A DNA stretch of 61,595 nt from Solidesulfovibrio fructosivorans JJ] (GTDB taxonomy: Bacteria > Desulfobacterota > Desulfovibrionia > Desulfovibrionales > Desulfovibrionaceae): NCBI RefSeq assembly GCF_000179555.1, contig NZ_AECZ01000022.1, forward strand, positions 1-61,595, read 5' to 3'. A program made the position numbers and the translations under genes. Below the pieces are notes generated by a model. The model saw only the letters and a list, made by a program, of their open reading frames with translations, was not told the DNA's origin and ran no database searches. This document shows positions 1 to 61,595 of this stretch, piece by piece. Position 1 is the first letter of the stretch; each line of letters starts with the position of its first letter.

Positions 1-50
1 TCCAGGGGGAAACTTTTTTCAAAAAGTTTCCCCCTGGCCGCCGGAGGCAT
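1..50 (-). repeat. Palindromic intergenic repeat (copy 1), 3' of prfA
   Basis: Two 17-base arms (2-18 and 21-37) are perfect reverse complements, with GC-rich outer parts and a T-run/A-run meeting at the apex. The whole 50 bases are identical, in inverse orientation, to 4755-4804. Read on the - strand the element begins 23 bases after the prfA stop codon. It may act as a terminator or a 3'-UTR structure. No U-tract follows the stem inside the window because the sequence is cut at base 1. Confidence 0.85.
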
Positions 51-72
51 CACCCTCTCCTCCCCGCATCAA

Positions 73-1146
<1,074 letters not shown>

Positions 1147-1239
1147 GCGGCATCTCCGAAGCGAAGAAACGGGACGCCTTTATCAAAAAGGCGCCCCCGG
1201 CTGGGGTTGGCGAATGGACCGGCCCGTTGGGGCGCGGGG

Positions 1240-2193
1240 TCAGGAAGCGGGCTGGCGCTCCACCGCGCCGCGAAGCGCGGCCAGGGCCACCTCGAGCTGC
1301 CGGTCGTCCGGCTCCTTGGTGGTGAGCAGCTGCATGAAGAGCCCGGGGGCCGAGATCAGGCGGCAGAGAATATTGGTGTTGAACTTGCCGGCGATCTTGA
1401 TGACTTCGTAGGCCACGGCGCTGACGGGAACCATGAGCACGAGCTTCATGGCCACGATGTAGGCCTGTTTGATCCAGGTCGTGGCCGGGGCGTAAAAGGT
1501 CAGCAGCCAGGGCACCAGAAAGGCGTACAGCACGATGGAGATGGCCAGGACGAAGAGCAGAAAGGCCGTGCCGCAGCGGGGATGGAGCCGCGAAAAGCCG
1601 CGGGCTCCGGCGGGGGTCAGGTCCGCGCCCTGTTCGTAGGCCCAGATGACCTTGTGCTCGGCCCCATGGTACTGGAACACCCGGCGCACGTCCGGCAGGT
1701 AGGAGATGGCCGCGATGTAGCCCACGAAAAGGAGCATCTTGAAGAAGCCGTCCCAGACGTGAAAACTCAGGGCCTCCACGCCGCCGGAAAATCCGGCCGC
1801 CTTCATGCCCAGCGAAAACAGATGCGGCGTGACGACGAAAAGCAGCAGCGCGAACCCGATGGACGCGGCCAGGGTGAGCCCCATGGCCATGGGGGAAAGC
1901 TCTTCCTCGTCGTCTTCCACGGCCACCTGGGCCGAGTAATTGAGGGCCTTGATGCCGTTGACCAGCGTCTCGAGCAGGATGGGGAAGCCGCGCACGAAGG
2001 GCTTTTTGAGCCACTTGGCGGCGGTCAGGGAAAACCACGGGCGCACGTCGAGCAGGATGTCGCCGCCGGGTTTGCGCACGGCGATGGCCAAGCGCTCCCG
2101 GTCGCGCATCATGACCCCCTCCATCACGGCCTGGCCGCCGACCGTCGGAGCGGCCGCGAGCAGGGGCAAAAGAAGGAGACGCGCGCGTTTCAT
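1240..2193 (-). CDS. DUF1385 (YqhQ-like) integral membrane protein
   Basis: A 317-residue membrane protein of the DUF1385 family, recognised by the N-terminal GGQAVMEGVMMR signature at about residues 19-30. Several hydrophobic segments follow: about 120-145, 175-195, 220-245 and 255-275. The function of the family is unknown. The stop is 93 bases upstream of the prfA start and rpmE lies just upstream, an arrangement I recall from other deltaproteobacteria. No strong ribosome binding site precedes the ATG at 2193, so the exact start is less certain than the family call. Confidence 0.85.
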   Translation of the reverse strand: MKRARLLLLPLLAAAPTVGGQAVMEGVMMRDRERLAIAVRKPGGDILLDVRPWFSLTAAKWLKKPFVRGFPILLETLVNGIKALNYSAQVAVEDDEEELSPMAMGLTLAASIGFALLLFVVTPHLFSLGMKAAGFSGGVEALSFHVWDGFFKMLLFVGYIAAISYLPDVRRVFQYHGAEHKVIWAYEQGADLTPAGARGFSRLHPRCGTAFLLFVLAISIVLYAFLVPWLLTFYAPATTWIKQAYIVAMKLVLMVPVSAVAYEVIKIAGKFNTNILCRLISAPGLFMQLLTTKEPDDRQLEVALAALRGAVERQPAS

Positions 2194-2260
2194 GGGGGAT
2201 TTCCCGGACCTCGCGCCGGGCGCTGACCGCCCGGCGGCTGCAAGAGGACGTTCCAGTGGA

Positions 2261-2476
2261 TTAGGCCTTCTTCTCGAACTTGGCGTACTTTTTGCGGAAA
2301 CGGTCGATACGGCCGGCGGTGTCGAGGAAGCGCTGCTTGCCGGTGTAAAACGGATGGCAATTGGAGCAGACTTCCACGAGCAAAAGCTCGCCCTTGGTGG
2401 ACAGGGCTTTTTCTTCGTAACCGCAGTTGCAGCGGATGGTGGCGTTGTAGACTTTCGGGTGGATATCTTTTTTCAT
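2261..2476 (-). CDS. rpmE: 50S ribosomal protein L31
   Basis: A 71-residue L31 protein of the large ribosomal subunit, starting MKKDIHP. It has a C-x-C (RCNCG) and a C-x2-C ([10 protein letters not shown]), the zinc-binding cysteine pattern of the zinc-containing L31 form. The frame stays open upstream, but the ATG at 2476 with AAGGAG just before it gives the family-typical N terminus. It is the first gene of the - strand rpmE-DUF1385-prfA run and is divergent from thiC. Confidence 0.96.
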
Positions 2477-2661
2477 CTTCCGACTCCTTGAGAGTGACCC
2501 TTTCGGGAAAGCGAATTCAACTAACGCCTTTTTCCGGGGTTGGCAAGCGTCCCGGAGCGGATTTCCCACATCGGGGCACGAACCGTTTCATGGATCACCT
2601 TTGAGCTTTGCCTCCCTTCATGATACCCAGACGCGACCTTATTCCACCCCAAGGATCAAGC

Positions 2662-3975
2662 ATGTCCATACGCATGAAAAACACCATCTGCTCCGACATC
2701 CTGCGCGCCCACGCGGCCGAGCTGGCCGACGCCGAAGGACTCGCCCCGCAGGACATCTTCGCCGCCGTGGACGCCGGCACCATGGTCGTCCTGGCCAACC
2801 CCGCCCACAAGGGCGTCATCCCCACGCTCATCGGCCAGCCGGCCAAGGTCAAGGTCAACGCCAACATCGGCACCTCCATGCTGGTGACCGACGTGGCCAT
2901 GGAACTGCAAAAGGCGAATATGGCCAAGAAAGCCGGGGCCCACGCCCTGATGGACCTGTCCACGGCCGGCGACCTGACCGCCATCCGCCGCCAGATCCTC
3001 GACGCCGTGGATTTGCCGCTCGGCACGGTGCCGCTTTATGCCGTGGCCCAGCATCATCTGGCCAAGGGCAAGGACCCGAGCGATTTCACCGAGGCCGAGA
3101 TCATCGCCGAGATCGCCGAACAGGCCGCGGCCGGCGTGGATTTCATGACGCTGCACTGCGGCGTGACGCGCCTCGGGGCCGAACTTGCCGCCGAATCCGG
3201 GCGCATCACCGGCATCGTGTCGCGCGGCGGCTCGATACTCGGCCGCTGGATGCGCCGCCACGAGGCGGAGAACCCCTTTTTGACGCACTACGACGACATC
3301 CTCGACATCTGCCTGGCCCATAACGTCACCATCAGCCTCGGCGACGGCCTGCGTCCCGGCTGCGGGGCCGACGCCGGCGACGCCGCCCAGTGGGAAGAGG
3401 TGATAAACCTCGGCCGGCTGGCCCGGCGGGCCAAGGAACGCGGCGTCCAGGTCATGATCGAAGGCCCCGGCCATGTGCCGCTCCATCTGGTCCAGAGCCA
3501 GGTCCAGGGCATCAAGCGCCTGACCGACGGCGCGCCGCTGTACGTGCTCGGGCCCCTGACCACGGACTGCGCCCCGGGCTACGACCATATCGCCGGGGCC
3601 ATCGGCGGGGCCATGGCCGCCTATTTCGGCGCGGATTTCCTGTGCTATCTGACCCCGGCCGAGCACCTCACCCTGCCCGGACCGGAAGACGTCTGGGCCG
3701 GGATCAAGGCCAGCCTGGTCGCCGCCCAAAGCGCGGAAACGGCCCTCGGCCGCCCCGCCGCCGTGGCCCGCGACCTCGGCATGTCCAAGGCCCGGGCAGA
3801 CCTCGACTGGGAAGCCATGGCCGGCTTCGCCCTGGACCCGGACCTTCTGCGCAAGCGCCGGGCCATGCACAGCAAGGAAAAGGAATGCGCCATGTGCGGC
3901 GCGCTTTGCGCCATGCGCATGATGACCGGCGACAGCTTCGCCTGCGACGCGGACCAAAAGGATACGTCCGAATAA
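2662..3975 (+). CDS. thiC: Phosphomethylpyrimidine synthase ThiC (short anaerobe-type)
   Basis: Radical SAM enzyme converting aminoimidazole ribotide to the HMP-P pyrimidine of thiamine. The 437 residues include family motifs such as EGPGHVPLH and [14 protein letters not shown]. The C-terminal cluster-binding cysteines are C409, C412 and C416. Their spacing is CX2CX3C, whereas enterobacterial ThiC has CX2CX4C; I recall the shorter spacing from anaerobes and methanogens. The ATG at 2662 is chosen over an in-frame ATG at 2608 because AAGGA lies six bases before it. No TPP riboswitch is visible upstream. BzaF, a ThiC paralog that makes hydroxybenzimidazole, is the main alternative, but no cobamide genes are nearby and thi4 lies 7 kb away. 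Confidence 0.88.
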
Positions 3976-4003
3976 CCCAAGCCGAACGCCACGCGGAGGA
4001 GCC

Positions 4004-4750
4004 ATGTACACCCTCATATTGCTGCGGCACGGACAAAGCGCCTGGAACCTGGAGAACCGCTTCACCGGCTGGACCGACGTGGGGCTCACCGACCAGGGAC
4101 GGGCCGAGGCGAAAAGCGCCGCCGCGCTCCTTATGGACGGCGGCTACGACTTCGACCTCTGCCTGACCTCGGTGCTCTCCCGGGCCATCATGACCCTCGA
4201 CATCGTGCTCGAGGACATGGACCGGCTGTGGCTCCCGGTGGAAAAATCCTGGCGCTTAAACGAACGGCACTACGGGGCGCTGCAAGGGCTCAACAAGTCC
4301 GAGATGGCGGCCAAATACGGCGAGGAACAGGTCTTCGTCTGGCGCAGGAGCTTCGACACGCGCCCGCCGGAACTGACCCCCGACGACCCGCGCTTCCCCG
4401 GCCACGACCGACGCTACGCCGGCCTGACCGACGCCGAACTGCCGCGCACCGAATGCCTCAAGGACACCGTGGCCCGCGTCCTGCCCTACTGGCACGACGT
4501 CATAGCCCCGGCCATCCAGGCGGGCAAACGCCTGCTCGTGGCCGCCCACGGCAACTCGCTTCGCGCCCTGGTCAAATACCTGGACAACGTCAGCGACGCG
4601 GACATCAGCCAGCTCAATATCCCGACCGGCGTGCCGCTCGTCTACGAACTCGACGACAGCCTCAAACCCACGCGCCACCACTACCTCGGCGACCCCGACG
4701 CCATCGCCAAAAGCATGGCCGCCGTCGCCGCCCAGGGCAAGGCGAAGTAA
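4004..4750 (+). CDS. gpmA: 2,3-bisphosphoglycerate-dependent phosphoglycerate mutase
   Basis: Glycolytic enzyme interconverting 3- and 2-phosphoglycerate. The 248 residues match the dPGM family. The N-terminal [10 protein letters not shown] holds the phosphorylated histidine (H10), [10 protein letters not shown] and ERHYGALQG are family-specific, and the second catalytic histidine is in [17 protein letters not shown] directly precedes the ATG, 28 bases after the thiC stop, so thiC and gpmA may be co-transcribed. A palindromic repeat and then a canonical terminator follow. Confidence 0.95.
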
Positions 4751-4754
4751 GAGA

Positions 4755-4830
4755 ATGCCTCCGGCGGCCAGGGGGAAACTTTTTGAAAAAAGTTTCCCCC
4801 TGGACCCCCTTCAAAAACTTTCACAAGGGA
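4755..4830 (+). repeat. Palindromic intergenic repeat with conserved tail (copy 2), 3' of gpmA
   Basis: The palindrome has 17-base arms (4768-4784 and 4787-4803). It is followed by the tail CCCCTTCAAAAACTTTCACA and AAGGG, in which CCCTT and AAGGG could pair. Bases 4755-4804 are an exact inverted copy of 1-50. The element starts four bases after the gpmA stop and ends about 35 bases before a separate canonical terminator. Confidence 0.85.
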
Positions 4831-4863
4831 TATCCAGGGATATCGGGGTGCCCCCCGATGCGA

Positions 4864-4909
4864 GAGAGCGGTCGGCGTTTCTTTGGAAACGCCGACCGCT
4901 CTCTTTTTT
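4864..4909 (+). terminator. Rho-independent terminator
   Basis: A perfect 18-bp stem (4864-4881 with 4886-4903) closes a four-base loop and is followed by six T. It is about 115 bases beyond the gpmA stop and beyond the palindromic repeat, so it ends either the thiC-gpmA transcript or a short RNA made from 4755-4909. Confidence 0.92.
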
Positions 4910-4960
4910 CATGAACAATAGCGACAAGAAAGAAGCCGGGTTGGGGTGAAAGCTTTCGCG

Positions 4961-5022
4961 CGGCCAGAGGCATCCCACAAGTCCGCAAGACCAGACTATT
5001 TATCGGTGGTTCCCTCTGGCCG
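4961..5022. other. Gene-free stretch with a long-range inverted repeat
   Basis: Between the terminator at 4909 and the next gene end at 5212 no convincing gene is present. The stretch holds a perfect 10-bp inverted repeat, CGGCCAGAGG (4961-4970) with its complement at 5013-5022, enclosing about 42 bases. It then holds a copy of a 49-base element shared with 11841-11889. This could be a structured RNA on either strand; I recognise no known riboswitch class in it. Confidence 0.4.
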
Positions 5023-5091
5023 GTGATGCTTATCGTTCCCGAACATGGGCCGTATGACCTGGGCCGGCCGGGGGGAGGTCGGACGCGAAGG

Positions 5092-5140
5092 CGTATTCTT
5101 CAAATATGCGCCGCGCGCGGCCGCCCTGCCCCCGGCCGGC
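5092..5140. repeat. 49-bp dispersed intergenic element, copy A
   Basis: Begins CGTATTCTTCAAATATGCGC and matches 11841-11889 over 49 bases with about seven mismatches. Both copies lie in intergenic DNA at the edge of stretches carrying palindromic structures. Its function is unknown. Confidence 0.7.
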
Positions 5141-5171
5141 CAACCACACCATTGTTCTTCCGACGGGAGGG

Positions 5172-5196
5172 CCGGGGGAGGCGTCGCCTCCCCCGG
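5172..5196 (-). terminator. Perfect GC-rich hairpin 3' of the Pro/Gly-rich gene
   Basis: Eleven-base arms (5172-5182 and 5186-5196) pair perfectly around a three-base loop, 15 bases after the stop of the - strand gene ending at 5212. No clear T-run follows on the - strand, so termination is likely but not certain. Confidence 0.55.
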
Positions 5197-5211
5197 TTGG
5201 CAGGAGAGATA

Positions 5212-5847
5212 TCAATTCCCAGGCGGCGGGCAGGGCCCCTTGACCGGCACGTAGACCACCCGGTCGCCGTTGAACTGCTCGACGTAGCAGGTGTTGTTAT
5301 AGTTGTAGTAGGTCATGCCGGCCACGGTGAGCGCCACGGCCGCTGCGGGCAGCGTCCACAGCCAGGGTCCGGGTCCCATGGGGGGACGAGGTCCCCAACC
5401 GGGACCGGGCACCGGAACCGGAACGGGACCGACGGGGCGCGGCCCCCAGCCGGGACCGGGCACCGGGCGCGGACCGGGCACCGGGCGCGGACCGGGAACA
5501 GGCCCCGCCATCGGGCCACGAGGCCCGGGGCCGAAGCCGGGCGCGACAGGAACCGGCCCGGGTATGGGCGCGAATCCCGGACCGCCCGGGCGCCCCATGG
5601 GCGGTCGCACGCTCGTGCGCGGCGCCATCGGCGCGCCGCCGCCGAAACGCAGGCCGCCAGGAGCCCCTCCCATACGCGGCGCACCGCCGCCCATACGGGG
5701 CGCTCCCCCGCCGCCCAGGCGAGCCTCGGCGTTGCCGGTGAAAAGGCCGGTAAGCGTCAGCAGCCTGGAAGCATCGAACACCAGACTCAGGGCCGCGGCC
5801 AGCACCAGAACGGACGAAATTCCTCGATAAAGGCGTAAGCGTCTCAC
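5212..5847 (-). CDS. Exported Pro/Gly-rich protein of unknown function
   Basis: A 211-residue protein I cannot assign to a family. An N-terminal hydrophobic segment (about 10-35) suggests export or a membrane anchor. Residues about 45-75 carry repeats of GGGAPRMG type. Residues about 85-155 are low-complexity Pro-Gly-Arg-Val with GPGWGPRP units. A second hydrophobic segment (about 160-178) is followed by YYNYNNTCYVEQFNGDRVVY and two cysteines. The GTG start at 5847 has AAGGAGG at good spacing, which separates it from the high-GC overlapping frames. It starts 11 bases after the stop of the DUF2092 gene, so the two form an operon. Confidence 0.75.
   Translation of the reverse strand: MRRLRLYRGISSVLVLAAALSLVFDASRLLTLTGLFTGNAEARLGGGGAPRMGGGAPRMGGAPGGLRFGGGAPMAPRTSVRPPMGRPGGPGFAPIPGPVPVAPGFGPGPRGPMAGPVPGPRPVPGPRPVPGPGWGPRPVGPVPVPVPGPGWGPRPPMGPGPWLWTLPAAAVALTVAGMTYYNYNNTCYVEQFNGDRVVYVPVKGPCPPPGN
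5455..5490. repeat. 18-bp perfect tandem duplication inside the Pro-rich gene
   Basis: The unit ACCGGGCACCGGGCGCGG occurs twice, at 5455-5472 and 5473-5490, encoding PGPRPV-type repeats on the - strand. It is a likely slippage site and may vary in length between strains. Confidence 0.85.
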
Positions 5848-5857
5848 GACCGCCTCC

Positions 5858-6658
5858 TTACTCGGGTTTTTCCTGGCCCTTGGTTGCCAGGGGCAGGAAG
5901 TCGATCCGGCGCATATCCTTGACCGGGGTGAAGGTGAAAAGGCTGGACGGCAGGCGCGGACTCAGGTTCCAGTCCGTGAACGTCACCGCGTACTGGGGCC
6001 AGCCCGGGACGTCCTTGTCGTTGAGGACGAATTTGCGCGGCAGCGGCATCTTGCCCTTTTCGATCCACACCTGCCAATCGGCGCTTTTCTGGCTGAAGGC
6101 CAGATGGTCGCAGACCTTGCCGGCGGCCATGTGATTGCCCACGAAATCGCCGGTGCGCACGTTGTGCAAAAGCGCGACGCAAGGCGCGGCATCGACGAAA
6201 TCGCTCAGCGGCGCCGAAAGGCCGTATTTTTCGGCCAGCATGTCGGTCGTGGCGTCGATGGTCGCCGGAGCCTCGGTCACGGCATAGACCCCCCGGTCGC
6301 GGTCGACCAGGGTCACGGTCTTGCCGTCATAGATGTACTCCCGGTCGCAGTCGTCGCCGACGACATGGGAATAGGCCTTGTTGGGGCGCACGATGGCCAC
6401 TGTGGCCCTTCGGGAAATCTGAATGGTCTGGCCGTTGGGATACACCAGTTCGCTGAGGATGTCGGCGGTAAAGGAGAATTTCTTCTGGGCCTTCAAGAAG
6501 TCGCACATGGCCGTAATCGGCCCGGATGCCGCCGGGGTGATGTCCGCCGTCGCGGGCTGGGCCGGCTTTGCTCCCGAATCCCCGGATGCGGCGGCATTGG
6601 CCGCCGGCGCAACGGCCAGCGCGACGAGCAGGCCGAGGATCCAATACAGATGACGCAT
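5858..6658 (-). CDS. Periplasmic DUF2092-type protein
   Basis: A 266-residue exported protein. A signal peptide covers about residues 1-22 (MRHLYWILGLLVALAVAPAANA), followed by a small linker. A DUF2092-like domain resembling the LolA/LolB fold follows, with the line FSFTADILSELVYPNGQTIQ and a later YIYDGKTVTLVDRDRGVYA. The role of the family is unclear; lipoprotein or lipid handling is only an inference from the fold. The ATG at 6658 is chosen over upstream in-frame starts because AAGGAGG precedes it and it begins the signal peptide. The gene is followed 10 bases later by the Pro-rich gene. Confidence 0.8.
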   Translation of the reverse strand: MRHLYWILGLLVALAVAPAANAAASGDSGAKPAQPATADITPAASGPITAMCDFLKAQKKFSFTADILSELVYPNGQTIQISRRATVAIVRPNKAYSHVVGDDCDREYIYDGKTVTLVDRDRGVYAVTEAPATIDATTDMLAEKYGLSAPLSDFVDAAPCVALLHNVRTGDFVGNHMAAGKVCDHLAFSQKSADWQVWIEKGKMPLPRKFVLNDKDVPGWPQYAVTFTDWNLSPRLPSSLFTFTPVKDMRRIDFLPLATKGQEKPE

Positions 6659-6718
6659 GGAAACCTCCTTGCCGGCCCGTCGGGGAACACGCCGCACGGA
6701 CCGTTTGATTATGCCATT

Positions 6719-6747
6719 TTGGTAGAGGATGGCCCATGTGTTGTCAA
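6719..6747 (-). promoter_or_regulatory. Possible sigma-70 promoter for the DUF2092 operon
   Basis: On the - strand TTGACA (6747-6742) is followed after 17 bases by TACCAA (6724-6719). The -35 box is perfect and the -10 box is weak. It lies about 60 bases upstream of the start at 6658. Confidence 0.35.
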
Positions 6748-6882
6748 CGCCAGGCAAAAAACATCGCTGCACAATGCGCCGCCCCGGCCGCTACAGCGCG
6801 CGCGGCCTGGAAACAGCGCCGTTGCGGGGGGTCGGGCATTGCCTGCGCGGCCCGCCTGTTTTACGCAGAAGGCGGAGGCGTC

Positions 6883-7716
6883 ATGTTGCGGGAATGGATC
6901 ACGCTGCTGTGCGACCGGGGCACGCGCCAGGCGCGGCGCTTCGGCCATGACCGCGAGGCCGTGGCCATCGCCGCCCGGCATCGTCGCTGCCACGCCGCCT
7001 GGAAGCCCCATCTGGAGGCGGCCAAGGCGCTCGTGCTTACGACCGCCGACACGGCTCCCGGCCGGGATACGGCCGTCATTTTGGGTTCGGGCCTGTGCCT
7101 GGACGTGCCCGTGGAGGAACTTTGCGCACGCTTCGGCCGGGTGTTCCTCGTCGACGCCCACCATCCCCGGCCGGTCAGGAAGCTCGCCCGGCGACACCGC
7201 AATCTCCGGCTGGTCACGGCCGACGTCACGGGTATGGGCGAGCCTGTCGCCCGCGCGGCCGCATCCGGACGCCCCCTGCCCGACCCGGTCTTTCCGCCCG
7301 ATCCCCTGCCTCCCGGACTGCGACCGGACTTCACGATATCCCTCAACCTCGCATCCCAGCTCCCCATCCCCTTTTATAAGGTATTGGACGGCCGGGTGGA
7401 CGCCGATGTCCTCAAGCGGTTCGGCCGCGAACTGATCGAGGCCCACTTCGCCTGGCTGGAGCGGCTGCCGGGACGGGTCGGATTGGTGTGCGACCGGCTG
7501 TGGGAGCGGGTGGATGGCGACGGGGCGGTGGTCGAAAGCCGGGACGCCCTGGAAGGCGCGCAGCCGCCCGTGCCGGATCGGGCCTGGATATGGGATATCG
7601 CCCCCCGGCCCGAGGAGTCGCACTGTTACGACCGCCGCAACCAGGTTTGGGGCTATCTGGATTTTGCCGCCTCCCGAAACGGGAAGCCGGCGGGAACCGG
7701 GTCGCAAGGAACGTGA
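6883..7716 (+). CDS. Putative SAM-dependent methyltransferase-like protein
   Basis: A 277-residue protein with a Rossmann-like core. AVILGSGLCLDVPVEEL (about 64-80) looks like methyltransferase motif I, followed by VFLVDAHHPRPV and LRLVTADVTG, resembling motifs II and III. No catalytic residues or substrate can be named. The ATG at 6883 has GGCGGAGG upstream and gives a start in keeping with the domain; the open frame extends further 5' without a good signal. It is divergent from the DUF2092 gene and convergent with the small exported protein at 7756. Confidence 0.65.
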   Translation: MLREWITLLCDRGTRQARRFGHDREAVAIAARHRRCHAAWKPHLEAAKALVLTTADTAPGRDTAVILGSGLCLDVPVEELCARFGRVFLVDAHHPRPVRKLARRHRNLRLVTADVTGMGEPVARAAASGRPLPDPVFPPDPLPPGLRPDFTISLNLASQLPIPFYKVLDGRVDADVLKRFGRELIEAHFAWLERLPGRVGLVCDRLWERVDGDGAVVESRDALEGAQPPVPDRAWIWDIAPRPEESHCYDRRNQVWGYLDFAASRNGKPAGTGSQGT

Positions 7717-7748
7717 AAAAGGGCCGGCCGCACTGTCGCGACCGGCCC
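7716..7748 (-). terminator. Terminator for the small exported protein gene
   Basis: GGGCCGG/CCGGCCC arms (7721-7727 and 7742-7748) are followed on the - strand by TTTTT, eight bases after the stop at 7756. The convergent gene ends at 7716, so the hairpin may serve both strands. Confidence 0.7.
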
Positions 7749-7755
7749 GAACAAT

Positions 7756-8133
7756 CTACTTGTTCTTGTATTCCTTGCTCTTGGACTGGTAGAGTTCCTC
7801 GATGTAGTCGGCCTGGATTTTGAGGTCCTCGGCCTTGTTGACGAGATCGCCCACCTTCTCGTCAAGGGCGCGCAACTCGTCCGTGGTCGCGCCAGCCGCC
7901 TTGCGGGCCATACGCTCGGTTTCGGCGGCATTGACCTTGTCGATGGCGTCGCGATAGGCGTGCTCGGCCTTGCGCAGCTCCCGGTGCAACGTCTCGGGCA
8001 TCATGGCCTCGTAATCCTGGGCCACGCAGACCGCCGGACGCAACACGCCGGGCAGGACAGCGGAGAACAGCATCGTGCAACAAAGGACGGCAACGCGAAG
8101 GAACCGTCCCGCCGAGGAAAGGTGACTGGCCAT
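7756..8133 (-). CDS. Small exported coiled-coil protein, unknown function
   Basis: About 125 residues. The N-terminal signal-like segment covers about residues 10-37 (VAVLCCTMLFSAVLPGVL). The mature part is almost entirely charged helix, with heptad-like stretches such as LHRELRKAEHAYRDAIDKVN and DEKVGDLVNKAEDLKIQADY, so a coiled coil is likely. The ATG at 8133 is preferred because GAGG sits six bases before it; a GTG at 8145 is the alternative. I do not recognise the family. Confidence 0.7.
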   Translation of the reverse strand: MASHLSSAGRFLRVAVLCCTMLFSAVLPGVLRPAVCVAQDYEAMMPETLHRELRKAEHAYRDAIDKVNAAETERMARKAAGATTDELRALDEKVGDLVNKAEDLKIQADYIEELYQSKSKEYKNK

Positions 8134-8262
8134 GGCATGCCTCACGGATGATAATATGGTCCCGGACCCAACGAACGCGGGCCGCCCGGAACGTTCTTGT
8201 TGTAGGCGTCCCTATCCAAAAAAACAACCGCTTGCGTTCCGTTTCCCGCACCCCGCGCGGCA

Positions 8263-8292
8263 TTGACCCGCCTGCCGGAAGCGGGGTACACC
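8263..8292 (+). promoter_or_regulatory. Possible sigma-70 promoter for gatB
   Basis: TTGACC (8263-8268) and TACACC (8287-8292) are separated by 18 bases, about 60 bases upstream of the gatB ATG. Both boxes are imperfect. Confidence 0.3.
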
Positions 8293-8350
8293 CCCGACCG
8301 AAATTTCGTGGCGCGATCCGGCGGGACCGCGCCGTGTCAAGGAGCGTTTC

Positions 8351-9781
8351 ATGGCCAGGTACGAGACGGTCATCGGCGTCGAGGTGCACGCTCAGCTGAA
8401 AACAGAGAGCAAGATTTTTTGCGGTTGCTCGACCCGCTTCGGCGACGACCCCAACGAAAACGTCTGCCCCGTATGCTCCGGCATGCCGGGCGTGTTGCCG
8501 GTGCTCAACGCCAAGGTCGTGGAATTCGCCGCCAAGATGGGCCTGGCCACGGACTGCACGGTCAATCCCGTCTCGGTCTTCGCCCGCAAGAACTACTTCT
8601 ATCCCGACCTGCCAAAGGGCTACCAGATCTCCCAGTTCGAGCAGCCCATCTGCGAACACGGCCACATCGACGTGGTCGTCGACGGCAAGACCCGCCGCAT
8701 CGGCATCACCCGCATCCATATGGAAGAGGACGCCGGCAAGAACATCCACTCCGCGGCCGACAACCTGAGCTATGTGGACCTGAACCGCTCCTGTGTGCCG
8801 CTGCTCGAGATCGTCTCCGAGCCCGACATGCGCAGCCCCGAGGAGGTCGTGGCCTACCTCAAGGCGCTGCGCGCCATCCTGGTCTACCTCGACATCTGCG
8901 ACGGCAACATGGAGGAAGGCTCGTTTCGCTGCGACGCCAACGTGAGCCTGCGCCCGGTTGGCCAGGAGGCCTTCGGCACCCGCGCGGAGCTGAAGAACTT
9001 AAACAGCTTCCGCCACGTGCAAAAGGCCATCGAATACGAGGTGGAACGCCAGGGCGACATCCTCGACGACGGCGGCGTGGTGGTGCAGGAAACAAGGCTC
9101 TACGACGCCGCGAAAAACAGCACCGCCTCCATGCGCGGCAAGGAAGAGGCCAACGACTACCGCTACTTCCCGGACCCGGACCTCGTTCCCCTGCATCTCG
9201 ACAGGGACACCATCGCCCGTTGGGGCACGGAACTGCCGGAACTGCCGGCCGCGCGCCGGGAACGCTTCGCCACGGCTTTCGGGCTGTCCGACTACGACGC
9301 CGACGTGCTTACGGCCGAGCGCGATATGGCCGACTACTTCGAGGCCGCCGTCATGGCCGGAGCCGACCCCAAAAAGGCCGCCAACTGGGTGCAGACGGAG
9401 CTTTTGCGCGAATGCCACCAGTCCGGCGCCACTCCCGGGACGTGCAAGCTCTCTCCCGAACGCCTGGCCGGGCTGTTGCGGCTTATCGACGAGGGCGTCA
9501 TTTCCGGCAAGATCGCCAAGCAGATTTTCCCCGAGCTTTTCGCCAGCGGCGACGACCCGGCCGACTACGTGCGCGACAAGGGCCTCGTCCAGATCTCCGA
9601 CACCTCCGCCCTGGAGACGGCCGTGGACACGGTCCTCGCCGCCAACCCGGCCGAGGTGGATGCCTACCGCGGCGGCAAGACCAAGCTCATGGGATTTTTC
9701 GTCGGCCAGGTCATGAAGGCCACCAAAGGGCAGGCCAACCCCGGACTGGTCAACGAGCTTTTACGCAAAAAGCTGGGGTAG
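8351..9781 (+). CDS. gatB: Aspartyl/glutamyl-tRNA(Asn/Gln) amidotransferase subunit B
   Basis: Subunit B of GatCAB, which amidates mischarged Glu-tRNA(Gln) or Asp-tRNA(Asn). The 476-residue length is typical. The N-terminal [13 protein letters not shown] signature is present, as is the zinc-site cysteine pattern [19 protein letters not shown] (about residues 24-42). [15 protein letters not shown] and the C-terminal YqeY-like tRNA-binding region are also visible. AAGGAGC precedes the ATG. gatA and gatC are not in the window. Confidence 0.97.
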
Positions 9782-9795
9782 CTTCCGCCGCCCCC

Positions 9796-9810
9796 GGGGG
9801 ATCGTCCCCC
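9796..9810 (+). terminator. Short hairpin after gatB
   Basis: GGGGGA/TCCCCC arms around TCG lie 15 bases after the gatB stop. No T-run follows. It is a weak terminator or attenuator candidate between gatB and mtnA. Confidence 0.35.
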
Positions 9811-9870
9811 ACATCTCCTCGCGAGAGGCATTAACCCCTTTTGTCGCATCATGCAGACGGATGGTAGCCA

Positions 9871-10914
9871 ATGACCGACCACATCGCCTTTTCCCCGGAC
9901 AGGCACGCCCTGCTCCTGCTCGACCAGCGTTTCCTGCCCGACCGCGAGGAATCCTTCGTGTGCCGCAACACCGCCGACACCATCTACGCCTTGCAGACCA
10001 TGGTGGTGCGCGGCGCGCCGGCCATCGGCGTCACGGCCGCCTACGGCTGCTACCTGGCCGCCCGTGAAGCGTGCGAGGCCGGCGGGGGCTGGAAGGAAAA
10101 GCTGGAGGGGCTGCTTACCGAGCTGGAAAGCGCCCGGCCCACGGCCGTCAACCTGCGCTGGGGCGTCGAACGCATGCGGCAAAAGTGGCGGGAACTCGGC
10201 GATATTTCCCTCGAGGCGCTCCTGTCGGAATGGCTGGGCCTGGCCGAGACCATGCAGGCCGAGGACATCGAGATCAACAAGGCCATGGGCAAAAACGGCG
10301 CGGCCTTGATCGACGACGGCGACACCGTCATGACCCACTGCAACGCCGGGGCCCTGGCCACGGCCGGCTACGGCACCGCCCTCGGCGTCATCCGGGCCGC
10401 CTTCGAGCAGGGCAAGCGCATCAAGGTCATCGCCAACGAGACGCGGCCCTTTCTCCAGGGCGCGCGCCTGACCGCCTACGAGCTGGCCAAGGAAGGCATC
10501 CCGGTCACCGTCGCCTGCGACAACGCCGTGGGCCATCTCATGAAAAAGGGCATGGTCCAGAAGGTGGTGGTCGGCGCGGACCGCATCGCCGCCAACGGCG
10601 ACGCGGCCAACAAGATTGGCACCTACACCGTGGCCCTGGCCGCCAAGGCCCACGGCGTGCCCTTCTACGTCGCCGCCCCGGCCTCGACCTTCGACCTGAC
10701 GCTCGCCTCGGGCGAACTGATCCCCATCGAGAACCGCACCCCCCGCGAGGTCACCCACGTGGGCGAGCACCGCATCACCCCGGAGGGCGTCCCGGTCTAC
10801 AATTTCGCCTTCGACGTCACCCCGGCCGAACTCATCGCCGGCATCATCACCGAAAAGGGCGTGCTCACCGCGCCCTACACCGACGCCATCCGTGCCGCCA
10901 TCGGCGGGAAATAA
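9871..10914 (+). CDS. mtnA: S-methyl-5-thioribose-1-phosphate isomerase
   Basis: Aldose-ketose isomerase of the methionine salvage family (eIF2B-alpha-like fold). The 347 residues include [15 protein letters not shown] near residue 48, [19 protein letters not shown] with the catalytic cysteine, and [20 protein letters not shown] with the catalytic aspartate. No other methylthioadenosine salvage genes are adjacent. The next gene is thi4, 39 bases downstream. MtnA homologues in other bacteria also act on 5-deoxyribose-1-phosphate from 5'-deoxyadenosine, so that role is a fair alternative in an anaerobe rich in radical SAM enzymes. Confidence 0.93.
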
Positions 10915-10953
10915 CCCAACCGCAACCGAAACCGCCTGCTGAAGGAAGTCTTC

Positions 10954-11745
10954 ATGCCTCTTGACGAACGCATCATCACGGAAGCCATTGTCGACGGGTA
11001 TTTCGCCAAGTTCAAATCCAGCCTCGAACTCGATGTCGCCATCGTCGGCGGCGGCCCCTCGGGCCTTACCGCCGCCCGGCTCCTGGCCACGGAAGGCTTC
11101 AACGTCGCCCTGTTCGAACGCAAGCTGTCGCTCGGCGGCGGCATGTGGGGCGGCGGCATGACCTACAACGTCATCGTGGTGCAGGAGGAAAGCGCCCATC
11201 TGCTCACCGACGTCGGCATCCCGGTTGCCCGCTACAAGGACAACTACTTCACCGCCGACGCCGTGGCCGCCACCACCACGCTGGCTTCGGCCGCCTGTCT
11301 GGCCGGGGTCAAGGTGTTCAACTGCATGAGCGTCGAGGACGTGGTGCTGCGCGAGGTGAACGGCATCAAGCGCGTTACCGGCATCGTCATCAACTCCTCG
11401 CCGGTGGAAATGGCCGGGCTGCACGTGGACCCGGTGGTGCTCGGCAGCAAGTTCCTCATCGAGGCCACGGGGCATGCCACGGAAGTGCTGCACACCCTGG
11501 TGCGCAAAAACGACGTGAAGCTCAACACCCCTTCCGGCGGCATCGAGGGCGAGCAGTCCATGTGGGCCGACGTGGCCGAGACCAACACCGTGAAAAACAC
11601 CCGGGAGATCTTCCCAGGCCTGTACGTTGCCGGCATGGCCGCCAATGCCAGCTTCGGCTCCTACCGCATGGGGCCGATCTTCGGCGGCATGTTGCTCTCC
11701 GGCGAAAAAGTCGCGGCGGACATCGCCGCCAAGCTGCGGGGATAG
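10954..11745 (+). CDS. thi4: THI4-family thiazole synthase, His-type (sulfide-dependent)
   Basis: Makes adenosine-diphospho-5-beta-ethyl-4-methylthiazole-2-carboxylate, the thiazole precursor of thiamine, from NAD, glycine and a sulfur source. The 263 residues have an N-terminal dinucleotide-binding motif ([17 protein letters not shown], 28-44), the GGGMWGGGM loop (61-69) and the C-terminal [20 protein letters not shown]. At the position of the suicidal cysteine of yeast THI4 this protein has H157 (AGLHVDP). Methanocaldococcus THI4 also has histidine there and uses free sulfide catalytically. That fits a sulfide-rich anaerobe. It follows mtnA closely. Confidence 0.93.
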
Positions 11746-11773
11746 GCAGGGCCGGAGGGACGCCTCCGGGGGC

Positions 11774-11840
11774 CCAGGGGGAACTTTTTGGAAAAAGTTC
11801 CCCCCTGGCCTCCCCTCAAAAACTTTTCCAAGGGAAAAAA
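11774..11840 (+). repeat. Palindromic intergenic repeat with conserved tail (copy 3), 3' of thi4
   Basis: CCAGGGGGAACTTTTT (11774-11789) pairs with 11792-11808, with one extra C in the second arm. The tail CCCCTCAAAAACTTTTCCAA plus GGG follows. It starts about 28 bases after the thi4 stop and runs directly into the 49-base dispersed element. Confidence 0.8.
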
Positions 11841-11889
11841 CGTATTCTTCAACTATGCGCCGCGTGCGGTCGCTCCGCCCCCAGCCGGC
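11841..11889. repeat. 49-bp dispersed intergenic element, copy B
   Basis: Begins CGTATTCTTCAACTATGCGC and matches 5092-5140 over 49 bases with about seven mismatches. It lies between thi4 and the LuxR-type gene. Its function is unknown. Confidence 0.7.
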
Positions 11890-11987
11890 ATAAGGCCTCG
11901 ATCGCCCCTTGCCGTGCAAAATTTTCCTTATTCGGATCGTTGTGATTCGGGGAAACGCCGGCTAGGCCGGCATCGCGAGGCGTCGTC

Positions 11988-12764
11988 ATGTCCCACGCCA
12001 ATCCCCCAACGGCGTTGCCGCATGAAAACCCGTTAAGCGGAGCGGATGCCCTCCTCCTTCTCGAACGCATTCAAAACTGCCTGGACTGCCGGTCGCGCCA
12101 AGCCTTTGCCCATCTTTTCCCCAAGCTCCGCTCCCTGTTGCCCTTCGACCACGCCCTGGCCGTGATCGCCCGTCTGGAAGACCAGACGGCCCTGGCCATC
12201 GACTGCTGCAACATCAGTTTTCCCGAACAGTGGCTGCGGGCCTACACGGCCGCGGACGCCTTCGCCGGCGACGCCATCGTGCGCCAAGCCCTGTCCGGAC
12301 CTGCCCCCTTGCACTGGGCCGAAACCACGCCGCGCCTGCCCCGGCCCAACGCCTTGTCGCTGTGCCGCGATTTTCGCATGCGCCAGGGCTGGGTCGCCGC
12401 GTCGGCGCCGCTTTTTGCCGCGCGAGAGCGCGCCCTTTTCTGCTTCGCCGGGGAGGTGGGCCGGCACGACCGGCGAAGCGCGGCCATCCTGGGGCATCTC
12501 CTGCCCCACCTCCACCTGGCGCTTAGCCAAACCCTCCGCGCCTCCGTGCCGGACAGGGAACCGATCGCCCTTTCCCGCCGGGAACGGGAAGTGCTCGACT
12601 GGCTCAAGGAAGGCAAAAGCTCCTGGGACATCGCCATGGTGCTCGGCATACGGGAGCGAACGGTCCGTTTCCACGTCGCCAACCTCATGCGCAAGCTCGG
12701 GGCGGTCAACCGGGCGCAAACCGTGGCTCTGGCCCTGCGGCGCGGCCTGATCGGGCTGGACTGA
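11988..12764 (+). CDS. LuxR-type regulator with acyl-homoserine-lactone-binding-like domain
   Basis: A 258-residue transcription regulator. The N-terminal half aligns by eye with the autoinducer-binding domain of TraR/LuxR. The pocket residues W, Y, D, W and G appear as W82, Y86, D95, W110 and G134, while the proline that normally follows the Asp is Ala96. The C-terminal LuxR helix-turn-helix covers about 194-255, with LSRREREVLDWL and ERTVRFHVANLMRKL. No luxI-type synthase is present, so it would be a solo receptor. The gene lies 112 bases upstream of an O-methyltransferase gene, and a long perfect inverted repeat lies between them. Binding of an actual lactone is inference. Confidence 0.82.
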   Translation: MSHANPPTALPHENPLSGADALLLLERIQNCLDCRSRQAFAHLFPKLRSLLPFDHALAVIARLEDQTALAIDCCNISFPEQWLRAYTAADAFAGDAIVRQALSGPAPLHWAETTPRLPRPNALSLCRDFRMRQGWVAASAPLFAARERALFCFAGEVGRHDRRSAAILGHLLPHLHLALSQTLRASVPDREPIALSRREREVLDWLKEGKSSWDIAMVLGIRERTVRFHVANLMRKLGAVNRAQTVALALRRGLIGLD

Positions 12765-12785
12765 CCCCTGGCGGTTCCGACAGGT

Positions 12786-12831
12786 GCGCGGACCGGATCG
12801 GTGGGGCATACTGGGCCGATCCGGTCCGCGC
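12786..12831. promoter_or_regulatory. Perfect 16-bp inverted repeat between LuxR gene and methyltransferase
   Basis: The arms GCGCGGACCGGATCGG (12786-12801) and its exact complement (12816-12831) enclose 14 bases. No T-run follows, which argues against a simple terminator. The repeat sits 46 bases before the methyltransferase ATG. It could be an operator for the adjacent LuxR-type protein or a leader hairpin. Confidence 0.6.
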
Positions 12832-12876
12832 CTCGCGCCGGACCAAAACGATCGCGCATCTCCAGGAGGGCTTCCC

Positions 12877-13896
12877 ATGCATGCCTCGAACACGGATTTT
12901 CCGACCATGGACGACCGTTTTATCTGGGACATCTGGCTGTCGAGCGTCCAGCTTCCCACCGTGCTGGCAGCGGACGAACTGGGCATCTTCGACCTGCTGG
13001 GCCGGCAACCGGCCACGGCGGATGCACTGGCCCGGGAACTGGGCCTCAACGCCCAGGCCCTGGTCGGCGTCCTGCCGCTGCTGGTCGGCCTGGGCCTGCT
13101 GACGCACCATCTGGGCCGCTTCGGTCTCACCGAGGCGGGTCGGCTCTATCTGCGCCATGACGGCCCATTCTACTGGGGAGAAGCCCTTGGGGTCATGCGC
13201 ACCCCGGTGGTCGCGCTCCTGTGCGACGCCCTGCGCGACCCGACCGAACGCCGGCATTACCAAATGGCCCAGGACTGGACCGAAGGCCGCATCGACAAGG
13301 ACGCCGCGACCGCCGTGGCCCGGCTCATGCACGCCCAGTCGCGGCCGGCGGCCCTGGGACTGGCCGCCACCGGGGCCTTTGCCGGGGTGACCCGGTTGCT
13401 GGATGTCGGCGGCGGCTCGGGATGTTTTTCCCTGGCTCTGGCCAAACGCCATCCCACGATGCGATGCACCGTGATGGAACTGCCTGGCATGTGCGAGGTG
13501 GTTGCCGGATACGTGAACGAGGCCGGCTTCGGCCGGCAGGTCGCCAGCCAGGCCGTGGACATGTTCGCGGAAGCCTGGCCGCGCGGCCATGACGCCATCC
13601 TGCTCTCCAACATCCTCCACGACTGGGACCCGGCGACCAATGCCCAACTCCTGATCGAGGCGCTGCGTGCCCTGCCGGCGGGAGGCCGCCTGTTCGTGCA
13701 CGAGATGCTGCTCGACGACGACGGCGCCGGCCCCCTGGCCGCGGCCGCCTTTTCGGTCATGCTGCTTTTGGCCACGGGCGGACGGCAGTATTCGGCCAGG
13801 GAGCTCGCCGCCATGCTGACGGAGGCTGGATTCACGGACGTGGGCGTGTCCCCGGCCTACGGGTACTACGCCCTGATCACGGCGCGAAAACCCTGA
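12877..13896 (+). CDS. SAM-dependent O-methyltransferase (Methyltransf_2 / hydroxyneurosporene-type)
   Basis: A 339-residue small-molecule O-methyltransferase. The N-terminal winged-helix dimerisation domain (about 15-95) contains LGIFDLLGRQPATADALARE. The catalytic domain has motif I LLDVGGGSGCFSLALAK (about 172-188) and the family signature SNILHDWDP (about 241-249). The ATG at 12877 is chosen because AGGAGG lies seven bases before it and the dimerisation domain begins there. The substrate is unknown. Its place behind a solo LuxR regulator suggests a regulated secondary-metabolite or signal-modifying role, which is inference. Confidence 0.85.
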   Translation: MHASNTDFPTMDDRFIWDIWLSSVQLPTVLAADELGIFDLLGRQPATADALARELGLNAQALVGVLPLLVGLGLLTHHLGRFGLTEAGRLYLRHDGPFYWGEALGVMRTPVVALLCDALRDPTERRHYQMAQDWTEGRIDKDAATAVARLMHAQSRPAALGLAATGAFAGVTRLLDVGGGSGCFSLALAKRHPTMRCTVMELPGMCEVVAGYVNEAGFGRQVASQAVDMFAEAWPRGHDAILLSNILHDWDPATNAQLLIEALRALPAGGRLFVHEMLLDDDGAGPLAAAAFSVMLLLATGGRQYSARELAAMLTEAGFTDVGVSPAYGYYALITARKP

Positions 13897-13938
13897 GCGG
13901 CGGCGGGCCGGTCCAGGGCAGTATTCGCACGTTTTCCC

Positions 13939-13968
13939 TTGACACATCTGCCCGTGGCGTGCTTTTCT
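13939..13968 (+). promoter_or_regulatory. Possible sigma-70 promoter for der
   Basis: A perfect TTGACA (13939-13944) is followed after 18 bases by a weak TTTTCT. It lies about 85 bases upstream of the der ATG in a locally T-rich stretch. Confidence 0.35.
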
Positions 13969-14051
13969 AGTTATTTCTTGTTGGCAAGTACCCTCACCCC
14001 GGCTCCCCGCCAGCCGACCCGCTTTCCGTCCCCAAGGAGACCCGATACCCC

Positions 14052-15383
14052 ATGCCCCCTATCGTGGCCATCGTCGGACGCCCCAACGTAGGCAAGTCCA
14101 CCCTTTTCAACCGCCTGGCCAAACGCCCGAAGGCCATCACCCACGACCGCCCCGGCGTCACCCGCGACCGCCTGGAGGCGACCGTCGAACTGGGCGACCG
14201 GATCGTGACCCTGATCGACACCGGCGGCATGGATTTCGACGCCCCGGAAGGCCTTGAACGGCAAATCGTCGTTCAGGCGGAAATCGCCCTGACCATGGCC
14301 GACGTGGTGCTTTTTCTCGTCGACGGCAAGGCCGGACGCACGGCGATGGATGACGAGATGGCCGAGCGGCTGCGCCGGGCGGGCAAGCCCGTCATCGTCG
14401 CCGTCAACAAAGTTGACGGAAGCGAACGCATCCCGGCCCTGACCGGCGATTTCCACGCCTGGGGCTTTCCGATACTGCCGCTCTCCGCCGCCCACGGCCA
14501 TGGCCTGCAGGATCTGGCCGAGACCCTGGCCAAGGCCCTGCCCGAGAAAGAAACACCCGGGGAAGAAGCCCTGCCGGCCCCCGAAGCCGGCATCCGTCTG
14601 GCCGTGCTCGGACGGCCCAACGCCGGCAAGTCCTCGCTGGTCAACGAGCTGCTCGGCCAGGAACGCCTCATCGTCAGCGACGTGGCCGGCACCACCCGTG
14701 ACGCCGTGGACGTGGCGCTGGTGAAAAACGGCCGGCGTTACGTGTTCGTGGACACGGCCGGGGTGCGCAAACGCACCCGCATCACCGACGGGCTGGAGCG
14801 CTACAGCGTGGGCAAGGCCCTCGGCAGCGCCAAGCGGGCCAACGTGGCCGTGGTGGTCATCGACGCCACGGGCGGCGTGGGCGTGCAGGACAAGCGGCTC
14901 ATTTCCTATCTCGACAAGGAACGCACGCCGTTTCTCATCGCGGTCAACAAGATCGACCTCGTCCCCCAGAAGGACATGATCGCGCTGCGCAAGGACATCC
15001 AGGACGAGCTGCGCATGTGCGGCCACGTGCCGGTGCTCTACATCTCGGCCGCCCAACGGAAGGGGATCGGCAAGGTCCTGCCGATGGCCGAGGAAATCTG
15101 GAAGGAATGCCAGATCCGGGTCGGCACCGGCGCGCTCAACAGGGCCATGCGCGAGGTGCTGGACAAGCACCAGCCACCGCTGGTCAACGGACGCCGGGCC
15201 AAGTTCTACTATCTGACCCAGGCTTCCGATCCACCACCGACCTTCGTCTTTTTCGTCAGCGACACCGAACGGGTGCGCGACTCCTACATGCGATACCTGG
15301 AAAACGGCCTGCGCAAGCTCTTCGGCATCAGCATGGCCCCGGTCAAGGTCGTCTGCCGCGCCAGCCACAAGCCGAAAGAGTAG
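14052..15383 (+). CDS. der: Ribosome-assembly GTPase Der (EngA)
   Basis: An essential GTPase with two tandem G domains and a KH-like C-terminal domain, needed for maturation of the 50S subunit. The 443 residues show the first P loop GRPNVGKS (10-17) with DTGG and NKVD. The second P loop, GRPNAGKS, starts near residue 187, with DTAG and NKID. The C-terminal KH-like part contains RRAKFYYLTQ. Length and motif order are canonical. It is followed by a composite palindromic repeat. Confidence 0.97.
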   Translation: MPPIVAIVGRPNVGKSTLFNRLAKRPKAITHDRPGVTRDRLEATVELGDRIVTLIDTGGMDFDAPEGLERQIVVQAEIALTMADVVLFLVDGKAGRTAMDDEMAERLRRAGKPVIVAVNKVDGSERIPALTGDFHAWGFPILPLSAAHGHGLQDLAETLAKALPEKETPGEEALPAPEAGIRLAVLGRPNAGKSSLVNELLGQERLIVSDVAGTTRDAVDVALVKNGRRYVFVDTAGVRKRTRITDGLERYSVGKALGSAKRANVAVVVIDATGGVGVQDKRLISYLDKERTPFLIAVNKIDLVPQKDMIALRKDIQDELRMCGHVPVLYISAAQRKGIGKVLPMAEEIWKECQIRVGTGALNRAMREVLDKHQPPLVNGRRAKFYYLTQASDPPPTFVFFVSDTERVRDSYMRYLENGLRKLFGISMAPVKVVCRASHKPKE

Positions 15384-15404
15384 GATAGGGGCGGGAAAAA
15401 ACGT

Positions 15405-15562
15405 GCGAGAGGGGGACCCTTTTTGAAAAAAGGGTCCCCCTCTCGCGCTCTCCCCTCCCAAAAACTTTCAATAGTTACAGGCGGTAACCGCCTACCCTTT
15501 GAAGAGTCTTTGGAAGGGGGGTCCGGGGGGAGAACCTTTCTGCAAGAAAGGTTTCCCCCCGG
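15405..15562 (+). repeat. Composite palindromic repeat (two palindromes), 3' of der
   Basis: The first palindrome (15405-15446) has perfect 20-base arms. It is followed by CTCTCCCCTCCCAAAAACTT and a small hairpin (GGCGGT/ACCGCC). The second palindrome (15523-15562) begins CCGGGGGG and ends CCCCCCGG. The whole unit is colinear with the reverse complement of 51196-51345. There it sits between two converging genes, and each palindrome follows one of them. Confidence 0.8.
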
Positions 15563-15581
15563 TTCGCATTTCGCCTGTCAT

Positions 15582-15628
15582 CGGCACTCGATGCCGGCGT
15601 CGCAGAACTTGCCCACGCCGTATTCGCG
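15582..15628. repeat. 47-bp direct repeat, left copy (displaced 3' end of the ARMT1-like gene)
   Basis: Identical to 17969-18015 at 46 of 47 positions. Read on the - strand it encodes RRREYGVGKFCDAGIECR and a TGA stop. That is the C terminus of the protein ending at 17965, with one Asp-to-Glu change, after which similarity stops. A terminator-like palindrome lies immediately downstream on that strand, as expected for an original gene end. Confidence 0.9.
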
Positions 15629-15658
15629 ACGGCGCCGAGAACCAAGAGGCCCCTTGCG

Positions 15659-16351
15659 CTACCATCGTATCGGCTTGCCAAAGCGATCGAGGTAGTGAAG
15701 TCCTTTTTTCCCTTCCTGGGCAATAATGGTGTCGACGATCCGCGGCACAACCTCCTCAATAGTGAATTTTGCCTCAGGGCCGCCCATATCCGTTTGCACC
15801 CAGCCCGGGGCGATGAGAAGCAGGGTCCGGTCGTTGGCGCGACGCGCCGCGAAGCTGCGCATCAACATATTGAGCGCCGCCTTGCTGGCCCGGTATACTT
15901 CGAATTCTCCCGTCTCGTTATTCGCGACGCTCCCCTGTCCCGAAGACATCACGCCTATGGTTCCTTTGGGACGGACATTGTCTGCAAGTTGTTCGACCAC
16001 CCGCATCGTGGAAAGCGCGTTTGTCACCATCACACGCACAAATGCATCCGTGGAAACTTCTCCAATGGTTTCATAACGGGGATTCGTGACACCCGCGTTC
16101 ACGAAGAGAAGATCAAAAGTCCTTCCCCGCAGGCGTTCCTTGCAATCTTCGATTTGCTCCGGGCTCGTGATATCGAGATATTCGATCTCGAGCCGCCCGG
16201 GACAGCTCTTGGCCAGGTCGTGCAACTTTCCGGGTTTTCCCTGGCGAACCGTTCCAACGACATTCCAGCCACGTTGTAAAAATTCCTGCGCCAAGGCCAA
16301 CCCAAGCCCGCGTGAAGCGCCGACAATCAAGGCCGCGCGGTTTATTCCCAT
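15659..16351 (-). CDS. Short-chain dehydrogenase/reductase (SDR)
   Basis: A 230-residue classical-type SDR oxidoreductase. The nucleotide-binding GASRGLG motif is at 11-17, NAG at about 85-87, and a catalytic Ser at 137/138 with Y153 and K157 (YRASK). The start at 16351 has GGGAGG upstream; an in-frame ATG at 16375 would overlap the upstream aldolase gene. The substrate is unknown. It is co-transcribed with the aldolase gene, 16 bases away. Base composition differs from neighbouring core genes, consistent with transfer. Confidence 0.88.
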   Translation of the reverse strand: MGINRAALIVGASRGLGLALAQEFLQRGWNVVGTVRQGKPGKLHDLAKSCPGRLEIEYLDITSPEQIEDCKERLRGRTFDLLFVNAGVTNPRYETIGEVSTDAFVRVMVTNALSTMRVVEQLADNVRPKGTIGVMSSGQGSVANNETGEFEVYRASKAALNMLMRSFAARRANDRTLLLIAPGWVQTDMGGPEAKFTIEEVVPRIVDTIIAQEGKKGLHYLDRFGKPIRW

Positions 16352-16367
16352 CGTAGCAGCCTCCCGA

Positions 16368-17078
16368 TTATTCATTGTCACACCACTTGCGCACCAGAAA
16401 CTTCCAGGGACGGTGCATGACAGACCGATGAAGATCGTCCGCCAGGAAGGCTTCTTGCGCGCAGAGGTACGTTGGATTTCCCAGCTGCATGGCCACAGGC
16501 TGCGCTTGTGCATTGAGGGTCGCATAGATTGCCCGGAAAACAGCCTCCTTGACCGAAGCGCCAACAACTGTGGCCCCATGCCCACGCATGAGTACCAAGG
16601 CGCTTTTGTCCAGACAGCGGGCCAGGGAGAATCCAAGCTCCTGGCTTGTTATCAACATGTCTGTCATTCCATTATCCTGTCGGATATCAAACACAGGCAC
16701 CCCGTACGCCAAGAAGCCGCACATATGATAAAGAGGCTGGAGTTGCGTTTTTGAAACACCAAAAGGTATCAGCGCGGGAGCGTGCGTATGCACGATTGCG
16801 TTGACATCGCTCCGGGCTTTGTAAATTTCGCCATGGAGGAATCGTTCGATCGATGGATTGGCGCAATCCTTCGCTATCGGATTGCTTTCCAGATCGAGCT
16901 CCATAAAATTGCCCGCATCTCCCGGCTCCGCTGCATTGTCACGGACCAGATAGTAACGATCCCCATGTCGCGGATGTCGCGCCGAGACATGCCCGAAGCC
17001 GTCCAGGATGCCTTCGCCGGCCAATATCCGGGTCGCGAAGCATAACTCCTCGAAAATCCGCGTGGTTTCCGTATCCAT
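16368..17078 (-). CDS. Class II aldolase/adducin family protein
   Basis: A 236-residue member of the zinc-dependent class II aldolase/adducin family, which includes fuculose-phosphate aldolase, ribulose-phosphate 4-epimerase and related decarboxylases. The metal ligands are visible as H97-x-H99 (HTHAPALIPFG) and H167 (RGHG). A glutamate lies in the PSIERFLHGEIY stretch (E78 or E84). It is preceded by a strong AAGGAGGAGG ribosome binding site, followed by the SDR gene, and faced by an AraC-type regulator. The reaction cannot be named from sequence alone. Codon use is AT-richer than the flanks. Confidence 0.87.
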   Translation of the reverse strand: MDTETTRIFEELCFATRILAGEGILDGFGHVSARHPRHGDRYYLVRDNAAEPGDAGNFMELDLESNPIAKDCANPSIERFLHGEIYKARSDVNAIVHTHAPALIPFGVSKTQLQPLYHMCGFLAYGVPVFDIRQDNGMTDMLITSQELGFSLARCLDKSALVLMRGHGATVVGASVKEAVFRAIYATLNAQAQPVAMQLGNPTYLCAQEAFLADDLHRSVMHRPWKFLVRKWCDNE

Positions 17079-17169
17079 TTTTCGCCTCCTCCTTTGTTGC
17101 CACGCATAAACAAAGAACGTAGAGGCACGGTATCGACATCACGCCAAATTATGTCGCCAATGGGCCACA

Positions 17170-17904
17170 ATGGACAGAGACCAACCGTTCACCAAGTATC
17201 TTCATGACGCGCACAAGCGTGTCGAAGTGCCGCTGCACAGCCACACAAACGGTCAGTTAAACTATATCGACAAAGGAACGATGCACCTCGTCTCTCCCGA
17301 GGCGCACTGGGTGGTCCCTTGGCAAAGAATCGTCTGGATTCCGCCCGACCAGCCCCACTCCGTAGCATGCGAGATGCTTTCAGGAAGCTGGAAAGCCATG
17401 ATCCCAAGATATTATGCGCAATTTCTTCCGAAGGAGATCTCGGTCCTGCGTACAAGTCCGCTCTTGCATGCGGCTCTTGAAGCCCTGCCGGTAAACGGCA
17501 AAACACTTCCCCCGGCCAGGCTCGAGCCGCTCATCGAGATCATCAAACAAGAACTTATGGATGCGGAGAACGAAGGGTTCGGCGTGACTTTTCCAAAATC
17601 GGATCAGTTGCGGAGGGTCACCGACATTTTGTTGAAACAACCTGAAGATACAAGAACAATTGATGCGTGGGCAAAAATTGCCGGGATGTCGAGACGCAGC
17701 TTTACACGACACTTTCTTGCGGAAACCGGCCGCTCATTCGGCGAGTGGAAGAGGGATGTCGTGCTCGGCAAGGCCTTGGGCCTGTTGGCCGAAGGAAGAA
17801 GCGTCGCGGAAATAGCGGACCAGCTGGGATACGCCTATCCAAGCGCCTTCATAGCGGCTTTTCGACGGAAATACGGCGCATCACCGCTCAGATTCAAAAA
17901 GTGA
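17170..17904 (+). CDS. AraC-family transcriptional regulator
   Basis: A 244-residue regulator. The N-terminal cupin-like AraC ligand-binding domain covers about 15-100, with VPLHSHTNGQLNYIDKG and WIPPDQPHSV. The C-terminal double helix-turn-helix covers about 140-243, with WAKIAGMSRRSFTRHFLAET and ADQLGYAYPSAFIAAFRRKY. It is divergent from the aldolase-SDR pair across about 90 bases, so it probably controls them in response to a small ligand. No clear ribosome binding site precedes the ATG at 17170, and the true start or a leaderless mRNA is open. Confidence 0.9.
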   Translation: MDRDQPFTKYLHDAHKRVEVPLHSHTNGQLNYIDKGTMHLVSPEAHWVVPWQRIVWIPPDQPHSVACEMLSGSWKAMIPRYYAQFLPKEISVLRTSPLLHAALEALPVNGKTLPPARLEPLIEIIKQELMDAENEGFGVTFPKSDQLRRVTDILLKQPEDTRTIDAWAKIAGMSRRSFTRHFLAETGRSFGEWKRDVVLGKALGLLAEGRSVAEIADQLGYAYPSAFIAAFRRKYGASPLRFKK

Positions 17905-17964
17905 CAGCCTGCGCGAAACCGCCGGCAAGCGCCGCCCCGCTGGCCCGCACAGGGCAATAGCGCC

Positions 17965-19737
17965 TTAGCGGCAATCGATGCCGGCGTCGCAGAACTTGCC
18001 CACGCCGTATTCGCGGCGTCGCAGGAATTTTTCCGGGTCCGGGCCGATGATCTGCATCTCGGGCTGGCGGGCCTGCATGGACAGCGCAATGCGCATCTCC
18101 TTGGTGCAGCCCGTAGAGAAGGTGGCGTCCTTGCCGGCCCAGGCCGGGGGCACCTTGCGCCCGAGAAGCTCGAAGCTCTTTTCGATATCGAAGTGGGTCT
18201 GGAAGCGCCACACGTCGATCAGGCCGCTGCGTTGCACCTTTTCCCACATGAACATCAGGTCGTCGGCGTCCATGCCCTCTTCAAAGTGTTCGGCCGGATT
18301 GATGATATAGGTGTCGGCGAGCTTTCCCCGCAGATGGGCCACAAAGGCGGTCACAAGCTCGATGGCCGTCTTTGTCTGCCCCGGGATGGAGCCGATGACG
18401 GCGCTGTAGAACATGACGGTTCTGCCGGCCGCCTTGGCCGCGCGCATGGCCGTGATGATTTCCTCGGCCTTGGCCGTGATCTCGGCTTCGGTCAGGGAGC
18501 GGGCCCCGGGAGCGCGGGGCTTGAAATCCAGGCGCAGGCCGCATTCCCCGTCGCCGTAAAAGGACACCACGTCGCGGGTGAAAAGGTGGCTCGTCTCGAT
18601 GAGCCGCTTGTGGCTGAGCGACCCCTTGGCCAGGACCAGGTCCGCCTCCTTCCAGGCCCGGGCGAAGGTGACCGAGACGCGGTAGAGGTTGAGCCGTTCG
18701 CGAGTGCCGTCGGAAATGACCGTAAGCGGGTTTTCGCGCATGATTTGGAGCAGCGCGTTCTTGCCCAGGCGCGGATCGCTGACGAAACGGGCCCCGGACA
18801 GGGCCGCGTCCAGGATAGGATCGCCCTCGGGGTCCCAGAACGTGGGCGCGTCGTAGTAGAATCCGTCCTTGACGGCCACGATGACCCGGTGGCCCAGGCG
18901 CAGGAGCGTGCGCACGGCCAGCAGGTCGAAAAGCACCCCGCCGGCGCTGTCCGCCAAAAAAAGAATCTTGAGCCCGCCGCGCCGGGGATCGAGCAGAGCC
19001 TCGAGCTTGGCGAAATCGGCCGGGAAGCGGGCCAGGGCGGCGTCCAGTTCGCCCCGGCCGGGAAACGCGCCCTCGCCCGTCCAGATGGCGGGCATGGCGC
19101 CCAGGGCCAAAAGCCGCCGCAGCTCCAGCATGTCCAGGGCGAAACGCAGGTCGGGCAGCGCCCGGCAGCCGGGCAGCTCGTCCGGGCAGGCGTAGAGCAT
19201 GGCCGAAAACGCCTCGCTCTGGATGAAGGAAAAGGCCCGGCGGTTGAAGGCCCGCTTGCGCTCCCGGTGCGGGTCGTCGAGCCCGGACTGGGTCAAAAGG
19301 ATGGTGCACAGCCGCTTGGCCAGGCGCGAGGGGATCATGGTCGGCTTGACCAGGGCCTGCCGGTACTTGAGCCGGCACAAGGTGCGGATCTTGGTCCGGG
19401 TGTAGGCGTCGGGCACGTAGTCGTCGATAAGCCCGTCGATGCGGGCCAGCCGGCCGTCGTATTCGGCCACGACCATGGGGTCGGCCCGGGCGCTGAAAAG
19501 ATGGGCGAACATGGCGTCCGAGCACGGCACGTAGATCTCCTCGGGGGAAAGCGCCACCATGAAGCGCAGTTGCTCGGGCGAGGCGTTCTTTTCCGGAGTG
19601 ATGGAATGCTCCAGATTGTTTTCGGTCATGAAGTGCAAGAGCCAGGCGTCGAGAACGGGATCGAGGCCGTAACGCGGGGCCTGCCCCGGTTCCAGGGACG
19701 CGACCGGAAGGGCCGGTTCGGAGGGATGTTCCGTCAT
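17965..19737 (-). CDS. ARMT1/DUF89-like metal-dependent phosphatase domain protein
   Basis: A 590-residue protein. The region around 255-400 resembles the DUF89/ARMT1 damage-control phosphatase domain: ILFLADSAGGVLFDLLAVRTLL (257-278), VAVKDG (288-292) and DLVLAKGSLSHKRL (366-379). The family's usual D-N-A-G-E is D-S-A-G-G here, so activity may be altered. The roughly 250-residue N-terminal part and the Cys-containing tail (KFCDAGIDC) are not recognised. The ATG at 19737 overlaps the nadK stop (ATGA), indicating translational coupling. The last 16-18 codons are duplicated at 15582-15628, marking a recombination point at the gene's 3' end. Confidence 0.72.
   Translation of the reverse strand: MTEHPSEPALPVASLEPGQAPRYGLDPVLDAWLLHFMTENNLEHSITPEKNASPEQLRFMVALSPEEIYVPCSDAMFAHLFSARADPMVVAEYDGRLARIDGLIDDYVPDAYTRTKIRTLCRLKYRQALVKPTMIPSRLAKRLCTILLTQSGLDDPHRERKRAFNRRAFSFIQSEAFSAMLYACPDELPGCRALPDLRFALDMLELRRLLALGAMPAIWTGEGAFPGRGELDAALARFPADFAKLEALLDPRRGGLKILFLADSAGGVLFDLLAVRTLLRLGHRVIVAVKDGFYYDAPTFWDPEGDPILDAALSGARFVSDPRLGKNALLQIMRENPLTVISDGTRERLNLYRVSVTFARAWKEADLVLAKGSLSHKRLIETSHLFTRDVVSFYGDGECGLRLDFKPRAPGARSLTEAEITAKAEEIITAMRAAKAAGRTVMFYSAVIGSIPGQTKTAIELVTAFVAHLRGKLADTYIINPAEHFEEGMDADDLMFMWEKVQRSGLIDVWRFQTHFDIEKSFELLGRKVPPAWAGKDATFSTGCTKEMRIALSMQARQPEMQIIGPDPEKFLRRREYGVGKFCDAGIDCR
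17969..18015. repeat. 47-bp direct repeat, right copy (3' end of the ARMT1-like gene)
   Basis: Forms the last codons of the ARMT1-like gene (through GIDC and Arg) and matches 15582-15628 at 46 of 47 bases. The single mismatch changes Asp (GAT) to Glu (GAG); the differing stop codons fall just outside the matched block. Confidence 0.9.
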
Positions 19738-20597
19738 GGGCAGCTGATGAATCCTTTGAGCCGCAACCTGGCGAAATAACTGTCGTCCTTTCGCTTGGCC
19801 AGAATCAGGAACCGGGAGGACTTGCGCACTTCCACCACATCGTTGTCGTCGAGGGGGAAAAGCTCCTGGCCGTCGCAGGTCAGGTACATGTTGGTTTCCG
19901 GCGCGGACAGGGCCAGGCGCACCGGGGACTCGGCCGGCACGATCACCGGCTTGAAGTCGCTTAAAAACGGACAGATGGGCACCACGCACAACACGTCGAG
20001 ACCGGGATAGATGAGCGGCCCGCCGGCCGAAACGCAGTAGGCCGTGGAGCCGGTGGGGGTCGAGATGACCACGCCGTCGGCCCGAAGCGTGCAGATGTCC
20101 ACGTCGTCGAGGCTCACGTTGAAGGCGGCGAGCCTGGCCATGGCCCCGCGGCTGACCACCGCGTCGTTGAGCGACGTGGTTTCGTACACGCGCTCCCCGC
20201 CGCGGATCACGGACACGTCGATCATGATGCGCCGGGCCGGGGTGAAGCCGTTTTCGAGAATGTCGGCCAGGACCTCCCGCCAGTCATCGAGCCCGGCCGA
20301 GGTCATGAACCCCACCCGGCCGAGATTGATGCCGAAAAAGGGCACGCCGTCGGCCACGGTCTGCCGGGCGGCCGAAAGCATGGTGCCGTCGCCGCCGAGG
20401 ATCAGCGCCAGTTGCGGCCTTGCGGCCAGCACCGCCCCGGGCGGCACCACGGCGCTCCTGGCTTCGGGAAGGTTTTCCCTGATCAGCACGGTCACGCCGT
20501 GGGTGGCCAGCCAGTCGGCCACGGTCCAGGCCGTCTCCCTGGCCAGTGTGTGATCGGCTTTGTAAATAATGAGAATGGTTTTGATGTCGCGGCCCAT
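19734..20597 (-). CDS. nadK: NAD kinase
   Basis: Phosphorylates NAD to NADP. The 287 residues include the catalytic GGDGTML motif near residue 83, the substrate-binding SLNDAVV, and the glycine-rich TPTGSTAY loop. The ATG at 20597 gives the family-typical start (IKTILIIYK) with GGAG upstream; earlier in-frame codons are not needed. The stop overlaps the start of the ARMT1-like gene by four bases, so the two are co-translated. Confidence 0.95.
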   Translation of the reverse strand: MGRDIKTILIIYKADHTLARETAWTVADWLATHGVTVLIRENLPEARSAVVPPGAVLAARPQLALILGGDGTMLSAARQTVADGVPFFGINLGRVGFMTSAGLDDWREVLADILENGFTPARRIMIDVSVIRGGERVYETTSLNDAVVSRGAMARLAAFNVSLDDVDICTLRADGVVISTPTGSTAYCVSAGGPLIYPGLDVLCVVPICPFLSDFKPVIVPAESPVRLALSAPETNMYLTCDGQELFPLDDNDVVEVRKSSRFLILAKRKDDSYFARLRLKGFISCP

Positions 20598-20648
20598 GCC
20601 CCGTCTCCGTTTCGGGTTATATCCCCTTGCGGTCCGGGGAGGAAGCCA

Positions 20649-20677
20649 CTTATAAGGCAAAGGCGGGCATGACACAA
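20649..20677 (-). promoter_or_regulatory. Probable sigma-70 promoter for nadK
   Basis: On the - strand TTGTGT (20677-20672) and TATAAG (20654-20649) are separated by 17 bases. The predicted transcript start lies about 45 bases before the nadK ATG. Confidence 0.55.
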
Positions 20678-20735
20678 GAAAGACGCGGCCGAGAGGATTT
20701 GGTGACAGGCGATGGATTTTTTTCTCGGTTGCCAC

Positions 20736-20762
20736 TAAAGGTATGGGGTAAGCGTCCGATAA
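20736..20762 (+). promoter_or_regulatory. Sigma-28 (FliA) type promoter
   Basis: TAAA (20736-20739), 15 bases, then TCCGATAA (20755-20762). This matches the flagellar sigma-28 consensus TAAA-N15-GCCGATAA at every position but one. It lies just upstream of the gene at 20788, with flgM next in line. Confidence 0.8.
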
Positions 20763-20787
20763 GTTCCGTGAGAAGGAGTTATACGCC

Positions 20788-21207
20788 TTGACCGCGCTCC
20801 CCTACCAGGTCCGCGCCATGCTGCGCACCTACGGACGGCAGGTGACCACGGCCAGGCGCCTGGCCCGCTACCGCCGGTCGCTGATGGCCGCCGGCGCCGA
20901 AGACGAGATCAGCATCTCTCGTGAGGCCAAGCGGCGGGAGCTGGTGGGCCGGGTGGCGGCCGAGATCGTCGAGAATTGCATCGTGACGGGCTCGGATACG
21001 CCGGTGGTCGAGGACATCAAGGCGGAGCTGGAAGAAGAGCTCGGGTTCCCCCTGGTGTTCGCCTATCCGCCCGAAGAACAGGAGATGCAGATCTTCCGGG
21101 CGGACCCGGAACACGGGCACCAAGAGCTGACAGGCGAGCTCAAGACCGCCGTGTTCCAGCGATTGTGGGAATTGGCCCTGGAGAAAGTGGACGCGACAAT
21201 GCTCTAA
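20788..21207 (+). CDS. Conserved hypothetical protein upstream of flgM
   Basis: A 139-residue acidic, mostly helical protein with no signal peptide or membrane segment. I know similar genes only as hypothetical neighbours of flgM in Desulfovibrio. The TTG start at 20788 is supported by AAGGAG nine bases upstream; the next ATG (20818) has no such signal. A sigma-28 type promoter ends 25 bases upstream. The position suggests a late flagellar or motility-linked function, which is inference. Confidence 0.75.
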   Translation: MTALPYQVRAMLRTYGRQVTTARRLARYRRSLMAAGAEDEISISREAKRRELVGRVAAEIVENCIVTGSDTPVVEDIKAELEEELGFPLVFAYPPEEQEMQIFRADPEHGHQELTGELKTAVFQRLWELALEKVDATML

Positions 21208-21266
21208 ATTTCGGTCCCCCCGCTGCCGATACGCACTGTGAGGGATACTGCGGGAGGGGGGTTGCC

Positions 21267-21584
21267 ATGGACATCAAGAACATACTCGGAATCAATCAGG
21301 CGTACGGCCAGGGCCGGATCGGCCGCAGCGGCTCGGGCGAAACCTCGGGCGTGACGCGCGGCGGCGCTTCCCAAACCGAAGCCGGCGCGGCCACCGACCG
21401 GGTGACCCTTTCCGGCGACGCCCGGCTGGTTTCCCTGGCCGCCAACCAGGCCAAGGAAGCCCCGGAGGTCCGCTCCGACCGGGTGGCCACGCTCAAGGCC
21501 CAGGTACAGGCCGGCACATACCAGCCGGACTCCAAAAAGATCGCTGAAAAAATGCTGACCATGGAGTCCGACCTGTTCGGATAA
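21267..21584 (+). CDS. flgM: Anti-sigma-28 factor FlgM
   Basis: Binds and inhibits sigma-28 until the hook-basal body is complete, when it is exported. The 105-residue protein starts MDIKNILGINQAYG. It has a disordered Gly/Ser/Ala middle and the C-terminal sigma-binding helix region RVATLKAQVQAGTYQPDSKK followed by IAEKML. GGGAGGGGG precedes the ATG. It follows the hypothetical gene by 59 bases and probably shares its sigma-28 promoter, giving feedback control. It converges on fliW across a strong terminator. Confidence 0.9.
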   Translation: MDIKNILGINQAYGQGRIGRSGSGETSGVTRGGASQTEAGAATDRVTLSGDARLVSLAANQAKEAPEVRSDRVATLKAQVQAGTYQPDSKKIAEKMLTMESDLFG

Positions 21585-21610
21585 CGGCCGGTCCGTCAGA
21601 GTAAACAAAA

Positions 21611-21650
21611 CGCCTTCCCGATGTCGTCGCGTCGGGAAGGCGTTTATTTT
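21611..21650. terminator. Bidirectional terminator between flgM and fliW
   Basis: An 11-bp perfect stem, CGCCTTCCCGA (21611-21621) with 21632-21642, is followed by TTTATTTTT on the + strand. A run of A precedes it, which reads as T on the - strand. It lies between the convergent ends of flgM (21584) and fliW (21705). Confidence 0.9.
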
Positions 21651-21704
21651 TGGATGGAGCGGAGACCTTGCCGACGGTCCGCCGGCCGTCGCGGGGCAGC
21701 CGGG

Positions 21705-22160
21705 CTACTTTTCCACCGGGACCATGCCCGGCGTATAGTGGGTCGGATAGCGGGAGTCGGTTTGCGGAATCTGCAGGCCGACGCGGGCGTCGTTGTTGAT
21801 GACGATGGGGCCGCTCAAATTGAGCGTGGTGCGTTCGGGCATGCCCTGGGGGATGGTCACGGTGACGAGGACGATGGCCTGCTCCCGGCTTTCGATGCCG
21901 AGCATCCGGCGATCCGGTTCGCTGATGACCACCTCGTACTCGGTCATGAAGCTGTAGGGATCGGTCACGAGCAATCCGAGCTTGGGGTCGCTCAGGCTTT
22001 GCAACACCATGAACGGCGACTCCTCGCGCAGCCGGATCAGGGTGAACTCGCGATGCCCCATGAAGCCGATGAGCCCCCGGGGAAAGTTGATCACGCGGTC
22101 TTCGGGCAGCGTTATGCTCCCGAGCCGCGTTTCCACTACTCGTTCGTCTTTTTTGGCCAT
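21705..22160 (-). CDS. fliW: Flagellar assembly factor FliW
   Basis: FliW binds and antagonises CsrA and binds flagellin, coupling flagellin translation to filament assembly. The 151 residues include [18 protein letters not shown] (about 26-43), the [20 protein letters not shown] region and a C-terminal [13 protein letters not shown], all typical. The start at 22160 lies inside the 3' end of csrA, a 25-base overlap, so the pair is translationally linked. Confidence 0.94.
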
Positions 22161-22375
22161 AACTTCGCCGCCGCAAGGACATCGGAATCCATGGCGCAAA
22201 GCGCCTGCCGATTCTGCTCCAGCACCCGCAGATACACTTCTTCGCGATACACCTGCATATCGTCGGGCACTTCCAGCCCGATCTTGATCTGCTTGCCCTG
22301 GACGCCCAGCACCGTGATCTTGATGTTGTCGCCGAGGTGCAGGCTCTCGCCCGGCCTTCGGGTCAAAATGAGCAT
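22136..22375 (-). CDS. csrA: Carbon storage regulator CsrA
   Basis: An RNA-binding post-transcriptional regulator recognising GGA motifs in leader hairpins. The 79-residue protein starts with the canonical [11 protein letters not shown] and continues [20 protein letters not shown]; residues after about 58 form the variable tail. The ATG at 22375 is fixed by the family N terminus, although the frame is open 15 codons further upstream. It follows flgL after 116 bases and overlaps fliW. Confidence 0.96.
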
Positions 22376-22491
22376 GAACGCCCGCGCCCCCAATGATGTT
22401 TCGGGCGTGAAAAAGTCCATCTTCGCGCCCTGTTACGATACCCCTTACGCGTCGTTGCCAGCGTTTGTCAACGGCTGGCCGGCGCCCGGGG

Positions 22492-24015
22492 CTAAATGTA
22501 CTTGACCAGGGACATGTCCATGACCATGCTGGAGGACTTGAGCACCGCCTGGTAGGCCAGTTCCTGTTCCGACAGCGTCGTGATCAGCGCCGTCAGGTCC
22601 GCGTCCTCGACATTGCTGAGCGTCGATGTGGCGTTCTCCTGCAATGTCGTGACCATGGTCCCGGCCGAGGTCACCCGGTTCTCCCGGGCGCCCACCGACG
22701 AAGCCGCCACCAGCACCTGGTTTTGCGAGGCGGTCAGGTCGTCCAGGCAGTTCTGGATGCCGTGCTGGTTGTTCGTCTCCAGGTAGCCGACGAGCTTGCC
22801 CACCGTCTCGAAGAGGTTGCCGGCGTTGGAACCGCTAAACGTCACGGCCCGGTTGTTGTCGATGCCGCCGAAGATCTCCGTGCCGACGCCGTTGACCACC
22901 ACCGAATCGGTGGGGGAAATGCCGATGGGAATGTCGGCCGTGCTCGGCTGGATGAAAAACTGGTCGCCATCGGCGGGCGCGCCGGCCGTGATCGTCAAAA
23001 GTCCGCCGGGCACGGCCAGGGTCGTCGGCGGCCCGATGTTGCTCGACGTGTTGCCCGTCACCCAGGACGTCCCGCCGTCGGTACTGTAGGAATACTGGTA
23101 TTGCGGGCCGGACGTGTCGTCCATGCGCACCATGACGTTGCCGCTAAACGTGCCCGAGGCAGAGGCCGTGGCCGTGCCGCCGCCCGTGTCCACGCTAAAA
23201 ACCGTGACGTCCTGGTTGGTGTTGCCCTGGTAGACGGCGGTCGGTCGAATCCACATCCAGGTGCCGTCGCTGTCGTTGTGGTCGGCGCAGGCGGTCACGT
23301 TGGTCAGCGCATTGGCGTCGAGGTCCATGGTCAGGCCCGAACCGAGGTTCAGGGTCTGGCTCGATGCGCCTGGGGCCGTGGCGTACGTTCCGTTGTTCCA
23401 GGTCGTGCCGCCGTCGCTGGAATATTGGAAAGCGGGCTGGTAATTCGTGGGGTCCGTGCCCATAAACTGCACCAGCACCGTCTCGTCCGAGCCTCCCGAA
23501 ATGGCGAACCCGCCGCTTGCGCTGACGGCCGCATCGAAGGTGGCGTCGTTGCTGTTCATCCACAGGCCTTGCGTATAGGCCGCTGTATTGGTCTTCTGGC
23601 CGGCAAAAATCGAATCGCCGTTGTAGGTGGTGTTGGCCAGGGAAATGAGCTGCCCGAAATACTGCCGGATCTGGGTGGCGATCTCGTTGCGGTTTTCCTG
23701 GGTGACCGTGCCCGTGGCCGCCTGCTCGGCGTAGCTCTTGATGGTGGTGATGAGCGTGCTGGTGGAGCTCAGCGTGCTGTCGGCCTGGTTGAGCCAGCCC
23801 TTGGCCGAGGTGATGTTGCTCTGGTACTGGCCCAGCTGGCTCAGGTCGGTTCTGGTGCCGAGCACCTGCACCGCGCCGTTGGGATCGTCGGACGGCGCGT
23901 TGATGCGCTTTTGGGTGGAGGCCTGTTCGTTGGTCGCCATCAACCTGGCGAGCGAGGCGTTGTTCTGGTTGATGACGGTGCCATAGAGCATTTGCTGGGT
24001 GACGCGCAGAGCCAT
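22492..24015 (-). CDS. flgL: Flagellar hook-filament junction protein FlgL (HAP3)
   Basis: Joins the hook to the filament with FlgK. The 507 residues start [20 protein letters not shown], and flagellin-like N- and C-terminal helices ([18 protein letters not shown] near the end) flank a long beta-rich central region. It is longer than enterobacterial FlgL because of that central insert (about 150-400), which is rich in Thr, Ser, Gly and Asp. The stop is 116 bases before csrA, and the start is 18 bases after the flgK stop. Confidence 0.94.
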
Positions 24016-24032
24016 GATGCAACCTCCTGGAG

Positions 24033-26123
24033 CTAGTTTTTAAGCCCCAGAACCGTCTGGAACAAGGAATCGGCCGTGCTGATGAGCTTGGCCGCCGCCT
24101 GGTAGGCGTGCTGGAACTTGATGAGGTTGGTCAGCTCCTCGTCGAGGCTGACGCCGGAAATCGAAAGCTTCTGGTCCTTGATCTGGGAGGCCAGGGCCGT
24201 CTGGTAGGTGGCCTGGTAGTTGGCGCTGGCGGTGTCCGCGCCGACCTGCCCGACCATGGCGCCGTAATAGCCGCTTATGGTCTGGTTGGCGGTGGCCTTG
24301 CCGGTCACGAAGAAGTCGACCTTCTTGTCCGCCAGCCCGGTCATGGACTTGGCCGTGGTGTTGTCGCCCGAGGCCGTCAAACCGTCCGTACCGACATGGC
24401 CCACGTTGACCCGGTTGGTATCGCCCGTCACGACGCTGTTTATGGCCACGTCCGAGGCGGTGGAGCCGGTCAGGAGCGTGTTGACGCCAAGGGCGGCCAG
24501 AATGCCCGAGGAATCGTCGCCGAATTGGAAGGAATAGCCGCTGGCCGCGCTGATGGCGAGCCGGCCGTTGACCACGGAGGCGTTCAGCGTACCGCTGAAG
24601 GCGGTGTTGATCGACGTGACGAAGTCGTTGAGCGTGGTGGCGGTCGGGTCCATCCAGATGCCGTCGCTCGACGCCAGATTGCCGTTGGCGTCGTAGACGT
24701 AGATCATGGCCGCGCCCGAGGCCAGGCGGTTGCCGTAGGTCAGGCCGGCCTGGTTGCTGCCCAAAGCGGCGTTGGAGTCCACCACGCCGTAGGTCCCCTG
24801 GACCGAGGAAAAATTCGTGAGCCCCGCGCCCTGGGAATGGATGCGGTTGATCTCCCAGACCATGCTGTTGACCGTGGCGTCGAGGGAATCCTGATAGCCG
24901 GCCAGGTTCTCGTCGCGCAGCAAAAGCGCCCCGGCCAGCGCCCCGCCGGTCAGCCGGCGTTCGTCGTCCGTGCCGTCGGCATGCAACTGCGGCGTGACGT
25001 TTTCCTCGGTGCCGGCCGTGGTGTGCCAGTAAAGGGCCTTCTTGGGCACCAGGGTGAAGGTGTCGCCGGCGTTGAGGTCGCTTGTCGGGGCGGTGCCCGA
25101 ATCGTTCATCTGGCCGAACCAGATGTCCAGGTCACCGACCTTGACTTTGCCCGTTGTGTCTTCGGCCTGGTAAATGGCGGTGTTGCCGTTGGCATCGGTC
25201 AGCCAGGAATGGCCGCCGTCGAGCGAGACCTTGAACGTCGCCCCGGTTCCCACGCCGCCGGTATTGACCACCCGGACCGTGTATTCGTGGGAATCCGTGC
25301 CTTCGTAATAACATTGGGCGTCCGAGTTCGCGGCGAGCGAAGCGGCGCTGAGCTGGCGGACCGTCTGGCCCTGCTTGTAGTCGAAGCTGTAGGCCTCGGT
25401 GCCGTCCACGATGGTCTGCCCGGACTTGGTGTAGACCGTGTAGTCGCCCTTGCCGTTGTCCACGACATTGACGTCCACCATGGAGGCGATGTTCTCGACC
25501 TTGGAGTCGCGCAGGTCGTAGAGGCCGTTGGGAATGCTCTTACCGTCGATCTGGTGCTGGTTGATCTGCCGGTTGATGTCGGCCACGTCCTTGGCCAGCT
25601 GGTTGAGGGTGGCGACGTCGTCGGTGATGGCCGTGTCGAGGGCCGCCTTCTGGTCCTCCAGCGAGGAGGCCATGGAGCGGTAGATGGAAAGCAGCGTGTT
25701 CGTGTCCTCGAGCATGGTCTGGCGCGTGGCCGTATCGGCGGTGTTGGCGGTCAGATCGCCCCAATCCCCGAAGACCGTGGACAAGGCCGCGTTGGCCCCG
25801 TTCGTGTTGGACTCGTTGAAATAGCTCTGGATGGAAGTCAGGCCGTTATAGAGCGCCTTCCAGCGGTCGCGCACGGAAATCTGGGACAGGTATTGGGATT
25901 GGGTCAGGGCGTCGTAGGAGCGCACCACCTCTTGGGCCACCACGCCGGAACCGAGCTGGCCGGGCGAGGACGTGATGTAGTTTCCATCGACCAGCACCAC
26001 GGACTGCTTGCTGTAGCCCTCGGTGTCGACGTTGGCGATGTTGTTGCCCGTCACCTGCAGGGCGGCCTGCGAGGCGGTCAGGCCCGATCGCCCGATGGAC
26101 AGGATGGAGCTTAAGCTCGACAT
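24033..26123 (-). CDS. flgK: Flagellar hook-associated protein FlgK (HAP1)
   Basis: First hook-filament junction protein. The 696 residues have the rod/hook N terminus TASQAALQVTGNNIANVDTE (15-34). A large variable middle follows, and the C terminus is SLDEELTNLIKFQHAYQAAA with a terminal helix. The start codon shares a base with the flgN stop (TAATG), so translation is coupled to its predicted chaperone gene. Confidence 0.95.
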   Translation of the reverse strand: MSSLSSILSIGRSGLTASQAALQVTGNNIANVDTEGYSKQSVVLVDGNYITSSPGQLGSGVVAQEVVRSYDALTQSQYLSQISVRDRWKALYNGLTSIQSYFNESNTNGANAALSTVFGDWGDLTANTADTATRQTMLEDTNTLLSIYRSMASSLEDQKAALDTAITDDVATLNQLAKDVADINRQINQHQIDGKSIPNGLYDLRDSKVENIASMVDVNVVDNGKGDYTVYTKSGQTIVDGTEAYSFDYKQGQTVRQLSAASLAANSDAQCYYEGTDSHEYTVRVVNTGGVGTGATFKVSLDGGHSWLTDANGNTAIYQAEDTTGKVKVGDLDIWFGQMNDSGTAPTSDLNAGDTFTLVPKKALYWHTTAGTEENVTPQLHADGTDDERRLTGGALAGALLLRDENLAGYQDSLDATVNSMVWEINRIHSQGAGLTNFSSVQGTYGVVDSNAALGSNQAGLTYGNRLASGAAMIYVYDANGNLASSDGIWMDPTATTLNDFVTSINTAFSGTLNASVVNGRLAISAASGYSFQFGDDSSGILAALGVNTLLTGSTASDVAINSVVTGDTNRVNVGHVGTDGLTASGDNTTAKSMTGLADKKVDFFVTGKATANQTISGYYGAMVGQVGADTASANYQATYQTALASQIKDQKLSISGVSLDEELTNLIKFQHAYQAAAKLISTADSLFQTVLGLKN

Positions 26124-26599
26124 TAGAGTCTCCCGCTGATGATCCCCGGTCCGGACGTGCCTGTGGCCATACGTCCCGTGGCCCCGTAGACGCCCTTTTT
26201 GGGCACGAGCAGTTTGCGCAGGGTGTCGAGGCTGCCCTTGGCCACGTCATAAAGCCCGAGAGCCATGGCGTAGTTGCGGCTGGCCTGCTTGGCGCAACGC
26301 TGCTGGCCGGCGTCGATGGCCGCCACGAGCCCGCCGGCCTTTTCCACTTCCTCGGGGGAAAAGCGGCCGATGACGTCGTCAAGGCGCTTGGCCCCGGGAT
26401 CGAGCGCCGCGTAAATCGCGTGCAGGCTGTGGCGCTCCACGGTCAGCTGGCGCAAAAGCTCCTGGATGGAAAACTCGGCGGAGGCGACCCCGCCCGGGTT
26501 GCGGACGGAAAGGTGGGAAAATTCTTCCTGTTGCAGCGTGTCCAGCAGCATAACGGCCTTGAGTTGGCGTTCGAGGTTGGACAGTATCCTCGCGATCAT
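26123..26599 (-). CDS. flgN: FlgN-like flagellar export chaperone
   Basis: A 158-residue, mainly alpha-helical protein in the position of FlgN, the cytosolic chaperone that delivers FlgK and FlgL to the flagellar export gate. The call rests on size, helicity, the LLRQLTVERHSLHAIYAAL stretch and location between flgJ and flgK, because FlgN sequences are poorly conserved. AAGGAGG precedes the ATG at 26599. It overlaps flgK by one base. Confidence 0.78.
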   Translation of the reverse strand: MIARILSNLERQLKAVMLLDTLQQEEFSHLSVRNPGGVASAEFSIQELLRQLTVERHSLHAIYAALDPGAKRLDDVIGRFSPEEVEKAGGLVAAIDAGQQRCAKQASRNYAMALGLYDVAKGSLDTLRKLLVPKKGVYGATGRMATGTSGPGIISGRL

Positions 26600-26636
26600 G
26601 GCTGCGCCTCCTTAACCACCTTGAAATATAGCTTTT

Positions 26637-27647
26637 CTACGAAGCGTCCTGAATCAGTCCCGAAGCGGCCAGCATCCGCTGCGGATCGACCGTTCCCTCT
26701 CCCCGGCGCAGTTCGAAGTGCAGATGCGGCCCGGTGGAACGCCCGGTACTGCCAACCTCTGCAATTTTTCCGCCAGCCGCGACATGGTCGCCCGCCTTGA
26801 CCGAATAATGGCTCAAGTGCCCGTAAATACTCTTCCATCCGCCGGGGTGCTCCACCTCGACCACGTTGCCGTAGCCGCCCTTGGCCCCGGCAAAAACGAC
26901 CGTGCCGCCCCAGCAGGAGGAAACCGCCGACCCGGCCGGCGCCGCGATGTCCATGCCGGCGTGCCAGGCCCGGTCGCCCTTGAAAGGATCGTCGCGCCAA
27001 CCGTATTCCGAGGTGATTTCGCCGTTGACCGGCGCGGCCATGGGCGCCGCGGCCTGGGTCGCGGCGGCCGCGATATCGCCCGTGCCCGTCGTCGGCGCAT
27101 GGGCGGAGGCCAGGGGCGAGACGCCGGGCCGGGCCATGGCGGCGGCCATCTCCGGCGAAAAACGTTCGGCCGGAATGCCGCGCTTGCCGGTCGGGGCGGC
27201 GCCGCCCGGAACCGGTATGCGCGGCACGCCGGACAAGGACGATCCGTGGGCTGGCACGGGCCGGTTGGCCGGCAGGATGTCGCCCGGTTCGGCCTTGCCG
27301 TCCTTGCCCATCACCTGCCCCTTGAGCTGGCGGTACATCATGTCGGCCAGGCCGATGCCGCCGTCGGCCGCGAGCTGGTCGCACATGGCCTTGTCGAACA
27401 TCGAATAATATTGGTCCTCGTAATGCCCGTGGAGCATCCCGTCCTTCGGCACGGTGGCGCGCATCTCCTTGAAGAGCTGGGAGATGAAGACCGACTCGAA
27501 TCCCTGGCAGGCCTCGCGCAGCTTGGCCTCCTTGGTCTTGCCGGGAATGAGGTTTTTCCGCAGGGCGTCGACGCGCAGCTTTTGCGCCACATCGGCCTGC
27601 AAGGACCCCGTCGCGGCCAGATCGCCCATGCCGGAAGGAAGGCTCAC
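26637..27647 (-). CDS. FlgJ-type rod-binding protein fused to an M23 peptidase
   Basis: A 336-residue two-domain protein. The N-terminal rod-binding domain of FlgJ (about 35-115) has EACQGFESVFISQLFKEMRA and GIGLADMMYRQL. A Pro/Ala-rich linker (about 120-210) follows. The C-terminal LytM/M23 metallopeptidase domain (about 215-325) has zinc-site motifs WHAGMDIAAP and GPHLHFELR. Enterobacterial FlgJ carries a glucosaminidase instead, so this version would cut peptide cross-links to let the rod through. The start is a GTG at 27647 with GGAGG in the end of flgI. Confidence 0.9.
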   Translation of the reverse strand: MSLPSGMGDLAATGSLQADVAQKLRVDALRKNLIPGKTKEAKLREACQGFESVFISQLFKEMRATVPKDGMLHGHYEDQYYSMFDKAMCDQLAADGGIGLADMMYRQLKGQVMGKDGKAEPGDILPANRPVPAHGSSLSGVPRIPVPGGAAPTGKRGIPAERFSPEMAAAMARPGVSPLASAHAPTTGTGDIAAAATQAAAPMAAPVNGEITSEYGWRDDPFKGDRAWHAGMDIAAPAGSAVSSCWGGTVVFAGAKGGYGNVVEVEHPGGWKSIYGHLSHYSVKAGDHVAAGGKIAEVGSTGRSTGPHLHFELRRGEGTVDPQRMLAASGLIQDAS

Positions 27648-27648
27648 G

Positions 27649-28800
27649 TTAGTTGACCTCCAGGTCGGCGGCCAGCGCCCCGGACGATTCCAGGGTGCGC
27701 AGGATGCTTATGAGGTCGCGCGGCGTCGCGCCCAGGGCGTTGAGCCCTTCCACCAGCTCCTGGAGCGTGGCGCCTTCGATCATCTTGAGCTTGCGGTTCT
27801 CCTCGGTCACCCCGATGTTGGTCTGGGGCGTGACCACGGTCTGGCCGCCCGAGAACGGCAGCGGCTGGGACACGTCGGCGGATTCCTGGACCTGGATCTG
27901 CAGGTTGCCGTGGGTGATGGCCACGGGGGAAATCTGGACGTTCTGCCCGAGGACCACGGTGCCGGTCTTTTCGTCCACCACCACCCGGGCCCGGTGGTCC
28001 GGGGTGACCTCGATGTTTTCGATGGAGGCCATAAGCGGCGCCAGGTTGCCCTGGTTTTCCGGCGGCACGGCCAGGCGGATGGTGCCGGCGTCGATGGCCG
28101 TGGCCATGGCCGCGCCCATGGTTTCGTTGACGCGCTTGGCCACGCGGGTGGCCGTGGAAAAGTCGGGGTTGCGAAGCGACAGCGTCAGATCGGCCTGGTC
28201 GTTGAAGGAAAAGGCCACGGCGCGCTCCACGTTGGCGCCGCCCGGAAGCAGGCCCACCGTGGTGATGTTCTTGGACACCGAAGCCCCGGCCCCCTGGGCC
28301 GAGACGCCGCCGACCAGCACCGAGCCCTGGGCGATGGCGTAGATGTTGCCGTCGACGCCCTTCATGGGCGTCACCAGCAGCACGCCGCCAAGCAGGCTCG
28401 TGGCGTCGCCGATGGAGGACACGGTCACGTCCAGCCGGCTGCCGGGTCGGGCCGAAACGGGCATCTGGGCCGTGACCATGACCGCGGCCACGTTCTTGGG
28501 CTTCAGCGTGGCCTTATCCACGCGCACGCCCATCTTATCGAGCATGTTGAAGATGGACTGGACCGTAAAGTCCGAGCCGCGCTGGTCGCCGGTGCCGGAA
28601 AGCCCGACCACAAGGCCGTAGCCCACGAGCTGGTTTCGGCGCATGCCCGAAACGCTGGCGATGTCCTTGATGCGCGCGCCATGGGCCGTCCCGGCCGTAA
28701 GGGGCAGCGCCGCAAGCATGGTGAGGGCGGCCAGGGCCAGGACGGCCAGGGCGCGAACCGGACGCATGGCGAGGCTTGTGCTCATGATGATGGGGTGCAT
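27649..28800 (-). CDS. flgI: Flagellar P-ring protein FlgI
   Basis: Periplasmic P-ring subunit around the rod. The 383 residues have a signal peptide (about 1-42), then [21 protein letters not shown] with [11 protein letters not shown], both diagnostic. The C terminus is [20 protein letters not shown]. It lies between flgH and the flgJ-like gene, with almost no gap to the latter. An alternative ATG five codons downstream (28785) would not change the mature protein. Confidence 0.96.
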
Positions 28801-28825
28801 ATCCTTTTGCTCCCGCGATACGGCC

Positions 28826-29548
28826 TTAAAACGGCCAGACGTTGTCGAGGATCCGGGCCAGCCAGCCGCTCTTCTGGCGGTCGGCCAGGTCGCCCTCGCC
28901 GTAGTACTCGATCTGGCAGTCGGCCAGCTGGGTCGAGGCCACGGTGTTGCTCGGGCCGACGTCGATGGGGCGTACCAGCCCCTTGACCACGATGATCTGG
29001 TTTTCGTTGTTGACGCGGGTCTGCCGCGCCCCTTCCAACTGCATCACCCCGCCGGGCAGGATGTTGACGATGCGGCAGCCGATGGAGGCGGTGACGGCGG
29101 ATTCACGCTTGGTTTCGCCCTTGCTCTGAAACTTCTCGGCATTGCTCACGCTCACCAGCGGGGTGGAGCCGGTGTATCCCTTCATGCCGAAGTCCGGCCC
29201 GCCGAGCTGGCCGGGCAGGTTGCCGGTGATGGTCTTGTTGCCGAAGTAGTTGGACACGCCGAACTGCTGGCTGCTGGTCTTGTCGTTTTTCGTCTCGGCC
29301 TTGAGGTCGGACTTGGACGTGTCCACGATGTTGACGGTCAAAATGTCGCCGATGCGCCGGGCCCGGGTGTCGTCGAACAGGAACGTGGGCTGGTTCTGGC
29401 TGAAGACCGAGCCGGGGTTCTGGGCCGGCGGCGGGGCCTTGGCCACTGTCGGCGTGACCTGGGGCATGGGCGTGGCCTTCTTGGAGGCCGGCGCGCAGGC
29501 GGCAAGTCCCGCGATCAGGAGCAGGGGAAGAAATTGCTTGCGTATCAT
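28826..29548 (-). CDS. flgH: Flagellar L-ring lipoprotein FlgH
   Basis: Outer-membrane L-ring subunit. The 240 residues begin with a lipoprotein signal ([18 protein letters not shown], lipobox LAAC). Typical FlgH features follow: [34 protein letters not shown] and [11 protein letters not shown]. The ATG at 29548 is chosen because it begins the lipoprotein signal and has GGACGGAG upstream. Confidence 0.95.
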
Positions 29549-29690
29549 GACGACTCCGTCCTTTTCATCCTCGGCGTTGCGAGAAACACATCCGTGTGCC
29601 ACGCCAGCCCTGTGTCGCGTTCCCGAAATTGCTTCCCGTCGCATCTCGCGGACCGCGCGTTCGAATCGTTGCTTTTCAAGATACCCGCCG

Positions 29691-30665
29691 CTACTGGACC
29701 ACGACCGTGGACCTGTCCCGGACGACGCCCATGATTTCCTTGTTGCCCTTGGGGTTTTTTACGGTGATCTTGCCTCCCGGAGCCCCGTCGGTCATGGCTT
29801 CGGCCAGAAGCGTCAACCGCACGCCGCGTCCCTGATAGACCACCCGGACCTGCTCGCCGCGCAAAATAAGCGGCATGGGCTCCATGTCGTCGGCCATGAT
29901 GATCTGGCCCGTCCCGACGCCCCGGCGCGCCCGCCACTGGCCGTCCCCGGGCTCGAACACCCGGCCCTTGATGTGGGCCATGTTGCGGCGTTCCCAGACA
30001 TAGGCGACCTGTTCCCTGGCGGCTCCGTCCCTGGGGAGGACGGGTTTGATGGCCACGGGCACGCGGGCGAACTGCTCGACCACGGCTTCCGCCGGAATCT
30101 GTTGCAATATCTTTGCCCCGGCCCCGGCCACCACGAAGCGGAAAGGCATCTTTCCGGGGATGGCCTCCCCGCATTCCACGTGGACGCCGGTGGCCCGGTC
30201 GTCGATGAAAAGATGGTCGGGCACGGAAACCGACACGAGCCTGGTCTCGCCGCCGAGGGCCTGGACCTTGGGCGTCAATGTTTCGACGGCCATGGTCCGC
30301 AGTTCCTCGTGGGAAAGCACCTTGCCCCCGCGCGAAAGCACGAGCTGGTTGGGCAAGGCGTATTCCACCGGCGCGTCGCGCAGGTAATAGCGCAGCCCTT
30401 CCAGAATCTTGGCCGCCGGAATGATCGTCTGCTTGCCCACCGTCTCCGGGGAATACCAAAGGGGCGTGGCCCCGAGCGTCGCCCAGGCGTCGGGCGGAAA
30501 ACTGCCCTGGGGCTCGGCGATCTCGGAGAGAAGCACCCGTTCGCCGGCGGCGGTCGCGGCTTCCTTGACGGAAAGCCGCCACAGCGCGGCCCCGGCCGAG
30601 GCGGCGGCGAAAAGCAGCGCCGCGCCCACCGCGGCGGCGACGATGATTTTGATCCGGCGTATCAT
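29691..30665 (-). CDS. flgA: Flagellar P-ring assembly chaperone FlgA
   Basis: Periplasmic chaperone for FlgI. The 324 residues have a signal peptide (about 1-27) and a C-terminal SAF domain with GTGQIIMADDMEPMPLILRG. The end VRLTLLAEAMTDGAPGGKIT plus VKNPKGNKEIMGVV is typical. It is longer than enteric FlgA because of an N-terminal extension (about 30-190). A gap of 142 bases separates it from flgH. Confidence 0.9.
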   Translation of the reverse strand: MIRRIKIIVAAAVGAALLFAAASAGAALWRLSVKEAATAAGERVLLSEIAEPQGSFPPDAWATLGATPLWYSPETVGKQTIIPAAKILEGLRYYLRDAPVEYALPNQLVLSRGGKVLSHEELRTMAVETLTPKVQALGGETRLVSVSVPDHLFIDDRATGVHVECGEAIPGKMPFRFVVAGAGAKILQQIPAEAVVEQFARVPVAIKPVLPRDGAAREQVAYVWERRNMAHIKGRVFEPGDGQWRARRGVGTGQIIMADDMEPMPLILRGEQVRVVYQGRGVRLTLLAEAMTDGAPGGKITVKNPKGNKEIMGVVRDRSTVVVQ

Positions 30666-30696
30666 GGCATCCTCCCGAAAAGTGTGCCGGCGGCGT

Positions 30697-31479
30697 TTAC
30701 CGCTTCACGTTGACGGCGGTCTGCAACATGCCGTCGGCGGTGGTGATGGCCTTGGAGTTGGCCTCGTAGGCGCGCTGGCCGACGATCAGTCCGACCATCT
30801 CGTCGACGAGCTCCACGTTGGACATTTCGAGGTAGCCCTGGGCCAGGGTGCCGGCGTTCTGGTCGCCGGGCGTCACTTCGTTGGCCGTGCCCGAGGCCTG
30901 GGTGGTGGAATAGAGGTTTCTGCCCTCGGCGGTCATCCCTGAGGGGTTGATGAAGGTGTAGAGCGGGATGTCGGTCTCGGCCAGGGTGTCGCCGTTTAAG
31001 TCGAGGCAGGAAAGATGGCCGTTTTCGGTGATGGTGATGGTCTTGGTGTCGGTGGGCACGGAAAAGGTCGGCTGGAGCGGATAGCCGCCGGAGCTGACGA
31101 TGGTGCCGTCCTGGTTGAGCTTGAACGAGCCGGCCCGGGTGTAGAGCTCGCGGCCGTTGACGTCGACCTTGAAGAAGCCCTGGCCCTGGATGGCGATGTC
31201 GAGCTGGTTGCCGGTGTTTTGCAGGTCGCCCTGGGTGAAGAACTTGTGCACCGTCGTCGGCTTGACGCCGAGGCCCACCTGCAACCCGGTGGGAATGCGG
31301 TTGCCGCCGGTGGTCTCGGTGCCGGCCACCTGGAGCGTCTGGTACATGAGGTCCTCGAACTCGGCCCGACTTTTCTTGAAGCCCACGGTGTTCACGTTGG
31401 CCAGGTTGTTGGACATGGTGTCTATCTGCATCTGCATGGCCACCATGCCGGTGGTGGCGGTCCAAAGGGATCGCATCAT
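30697..31479 (-). CDS. flgG: Flagellar distal rod protein FlgG
   Basis: Forms the distal rod. The 260 residues start MMRSLWTATTGMVAMQMQID, with the rod motif NNLANVNTVGFKKSRAEFED. The central GQGFFKVDVNGRELYTRAG is present, and the C terminus is MSNVELVDEMVGLIVGQRAYEANSK. Length and motifs are canonical. It follows flgF by 25 bases. Confidence 0.97.
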   Translation of the reverse strand: MMRSLWTATTGMVAMQMQIDTMSNNLANVNTVGFKKSRAEFEDLMYQTLQVAGTETTGGNRIPTGLQVGLGVKPTTVHKFFTQGDLQNTGNQLDIAIQGQGFFKVDVNGRELYTRAGSFKLNQDGTIVSSGGYPLQPTFSVPTDTKTITITENGHLSCLDLNGDTLAETDIPLYTFINPSGMTAEGRNLYSTTQASGTANEVTPGDQNAGTLAQGYLEMSNVELVDEMVGLIVGQRAYEANSKAITTADGMLQTAVNVKR

Positions 31480-31504
31480 GGCGTTATTCTCCTCTGATCA
31501 GGCG

Positions 31505-32290
31505 TTACGACTTTTCCGTGCCCATGCGGATGGACTTGGTGTCGAGATCGTTTGTGTTGGTCATGACCTTCTGGTAGGCCTCGTAGGTCCGCTGCGTCTC
31601 GATCATGTTGACCATTTCCTCCACAACCTGGACGTTGGGCTTTTCCAGGTAGCCCTGGGCCACCCGGGTTTCGCCATCCGCCACCGCGCCTTCCCGGACG
31701 GTCGCGCCGCTTTGGGCCATGTAGAGGTTGGCGCCGTATTTCTGCAGGGACTCGGGATTTTGTACGCGCACCACGTCGATCTGGCCCACCTGGGCGCCGT
31801 CGACGTAGATGGACCCGGCGCCGTCGATGGAGATGTCGCGGCCGTCGGGAATCTGGACGGGGCCGCCGTTGCCGATGACGGGATAATTCTGGTCGGTGAC
31901 GAGCATGCCCTGGGCGTCGCGGTGAAAGGCACCGTTTCGCGTGTAATAGGTGGTGCCCCCGGAGGCGACCTTGAAAAAGCCCTGCCCCTGGATGGCCACG
32001 TCCAGCGGATTGCCCGTGAGCTGGAGCGCGCCTTGGCTGAAGTCGATCTGCTGCTCGGCCAGGCGCGGCGTGGCCACGAGGTCCGCCCGGGGCAACAGTT
32101 CTTTTTCCCGGAGGTTGCCGCGCGGGTCCATATGATAGTCGTGGGCGTAGCGCAGGAAGGTGTCCTCGAAGGACACCCGGTCGCGCTTGTAGCCGGTGGT
32201 GTTGACGTTCGCCAAATTATTGGCGGACAAATTGAGTCGCAATTCCGTGGACAAGGCCCCGAATACGGCGCTCAGCATGCTCATTTCCAT
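31505..32290 (-). CDS. flgF: Flagellar proximal rod protein FlgF
   Basis: Proximal rod subunit. The 261 residues have the N-terminal LNLSANNLANVNTTGYKRDR motif, the central AIQGQGFFKVASGGTTYYTR and a C-terminal VVEEMVNMIETQRTYEAYQK. GAGGAGGG nine bases upstream favours the ATG at 32290 over one two codons later. It is the first gene of the 11-gene flagellar run, and a sigma-54 type promoter lies just upstream. Confidence 0.95.
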   Translation of the reverse strand: MEMSMLSAVFGALSTELRLNLSANNLANVNTTGYKRDRVSFEDTFLRYAHDYHMDPRGNLREKELLPRADLVATPRLAEQQIDFSQGALQLTGNPLDVAIQGQGFFKVASGGTTYYTRNGAFHRDAQGMLVTDQNYPVIGNGGPVQIPDGRDISIDGAGSIYVDGAQVGQIDVVRVQNPESLQKYGANLYMAQSGATVREGAVADGETRVAQGYLEKPNVQVVEEMVNMIETQRTYEAYQKVMTNTNDLDTKSIRMGTEKS

Positions 32291-32319
32291 GGGGTGCGGC
32301 CCTCCTCGGCCGAGGGATT

Positions 32320-32335
32320 TGCAACATGCGGGCCA
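32320..32335 (-). promoter_or_regulatory. Sigma-54 type -24/-12 promoter for the flgF operon
   Basis: On the - strand the sequence TGGCCCGCATGTTGCA matches the sigma-54 consensus TGGCACG-N4-TTGCA at all but one position. The predicted start is near 32309, right before the flgF ribosome binding site, giving a leader of about 20 bases. Confidence 0.75.
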
Positions 32336-32341
32336 ACGCCC

Positions 32342-32400
32342 GGAGCCGCTCCCTGGGGACGCGGCCGGAGGGTTGGGGACTTTTTTCCGGGGGCGGCTCC
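32342..32400. promoter_or_regulatory. Inverted repeat upstream of the sigma-54 promoter
   Basis: GGAGCCGC (32342-32349) and its complement (32393-32400) are separated by 43 bases and lie directly upstream of the -24/-12 element. It is a candidate upstream activator site for a sigma-54 activator, or part of a leader on the other strand. Confidence 0.35.
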
Positions 32401-32406
32401 ATTTGC

Positions 32407-32434
32407 TTGACAAATACGAGAGAGGTGGTATTTC
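32407..32434 (+). promoter_or_regulatory. Sigma-70 promoter for tRNA-Gly
   Basis: TTGACA (32407-32412) and TATTTC (32429-32434) are separated by 16 bases. The predicted start is about five bases before the mature tRNA end. Confidence 0.6.
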
Positions 32435-32445
32435 CTTCCATTCGA

Positions 32446-32521
32446 GCGGGCGTAGCTCAGCTGGTAGAGTACAAGCTTCCCAAGCTTGGTGTCGCGAGTT
32501 CGATCCTCGTCGCCCGCTCCA
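32446..32521 (+). tRNA. tRNA-Gly (anticodon CCC)
   Basis: A complete cloverleaf. The acceptor stem GCGGGCG pairs with CGCCCGC, and the D-loop is AGCTCAGCTGGTAGAG. The anticodon stem CAAGC/GCTTG carries loop TTCCCAA with anticodon CCC at 32479-32481. The T-loop is GAGTTCGATCCTC, and the CCA is encoded. It reads GGG glycine codons. It lies between the divergent flgF operon and the rimP-nusA cluster and has its own promoter and terminator. Confidence 0.97.
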
Positions 32522-32557
32522 ACCTGAGTCTCCCAACCGAACGGTTGTCGTGACGAG

Positions 32558-32588
32558 GTGGGCCTGACGATCGGTCCACTTTTTTTTT
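32558..32588 (+). terminator. Terminator/attenuator between tRNA-Gly and rimP
   Basis: GTGGGCC (32558-32564) pairs with GGTCCAC (32573-32579, one G-U pair) and is followed by nine T. It ends 17 bases before the rimP ATG, so it terminates the tRNA transcript. It may also attenuate read-through into rimP-nusA. Confidence 0.8.
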
Positions 32589-32604
32589 GCTGACAAAGGA
32601 CAAC

Positions 32605-33147
32605 ATGCAGCGAACAAGCATCGTGCCGGAAAAAATTCGGGAACTGATTTCCCCGTTCCTCACCGCCAAGGGCCTTGCCGTCTGGGGCGTGGAACTGGCT
32701 GCGTCCGGCCATCGCCAGCTTGTGCGCCTCTACCTCGACCTCGCCGACGACGTCGTGCGCACGCCGGAACGCCGGGGCGTGACCATTGACGAATGCGCCA
32801 CGGTCAGCCGCCATCTGGGCACGCTGCTCGAGATGGAAGACCTCTTTCACGGCCCTTACGTGCTGGAGGTGTCCTCGCCGGGCTTTGGCCGCCGTTTTTT
32901 CTCAGCCGACCAGCTGCCGGCCTATATCGGGGAGGCCATCGAGGCCAAACTCGCCGCGCCCCGGGACGGGCGCAAGCGTTTCCGGGGAAAGCTCTCGGCG
33001 GTCGACGGTTCGCGCGTCACCATGACGGTGAATCCCGGGCCGCAGGCGTTTTCGCTGTCTTTTGAATTCGACGAGGCGGACAAGGTCCGCCTGATCCACG
33101 CCTTTGACGCCATTTCCGAAGGAGAGGCCGCGGACGGCGACGCTTAA
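32605..33147 (+). CDS. rimP: Ribosome maturation factor RimP
   Basis: Assists 30S maturation. The 180 residues show the family pattern: LVRLYLDL early, GVTIDECATVSRHLGTLLE (about 55-73), and YVLEVSSPGFGRRFFSADQL (about 84-103), corresponding to the conserved LEVSSPGLDRPL. The ATG at 32605 follows AAAGGA. It is the first protein gene of the rimP-nusA-infB cluster, whose order matches that of E. coli. Confidence 0.93.
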   Translation: MQRTSIVPEKIRELISPFLTAKGLAVWGVELAASGHRQLVRLYLDLADDVVRTPERRGVTIDECATVSRHLGTLLEMEDLFHGPYVLEVSSPGFGRRFFSADQLPAYIGEAIEAKLAAPRDGRKRFRGKLSAVDGSRVTMTVNPGPQAFSLSFEFDEADKVRLIHAFDAISEGEAADGDA

Positions 33148-33171
33148 GTCCCGGACCTCGGAGGGAACCCC

Positions 33172-34604
<1,433 letters not shown>

Positions 34605-34608
<4 letters not shown>

Positions 34609-34856
34609 TGCGAAACGAAACGACCGGTCGTCGCGCCGACCCCACGCGGATGTGCGTCATCTGCCGAGGGCGGTTTCCCAAAAGCGCATTGCGCCGCCAT
34701 GTCGCGGCCGCGACCGGCGACGCCCGCTTGGTGCCCGATCCCCGGGCCGTCATGCCGGGACGGGGGCACTATCTCTGCGCCAACCCCGAATGCGCCGAGA
34801 AATTTTCGAAATACTCCGGGCGGCCCAGGCGCCGGAGGGGGGGGAATGGTGAATAA
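34605..34856 (+). CDS. ylxR: YlxR (DUF448/RnpM) RNA-binding protein
   Basis: An 83-residue basic protein of the YlxR family, usually encoded between nusA and infB. The signature [17 protein letters not shown] (about 16-32) and [16 protein letters not shown] (about 51-66, GRGAY-like) are present. The first of two adjacent ATG codons overlaps the nusA stop; either may be used. The 3' end overlaps infB by 11 bases. Reported roles include RNase P regulation and nucleoid-linked control in Gram-positives; its role here is untested. Confidence 0.88.
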
Positions 34857-37761
34857 GATCAGACTCAAGGACATTACCAAAGAGCTGGGCATCGGCAACA
34901 AGGAGCTGCTGCAGATCCTGCGGGAGCTCGGCATCCAGGTCAAAAGCCAGATGGGCACCCTGACCGACGAGGAAGCCGGCCAAGTGCGCGCCCGTGTGCG
35001 CCAGGGCCAAGCCGCCCGCACCCAGATCATCGATACCGAAGTGCAGCCAGGCGTCATCGTCCGTCGCCGCAAGGCCGCCCCGACTCCGCCCCCCGCGCCG
35101 CCCGCGACCGAAAAAGCGCCCGAATCCGCAACGCCCCCAGCAGCACCGGGACCGGAGGTCGAGGAACCCTTGGAGCGCGTAGCCGAGCAGGCCGCGGGCG
35201 AAACGCCCGAGGCCAGGCCGGAAGAAGCCGCCGAAGCGCCCCGCGAGGCGTCGGGCAAGCCCGTTATCATGGAGACCGCCCGGGTCGTGCGCCCGGCCGG
35301 CGCGCCCGCTCCCGAAGCGCCCGAGGTCGAAGCGGCGGCTCCCGAGGAGCCCGAGGTTCCCGAGACGCCCGAGGCCGAGGTCGAGGTCGAGGAACGGCAG
35401 GCCGCGTCCGCCTCCGAGACGACGGAAGCGGTCGCCGAAACGCCCGAAGCTCCCGAAGCCACGGCCGGGGAAACGCCCGCCGAGGCCCAGGAAGCGTCCA
35501 AGGCGCCCGAAGAGGCCGCGGCCGAGCCCGGCGAGAAGGACCGCCGCAAACCCCGGCGGCCCGAGCCTTCGTCCGCGCCCAAAGTGCGCATCATTTCCAT
35601 GCCCGACCCGAAAAAGACGCCTCCACCAGCGCCCCGGCGACCGGCCGGCGAAGCGCCCCGTCCGGGCAGCCGGCCTGGTCCCGGCGGTCGGCCGGGCCCA
35701 GGCGCTCCGCGTTTTGGTGAGGGTCCCCGTCCCGCCGGACGTCCGGTGCCCGGCATGCCACCGGCTCCCGGCGACGACGCCTCGAAAAAGCGCAAGAAGG
35801 ATCGCCGGGTGGTGGAGTTCTCCCCCCAGGCAACCGAGGACCAGCGCCGCAGGGCCGGTCTTGGCGCGGGCAAGGGCGGCAAGCGCAACGCCGGCGACGT
35901 CCAGGACCGCACCGGCGGCCGTATGGGCGGCAAGTTCAAGCGCAAGAAAAACCGCGACGATTTCCTCCAGACCAAGGTCGACGCCGGCGCCCAGCCCATG
36001 AAGGCGGCCAAGCGCAAGATCCGCATGGAGGAAACCATCCGGGTCTCCGACCTGGCCAAGCAGATGGGCGCCAAGGCCCAGGACCTCATCAAGGTCCTGC
36101 TCGGCCTCGGGGCGCTGGTGACCATCAACCAGTCCCTGGACGTCGAGACCGCCACCCTGGCCGCGTCCGAATTCGGCTTCGAGGTGGAAAAGTTCGGCTT
36201 CTCCGAGGACGACTACCTCATCGCCTCCGAGGCGGACAAGCCCGAGGACTTGCGGCCCCGTCCCCCGGTCGTCACCATCATGGGCCACGTCGACCACGGC
36301 AAGACGTCGCTGCTCGACGCCATCCGGGCCTCCAACGTGGTCTCCGGCGAGGCCGGCGGCATCACCCAGCATATCGGCGCCTACCACGTGAGCACCAGCC
36401 GGGGCGACATCGTCTTCCTCGACACGCCGGGCCACGAGGCGTTTACGGCCATGCGCGCCCGCGGCGCCCAGGTCACGGACATCGTGGTCCTGGTCGTGGC
36501 CGCCGACGACGGCGTCATGGATCAGACCCGCGAGGCGGTCAACCACTCCAAGGCCGCAGGCGTGCCCATCGTGGTCGCGGTCAACAAGATCGACAAGCCC
36601 GACGCCAACCCCGACCGCGTCAAGCGCGAACTGGGCGAGTTGGGGCTCGTGCCCGAGGATTGGGGCGGCGACACCATCTTCGCCAACGTTTCGGCCAAAC
36701 AAAAACTCGGCCTCGACGAACTGCTCGAGATGATCCTGCTCCAGGCCGAGGTGCTGCAGCTCAAGGCCAACCCGGACAAGCGCGCCCGGGGCCACATCGT
36801 CGAGGCGCGCCTGGACAAGGGCCGCGGCCCGGTGGCCTCCGTGCTCATCCAGGAAGGCACCCTGCACCAGGGCGACGCCTTCGTGTGCGGCGTGTTCTCC
36901 GGCCGCGTGCGGGCCATGTTCGACGACCAGGGCCACAAGATCAAGGAAGCCGGCCCGGCCATTCCGGTCGAGGTCCAGGGCTTCGAGGGCGTACCCGAGG
37001 CCGGCGACGAGTTCGTCGGGGTCGAGGACGACAAGGTCGCCCGCCGCATCGCCGACGACCGCGCCATCAAGCAGCGCGAGCGCGAGCTCGGCAAGGCCTC
37101 CAAGGTCACTCTGGAAACCTTCCTGGCCAGCAGGCCCGAGGCCGAGGCGCTCACCCTCAACCTCGTGCTCAAGGCCGACGTCCAGGGTTCGCTCGAAGCC
37201 ATCACCGACGCCCTCAACAAGCTCTCCACGGACAAGGTCAAGGTGGAGATCATCCACACCGGCGCGGGCGCGATCACCGAATCCGATATCCTGCTCGCCT
37301 CGGCTTCCGACGCCATCATCATCGGCTTCAACGTCCGCCCGACCATCAAGGTCAAGGAGATGGCCGAGCGCGAGAGCGTCGACATCCGCTTCTACGACAT
37401 CATCTACAAGCTCGTGGGCGAGATCAAGGACGCCATGTCCGGCATGCTCGCCCCGGTCATCCGCGAGCAGTACCTGGGCCAGGCCGAGGTGCGCGACACC
37501 TTCAGCGTGCCCAAGGTCGGCACGGTGGCCGGCTGCGGCGTGCTCGACGGCAAGCTGACCCGAAACGCCGGCGTGCGGCTGGTGCGCGACGGCGTGGTCG
37601 TCTACACCGGCAAGCTCGCGTCACTGCGGCGCTTCAAGGACGACGTCAAGGAAGTCACCAAGGGCTACGAATGCGGCGTCGGTTTGGAAAACTTCAACGA
37701 CATCAAGGTCGGCGACGTGATCGAGGCCTTCGAGTCGGTGGAGGAAAAGGCCACTCTGTAA
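34846..37761 (+). CDS. infB: Translation initiation factor IF-2
   Basis: GTPase that places fMet-tRNA on the 30S subunit. The 971-residue protein has an N-terminal IF2-N domain ([20 protein letters not shown], about 8-27). A roughly 350-residue low-complexity Ala/Pro/Glu then Gly/Arg/Lys-rich linker follows. A second IF2-N domain precedes the G domain with GHVDHGKT (480-487), DTPGHE and NKID, and then domains II to IV. The ATG at 34846 follows a GGAGGGGGG signal. The long linker is typical of deltaproteobacterial IF-2. Confidence 0.97.
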
Positions 37762-37808
37762 CGGATGGCGGCGCGGGACGTGTCGCACGCGTCCCGCGCC
37801 GCAACGAT

Positions 37809-38102
37809 ATGACCATGGTCGTAGGCGTGCTGACCCTCCAGTTCACGTTGCACGGCAACGATTCGCTCAAGGGCAAGCGGCGCGTGGCCCAAAGCCTCAA
37901 GCGCAAGCTGCGCAACAAGTTCAACGTGGCCGCCGCAGAAACGGCCATGCAGGAATCCTGGGACACCCTCGTCCTGGCCGCGGTCACCGTCTCCTCGGAC
38001 GCCGCCCATGCCAGGGGCCTGCTCCAGAAAGCCCTCAACATGGTCGTGGCCACGGCCGAAGCCGAACTCGTCGACGACGACATCGAGATTCTTTTCCTGT
38101 AA
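37809..38102 (+). CDS. DUF503 (YlxP-like) protein
   Basis: A 97-residue DUF503-family protein, usually encoded between infB and rbfA. Typical lines are [20 protein letters not shown] and [20 protein letters not shown], with an acidic end (DDDIEILFL). The function is not settled. No clear ribosome binding site precedes the ATG at 37809, and a second ATG lies two codons on. It starts 47 bases after infB and ends 13 bases before rbfA. Confidence 0.87.
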
Positions 38103-38115
38103 GGCACAAACCGCC

Positions 38116-38451
38116 ATGAAAGCCAAACCTTCGCGCCGCTCCTCCCGCCTGGCCGACCAGATCGCCCGGGAAATGGCCCTCGCCCTGGCCGAGGACGTGC
38201 AAGACCCGCGTCTGGAGCTCGTCACCATCAGCGGCGCTGCCTTGAACGCCGACCTGTCCATCGCCCGGGTCTACTACACCTTAAGCGGCGACGAGGCCCG
38301 GCTGGCCGAGGCGGCCGAGGCCCTCGAACAGGCCAAGGGGTTTCTGCGCACCCTGCTCGGAAAACGGCTGCGCCTGCGCGCCGTGCCCCAGCTGCGGTTC
38401 GCCCGCGACACCTTTCTGGAGGACATGGTCTATGCCCGACCCGAGGCATGA
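38116..38451 (+). CDS. rbfA: Ribosome-binding factor A
   Basis: A KH-fold 30S maturation factor. The 111 residues include SSRLADQIAREMALALAEDV and VQDPRLELVTISGAALNADL with LSIARVYYTL, and end LRLRAVPQLRFARDTFLED, the usual RbfA pattern (V-P-x-L-x-F). The 3' end overlaps the DHH phosphoesterase gene by 20 bases, indicating tight coupling. Confidence 0.93.
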   Translation: MKAKPSRRSSRLADQIAREMALALAEDVQDPRLELVTISGAALNADLSIARVYYTLSGDEARLAEAAEALEQAKGFLRTLLGKRLRLRAVPQLRFARDTFLEDMVYARPEA

Positions 38452-39424
38452 AATCGCCCGCCGGATCCGCGAGGGCAACAGCTTCGTGGTGGCCGCCCAT
38501 GCCTCTCCGGACGGCGACGCCCTGGGCTCCACCGCCGCCATGGGCTTCATCCTGGAAGCGCTCGGCAAGTCGTTTGCCCTGGTCAACGACTCCCCGGTGC
38601 CGCCCCAGTACGGCTGGCTGGAGCTGCCCGCCCCCCTGCTCGACGTGCCCCCGGACAACGACTACGATCTGGCCGTGGTCCTCGACTGCGGCGACGGCCC
38701 CCGGCTGGGCCGCCTGGAAACCGCGCTCGACCCGGCCCGCACCGTCGTCATCGACCATCACCTGGGCAACCCCGGTTTCGGCGTGGTCAACTGGGTCGAT
38801 CCGGGGCACTGCGCCACGGGCGAGATGGTGGCCCTACTCGCCAAGGACCTGGGCGTGCCGCTTGCCGGCCCCCTGGCCGAGGCCATCTATACCGCCCTGG
38901 CCACGGACACCGGCTTTTTCAGCTTCAGCGGCACCTCGGCCGTGTGCATGGATATCGTCGCCGAAATGATCCGGGGCGGCCTCGACGTCGGGACCGTGGG
39001 CGCGCGCATAAAAAACCAGTGGACCATGAACCGGGTGCGGCTGTGGTCCGAGGTGCTTGCCGAACTGTGCCTGGCCGACCATGGACAGGTGGGGCTTATC
39101 AGGATATCGCAAGAAATGTTTCGCCGCACCGGCACCGGCCCCGAGGATTGCGAGGGGCTGGTCAACAACGCGCTTCGGGTGCGCGGCGTGCGCGCCGCGA
39201 TCCTGGCGCGCGAACTGCCCGAGGGCGGCGTGAAATTTTCCCTGCGTTCGGTCGGCGCCGTCAACATCCAGGCCGTGGCCGCCGCGTTCGGCGGCGGCGG
39301 GCATAAAAACGCCGCCGGTGGCAGGCTGGACTATCCCCTGGACGAATCCGCCAATCTTCTCGTCGCGGCCGTGGCCAAGGCCGTGGCCGAGGTTGGGATA
39401 AAGGAACATCAGCTTGACGCCTAG
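38432..39424 (+). CDS. DHH-family phosphoesterase (NrnA-like)
   Basis: A 330-residue DHH/DHHA1 protein, probably an NrnA-type nano-RNase / 3'-phosphoadenosine-5'-phosphate phosphatase. Motifs are HASPDGDALGS (about 23-33), VLDCGDG (about 82-88) and IDHHLGN (DHH, about 107-113). DTGFF lies in the middle, and the C-terminal DHHA1 glycine motif is GGGGHKNAAGG. This type commonly sits between rbfA and truB. The 3' end overlaps truB by 11 bases. Confidence 0.9.
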   Translation: MPDPRHEIARRIREGNSFVVAAHASPDGDALGSTAAMGFILEALGKSFALVNDSPVPPQYGWLELPAPLLDVPPDNDYDLAVVLDCGDGPRLGRLETALDPARTVVIDHHLGNPGFGVVNWVDPGHCATGEMVALLAKDLGVPLAGPLAEAIYTALATDTGFFSFSGTSAVCMDIVAEMIRGGLDVGTVGARIKNQWTMNRVRLWSEVLAELCLADHGQVGLIRISQEMFRRTGTGPEDCEGLVNNALRVRGVRAAILARELPEGGVKFSLRSVGAVNIQAVAAAFGGGGHKNAAGGRLDYPLDESANLLVAAVAKAVAEVGIKEHQLDA

Positions 39425-40391
39425 GACCGCCCTGCCCCAGCTTCACGGCGTGCTGGTGCTCGACAAGCCTTCGGGGCCGACCTCCACCGCCTGCCTGACG
39501 GCGATCAAACGCCTGGGGCAAAAAAAGATCGGCCATGCCGGGACCCTCGATCCGTTGGCCGCCGGCGTGCTGGTGGTGCTCCTGGGCGAGGCGACCAAGC
39601 TCGCCCCCTACGTCATGGAAGGCGAAAAGACCTATCTGGGGCAACTGCGCCTGGGGCTTTCCACCGACACCTACGACATCCAGGGCGCGGTGACTGCCGA
39701 GGCAGCCTGGGACCACATCGCCCCGGCCGAACTCGCCGAAGCCATCGCCGCCTGGACGCTTGAGACAAGCCAGGAGGTGCCGCCCTACTCGGCGGCCAAG
39801 CACCAGGGGAAGCCGCTCTACGCCCTGGCCCGCAAGGGCCTGGACGCCCCTGTCAAACGCAAGGAGATTTCCGTTTTCGACGCGCAGGCCGTTGCCATCG
39901 ACCTGCCGTCGGCGACATTCCGGGTTCGGGTTTCCGCCGGCGTCTACATACGCTCCCTGGTCCACAGCCTGGGGAAGCGACTTGGCTGCGGCGCCGCCCT
40001 CACCGCCCTGACCCGGGAAGCCAGCCGTCCCTTCGACCTGACGCAGGCGCATGGCCTGGACGACATCCTGGCCGCCCCGGAAACCCTGCCCGAGCGGGTC
40101 ATTCCCATCGGACAGGCGCTTCCCCACTGGGCCACCGTTGCCCTGCCCGCCGATACGGCCGCCCTGGTGCGCCAGGGCGTGCGGGTGCGGGCCGGCGCGA
40201 CGTATGCGCCCGGGGGCTGCGCCCTGCTGACCGACGACGCCGGACAGCCACTGGCGTTGGCCAAGGTCGAGGAGACGAACGGCACGAGAAGGTGGGCCAT
40301 TTTGCGCGGTCTTTTCGGCGACCCGCAGCCGGCCCGGCGCGGCGGACAAACCGTCCCCGAGCGAACTACCACCCCCAACCATGGAGGATAA
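39414..40391 (+). CDS. truB: tRNA pseudouridine(55) synthase TruB
   Basis: Makes the T-loop pseudouridine of tRNAs. The 325 residues include [11 protein letters not shown], the catalytic [14 protein letters not shown] (Asp in TLDP), and [21 protein letters not shown] start at 39414 is chosen: AAGGA lies upstream and it precedes the family N terminus ([10 protein letters not shown]). It overlaps the preceding gene by 11 bases and ends five bases before the rpsO start. Confidence 0.95.
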
Positions 40392-40395
40392 CGCT

Positions 40396-40665
40396 GTGGT
40401 TATGACCGCCGAAGATAAAGCAAGCGTCATCACGGAACACAAGAAGCACGACGGCGACACCGGGTCCCCCGAGGTCCAGGTCGCCCTGCTGACGGCGCGC
40501 ATCACTTACCTGACCGATCACTTCAAGTCCCATCCCAAGGATTACCATTCCCGGACGGGTCTGCTCAAACTGGTCGGCCAGCGCCGGAAACTCTTAAACT
40601 ACCTGAAGAAAAAGGACATCCAGCGCTACCGCGATTTGATCGCCAAGCTTGGATTGCGCAAGTAG
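40396..40665 (+). CDS. rpsO: 30S ribosomal protein S15
   Basis: Primary 16S rRNA-binding protein. With the GTG start at 40396 the product is 89 residues, the standard S15 length. The motif [20 protein letters not shown] and the end [20 protein letters not shown] are canonical. GGAGG lies seven bases before this GTG, which decides against the ATG at 40381 and the later ATG at 40402. It is followed by a hairpin and then pnp, as in E. coli. Confidence 0.97.
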
Positions 40666-40676
40666 CGCCGCCACGA

Positions 40677-40706
40677 CGGGAGCCGGCCTTCGCGGGCCGG
40701 TTCCCG
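40677..40706 (+). terminator. Hairpin after rpsO
   Basis: GGGAGCCGGCC (40678-40688) pairs with GGCCGGTTCCC (40695-40705, one G-U pair). It lies about 12 bases after the rpsO stop and has no U-tract, so it may be a partial terminator or processing structure in an rpsO-pnp transcript. Confidence 0.5.
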
Positions 40707-40758
40707 CCTTCCCGCGCATGCATTATGCGCGCCCGCCCTCGGGACCAGGATCGCGCCC

Positions 40759-40782
40759 TGGAAAACAGACTTCTGCTTTCCA
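40759..40782 (+). promoter_or_regulatory. Hairpin in the pnp leader
   Basis: TGGAAAACAG and CTGCTTTCCA pair with one internal mismatch. The pnp leader of E. coli carries an RNase III-cleaved stem used in PNPase autoregulation; this hairpin is in a comparable place, 100 bases before the pnp ATG. No other gene is visible between 40666 and 40881. Confidence 0.35.
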
Positions 40783-40881
40783 TCGGGGACGCGACAAGCG
40801 GGTCCCGGCGGCCGCCGCGCCTGCTGCATGGCGGGAGGGTCGGTTCCAAACGCCACTTTCCCTTTTTTCAGCGAGGTGCCC

Positions 40882-43137
40882 ATGACACTCCAGTTCGATC
40901 CCATCCGACTCCAAGCGAACATCGGCGGCAATGCCGTCATTCTCGAAACCGGTCGTCTGGCCAACCAGGCCGACGGCGCCGTCTGGGTCCAGTCCGGCGG
41001 CACGGTGGTCCTGGTCACGGCCTGCACCCAGGTCCTGCCCGAGGAGAAAGGCTTCTTCCCGCTCACCGTCGACTACCAGGAAATGTCCTACGCCGCCGGG
41101 CGCATTCCGGGCTCGTACTTCCGCCGCGAAATCGGCCGCCCCTCCGAGCGCGAGGTGCTAGTCTGCCGGCTGATCGACCGCCCCTGCCGGCCGCTTTTCC
41201 CCAAGGGCTTCCGTGACGAGGTCCAGATCATCGCCACCGTGCTTTCCGCCGACGGCGTGGTCGAGCCCGACGTCCTGGCCCTGACCGCCGCTTCGTCCGC
41301 CCTGCACATCTCCAAGATCCCCTTCGAAGGCCCCATCGCCGGCGGCCGCGTGGGCTACGTGGACGGCGCGTTCGTCTTCAACCCCACCGTGCAGCAGATG
41401 AACGGCGAAAGCACGCTCAACCTCGTGTTCGCCGCCTCGCGCGACGCCGTGGTCATGGTCGAGGGCGGCGGCCAGTTCGTGTCCGAGGACATGCTGGCCG
41501 ATGCCCTGGAATGGGGGCACAACAGCGTGCAGCCCTTGATCGACCTCCAGGAGGAACTGCGCGAGAAGGCCGGCAAGCCCAAGATCGCCTTCGTCCCGCC
41601 GACCCCCATCGAAGAGCTGGAAAAGCTCGTCCATGCGACGGCAGAGGCCGGGCTCAAGGAAGCCTTCGCCATCAAGGACAAGATGCCACGCCGCGAGGCC
41701 CGAAAGGCCGTCAAGCAGGCCGTCGTCGAAGCCGTGGTCGCCGCCTTCCCGGACGAACCGACCTACAAGGCCAAGGCCGGCGACATCCTTGCGGACATGG
41801 AGAAGAAGCTGCTGCGGACGCTGATCAAGGAAACCGGCATCCGCCTCGACGGCCGCGACACCAAGACCGTGCGCCCCATCGGCATCGAGGTGGGGGTTTT
41901 GCCCCGCACCCACGGTTCGACCATCTTCGCCCGGGGCGAGACCAAATCCCTGTGCGTGGCCACGTTGGGCTCCACCGGCGACGAGCAGAAAATCGAAACG
42001 CTCAACGGCGAGACCTACAAGCGTTTCATGCTCCACTACAACTTCCCGCCCTACTGCGTGGGCGAGGTCAAGCCCATGCGCGGCCCGTCGCGCCGTGAAA
42101 TCGGCCACGGGGCCCTGGCCGAGCGCTCCATCCTGCCCGTGCTGCCCGGCGCCGACGAGTTCCCCTTCACCATGCGCGTGGTCTCCCAGGTGATGGAGTC
42201 CAACGGCTCCTCGTCCATGGCTTCGGTGTGCGGCGCGTCGCTGGCGCTCATGGACGCCGGCGTCCCGGTCAAGGAACCCGTGGCCGGCATCGCCATGGGA
42301 CTGATCAAGGAAGGCGACGATTTCCTGGTCCTGACCGACATCCTCGGCGACGAGGACGCCATGGGCGACATGGACTTCAAGGTCGCCGGCACGGCCAACG
42401 GCGTCACCGGCATCCAGATGGACATCAAGATCACCGGCATTCCCCAGGCCGTCATGCGCCAGGCGCTGTCCCAGGCCAAGGAAGCCCGGCTGCACATCCT
42501 CGGCCGCATGGCCGAGGTGCTCGCCGCGCCGCGCGCCGAGCTCTCGCCGCTGGCGCCGCAGCTCGAGGTGGTCAACATCAATCCGGAAAAAATCCGCGAA
42601 GTGATCGGCCCCGGCGGCAAGAACATCAAGGCCATCACGGCCGACACCGGCGCGTCCATCGACATCGAGGACTCGGGCAAGATCTCCATCTTCGCCCCCA
42701 CCCTCGATTCCCTGGCCAAGGCCAAGGAGCGCGTGCTGTTTTATGACCAGCACGCCGACGTCGGCGCCAACTACAAGGGCATCGTCCGCAAGGTCATCGA
42801 CTGCGGCGCGATCATCGAGATCCTGCCCGGCCTCGAAGGCCTGTGCCACGTGTCCCAGCTCGACGTCGAGCGGGTGGCCAGCCCGGCCGACGTGGTCAAG
42901 CTCGGCCAGGAGATCGAGGTCAAGGTCCTCGAGGAGGAGCCCTCGGGCCGCATCCGCCTGTCGCGCAAGGCCGTGCTCAACGAAGAGCGCGGCATCCCCT
43001 ACGATCCGGCCGATTACGCCAAGACCGGCGCCCCGCGTCGCCCCGGCGGCGACCGTGACCGGCGCGGCGGCGACCGTCGCGGCGGATTCGACCGCGACCG
43101 CGGCGGCCGGGATCGCGGCCCTCGCGACCGCGACTAG
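40882..43137 (+). CDS. pnp: Polyribonucleotide nucleotidyltransferase (PNPase)
   Basis: Phosphorolytic 3'-5' exoribonuclease of RNA decay. The 751 residues contain two RNase PH domains. The first has YQEMSYAAGRIPGSYFRREI; the second has GDEDAMGDMDFKVAGTANGV with the catalytic aspartates. A KH domain (IREVIGPGGKNIKAITADTG, about 574-593) and an S1 domain follow. The tail is Arg/Gly/Asp-rich (about 725-751) and extends beyond typical PNPase. The ATG at 40882 follows GCGAGG. Confidence 0.97.
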   Translation: MTLQFDPIRLQANIGGNAVILETGRLANQADGAVWVQSGGTVVLVTACTQVLPEEKGFFPLTVDYQEMSYAAGRIPGSYFRREIGRPSEREVLVCRLIDRPCRPLFPKGFRDEVQIIATVLSADGVVEPDVLALTAASSALHISKIPFEGPIAGGRVGYVDGAFVFNPTVQQMNGESTLNLVFAASRDAVVMVEGGGQFVSEDMLADALEWGHNSVQPLIDLQEELREKAGKPKIAFVPPTPIEELEKLVHATAEAGLKEAFAIKDKMPRREARKAVKQAVVEAVVAAFPDEPTYKAKAGDILADMEKKLLRTLIKETGIRLDGRDTKTVRPIGIEVGVLPRTHGSTIFARGETKSLCVATLGSTGDEQKIETLNGETYKRFMLHYNFPPYCVGEVKPMRGPSRREIGHGALAERSILPVLPGADEFPFTMRVVSQVMESNGSSSMASVCGASLALMDAGVPVKEPVAGIAMGLIKEGDDFLVLTDILGDEDAMGDMDFKVAGTANGVTGIQMDIKITGIPQAVMRQALSQAKEARLHILGRMAEVLAAPRAELSPLAPQLEVVNINPEKIREVIGPGGKNIKAITADTGASIDIEDSGKISIFAPTLDSLAKAKERVLFYDQHADVGANYKGIVRKVIDCGAIIEILPGLEGLCHVSQLDVERVASPADVVKLGQEIEVKVLEEEPSGRIRLSRKAVLNEERGIPYDPADYAKTGAPRRPGGDRDRRGGDRRGGFDRDRGGRDRGPRDRD

Positions 43138-43161
43138 CGTTTAAGGAAAGCGCGAGACCGT

Positions 43162-43225
43162 GCGAGAGGGGAAACCCTTTGAAAAAGGGTTCTCCTCTCT
43201 CGCGCTCTCCCCTTCCCAAACTTCT
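43162..43225 (+). repeat. Palindromic intergenic repeat with tail (copy 5), 3' of pnp
   Basis: An imperfect palindrome from GCGAGAGGGG to CCTCTCTCGC (43162-43203) begins 24 bases after the pnp stop. The tail GCTCTCCCCTTCCCAAACTT follows, as after der. A separate canonical terminator lies 30 bases further on. Confidence 0.8.
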
Positions 43226-43254
43226 TCACGTCACAGGCGTTACACCGATAGACG

Positions 43255-43283
43255 GAGCCTTCCTTGCGGGAGGCTCTTTTTTT
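43255..43283 (+). terminator. Rho-independent terminator of the pnp transcript
   Basis: GAGCCT/AGGCTC with inner TCC/GGG pairs encloses TTGC and is followed by seven T. It lies about 120 bases after the pnp stop, beyond the palindromic repeat. Confidence 0.9.
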
Positions 43284-43298
43284 GTTGCCGCGTCCCAT

Positions 43299-43333
43299 GA
43301 AAAAACCGGCCCCGGGCGAACGCCCGAAGCCGG
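43299..43333 (-). terminator. Rho-independent terminator of the lipoprotein gene
   Basis: A 12-bp GC-rich stem around a four-base loop is followed on the - strand by six T, 28 bases after the stop at 43361. It faces the pnp terminator. Confidence 0.9.
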
Positions 43334-43360
43334 TGTGCGATCGTTTGGAAGCCGGCCTTT

Positions 43361-44107
43361 CTACCAGACCGGCATGTCCACGGGGATGATGAACGTCTGC
43401 ACCTGGTTGTCCACGTGCACGATCACCCGCAGCGAATGGATGCCGGCCGAGACCGGGAAGTAGAGGTAGCCGGGCATGAGTCCCCCCGGCGGCACGGGAG
43501 ACGGCCGCCAGGCGTAGGTGCCCATCTCCTGGTAGAGCGAGGCCCGGTACTGGTCCATGCTCGGCTGCTGGGACAGCGCCGCGCCGCCGATGGCTCCGGC
43601 CCCGGCCCCGATCAGCGCCCCGGGGCCCGCGCCCCAGCCGTGGTTGAAGCCCGAACCGATAAGCGCCCCGAGCCCGGCTCCGACGGCCGCGCCGGTCAGC
43701 CCCCCGACGACCGCCGCCTCGGCGCTTTTCTTGTAGGCCGTGGAGGCGAAGACGAGTTCGGCCGCCTGGTCCACGGAATACGGCGCGTATTCCGCCCCGC
43801 CGACGCCTATGCCCCGGCATTCCTGGGCGTAGATGACCGGATAGCGGCCGGAATGGTTGCTGACCAAAAGCAGCACCGGAAAAAGACCCGCGTCATAGTA
43901 ATTGAGCCCCCGGCCCTGCCATTGGTAGCGCACCGCCCCGATATCCCAGTCGGCCGTGCGCGCCGCGCCGGGCAGGACGGCCGGGTTGACCACACTCGAG
44001 ATCTGCGGATTCGGCGGCGTGTAGACCGCGCAGGAGGCAAGCAGGAAACAAAGGGCCAAAGCCGTCGCCAGCCGGCCGACCGGCATGGAAAGGGTGGTGC
44101 GTTTCAT
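43361..44107 (-). CDS. Glycine-zipper outer-membrane lipoprotein, unknown function
   Basis: A 248-residue lipoprotein. The signal (about 1-25) ends in the lipobox LLASC. A central glycine-zipper segment (about 130-180) of GAAVGAGLGALIG type suggests membrane insertion. The C-terminal part GYLYFPVSAGIHSLRVIVHV is beta-rich. The protein is not assigned beyond that. It lies last in a - strand series after the 212-residue exported protein, with a 51-base gap. Confidence 0.8.
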   Translation of the reverse strand: MKRTTLSMPVGRLATALALCFLLASCAVYTPPNPQISSVVNPAVLPGAARTADWDIGAVRYQWQGRGLNYYDAGLFPVLLLVSNHSGRYPVIYAQECRGIGVGGAEYAPYSVDQAAELVFASTAYKKSAEAAVVGGLTGAAVGAGLGALIGSGFNHGWGAGPGALIGAGAGAIGGAALSQQPSMDQYRASLYQEMGTYAWRPSPVPPGGLMPGYLYFPVSAGIHSLRVIVHVDNQVQTFIIPVDMPVW

Positions 44108-44158
44108 AGGTCCTCTTGATGATGTTCCGGGCCGGCAAATGCCGGCCGGTGGTTGCTT

Positions 44159-44797
44159 CTACCGGCAGAACCGGATCGAGTCCATGATGCGGCGCAGGGT
44201 GTCCCTGGCCGCCTCGAACTGGCCGTTTTCGCTGGCGGCCATGAAGTTCATGTAGAAATTCTCCCCGTCGTAGGCCTGCCAGATGATGCGCTGGTAGCCG
44301 TTTTTCTGGGGCGCTTCCACGATCTCCCAGCCGATGACGCCGCATTTGCGCTTGGCGTCGCCGTCGTCGCGCCGCCTGGCCTCCAGATACTTCTTGATCT
44401 GCACCATCTCCTTGGCCTGCTTGAGCGAGGCGGCGACCGAGGCCTTGCGCGGAAAGCTCGGCACCAACTGCTCGAGGTGGAACTGAAACGACCAGGTGGT
44501 GCCGGGTTTCATGAACAGCACCGATTCGCTGGCCGGATCGCCGTTTTCCAGCTTCCAGCCGGCCGGAATGGTAAAGGAAAAATTGCGGGCCGGATTCTTG
44601 TAGGTGGTGTCGCTGGCGAGCACCCCGGCCCCGCCGGAGGCCGGCGCGGCAGAGGACCCCGCCTGGGAACCCGCGGGAGTCTTGCCGCCGGTCACGGCAT
44701 CGATGCCTTGCTTGAGCAGGCCGAACTGGGCGCCGGCAAGGGTGGGGAGAAACATCAAGGCGCACGTCAACGACAGCACGCAAAGGATACGTCGCAT
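44159..44797 (-). CDS. Exported protein of unknown function
   Basis: A 212-residue protein. The signal peptide (about 1-26) ends LPTLAGAQF. A Gly/Ser/Ala linker is followed by a compact domain from about residue 65, with YKNPARNFSFTIPAGWKLEN and an end YMNFMAASENGQFEAARDTL. This pattern (a FSFTIPxGW-type strand and a terminal helix) resembles other small periplasmic proteins, including the one at 50610. AAGGAG sits before the ATG at 44797, chosen over longer open frame. Confidence 0.78.
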   Translation of the reverse strand: MRRILCVLSLTCALMFLPTLAGAQFGLLKQGIDAVTGGKTPAGSQAGSSAAPASGGAGVLASDTTYKNPARNFSFTIPAGWKLENGDPASESVLFMKPGTTWSFQFHLEQLVPSFPRKASVAASLKQAKEMVQIKKYLEARRRDDGDAKRKCGVIGWEIVEAPQKNGYQRIIWQAYDGENFYMNFMAASENGQFEAARDTLRRIMDSIRFCR

Positions 44798-44831
44798 AGG
44801 GCATCTCCTTGCACTGGGTGGTTGGCGGTTT

Positions 44832-45674
44832 TCAGGAAACGAGTACTCCGGCATAGCCCACGACCTGCTCCATGTCGCCCGTGACCTCCCCGGACGTGGC
44901 GTAGGCGGCAAGCAACGCATCCCGCGCGCCGAGCCCGATGGCCACGAAGAGCCCCAGGGCCATGGGCAGCACGCCGCACATGGTGATGCCTTCACTGCGC
45001 ACCACAGCGCACAAGCCTTCGGGATCGAGGGCAAGGACGCGGGAAAGGGCCATGGAATCGCGCTTCTTGGCGGCGGTATGGGAAATGTAGTGGCTCATGT
45101 CCGAGCTGACCACGATGGAAACCGGATGCGAAAGCTCGCGCAAGACCGCCACGATGGCCCCGGCCACCTCGCGCAGCACGCCCGGGTCGGGCTCGGCCAC
45201 GCAAATCGGCACGATGCGCGCCCCGGGATTGACCGCGCACAGGAAAGGCAGTTCGACCTCCAGGGAATGCTCGCCCATATGCGCCGCGACATCGGAGGCC
45301 AGACGCGGCGCGGCGGCCATGAGTTCGCCGGCGAGCCCGGCGTCCACCGGCACTTCGCAGCCCGGGACCAGCCACGCCCCTTCGGGCCAGACGGCAAGCC
45401 GCGCCCCCTGCCCGGTATGGTTGGGGCCGAGAAGCAGGAGCCTATCGGCAAGCCTGGCCGCGCCCAGGGTGCGCCCGGCCACCAAACCGCTGAAGACGTA
45501 GCCGGCGTGGGGCACCATGGCCAGAAGGGTCGGCTTTTCGGACCGGGGAGCGGCCTGGGCCAGATAGCCGGCCACTTCGCGGCGCAGCCCGGCCGGGTCG
45601 CCGGGATAGAAACGGCCGGCCACGACGGGCTGGCGGATCATGGACGAAACGGAAGAGGACGACGCGACGGACAT
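44832..45674 (-). CDS. amrB: AmmeMemoRadiSam system protein B (MEMO1 family)
   Basis: A 280-residue MEMO-family protein related to extradiol dioxygenases, normally partnered by an AMMECR1 protein and a radical SAM protein. Diagnostic lines are QPVVAGRFYPGDP (about 15-27), PHAGYVFSGLVAG, LLGPNHTG, the MGEHSLEVELPFL signature and SSDMSHYI. GGAGGGAGCC precedes the ATG at 45674. The AMMECR1 and radical SAM partners are not in this window. The biochemical role is unsettled. Confidence 0.9.
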   Translation of the reverse strand: MSVASSSSVSSMIRQPVVAGRFYPGDPAGLRREVAGYLAQAAPRSEKPTLLAMVPHAGYVFSGLVAGRTLGAARLADRLLLLGPNHTGQGARLAVWPEGAWLVPGCEVPVDAGLAGELMAAAPRLASDVAAHMGEHSLEVELPFLCAVNPGARIVPICVAEPDPGVLREVAGAIVAVLRELSHPVSIVVSSDMSHYISHTAAKKRDSMALSRVLALDPEGLCAVVRSEGITMCGVLPMALGLFVAIGLGARDALLAAYATSGEVTGDMEQVVGYAGVLVS

Positions 45675-45787
45675 GGCTCCCTCCTCGCCCCGCGCGGCGG
45701 ACAGGACGTCGGGACACAGGGCAGTATGGATGTCCTAGCCTGCTTTGGGCCGCCTTGACAAGGGAAGGGGCGGCGAAGCCGACGCCT

Positions 45788-48700
45788 TTACGGCTTCTGG
45801 GTGAGGGCGTTGAGGCTTTGCTGCAGCCCGCTCGTGGCCAGATCGGAAGCGGCCATGCGGCCATAGAAGGAATTCGGGGCGGCATCGCGCAGGGCGGTCA
45901 GGGTCTTGCGCCACCCCTCCGCATCGCCCATGGCCCGCTGGATGGCGGCGATGCGCAGCCGGTTGCTGGCCCAGTCGTCGTCGCCTTCCTTGCAAAGGGA
46001 CGCGTATTCCTCGGCCCACTTGAGCGCCTTGTTGTACTGGCCGAGCCCCCGGGTCGCCTCGACCAGGATATTGAGCGACGCCTTGCGCTTGTCCGGGTCC
46101 TGGCCCGTCTCCTTGAACATGAAGGCGGCCTGCCCGGCGTACAGCTCGGCGCGTTCCAGATCCTTGCCGGCCATGGCCGATTTGGCCATGAAGTACATGG
46201 CATAGCAGCGCTTTTCCGTCTCAAGCAGCTCGTCCCCGGCAAGCCTTTGCCAAAGCGCCCGGGCCCGCGTGGAATCGCCCAGGTTTTCCAGTGCCTCGGC
46301 CACGTCGTATTCGAGCTCCCGCCGCCGGGTAGGGCCGAACTTCCAGTTCCTGACCTTCTTGGCCAGCTCCACGATGTCCCGCCAGGCCTTTTCCTTGCGG
46401 TACACGTTCATGGTAAGGGCCAAGGCCATATTGCCGTTGTCGTTTTCCCTGGGGCCGATAAACGGCAGCGCCTCGGCCAGGGCGGAGCGTTCGTCGCCCG
46501 TGCGCAGATAGGCCAACGCCAGCCCGAGCCGGGTCTTGTCCGAGAGCAGGCCCCTGTTGGCGGCAAGCACCGGGTTGTCCTTGTAGGCCGCGACCAGCCG
46601 GGGATAGTCCTTGTGGTCGATGAGGTCGCCGGCCATTTTCTCGAAGGCCGTGACAGCCACCTCCTCGGCCTTGGGGGCCAGTTCGTTTTTGGGATAGCGC
46701 TCCAGAAAACGGGCCGCCGCCTTGAGGCTTTCGGGATAGTTCTGGCGGTAGAGGTGCCACATGGCCAGCTTGATCTGGGCCAGGGGGGCGAGCGGACTGT
46801 TGGGATGGTCGCGGATGATCCCCTCGTAGATGGTCTCGGGGCTTTCCTGCTGCGGCTTGTCGAAAAGCGAGAACATCTCGGAGACGGTGGGCTGGTCGTG
46901 CACCCCCTGCTCGGCCAGGCGCATCTTGGCGATGAGCCCGCCCTCCTGGTTGGGGTAGTCCTTGACGGCCATGTTGTAGAAATCCACCGCCGCCGGCCGT
47001 TTGCCGAGCTTGGCGTAGATATCGCCGAGCCGGGCCAGGACCAGATCCGTGTCCTTGGCCTTTGGGGTCATGTTGTAAAAGGTCAGGTAATCGTCGCGCG
47101 CCTTCTTGAAATCGCCGTTTTTATAGGCGATGTCGCCATCGATGCGCAAAATCGTCGGAAATTCGACGTAATACCGGGGCCAGCGCTTGTTGATGTAGTC
47201 GGCGATCTGGGACGCTTCCTTGTACTGCCCGAGCCGAACGAGCGTCTTGGACAGGCCCATTGCCCCCTCGCGCACGTATTTGCTCTCCGGAAACTTCTCG
47301 ATGAGATCCTTGTACTCCTTGGCCGCCTTCTTGTACTCGCCGCGATCGAAGTAATACTCGCCCCAGTAGAAGTTGATCAGCGGCACGTTGGCGTCCGTCG
47401 GGTACTTGCGGGTCAGGACATTGAAATAGCCCTTGGCCTCGGGCAGGTTGCCCGCCCGCAGGTTCAGCATGCCGAGTTGGAGCAACGCCTCGGGCACCCG
47501 GTAGGAGTTGGTGTTGGCATTCATGGCCTCGAGCAGCGCGCCCTGGATTTCGTCGTAATGGGCGACAGGGTCGTCCTTGTACATGTCGATGTAGAGGCCG
47601 GCCAGGGTATGCAGCGTTTCCTCGCGCAGCTCGGGCTTGAGGCCGGGAGCGTTTTTGAGGTTGATCAGCATGTTCTTGGCCGTTTCGTAGTTGCCGGCCA
47701 ATTTTTCGGCCTGGGCGGCGATGAGGACATTGGCGTCGTGGTCCTCCTCCACCGGCGGCGGCGTTTCGCCTTCGGCCCCGTGCGGCTTGCCCGCGGGCGC
47801 TTCGGCCTTGGCCACGTCGCCATGGGGCGTCGCGCCATGAGCCGCATCGGACGGCGGCGCGGCGGCGGTCTTGTTCGGGGCGGGCGGCGGCGTCCCGGGC
47901 GGGGTCACGGCCCCGCGCGATTCGCCGGCGGCGGCCACTGCCGGCGGAATCGGCGGTAATTTGACGCGGTATTCCCCCGCGCCGCTGCCGCCCGGCGTCG
48001 TGGACGGGGTGGCGGGGGCCAGGGCCGAGGGCGTGCGCGCGTTGGCCAGGGCCGGGGCTTCCATGCCGGTCGGGCGCAGCGTCGGGGATTTGTCGGCGGA
48101 AACATGCATGACCGTGGCCCGCAGCGAATACGGCACGGCGTAAAACGGCTCCTTGGGCGCATCAGGCGCTTTGCCCGCGCGCTCCGGCGGCGGCAGGGGA
48201 CCGCCGGGCCGGGCCCGCTCAGGGCCTTTCTTGTCGGTCAAGGTGGCCGGCAGCGGCGGCAGGTGCAGCGGCCCGGGCTTGTTGCTCGGCGGCGTGACCG
48301 GCAGCTTCAGGGCCGACGAGGTCTGCGGCGCGGGCGCGGCCCGTGACGGCGACATGGTATCCGGCCCCTGCTGCGCCCGTGGCGAGGCCGTCCAGTTGGC
48401 CCCGGCCGGATCGCGGTAGACCTGCAGCTTGAGTTCCTGTTCGCCTTGCGGCCAGCCCACGAAACCGAAAGCGTCGGTTTTCAGGCGCACCACCAGCGTA
48501 TCGCCCTTTTCGCGCAGGGCTTCGATCAGCCGCGAGGACTTGAAATCGACGGCCTCGGGCTTTTCCTCCTTGGCCAGGATGCCGGGCGGAAAGGTCAGGG
48601 TGATCTCGGCCGGGCCGGTCCGGGCGATGGTCGGATAGGCTCCGGGCCTGGAAAACTGGAAGATGAGCGAATCGGTGTCGGGCCGCGTGACGGTGGAAAC

Positions 48701-48790
48701 GGACAAGGCCCGGGCCGTGCCCGCACAGAGCGCGACCAGCAGGGCCGCGAGGAAAAGACGCCGGAAACCGGCACGCAGGGTAAGGCTCAC
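45788..48790 (-). CDS. Large exported TPR-repeat protein with AMIN-like N-terminal domain
   Basis: A 1000-residue protein. A signal peptide (about 1-28) is followed by an AMIN-like beta domain (about 30-130, with FSRPGAYPTIARTGPAEITL). A long Pro/Ala-rich low-complexity linker covers about 140-345. About 650 residues of tetratricopeptide-like helical repeats follow, such as GNLPEAKGYFNVLTRKYPTD and YNMAVKDYPNQEGGLIAKMR, related to YbgF/BamD-type repeats. The GTG start at 48790 begins the signal peptide. The gene follows the sigma-54 activator by 59 bases. It is probably an envelope scaffold; its partner is unknown, and a pilus or flagellar link is only inferred from AMIN and context. Confidence 0.8.
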   Translation of the reverse strand: MSLTLRAGFRRLFLAALLVALCAGTARALSVSTVTRPDTDSLIFQFSRPGAYPTIARTGPAEITLTFPPGILAKEEKPEAVDFKSSRLIEALREKGDTLVVRLKTDAFGFVGWPQGEQELKLQVYRDPAGANWTASPRAQQGPDTMSPSRAAPAPQTSSALKLPVTPPSNKPGPLHLPPLPATLTDKKGPERARPGGPLPPPERAGKAPDAPKEPFYAVPYSLRATVMHVSADKSPTLRPTGMEAPALANARTPSALAPATPSTTPGGSGAGEYRVKLPPIPPAVAAAGESRGAVTPPGTPPPAPNKTAAAPPSDAAHGATPHGDVAKAEAPAGKPHGAEGETPPPVEEDHDANVLIAAQAEKLAGNYETAKNMLINLKNAPGLKPELREETLHTLAGLYIDMYKDDPVAHYDEIQGALLEAMNANTNSYRVPEALLQLGMLNLRAGNLPEAKGYFNVLTRKYPTDANVPLINFYWGEYYFDRGEYKKAAKEYKDLIEKFPESKYVREGAMGLSKTLVRLGQYKEASQIADYINKRWPRYYVEFPTILRIDGDIAYKNGDFKKARDDYLTFYNMTPKAKDTDLVLARLGDIYAKLGKRPAAVDFYNMAVKDYPNQEGGLIAKMRLAEQGVHDQPTVSEMFSLFDKPQQESPETIYEGIIRDHPNSPLAPLAQIKLAMWHLYRQNYPESLKAAARFLERYPKNELAPKAEEVAVTAFEKMAGDLIDHKDYPRLVAAYKDNPVLAANRGLLSDKTRLGLALAYLRTGDERSALAEALPFIGPRENDNGNMALALTMNVYRKEKAWRDIVELAKKVRNWKFGPTRRRELEYDVAEALENLGDSTRARALWQRLAGDELLETEKRCYAMYFMAKSAMAGKDLERAELYAGQAAFMFKETGQDPDKRKASLNILVEATRGLGQYNKALKWAEEYASLCKEGDDDWASNRLRIAAIQRAMGDAEGWRKTLTALRDAAPNSFYGRMAASDLATSGLQQSLNALTQKP

Positions 48791-48849
48791 GCCGCATCCC
48801 CATGCAAGGAACGTGCTGCGACACGGTGCGCCAGTGCCGCCACCGACGC

Positions 48850-49863
48850 CTATTCTCCCGCCAGGTTGCGCTTTTTGAGCTTTTCGATCAGCGTCGTACG
48901 CTTGATGCCAAGCAGCTCCGCCGCCTGGTTCTTCACGCCGCCGGCCTTTTCCAGGGCTTCGAGCAGGAGCTTTTCCTCCATGACGTCGAAAAACTCCTTG
49001 AGCCCCATGCCCTGCTCCACCATGTCGGCCAGCCGCGGCCAGCGGAATCCCGCCGAAACGGTCACCACCGGCACCACCGGCGGGGCGACCCCGGCGTTGT
49101 CGAGAATCTTACGCGGCAGGTCGGAAGCGGCGATCTCGTCATGCTCGCACAGAATCGACAGCCGCTCCATGAAATTTTCCAGCTCCCGGACATTGCCCGG
49201 CCAGGGGTAGGCCAGGATCATGCCCCGGGCTTCATCGGAAAAGGTCAGGGTGGGCCGTTTTTTCTGCTGGCAGAACCGGCGCAGGAAATGATCGGCCAGA
49301 AGCAGGATGTCCTCCCCCCGCTCGCGAAGGGGCGGCAGGTGCAGGGGAATGACATTCAGGCGGTAATAGAGATCCTCGCGAAACCGGCCGGCCTGGACCT
49401 CGGCTTCCAGGTCGCGGTTGGTGGCGGCCACGATGCGCACGTCGGCCTTGAGCGTCTTGCCGCCGCCCACGCGCTCGAATTCCTTTTCCTGCAGCGCCCG
49501 CAGGATCTTCACCTGAAGGCTTAGGTCCATCTCCCCGATCTCGTCGAGAAAAATGGTACCGCCCTCGGCCAGTTCGAAGCGCCCCTGCCGGGAGCGCACG
49601 GCCGAAGTGAAGGCCCCCTTTTCGTGGCCGAAAAGCTCGGATTCGAGAAGTTCTCGGGGTATGGCCCCGCAGTTGACCGGAACGAAGGGTTTGCCGGCCC
49701 GCCCGCTGTTGTTGTGCAGGGCGCGCACGAGCAGTTCCTTGCCCGTCCCCGACTCGCCGGTCACCAGCACCGTGCTGTCGGTTGGCGCGACTTTGGCGAG
49801 GATGCGTATGACCTCGCCCAGGCAAGGGCTCTGGCCCACCATGCCGGAAAGGTTCAGTTCCAT
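48850..49863 (-). CDS. Sigma-54-dependent transcriptional activator lacking a receiver domain
   Basis: A 337-residue AAA+ enhancer-binding protein. The Walker A motif is GESGTGKE (36-43), Walker B is [11 protein letters not shown] (about 104-114), and [20 protein letters not shown] follows. The C-terminal Fis-type helix-turn-helix is [20 protein letters not shown]. The loop that contacts sigma-54 reads GAFTSA (83-88) instead of GAFTGA. There is no N-terminal receiver, PAS or GAF domain, only about 10 residues before the AAA+ core, as in PspF-like proteins. The ATG at 49863 follows GGAGG. A flagellar role (FlrC/FleQ-like) is suggested by the adjacent FlgC-like gene. Confidence 0.9.
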
Positions 49864-50081
49864 CTGGCCTCCGGAAAAAAGCCGCATTCCTGGCGGCATT
49901 TCATTTCCTATAGCGTCGCGGAGGCACAGTCAATTTCCTGACGGGAAAGAAACCCAAAAAAACACGGGAATCACGAAGAAATGCGATATCGGAGCGGGCC
50001 ACGGCAACGCGGCAAGCGCTGTGGCGCGACGAAGAGGTGAAAAGCGAAAAGGGAAAACGCGGCGGGGAGCCGGGAAAGGAC

Positions 50082-50102
50082 AAAAGGCCGCCCGTCGCGG
50101 CC
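50082..50102 (-). terminator. Terminator of the FlgC-like gene
   Basis: GGCCGC/GCGGCC arms followed by TTTT on the - strand, eight bases after the stop at 50110. Confidence 0.7.
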
Positions 50103-50109
50103 AACCGGC

Positions 50110-50496
50110 CTACACGCGCAGGTCGAGGAGCGTGCCGGCCATTTCGTCGGCGGTGCGGATGACGGCCACATTGGCCTCGAAGGCGCGCGAATCCTGGATC
50201 ATGTTGACGTTTTGACGGACCAGGTCGACGTTGCTCATTTCCACCATGTCCATTTGGGGCTCGTACGCGCCGGCCTGGTTTTCGGCGGCAACGGTTTCCG
50301 CACGAAGAGCGCCGGCGGAAGTATCCTCGACGATGGAGGACACCTGCGTTCCCTGGCCGTCCGGGCCCGTGGACAAGCGGGCATCCTGGGACTTGTAGCC
50401 GTCGGTATTGACGTTGGCCACGTTGTTGGCCGTGACCGCCATGGACGTGGACATGGCCCCGAGAGCCGATTGGGCGGCGGATATGGCGTCTGTCAT
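50110..50496 (-). CDS. FlgC-like flagellar rod protein (orphan)
   Basis: A 128-residue protein with the rod N-terminal motif [20 protein letters not shown] (about 18-37). The C-terminal [20 protein letters not shown] is typical of FlgC/FlgB/FlgG-type proteins. It is close to FlgC length, but no flgB or fliE is next to it, so it may be a paralog rather than the main FlgC. GGAGG precedes the ATG at 50496. It is followed by its own terminator and then the sigma-54 activator. Confidence 0.8.
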
Positions 50497-50533
50497 GGCC
50501 TGCCTCCGAAAAAACCGTTTCCTGATTGTTCCT

Positions 50534-50562
50534 ACGATAAAGCAGCCCGGGGCCCTTGGCAA
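50534..50562 (-). promoter_or_regulatory. Possible sigma-70 promoter for the FlgC-like gene
   Basis: On the - strand TTGCCA (50562-50557) and TATCGT (50539-50534) are 17 bases apart, about 40 bases upstream of the ATG. No -24/-12 element is seen here. Confidence 0.4.
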
Positions 50563-50609
50563 GACCGGCCGGTTGCCGGAGCGCGGTGGGGCGTGCTACA
50601 GCCCGGGGC

Positions 50610-51185
50610 ATGCGCCTTTTCGCTTCCGCCTGCCTGCTTTGCGCCTGTCTGGCCCCGCTTTGGGGATGCAACGAACAACAACAGCTCAAGCGCTACGTCG
50701 ACAAGAAGTACCTCTTCAGTTTCGTGCCGCCCCGGGGCTGGGAAGTCACGGCCGAGCAAACGCCGTCGTGCCTGACCTCGGTCACGGCGGAAAACGGGGA
50801 ATGCAGCTTCTACGTGTGCGTCAGCGAGCGCCCCGAGGAATTTCTGCCCACCGCCTCGGACTTCGCCAATTGCGAACTGGTCAAGGCCTACGTCGCGGAC
50901 AAGCTCAAAGGCTACAACGTCATGTGCCGGCCGTCGCTGTTGCAGGGCCGGCGGACCTACGACGCCATCTACCTGCGCAATGTGGCCGACGAAACGGGGG
51001 CCGTGCGCTACCAGCTCGTGCGCCAGACGTTCCTGGCCCGGGGCAGGCTCCTCTACACGCTTACTAACTATGTATTCGGCAACTCGGAAGCGGAACTTAA
51101 GGCCGCCGTCTCGCCCTGCAACGCCGACATCCTGCGCTCCGAAGGCACCTTCTTCCTGCACCAACCGCCGTCGAGGGCAAAATAG
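50610..51185 (+). CDS. Small exported (lipo)protein of unknown function
   Basis: A 191-residue protein with a signal peptide ending PLWGC at residue 20, an imperfect lipobox. The mature domain has YLFSFVPPRGWEVTA and several cysteines, and ends SEGTFFLHQPPS. The FSFVPPxGW strand resembles the exported protein at 44159, so both may belong to one loose family. The ribosome binding site is weak and the start is set by the signal peptide. It converges on the histidine kinase gene across a composite palindromic repeat. Confidence 0.72.
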   Translation: MRLFASACLLCACLAPLWGCNEQQQLKRYVDKKYLFSFVPPRGWEVTAEQTPSCLTSVTAENGECSFYVCVSERPEEFLPTASDFANCELVKAYVADKLKGYNVMCRPSLLQGRRTYDAIYLRNVADETGAVRYQLVRQTFLARGRLLYTLTNYVFGNSEAELKAAVSPCNADILRSEGTFFLHQPPSRAK

Positions 51186-51195
51186 AGGAGAGAAG

Positions 51196-51345
51196 CCACC
51201 TGGGGGGAAACTTTTCTGGCGAAAAGTCCCCCCCAGCCCCCCTTTCAAAAGACTTCTAACGATAACAGCTTGTCACCGTTAAAAGTTTTTGGGAGGGGAG
51301 AGCGCGAGAGGGGAACCCTTTTTTCAAAAAGGGTTCCCCTCTCGC
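51196..51345 (-). repeat. Composite palindromic repeat between converging genes
   Basis: One palindrome (about 51200-51236) follows the + strand gene ending at 51185. A second, with perfect 20-base arms (51304-51323 and 51326-51345), follows the - strand kinase gene ending at 51356. The middle holds CCCCTCCCAAAAACTTTTAA and an imperfect hairpin (TAACG...CGTTA). The reverse complement is colinear with 15405-15562. Confidence 0.8.
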
Positions 51346-51355
51346 ACATTCTTCC

Positions 51356-53314
51356 CTACCCTTCCCCCTCCGGTTCCCGCTTCAAATTGGCTTCCAGCAC
51401 TTCGCCGAGTTGTTCGATGGTATGCGGCTTGGCCAGGTAGTCGTTCATGCCCAGGCGCAGGAACCGTTCCCGGTCCTTTTCGCTGGCGTAGGCGGTGAGC
51501 GCCACGATGGGGATGCGTTTGACCAGCCCCGGCACCTCGCCGTTTCGGATGTGGTGGGCGCATTCGATACCGTCCATGACCGGCATCTGGACGTCCATGA
51601 GAATGATGTCGGCCTTGTCCCTGGCCAACGTCGCCAGGGCCTCCTGGCCGTTGGCCGCCTCCAGCACCTTGTAGCCGAGCCGGGTGAGCGTGCGGCCGGT
51701 GGTCAGCCGGTTGATGCGCTCGTCCTCGACCAGGAGCACGGTGTAGTCGCCCGGATGGAACACCGCGTCCTCGCTGGCGTAGACAACAGACGCGTCCCGG
51801 CACTCGTAATCCGGCAGGGCGAAGGGGATGGTGAAATAAAACGTACTGCCCCGGCCGGGCGCGCTTTTGACCCAGATCCGCCCGCCGAGCATCTCCACCA
51901 GATGACGCGCGATGGAAAGCCCGAGCCCGGCCCCGCTCACCCGCTTGGTCAGGTAGTGCTCGGCCAGCTCGAAGTCCTCGAAAATCCTGTCTTGCAAGTT
52001 CTTGGCGATGCCGATGCCGGTATCGCGGACCATGAAAAGCAGGTTGCGGTAGTTGGGACTAAACGGCAGGCGGCTGGTGGTGATCAGCTTCGCCCGGATG
52101 TCGATGCACCCTTTTTGGGTGCACTTGAGCGCGTTGTCGGCCAGGTTGGACAGGATCTGGCGCAGCCTGAACACGTCGCCGACCAGCCGTCGCGGGATAC
52201 GGGGATCGATGCGCGCAACGAAATCGATGTCCTTGACCTTGGCCCGCACGGAGTAGCTCCGGGCCAGGTTCTTCATGAGTTCCCGCACGTCGCAGCTCGA
52301 AAGCACCGGCTCGATGGCCGCCGCGTCGATGTCGGCCAGCTCCAGCACGTTGTTGACGATGGCCAGAAGCCGTTGGCCGGAATCCGCGACGATGTCCCAC
52401 AGCTCGGCCTGTTCCTCTTCCTCGCCGCCGCCCTGCTGGGCCAGCTGGGTCGCGCCCATGATGCCGTTTAAAGGCGTGCGCAACTCGTGGGTGATGTTGC
52501 CGAGAAACTGCGACTTGGCCTGGCTGGCGGAAAACGCCAGTTCCCGTTCCCGGCGCAACTGCGCCTCGGTCTCCTTGAGCGTCGTGATGTCGCGGGAATA
52601 GCTGGCCATAAAGATCACCCGGCCGTGGTCGTCGGCGATGGGGCACAGGCTCACCAGGTAATACCGATCTTCCTGGCGCTCTTCGTAAGAAACGAGCGTA
52701 CCCTTCTCGGCCGCCTCCTTCAGGTGCTGGCGGCGCTCCTCGGCCAGGGAGCCGGCCATGAACTTGTACAAGCTGGTGCCGACCAGGGCGTCGGCGGGAT
52801 GGCCGCGCCGTCGGGCCGCCTCCTCGTTGAGCACGAGGATGTAGCCGTCGAGGTCGGACAGGATGATGGAATCATGGGTGGCGTTTAAAAGCGCCTTGAA
52901 GATGGCCTGGTTCTCCGTAAGCAGGTGCTGGGCCATGACGAGCTTGGTCACGTCCTCGCGGATGAAGATGGCCCCGGTCACCGCGCCGGCGTCGAAAATG
53001 GGGATGCCCCGGATGTTCTGATAGGCCGACTGGCCGCCGCTGCACTCGTCGGTGTAGACGCCTTCCAGATGGATGGGCTTTCCGGCCAACACGGCCCTGA
53101 TGTCCTCGACAATGCCGGCGGACACGATGCCGGGCAGCTCCTGCAGCTTCCTGCCGAGAAAGAATTCCCGGCCGCGCTTGCCCATGGCGAAATTGGCCAG
53201 ATGCCAGTCGTTGACGAAGAGGATGCCCCCCGCGGCGTCCACGGTCATGATGGACACCGGGGCGAACTGCAAAATCCGCTCGCATTCGGTGGTGGGCAAA
53301 CCGGAGGACGCCAT
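51356..53314 (-). CDS. Soluble hybrid sensor histidine kinase (PAS-PAS-HisKA-HATPase-REC)
   Basis: About 652 residues with no membrane segments, so a cytoplasmic sensor. PAS 1 covers about 12-125 and PAS 2 about 135-250 (ATHDSIILSDLDGYILVLNE). The HisKA phospho-acceptor is H276 in NITHELRTPLNG. The ATPase domain has N and G boxes (DTGIGIAK, GAGLGLSIA). A C-terminal receiver has phospho-acceptor D574 (LMDVQMP). No dedicated output regulator is adjacent. The start is uncertain: ATG 53314 keeps PAS 1 intact, and in-frame ATG 53356 or GTG 53365 are alternatives; none has a good ribosome binding site. Confidence 0.9.
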   Translation of the reverse strand: MASSGLPTTECERILQFAPVSIMTVDAAGGILFVNDWHLANFAMGKRGREFFLGRKLQELPGIVSAGIVEDIRAVLAGKPIHLEGVYTDECSGGQSAYQNIRGIPIFDAGAVTGAIFIREDVTKLVMAQHLLTENQAIFKALLNATHDSIILSDLDGYILVLNEEAARRRGHPADALVGTSLYKFMAGSLAEERRQHLKEAAEKGTLVSYEERQEDRYYLVSLCPIADDHGRVIFMASYSRDITTLKETEAQLRRERELAFSASQAKSQFLGNITHELRTPLNGIMGATQLAQQGGGEEEEQAELWDIVADSGQRLLAIVNNVLELADIDAAAIEPVLSSCDVRELMKNLARSYSVRAKVKDIDFVARIDPRIPRRLVGDVFRLRQILSNLADNALKCTQKGCIDIRAKLITTSRLPFSPNYRNLLFMVRDTGIGIAKNLQDRIFEDFELAEHYLTKRVSGAGLGLSIARHLVEMLGGRIWVKSAPGRGSTFYFTIPFALPDYECRDASVVYASEDAVFHPGDYTVLLVEDERINRLTTGRTLTRLGYKVLEAANGQEALATLARDKADIILMDVQMPVMDGIECAHHIRNGEVPGLVKRIPIVALTAYASEKDRERFLRLGMNDYLAKPHTIEQLGEVLEANLKREPEGEG

Positions 53315-53511
53315 GCGGTTACCAATACCCGCGCCCCCCTCGCCCGGCAAGGCCATCCAGGACACAAAGAGCGCTTTATGCCACGATTCCTGCCGAAATC
53401 ACACTTTTCCAAGCCCAAACCAGGGCGGATCAGGGTGCCGGAGCCGTCTTTTGGACCAAGGGAGCCGGGGACGCGAGCACTACAAGGAAACCTATTCCAG
53501 GGAAAGAGGCC

Positions 53512-54300
53512 TTATGCCCCGTTTCCAGGCGCGTTCACGCCCTCGATGCCGGCAAACGCGCTGTGGTTGTGGATGGATTCGAAGCTCTCCACTTCCACCT
53601 GGTACCAGGTGACCTTGGGATGCGCGGCCAGGGCGCTGGCAGCCCGCCTAGCCACGTCCTCGACAAAGGTCGGGTTGGCGAAGGCCTGCTCGGTGACGTG
53701 CTTTTCGTCCTCGCGCTTTAAAAGCGCGTAGACCGGCGAGGACCCGGCCGCTTCGGCCAGTTCGATCAGCTCTTCCAGCCACACGAACCCGGAAAACCGG
53801 CAGCGCAGCGTCACCAGCGCCCGCTGGCTGTGCGCCCCCTGGTCGGAGATGGCCAGGGAACAGGGGCACACCGTCATCACCGGCACGGACACGGTCAGCG
53901 TCTGGCGAAACTTGTCGCCCACGAATTCCCCGGACAACTGGCAGGCGTAATCCATGAGCGAAATCGCCCCGGACGCCGGCGAGGCCTTGGCCAGAAAATA
54001 CGGGAAGCGCAGGGTCAGATGGGCGTTTTCCGCCTCCAGCCGCGAGCGCACGTCCGTAAGCAGGGTGCGGAAGGACACAAGGTCCAGCTCGCCGGCAAAG
54101 CCCGAAAGCGCCTCGACGAACCGGCTCATGTGCGTTCCCTTGAACCGCGCCGGCAAATCGACCGACAGCTCGACATCGGCCACGGTGTGCTGACGGCCCT
54201 TGGCCCGGTCGCGCACCACCAGGGGCAGCTTGAAATCCTTTATGCCGACCCGGTCCACGGCAATAGCCACATCCGGCGGTCCGCTCTGTACATCGCGCAT
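53512..54300 (-). CDS. folE2: GTP cyclohydrolase FolE2 (type IB)
   Basis: Converts GTP to 7,8-dihydroneopterin triphosphate, the first step of folate and queuosine biosynthesis, using a metal that need not be zinc. The 262 residues contain the family motif [20 protein letters not shown], whose first Cys is the metal ligand. [20 protein letters not shown] and the end [18 protein letters not shown] are also typical. It lies beyond a repeat-rich 256-base gap after nikR. Confidence 0.94.
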
Positions 54301-54556
54301 GGATCATGCCTCCGGCGTTCAGGGAAGGCGCTGCCTCCCCTGGACCCTTCCGGCAGGGGCAACGCCCCTGCACCCCGCCGGGAGGCCGAAGGCCCCCCGG
54401 ACCCTCCTGAAAAAATTAAAGGGACGGGGAAGCGTCAATACTGTGCCGCGACGGCACTGTAAAGTGGAAGGAACATCTCCCTATGAAAGGGGGTTCGGGG
54501 GGAATTATTCCCCGATAGGGAGAGTCCGGGAGGGGAAACGCCCCTCCTGGCCTCTT
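54301..54556. repeat. Hairpin-rich intergenic stretch between folE2 and nikR
   Basis: This stretch has no gene. It contains GCAGGGGC/GCCCCTGC (about 54353-54371) and GGGAGGCC/GGCCCCCC (about 54379-54400), hairpins that recur at 61380-61440. It then contains a degenerate palindrome (about 54525-54555, GGCCAGGAGGGG on the - strand) just after the nikR stop, with a CCCCCTTTCATAGGG-like tail. These look like dispersed intergenic repeats with transcript-end roles. Confidence 0.6.
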
Positions 54557-54976
54557 CTAAACGATCTCCTGGCCGGTGGTGGCCAGGGTGAGCTTGCCAT
54601 ATTTGACGCCCCGGGTGGAGATGAGGCGCTGGGAGAGCTTTTGCACAGCCTCGCCGGGACCTTTGAGCGCCAGGGCTTCCAGGCAGTTGTGGTGGTCGAT
54701 GTGCACGTGCATGGTGCAAAGGATCACTTCGGGGTCCTCGTGCTGGATCTCGATGAGCCGCTGGGCGAGGTCGGACGTATGGTGGTCGTAGACCAGGGTC
54801 AGGACGCCGGCCACTTCCTTGTCGGTCTGTTCCCATTCCTTCTGGACCAAAACGCCCCGGATCAGGTCGCGAATGGCTTCGGAACGGGTCTGATAGCTTT
54901 TCTCGTCGCAAAGCGCGTCGAATTTCTCGAGCAGCTCGGAATTAAGCGACACGCCGAAGCGGATCGTCTGGCCCAT
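54557..54976 (-). CDS. nikR: Nickel-responsive transcriptional regulator NikR
   Basis: A ribbon-helix-helix repressor with an ACT-like nickel domain. The 139 residues have the N-terminal RHH ([20 protein letters not shown]). The nickel ligands H79, H90, H92 and C98 have exactly the E. coli NikR spacing. GGGGGAGG precedes the ATG. It lies 13 bases after the methyltransferase gene at 54990 and is probably co-transcribed with it. No nickel transporter or hydrogenase is adjacent, so its targets are elsewhere. Confidence 0.95.
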
Positions 54977-54989
54977 GTGCCTCCCCCTT

Positions 54990-55685
54990 TTACAGACTAA
55001 TCTCGTAAAGGCTCACCGTGGAGCGGTACGTGGAAAAGGACACCGATTCCTCGTGCGCCTTGACGACGGTGAAGCCGTCGGCGGAAAGCCGCTCCCACAC
55101 CGGTTCCGACACCTGCCGCCAGGGCTGGGACAGCCAGATGCGGCCGCCCGGAGCCAGCATCTCCCGGAAAAGCGTCACCAGGGGCGCGTAAAACCGGGCT
55201 TCGTACAAAATATCGCTGCCCCAGATCCGCTCGAAGCGCCCCGCCGCGAAGCAGGGCCGCCGCCAGTCCATGACGGCCAGGTCCAGGCGCAGCCCGTTTT
55301 GCCCGGCGTTTCGGGCGGCATGGGCAACGGCGGCCTCCTCGTAATCCACGGCCACGACGTGGCCACCGACAGCCGCCCCGGCCAGGGCCGACAGCCCCAT
55401 GCCGCAGCCGAGGTCCAGGCAGCGCCGGCCAGCGACATCGCCTTGCCGCACCGCCAGCCAGGCGGTCAAAAGCAGGCTCGCCGGCCATATCTCGGCCCAG
55501 TACGGCATGCGCTCGTCCGCGCCGAAACCGTCCTGGCCCAGGGATTCCCACAACGCGTCCATATCCTGGTCACGACGCAAATCGAAATCGTGACCGGCGA
55601 TGGAAAGATGCAGCCGGTTGCCGCACCAGTCCGGCGGGGTCGAATTGGCGGCCAAAAGCGGCGCAGCAGCATAATTACCGGGCAC
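54990..55685 (-). CDS. Methyltransf_16-like SAM-dependent methyltransferase
   Basis: A 231-residue class I methyltransferase resembling protein lysine methyltransferases (METTL-like). It has [17 protein letters not shown], motif [16 protein letters not shown] (about 88-102), [18 protein letters not shown], and [15 protein letters not shown] (about 154-168) after the catalytic DW. The GTG start at 55685 has GGAG six or seven bases upstream. The target is unknown; a ribosomal or metabolic protein is possible. nikR follows directly. Confidence 0.8.
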
Positions 55686-55908
55686 TCAAGACTCCATAGC
55701 GGACCATTCGTGCAATTGACCGCGTCAACCGTGTTACCGCGAAAGCGTCGTCAGTGCAACCGGTGTCGGCAACGACGATTGTTCGGTGAGGCAACCGCGC
55801 CGAACGGCCCCACGTCTTGCCCCAGGCTGCGCAAAGGGGTATTCGGAGCCTGCCCGCAATCCTTGTTGCGGCGGGCCAAGCTGCACACGCCATGGAGGGA
55901 CACGCGCC

Positions 55909-56283
55909 ATGTTAAAGGACCTACTCTACACCAAGACCCACGAGTGGGTACGGGTCGAGGACGAAATCGCGGTGATCGGCATCACCGACTTCGCCCAGGA
56001 ACAGCTCGGCGACATCACGTATGTGGAGCTGCCGGAAGTGGGCGCCACACTCGAAGCCGGCCAGGAGATGGGTTCCGTGGAATCCGTCAAGGCGGCCAGC
56101 GAGCTTTATTGCCCGGTCTCCGGTGAAGTCATCGAGGTCAACGCGGAGCTCGAATCGAATCCGGAAAAGATCAACGCCGATCCCTTCGGCGAGGGCTGGA
56201 TGCTCCGGGTGCGCCTGTCAGCCGAGCCGGCGGACCTGCTTTCGCCCGAGGAGTACGAGGAAATTTCCAAGGCCGAGCACTGA
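55909..56283 (+). CDS. gcvH: Glycine cleavage system H protein
   Basis: The lipoyl carrier of the glycine cleavage system. The 124 residues carry the lipoylation lysine K61 in [12 protein letters not shown] and the typical [20 protein letters not shown]. The ATG at 55909 follows GGAGGG. The 223 bases upstream, shared with the divergent methyltransferase gene, show no recognisable glycine riboswitch. It is followed 15 bases later by gcvPA. Confidence 0.96.
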
Positions 56284-56298
56284 TCGCGGGAGAAGGAC

Positions 56299-57630
56299 AT
56301 GCCCTACGTCCCCCATACGCCCGAAGAAGTCCGGGAAATGCTGGCGGTTGTCGGCGCCCGCGACGTTGCCGAGCTTTTCGCCGAGATTCCGCCGTCGCTT
56401 CGGCCCAAACGGTTCGACCTGCCCCGGGGCGGGACGGAAATGGCCGTGCGCGCGACCATGGAAGGTCTGGCCGCCAAGAACCGGATCGACATGACGAGCT
56501 TCCTCGGCGGCGGCTTTTACGACCACTACGTTCCCGCCGCCTCGGACCTGCTCCTTTCGCGCGGCGAATTCTATACCGCCTACACCCCCTACCAGCCCGA
56601 AGCCTCCCAAGGCACGTTGCAGGCCATCTTCGAATACCAGACCGCCGTCACGAGGCTTCTCGGCATGGAATGCGCCAATGCCGGGGGCTACGACGGCGGC
56701 ACGGCGCTTTACGAGGCGCTGATGATGGCCGTGCGCCACACCAAGCGCAAAAAAGCCGTGGTCAGCGAGACGGTGAACCCCATCTACCGCATCGTGCTGG
56801 CCACCTACACCAAGAACCTCCATCTCGAGCTGGTCACCGTGCCCCACAAGGACGGCTGCGACGACATGGACGGGCTGACCGAGGCCATCGACGAGCAAAC
56901 CGCGGCGGTTGTGGTGCAAAACCCCAACTTCTTCGGCCAGGTCCAGGACTTCACCGAGCTTTTCGCCAAGGCGGCGGCGGCCGGGGCCGTGTCCATCATG
57001 TCCTGCTACCCGGTGCTCCAGACGGTGCTCAAAACCCCCGGGGCCATGGGCGCGGACATCGCCACGGCCGAGGGGCAGAGCCTGGGTCTGCCGCTTTCCT
57101 TCGGCGGCCCGTACCTCGGCATCATGACCTGCAAGAAGTCGCTGGTGCGCCAGATGCCCGGCCGCATCGCCGGCCGCACCAAGGACGCCGCCGGTCGCAC
57201 CGGCTACGTTTTGACCCTGCAAGCCCGCGAGCAGCACATCCGGCGGCAGAAGGCCACCTCCAACATCTGCTCCAACCAGGCCCTTTGCGCCCTGCGCGCG
57301 CTCATAAACCTCTGCCTGACCGGCGAGGAGGGACTTACGCGGCAGGCGGCGCTTTCCATCGAAAACGCCCACTACGCCGCCATGAAGCTCGCGGCCATTC
57401 CCGGCGTGCGGCTTTTAAACGACGCTCCTTTCGGCAACGAGTTCGCCGCCCTGCTACCGGTGAGCGCCAAGCTCGCGGCCAGAAAGCTCATGGACGACGG
57501 CATCATCCCGGGCTTTCCGCTGGGCCGCTACTACAAGGGGCTGGGGAACGCGCTCCTTATCTGCTGCACAGAAACGCACGAGCGTTCCGAAATCGACCGT
57601 CTGGCCAGGCGGTTGGGGAAAATCCTATGA
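56299..57630 (+). CDS. gcvPA: Glycine dehydrogenase (decarboxylating) subunit 1
   Basis: The N-terminal half of the two-subunit P protein that decarboxylates glycine and loads the aminomethyl group on GcvH. The 443 residues start PYVPHTPEEVREMLAVVGA and contain TPYQPEASQGTLQAIFEYQT and NICSNQALCALRA, all typical. PLP is bound in the partner subunit. GGGAG precedes the ATG. The stop overlaps gcvPB by four bases (ATGA). Confidence 0.97.
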   Translation: MPYVPHTPEEVREMLAVVGARDVAELFAEIPPSLRPKRFDLPRGGTEMAVRATMEGLAAKNRIDMTSFLGGGFYDHYVPAASDLLLSRGEFYTAYTPYQPEASQGTLQAIFEYQTAVTRLLGMECANAGGYDGGTALYEALMMAVRHTKRKKAVVSETVNPIYRIVLATYTKNLHLELVTVPHKDGCDDMDGLTEAIDEQTAAVVVQNPNFFGQVQDFTELFAKAAAAGAVSIMSCYPVLQTVLKTPGAMGADIATAEGQSLGLPLSFGGPYLGIMTCKKSLVRQMPGRIAGRTKDAAGRTGYVLTLQAREQHIRRQKATSNICSNQALCALRALINLCLTGEEGLTRQAALSIENAHYAAMKLAAIPGVRLLNDAPFGNEFAALLPVSAKLAARKLMDDGIIPGFPLGRYYKGLGNALLICCTETHERSEIDRLARRLGKIL

Positions 57631-59075
57631 GCACCGTGTTTTCCAAGTCCCGCCCCGGACGGGAAGGCGTGTGGCCGGAAAAGCCCAAGACCGAACCCAT
57701 CGACTTTCTGCCCGGCGGGCTCTTGCGCGAAGGTTCGCCCCGGCTGCCCTCGCTCTCCGAACTCGACGTGGTGCGTCACTTCACCGAGCTTTCCCGCAAG
57801 AACTACGGTGTGGACGGCAACTTCTATCCCCTGGGGTCGTGCACCATGAAGTACAACCCCAAGTTCACCGAGGAAGTGGCCGCCCTGCCCGGCTTCGCCC
57901 GGCTCCATCCGCTGACGCCCCAGTTGCCCGGCGGCGGCGACATGACCGCGGGCGCCCTCGAGGTCATGTACGAGATGGAGCGCTTCTTGTGCGAGATCAC
58001 GGGCATGGCCGCCTTCACCCTGCACCCCATGGCCGGGGCCCACGGCGAGCTGACCGGGGCGCTCATGATCGCGGCCTACCACGCCGACAAAGGCAACAAG
58101 AAGACCAAGATTATCTGCCCGGACTCGGCCCACGGCACCAACCCCGCCTCGGCCCACATCGCCGGCTTCGAGGTGGTCTCCATCGCCTCGAAGGACGGCA
58201 TCATCGACCCCGAGGCCCTGGCCGCGGCCATCGACGACGAGACGGCCGGCGTCATGATGACCGTGCCCAACACGCTCGGGCTTTTCGAGCGCCATCTGCC
58301 GGAGATCGTGGCCCTTTGCCGCAAGGTGGACGCGCTGCTCTACTACGACGGGGCCAACCTCAACGCCATTCTCGGCAAGCTGCGGGTGGGCGACGCCGGT
58401 TTCGACGTGGTGCACCTGAACCTGCACAAGACCTTTGCCACGCCCCACGGCGGCGGCGGCCCGGGCTCGGGCCCGGTCGGCGTGTCGCAGCGCCTCATTC
58501 CCTACCTGCCCATCTCCCGGGTGGAACGCGACGAGGCCGGCCGCTATTCCCTCAGCTACGACCATCCCAAATCCATCGGCTACGTGGCCCCGTTCTACGG
58601 CAATTTCGGCATCGTGCTAAGGGCCTACGCCTACATCCTGCGCCTGGGGCGCGAGGGGCTGACGCGGGTGTCGGAAGCGGCGGTGCTGGCCGCCAACTAT
58701 CTGCGCAAGCGCCTGGCCGACGCCATCGAGGTGCCCTACGACCGCACCTGCATGCACGAGTTCGTGGCCTCGGCGGCCAGACTCGCGGCCGAGAAAAACG
58801 TGCGCGCCCTGGATATCGCCAAGGCCCTGCTGGATAAAGGCTACCACGCGCCGACCATCTACTTTCCGCTCATCATCAAGGAAGCGCTCATGATCGAGCC
58901 GACCGAGACTGAGAGCAAGGACACCCTCGACGCCTTCGTGGCCGATCTGTGCGACATCCTGGCCCTGGCCGAGACATACCCCGAAGCGGTGCGGGCCTGC
59001 CCCACCACGCTGCCCGTGGGACGTTTGGACGAGACCTACGCCGCCCGGGCCATGGAGATCACCGATGACCTCTAG
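57627..59075 (+). CDS. gcvPB: Glycine dehydrogenase (decarboxylating) subunit 2
   Basis: The PLP-binding subunit of the split P protein. The 482 residues include the PLP lysine K268 in NLHKTFATPHGGGGPGSGP. NFYPLGSCTMKYNPK near residue 65 and PDSAHGTNPASA are also present. Four-base overlap with gcvPA and 11-base overlap with lpd indicate coupled synthesis of equal amounts. Confidence 0.97.
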   Translation: MSTVFSKSRPGREGVWPEKPKTEPIDFLPGGLLREGSPRLPSLSELDVVRHFTELSRKNYGVDGNFYPLGSCTMKYNPKFTEEVAALPGFARLHPLTPQLPGGGDMTAGALEVMYEMERFLCEITGMAAFTLHPMAGAHGELTGALMIAAYHADKGNKKTKIICPDSAHGTNPASAHIAGFEVVSIASKDGIIDPEALAAAIDDETAGVMMTVPNTLGLFERHLPEIVALCRKVDALLYYDGANLNAILGKLRVGDAGFDVVHLNLHKTFATPHGGGGPGSGPVGVSQRLIPYLPISRVERDEAGRYSLSYDHPKSIGYVAPFYGNFGIVLRAYAYILRLGREGLTRVSEAAVLAANYLRKRLADAIEVPYDRTCMHEFVASAARLAAEKNVRALDIAKALLDKGYHAPTIYFPLIIKEALMIEPTETESKDTLDAFVADLCDILALAETYPEAVRACPTTLPVGRLDETYAARAMEITDDL

Positions 59076-60438
59076 CCAAGCCAAACGCCTTGTCGTGGTC
59101 GGTGCCGGCCCCGGCGGCTACGACGCCGCCCTGACCGGCGCGGCGGCCGGGCTGGCCGTGACCCTGGTCGAACGCGGCAAGCTCGGCGGCACCTGCCTCA
59201 ACTGGGGCTGCATCCCGACCAAGCATCTGCTGGCCACGACCCAGGCCGTGGCCGCCCTGGCCGATCAGGCCAAACAAAAGCTGGTGGCCGGCGAGGTCCG
59301 GCCGGATCTGGCCGCCATCCAGGCCAAGAAGAAAAAACTCCTTTCCGCCACCCACTCGGCCATGGCCAAACGCCTGGAAGCGGCCGGAGTGCGCCTTGTG
59401 ACCGGCAACCTCGCCGGCCTCGAGCAAAACGTCGCCCATGTGGCCGCCGGCGGCAAAACCGAAGACATCCCCTTCGACGCGCTGATCCTGGCCCTCGGCT
59501 CCCGCGCCGCCGCCTTTCCCGGCGTCAAGCCCGACGGCAAGGCCGTGCTCGGCGTGGCCCCGGTGCTCGATTTCACCGAAGCCCCGGAAAGCCTCATCAT
59601 CATCGGCGGTGGGGCTATCGGCATCGAGATTTCCGAAATCTACCACCGGCTCGGCACCAAGGTGACCCTGGTCGACGCGGCCCCGCGTCTGGCCCCGGCC
59701 GAGGACCCGGACGTGTCCAAGGTCGTGGCCCAGGTCATGCGCCGCAACGGTATCGACGCCCGGGCCGGGGTGAAGGTGGAAAGCCTGGTCACGGACGAGG
59801 ACGGCCTGGCCCGCATGACCCTCGCCGGCGGCGAGGTCGTCACCGCCGCCAAGGCACTGGTGGCCATCGGACGTTTCGCGCCCACCGCCGTGCCGGGGCT
59901 GGCGGAGCTTGGCGCGACCTTCGCCAATCCCTCGCCCAACCGGGCGTTTATCGCCACCGACGAGACCCTGCAAACCGCGCCCGGCATCTATGCCGTGGGC
60001 GACTGCAACGGCCGGGTGCTGCTGGCCCACGCCGCCTCCAGCCAGGGAACCTACGCCGCCCGCCACGCCGCCGGACTCGAGTCCGGCCCCTACGCGCCCG
60101 GCCCCATCCCCGGCTGCTACTACGGCGCCCCCGAAATCATGCGCGTGGGAGCGATCGCACAGCCCGGCGACACGGTTTCCGAAGCCCCCTTCGTGGCCAA
60201 CCCCATGGCCCAGGCCTACGCCGACACGGCCGGGTTCGCCCGCGTCACCTGGAAGGACGGCAAGGTGGCGGGTCTCACCGCCGTGGGGCACGGCGCGTCC
60301 GCCATGGGCACCCTGGCCACGGCCATCGTGGCCCAGAGCTGGACCCGCGCCCAATGCGAAGCCCTCGTCTTCCCCCACCCGGGCCTGGACGAGACCCTGC
60401 GCGCGGCGCTGTTGGGTGAAATGAAGACGAAAGATTAA
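59065..60438 (+). CDS. lpd: Dihydrolipoyl dehydrogenase (L protein)
   Basis: Reoxidises the dihydrolipoyl arm of GcvH with NAD. The 457 residues have the FAD motif VVVGAGPGGYDAA (9-22), the redox disulfide C44/C49 (GGTCLNWGC), an NAD motif IIGGGAIGIEISE and GIYAVGDCNG. The C-terminal catalytic histidine lies in FPHPGLDETL, corresponding to the usual HAHPTLSE; the first His of that motif is Phe here, but the HP pair is kept. It ends the gcv operon; gcvT is absent. Confidence 0.95.
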   Translation: MTSSQAKRLVVVGAGPGGYDAALTGAAAGLAVTLVERGKLGGTCLNWGCIPTKHLLATTQAVAALADQAKQKLVAGEVRPDLAAIQAKKKKLLSATHSAMAKRLEAAGVRLVTGNLAGLEQNVAHVAAGGKTEDIPFDALILALGSRAAAFPGVKPDGKAVLGVAPVLDFTEAPESLIIIGGGAIGIEISEIYHRLGTKVTLVDAAPRLAPAEDPDVSKVVAQVMRRNGIDARAGVKVESLVTDEDGLARMTLAGGEVVTAAKALVAIGRFAPTAVPGLAELGATFANPSPNRAFIATDETLQTAPGIYAVGDCNGRVLLAHAASSQGTYAARHAAGLESGPYAPGPIPGCYYGAPEIMRVGAIAQPGDTVSEAPFVANPMAQAYADTAGFARVTWKDGKVAGLTAVGHGASAMGTLATAIVAQSWTRAQCEALVFPHPGLDETLRAALLGEMKTKD

Positions 60439-60446
60439 AGAATGAA

Positions 60447-60510
60447 CGCGGGGGGAAACTTCTTGAAAGAAGTTTCCCCCCGCGCGCCCCCTTCAAGAAC
60501 TTTTAACGAG
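60447..60510 (+). repeat. Palindromic intergenic repeat with tail, 3' of lpd
   Basis: Perfect 18-base arms (60447-60464 and 60467-60484) with a two-base apex begin eight bases after the lpd stop. The tail CCCCCTTCAAGAACTTTTAA plus CGAGGG follows. Confidence 0.85.
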
Positions 60511-60557
60511 GGCAATGTAGTCACGAGAGACGGGACTCCGAAGTATTGGGAGATGCC

Positions 60558-61373
60558 ATGATGCAGCAAGGTTTCACCAGACGTCATCTCCTGCGCGCCG
60601 GGCTTGTCGGCGCATGCGCCTGCCTGTTCCCCTGGCGGGCCTTGGCCGCCGTCACGGCCAAGCCGAATTTCTACGTCGCCAACCGCGAAAAGCTGCTGGC
60701 GGATTTCCGGGGCGTGTGCGCCGGGGCCGAACACTGGCTTGCCGCCCGCATTGCCGCGCCCACGGCCAAAGCCATCACCGCTGACGCCGAGCGCCGCTAC
60801 GAACGCCTGCTCCCCGGCATGCCGGAAATCGGCGGCACGACCAACCGCAACCAGCCCTTTCTCATCATGGCCGGCTGGCTCACGGCGCTGACCCAGGCCA
60901 TGGGCGAAAAAGGCATGCCCGCCAAGGACGCCGGCCGCCTCCTCTACGATCTCGACGCCGCCGACTGGACCGCCGTGCCGCCCCAAAAAGCCAAGGCCAT
61001 GGGCGCGGCGCTTTTCTCGCCCGCCTACTTCGCGTCGCTCAAGGAATGGGCCGCCGCCAGCCAGAAACGCCAATACCCCGGCGACTGGGTCGGCAAGGCC
61101 ATCCCAGGCGACGGCAAGACCTTCGACCTCGGCTACGACTACACCCAGTGCGGCGCGGTCCTCTATTTCAAAGCCCAGGGCGTGGCCGAAGTCGCCCCCT
61201 ACTTCTGCCTCAACGACTTCCTGGCCTCTCGCGCCCAGGGAACAGGCCTCGAACGCAAACACACCCTGGCCCAGGGCGACGCGCTGTGCGATTTCCGCTA
61301 CAAACACGGCCGCCCCGTCACCCAGAACTGGGACACCGAAGTGCCCCACTTCCACAGCAATAAGCCGGCGTAA
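60558..61373 (+). CDS. Tat-exported L-2-amino-thiazoline-4-carboxylic acid hydrolase-family protein
   Basis: A 271-residue protein. The N-terminal twin-arginine signal (TRRHLLRAGLVGACACLFPW, about 6-25) predicts folded export. The C-terminal half has PYFCLNDFLASRAQGTGLER and TLAQGDALCDFRYKHG, matching the family named after ATC hydrolase of cysteine racemisation. True enzymes of that pathway are cytoplasmic as I recall, so the substrate may differ. The ATG at 60558 has GGGAG upstream; a TTG four codons earlier is less likely. Confidence 0.78.
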   Translation: MMQQGFTRRHLLRAGLVGACACLFPWRALAAVTAKPNFYVANREKLLADFRGVCAGAEHWLAARIAAPTAKAITADAERRYERLLPGMPEIGGTTNRNQPFLIMAGWLTALTQAMGEKGMPAKDAGRLLYDLDAADWTAVPPQKAKAMGAALFSPAYFASLKEWAAASQKRQYPGDWVGKAIPGDGKTFDLGYDYTQCGAVLYFKAQGVAEVAPYFCLNDFLASRAQGTGLERKHTLAQGDALCDFRYKHGRPVTQNWDTEVPHFHSNKPA

Positions 61374-61379
61374 GCGAAA

Positions 61380-61440
61380 GCGGCGGGGGCTCTGCCCCCG
61401 TGCCCCCGCCGGGAGGCCACGGGCCCCCCGGTCCCCCCGA
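61380..61440 (+). repeat. GC-rich double-hairpin intergenic repeat
   Basis: GGGGGC/GCCCCC followed by GGGAGGCC/GGCCCCCC lies directly after the stop at 61373. It has the same order and spacing as the hairpins at about 54353-54400. It is probably a dispersed intergenic repeat acting at transcript ends. Confidence 0.65.
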
Positions 61441-61502
61441 TTCGGCTTTGGCCGAGCGGATGCTGGGTTGGCTGGCGGTTGGGCGGAGGTTTGGGGAGGG
61501 GC

Positions 61503-61559
61503 CGGAATTTTTCCTGACGATGCCGCCGCTACGCGGCAGGCGCGTCAGGGAAAATTCCG
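61503..61559. other. Large nested hairpin near the window end
   Basis: CGGAATTTTTCCTGACG (61503-61519) pairs with 61543-61559 with one mismatch, enclosing a second stem GCCGC/GCGGC (61522-61526 and 61533-61537). No gene is visible between 61374 and 61595. A further small hairpin (about 61571-61587) follows. It could be a structured RNA, a miniature repeat, or the terminator of a gene beyond the window. Confidence 0.5.
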
Positions 61560-61595
61560 CCCCCCACGCCGTCGCCCCTTCGGGGCGAATAAAGA

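Follow-up and report, generated by a model that had tools for sequence, protein, structure and literature searches.

The window analysed here is a stretch of 61,595 bp from Solidesulfovibrio fructosivorans JJ] (GCF_000179555.1, contig NZ_AECZ01000022.1, positions 1 to 61,595). It contains a gene for an ARMT1-like domain protein whose last codons occur twice, on either side of three other genes. The features of the locus, by position in the window, are as follows.

15503–15565, no strand: palindromic terminator-like element, the sequence that originally followed the ARMT1-like gene; it belongs to a family dispersed in the genome
15579–15635, minus strand: left copy, the 3' end that the ARMT1-like gene had originally, now an orphan (...GVGKFCDAGIECR-TGA), comprising the 54-bp repeat and a stop codon
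15659–16369, minus strand: cargo gene, short-chain dehydrogenase/reductase (SDR; PF00106; the best NCBIfam match, PRK08177.1, is below cut-off)
16368–17078, minus strand: cargo gene, class II aldolase/adducin-family protein (PF00596)
17079–17169, no strand: divergent gap of 91 bp between the regulator and the aldolase–SDR pair, given by their coordinates, with a putative promoter role
17170–17904, plus strand: cargo gene for a regulator of the AraC family (PF12833, PF02311), oriented away from the aldolase gene
17965–18022, minus strand: right copy, the replacement 3' end (...GVGKFCDAGIDCR-TAA), with which the ARMT1-like gene now ends in frame
17965–19737, minus strand: target gene, ARMT1-like domain protein (PF01937), adjoining the NAD kinase gene (19734–20735)

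The direct repeat is 54 bp long (copies at 15582–15635 and 17969–18022, 51/54 identical) and brackets a span of 2,333 bp with three genes. The 47-bp repeat with one mismatch reported in the preliminary description is real and is contained within this larger one. The right copy, proposed there to be the 3' end of the ARMT1-like gene, is indeed in frame and keeps the reading frame open to GIDCR-TAA. The left copy, described as a gene end lacking a gene body, with Asp replaced by Glu and another stop codon, reads GIECR-TGA, and the ARMT1-like protein match covers its last 20 residues only. The repeat is thus the 3' end of the target gene, with an orphan copy beyond the cassette, as in insertions of the e14/icd kind.

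As a control, direct-repeat pairs of 35–400 bp with at least 80% identity and 0.3–20 kb apart were collected, giving 4 pairs in the window and 15 in 400 kb sampled from its genome; one and three of these, respectively, were flagged at the end of an open reading frame (ORF). Two of the three flagged sample pairs, one per 200-kb stretch, were inspected and are palindromes on doubtful ORFs, while the third shares its ORF with one of these two. At 58359 and 61132, the C3 pair proves to be a palindrome crossing a doubtful ORF that overlaps a larger one. A chance repeat is excluded by the 51/54 identity, by the exact overlap in the alignment with the closest relative (see below), and by the absence of any similarly plausible pair at a gene end from the 400-kb sample. 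The dyad considered as an attachment core has arms of 6 bp only, equalled in 210 of 1000 shuffles, i.e., not above chance.

The DNA between the repeats had been described as AT-richer with three genes, and both measures agree with this: the GC content is 0.555 in the cassette vs. 0.665 and 0.645 in the flanks, and GC3 is 0.60–0.63 in the cassette genes vs. 0.87–0.92 in four neighbours. The composition of the cassette is foreign. The aldolase is found in 2 of 348 genomes of the order at E ≤ 1e-20, the other match being 33% identical, and the SDR in 5 of 395 genomes of the phylum at E ≤ 1e-30, where the remaining four matches are 32–38% identical; an SDR match of 62.7% lies in a Rhizobium replicon, and aldolase matches occur in 130 plasmid records. 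The three cargo genes were not found together in five aldolase loci or in the annotated surroundings of two SDR relatives. The cassette has no match to phages, and its three genes have neither a phage-type Pfam match nor a match in the defence library. The regulator is divergent from the aldolase gene, which suggests that the cargo is an inducible catabolic unit.

The closest genome of the same genus (G004) has an empty site, where the alignments of the left and right flanks share the 54-bp repeat and nothing more; a cassette-free gene followed by the palindrome, the state to be looked for in relatives, is thus found. The palindrome had been placed directly 3' of the left copy, as at an original gene end, and the intact gene of G004 has the same order. 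Since the gene end of G004 shares the Glu codon, the TGA and the downstream palindrome with the left copy, the left copy is, on this comparison, the native end, and the right copy is a replacement end evidently brought by the insert. The alignments accordingly show a 2.3-kb cassette inside the last 54 bp of the ARMT1-like gene, with a near-identical new end in frame, and with the original gene end and palindrome standing on the far side of the cassette. The part of the query that holds the palindrome matches at least 39 further places in its own genome (40 of 296 candidates scored).

The relatives do not all carry the three genes between the repeats, which would have counted against a recent integration: cassette DNA was found in none of the 13 other genus members, and in 8 of these der lies directly downstream of the ARMT1-like gene. 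A DNA search of 78 other relatives, with three candidates per genome scored, gave matches in 50, restricted to the gene end apart from one stray match in G004 (3321716–3321754; 39 bases, 87%), which falls in a larger reading frame remote from the target gene and appears fortuitous. In another genome (G001), an unrelated gene pair, matching HEC-01A/B in the defence library, lies between the ARMT1-like gene and der; the gene end is single there, and the pair was rejected as a third replacement case as no second end was found. Degraded second gene ends were sought downstream in 60 locus rows of relatives, several per genome, yielding matches of 12–33 bases only (the longest being 33 bases at 76% and 28–29 bases at 86%); most rows reach about 1.5 kb downstream, so that a copy as distant as that in the window would escape detection.

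The codon pattern of the gene end is present in 219 of 348 genomes of the order, the 129 genomes without it being uninformative. It occurs twice only in the genome of the window, in G039 and in G145; being doubled in just three of 219 pattern-bearing genomes, the 47-bp sequence is not a common motif unrelated to gene ends, in line with the earlier reading. G145 was discarded, as its two contig ends overlap by 263 bp with 97% identity, which is an artefact of assembly or strain, and the 219 genomes yielded no additional genuine case. An origin of the gene end from phages or plasmids was likewise rejected: four codon patterns had no match in viral contigs, and the 180-base gene end matches two phage records over 12–14% of its length and 19 plasmid records, with coverage of at most 22% in the best 10 of 19. 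None of these records, including all 19 from plasmids, covers 80% of the gene end.

Other cargo at the same codons, a further expectation of the preliminary description, was found in G039, which belongs to another genus. Its compact cassette contains a MazE-type antitoxin (found in 1 of 288 genomes of the family at E ≤ 1e-6) and a PIN-domain frame, and is spread over two contigs that share a 25-base end. The two gene-end copies are identical at 94 of 98 bases, and the stop codon of the orphan copy shares two bases with that of a convergent neighbour, an arrangement suggesting that the native gene end is the orphan one. The homology ends at the stop codon in both cases; the repeats are unequal in length (54 bp in the window, 98 bp in G039). 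The neighbour genes from G039 gave no matches beside the target gene in other loci. Together, the empty site and the G039 cargo support the geometry initially proposed, that of an integrative element inserted at a gene 3' end with a replacement end.

The cassette, with three cargo genes only, lacks the integrase of its own that elements of the e14/icd kind have; the earlier statement that none is present holds for the three genes (Pfam) and for tyrosine recombinases on the whole contig of the window. That profile (PF00589) has no match on this contig and 22 matches elsewhere in the genome, 20 of them over the cut-off, whereas large serine recombinases (PF07508) have no match in the whole genome. 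No recombinase was recognised on the two contigs of G039.

We consider an insertion like that of e14 at icd the probable origin of the structure, with moderate confidence: a single exchange within the short stretch of shared gene end, catalysed by a recombinase that was provided in trans or has since disappeared. The incoming DNA would have been circular, or equivalent to a circle, and would have carried one copy of the gene end; a single crossover within the short gene-end segment would integrate it, as with e14. The likeliest enzyme would be a site-specific recombinase of the tyrosine type, and, because three genes nearly fill the cassette, it would have been supplied in trans or encoded on DNA since lost. 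The conserved C-terminal codons would serve as the address, the replacement end keeping the host gene intact, and the aldolase and SDR genes, on the minus strand, would now point at the old terminator-like palindrome of the gene. Against this reading, an integrase-bearing element active at the site should leave second gene ends, and none are seen in other genomes among the 219 with the codon pattern; the cases, moreover, are two only, that of G039 being spread over two contigs. Also against it count the lack of a recognised enzyme, the unequal repeat lengths, the dyad that does not exceed chance, the negative phage and plasmid searches for the gene end, and the fact that small variable segments quite often have repeats at their base.

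The absence of a recognised recombinase from the cassette, the contig of the window and the two G039 contigs, the unequal repeats (54 and 98 bp) and the divergence of the copies by about 4–6% would also fit an ordinary single crossover by host RecA, over 54–98 bp, with foreign DNA carrying a copy of the gene end and no dedicated recombinase involved. One possible source is a circle excised from a relative that has this arrangement. However, 54 bp is short for RecA, the first joining of a bare gene end, running to the stop codon, with cargo is left unexplained, and the same codons were struck in two genera. We regard this explanation as possible but unlikely.

Less credible is a homology-assisted illegitimate recombination, in which a linear donor with an ARMT1-like gene and downstream cargo pairs at the gene, and its far end joins the recipient gene by chance 54 bp short of its stop codon, so that the end is duplicated. 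Such a process is described in PMC2884548, and the unrelated pair with a single gene end in G001 is what another chance junction would give. But chance would hardly place two junctions within the last 54–98 bp and leave an intact replacement end on both occasions, the cassette DNA was not found in the 78 relatives searched, and the gene has no upstream tract that is closer to a sampled species other than G004. Of the six genus members compared, G004 is closest to the ARMT1-like gene body in 15 of 15 bins of 120 bp; hence there is no long upstream tract from another of the six, though a donor as close to the gene as G004 would look alike. Variants common to other species and not G004 occur upstream in the gene as well, so the last two such sites alone are weak as proof.

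According to PMC2884548, deletion between direct repeats is a known source of small variable segments, and an old cassette lost in this way from G004 would agree with the divergence of the copies at 3 of 54 bases. Yet this is very improbable, given that a search found cassette DNA in none of the 13 other genus members, 8 of them with der directly downstream, and given the foreign composition of the cassette, and it leaves the origin of the repeat unexplained. Transposition with target-site duplication would account for a flanking direct repeat and foreign cargo but is hardly credible at all, as 54 bp with 3 mismatches far exceeds usual target duplications and the three cargo genes contain no transposase domain (Pfam profiles).

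Integration at gene ends is familiar from tRNA genes and from a few protein genes, normally with the integrase aboard; we found no earlier report in the open-licence literature of an ARMT1/DUF89 gene end as an integration site. Here, two unrelated compact cassettes with no recognised recombinase occupy the same codons in two genera, each rebuilding the gene end. They provide a testable case of very small cargo units reaching fixed chromosomal addresses without their own enzyme, and suggest scanning for orphan gene ends as a search method. It is conceivable, though we think it doubtful, that the terminal codons are a shared docking address for tiny recombinase-free cassettes, the replacement end being the attachment site and the enzyme acting in trans. 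If true, this would be an integron-like cargo economy on a conserved C-terminus in place of attC sites.

Tycheposons and genomic islands target tRNA genes; our cassette resembles them in the duplication of a gene end, the exchange of cargo at one address and possible helper dependence, and differs in the protein-gene target and in three cargo genes without a phage-type Pfam match. Tycheposons are named as proposed satellites in PMC11389934. The same paper describes CALINs, integrase-less integron arrays, which are similarly compact, recombinase-free cargo movable in trans, whereas the repeated site here is formed by the terminal codons of a gene. The closest likeness is to e14 at icd of E. coli (PMC6379469), a defective prophage of 15 kb whose duplicated end measures 163 bp: it is also inserted inside the 3' end of a protein gene, supplying a replacement end and leaving a pseudo-end, and the reported protein change is again between Asp and Glu. 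In contrast, our cassette measures 2.3 kb and the duplicated end 54 bp, the target is ARMT1-like, and no recombinase was recognised. Finally, small variable segments that arise by homology-assisted illegitimate recombination are likewise short foreign segments at one point in related genomes, and according to PMC2884548 direct repeats at the base of small variable segments are not rare (10–18%); what sets the present cassettes apart from them is the exact replacement of a gene end and the repeated use of one set of codons in two genera.

The end of the ARMT1-like domain gene in the window, next to which lies the NAD kinase gene, is present twice. The two copies form a 54-bp direct repeat, identical at 51 of 54 positions, and are separated by 2,333 bp that contain three genes. 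In agreement with the preliminary description, the left copy has no gene body; its terminal peptide is that of the right copy except for Glu in place of Asp, and its stop is TGA rather than TAA. The palindrome directly after this copy belongs to a dispersed repeat family with at least 39 further matching places in the same genome. The features are as follows.

15503–15565: terminator-like palindrome of the dispersed repeat family, directly after the left copy
15582–15635: left repeat copy, the orphan gene end
Between the copies: AraC-type regulator (plus strand), class II aldolase-family protein (minus strand), SDR (minus strand)
17969–18022: right repeat copy, the end of the ARMT1-like gene
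17965–19737 (minus strand): ARMT1-like domain gene

Four direct-repeat pairs were found in the window and 15 in a control sample of 400 kb (about 9% of the genome). Repeat pairs of the window other than the gene-end pair are located near 4757 and 11762. Three rows of the sample were flagged at an ORF end, and the two that were inspected are both palindromes.

The segment between the copies is AT-richer, as had been noted, with a GC content of 0.555 vs. 0.665 and 0.645 in the flanks, and codon bias follows the same trend: GC3 is 0.60–0.63 in the three cassette genes vs. 0.87–0.92 in four neighbors (der, the ARMT1-like gene, and the IF-2B-family and Thi4-family genes). The aldolase-family protein was detected in 2 of 348 genomes of the order (E ≤ 1e-20), the other one at 33%; the proteins most similar to it in the genome collection are 60% identical and come from two gammaproteobacterial assemblies. 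The SDR was detected in 5 of 395 genomes of the phylum (E ≤ 1e-30; the other four at 32–38%) and reaches 62.7% in a Rhizobium replicon. The three cargo genes were not found together in five aldolase loci or in two annotated SDR neighborhoods.

Of 13 further genomes in the genus, G004 is the closest, and its sequence can be aligned with both flanks of the cassette: positions 1–3042 of its locus (L071) correspond to window 21009–17969, and positions 2989–4591 to window 15635–14032, the two alignments overlapping by exactly 54 bp. Its ARMT1-like gene terminates in GIECR-TGA with the palindrome immediately behind it, which is the cassette-free arrangement that had been predicted. Near the N-terminus of this gene (L071 near 1273–1425) the match falls into two pieces in different frames, a possible frameshift. 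The der gene is directly downstream of the ARMT1-like gene in 8 of the 13 genomes (tblastn gap 27–272 bp). It is absent from the 7.4 kb examined in G005 and G009, where the ARMT1-like gene adjoins a block corresponding to window 7756–11736 (loci L076 and L077); the downstream contig sequence is short in G006 (221 bp) and G012 (64 bp). Cassette DNA was not found in 78 other genomes, with three candidates scored per genome; 50 of these relatives gave matches, all at the gene end except for one stray short match in G004.

In another genus member, G001, 2,197 bp with a different gene pair separate the ARMT1-like gene from der.

L073 (the G001 locus) 5507–7453: HEC-01A/B-like candidate defense pair (AAA ATPase and DUF4276-like protein), without a duplicated gene end

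The DUF4276 match of the second protein is just under the cut-off. This single-ended case shows that the spot takes other insertions too. A second variable spot, window 11774–14032, holds a LuxR-type regulator with an autoinducer-binding domain and an O-methyltransferase; in G004 its place is taken by 871 bp, in which one reading frame by eye resembles a hexapeptide-type acetyltransferase.

The Glu codon, the TGA stop, and the downstream sequence are common to G004 and the left copy. The right copy instead carries GAT (Asp) and a TAA stop; Asp at this residue recurs in several further species of the genus. The gene body is nearest to G004 in 15 of 15 bins of 120 bp, with six genus members compared. 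At two sites of the gene, 1770 and 1772, the right copy agrees with three and five of five other species, respectively, against G004; these positions are suggestive only, since sites siding against G004 also occur upstream (e.g., 1319 and 1671). Window 15629 in the left copy and 18019 in the right each differ from G004, and neither places the exchange point more closely. The geometry of the locus outweighs these variant sites: whichever copy adjoins the original downstream sequence has to be the original end, here the left one.

In the family, 176 of 288 genomes have the codon pattern of this C-terminus, and in the order 219 of 348; because it is absent from the remaining 129, orphan ends may be undercounted. 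With rows read singly, it is present twice only in the window's own genome, G039, and G145 among the order genomes. The double pattern of G145 is an assembly overlap, and this candidate was rejected. G039, which belongs to another genus, carries its two copies on separate contigs, the first close to the end of C130 and the second within the complete gene on C58. They are identical at 94 of 98 positions, and the cassette spans both contigs, whose ends share 25 bases. Each copy encodes the peptide FSDAVLG; the two differ by synonymous changes and in their stop codons. A MazE-type antitoxin gene and a further reading frame lie between them. The antitoxin was detected in 1 of 288 genomes of the family (E ≤ 1e-6). 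Of the reading frame, the portion on C58 matches a PIN domain, and the 43 residues on C130 had no family match. Other cargo at the same codons, a proposed check, is seen in a second genus. The stop codon of the G039 orphan overlaps that of a convergent neighbor by two bases, which suggests a native end for the orphan. For G039, no empty-site relative was found.

As noted previously for integrases, no recombinase was recognized among the three cargo genes, and the contig of the window has no tyrosine recombinase match. Elsewhere in this genome there are 22 such matches, 20 of them over the cut-off; the whole genome is free of large serine recombinase matches. G039 has four tyrosine-recombinase matches, none on the short contigs C130 and C58. 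Both cassettes are almost wholly coding, so that the remnant of an integrase could hardly be accommodated.

The empty site and the other-cargo case in another genus support the reading of a foreign-looking cassette with gene-end replacement. One crossover inside the gene end would insert the cassette, and a site-specific enzyme acting in trans may perform it. RecA acting on 54–98 bp of homology and homology-assisted illegitimate recombination, a process treated in PMC2884548, are both live alternatives for this step. That paper gives the share of small variable segments with basal direct repeats as 10–18% and points to deletion between repeats; as the source of the empty site, such a deletion is very improbable here.

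Alternative pairing during transformation, known from pneumococcus (PMC3784515), has to do mainly with tandem duplications of large size and resembles the window cassette less. Insertion by replacement of the gene end has a closer model in the e14 prophage at icd of E. coli, where the element supplies the 3' codons, a duplicated pseudo-end is left, and the reported protein change is one of Asp/Glu (PMC6379469). Unlike e14-type integration, the window cassette was negative for an integrase; insert-supplied 3' codons, a remaining pseudo-end, and an Asp/Glu difference are common to both.
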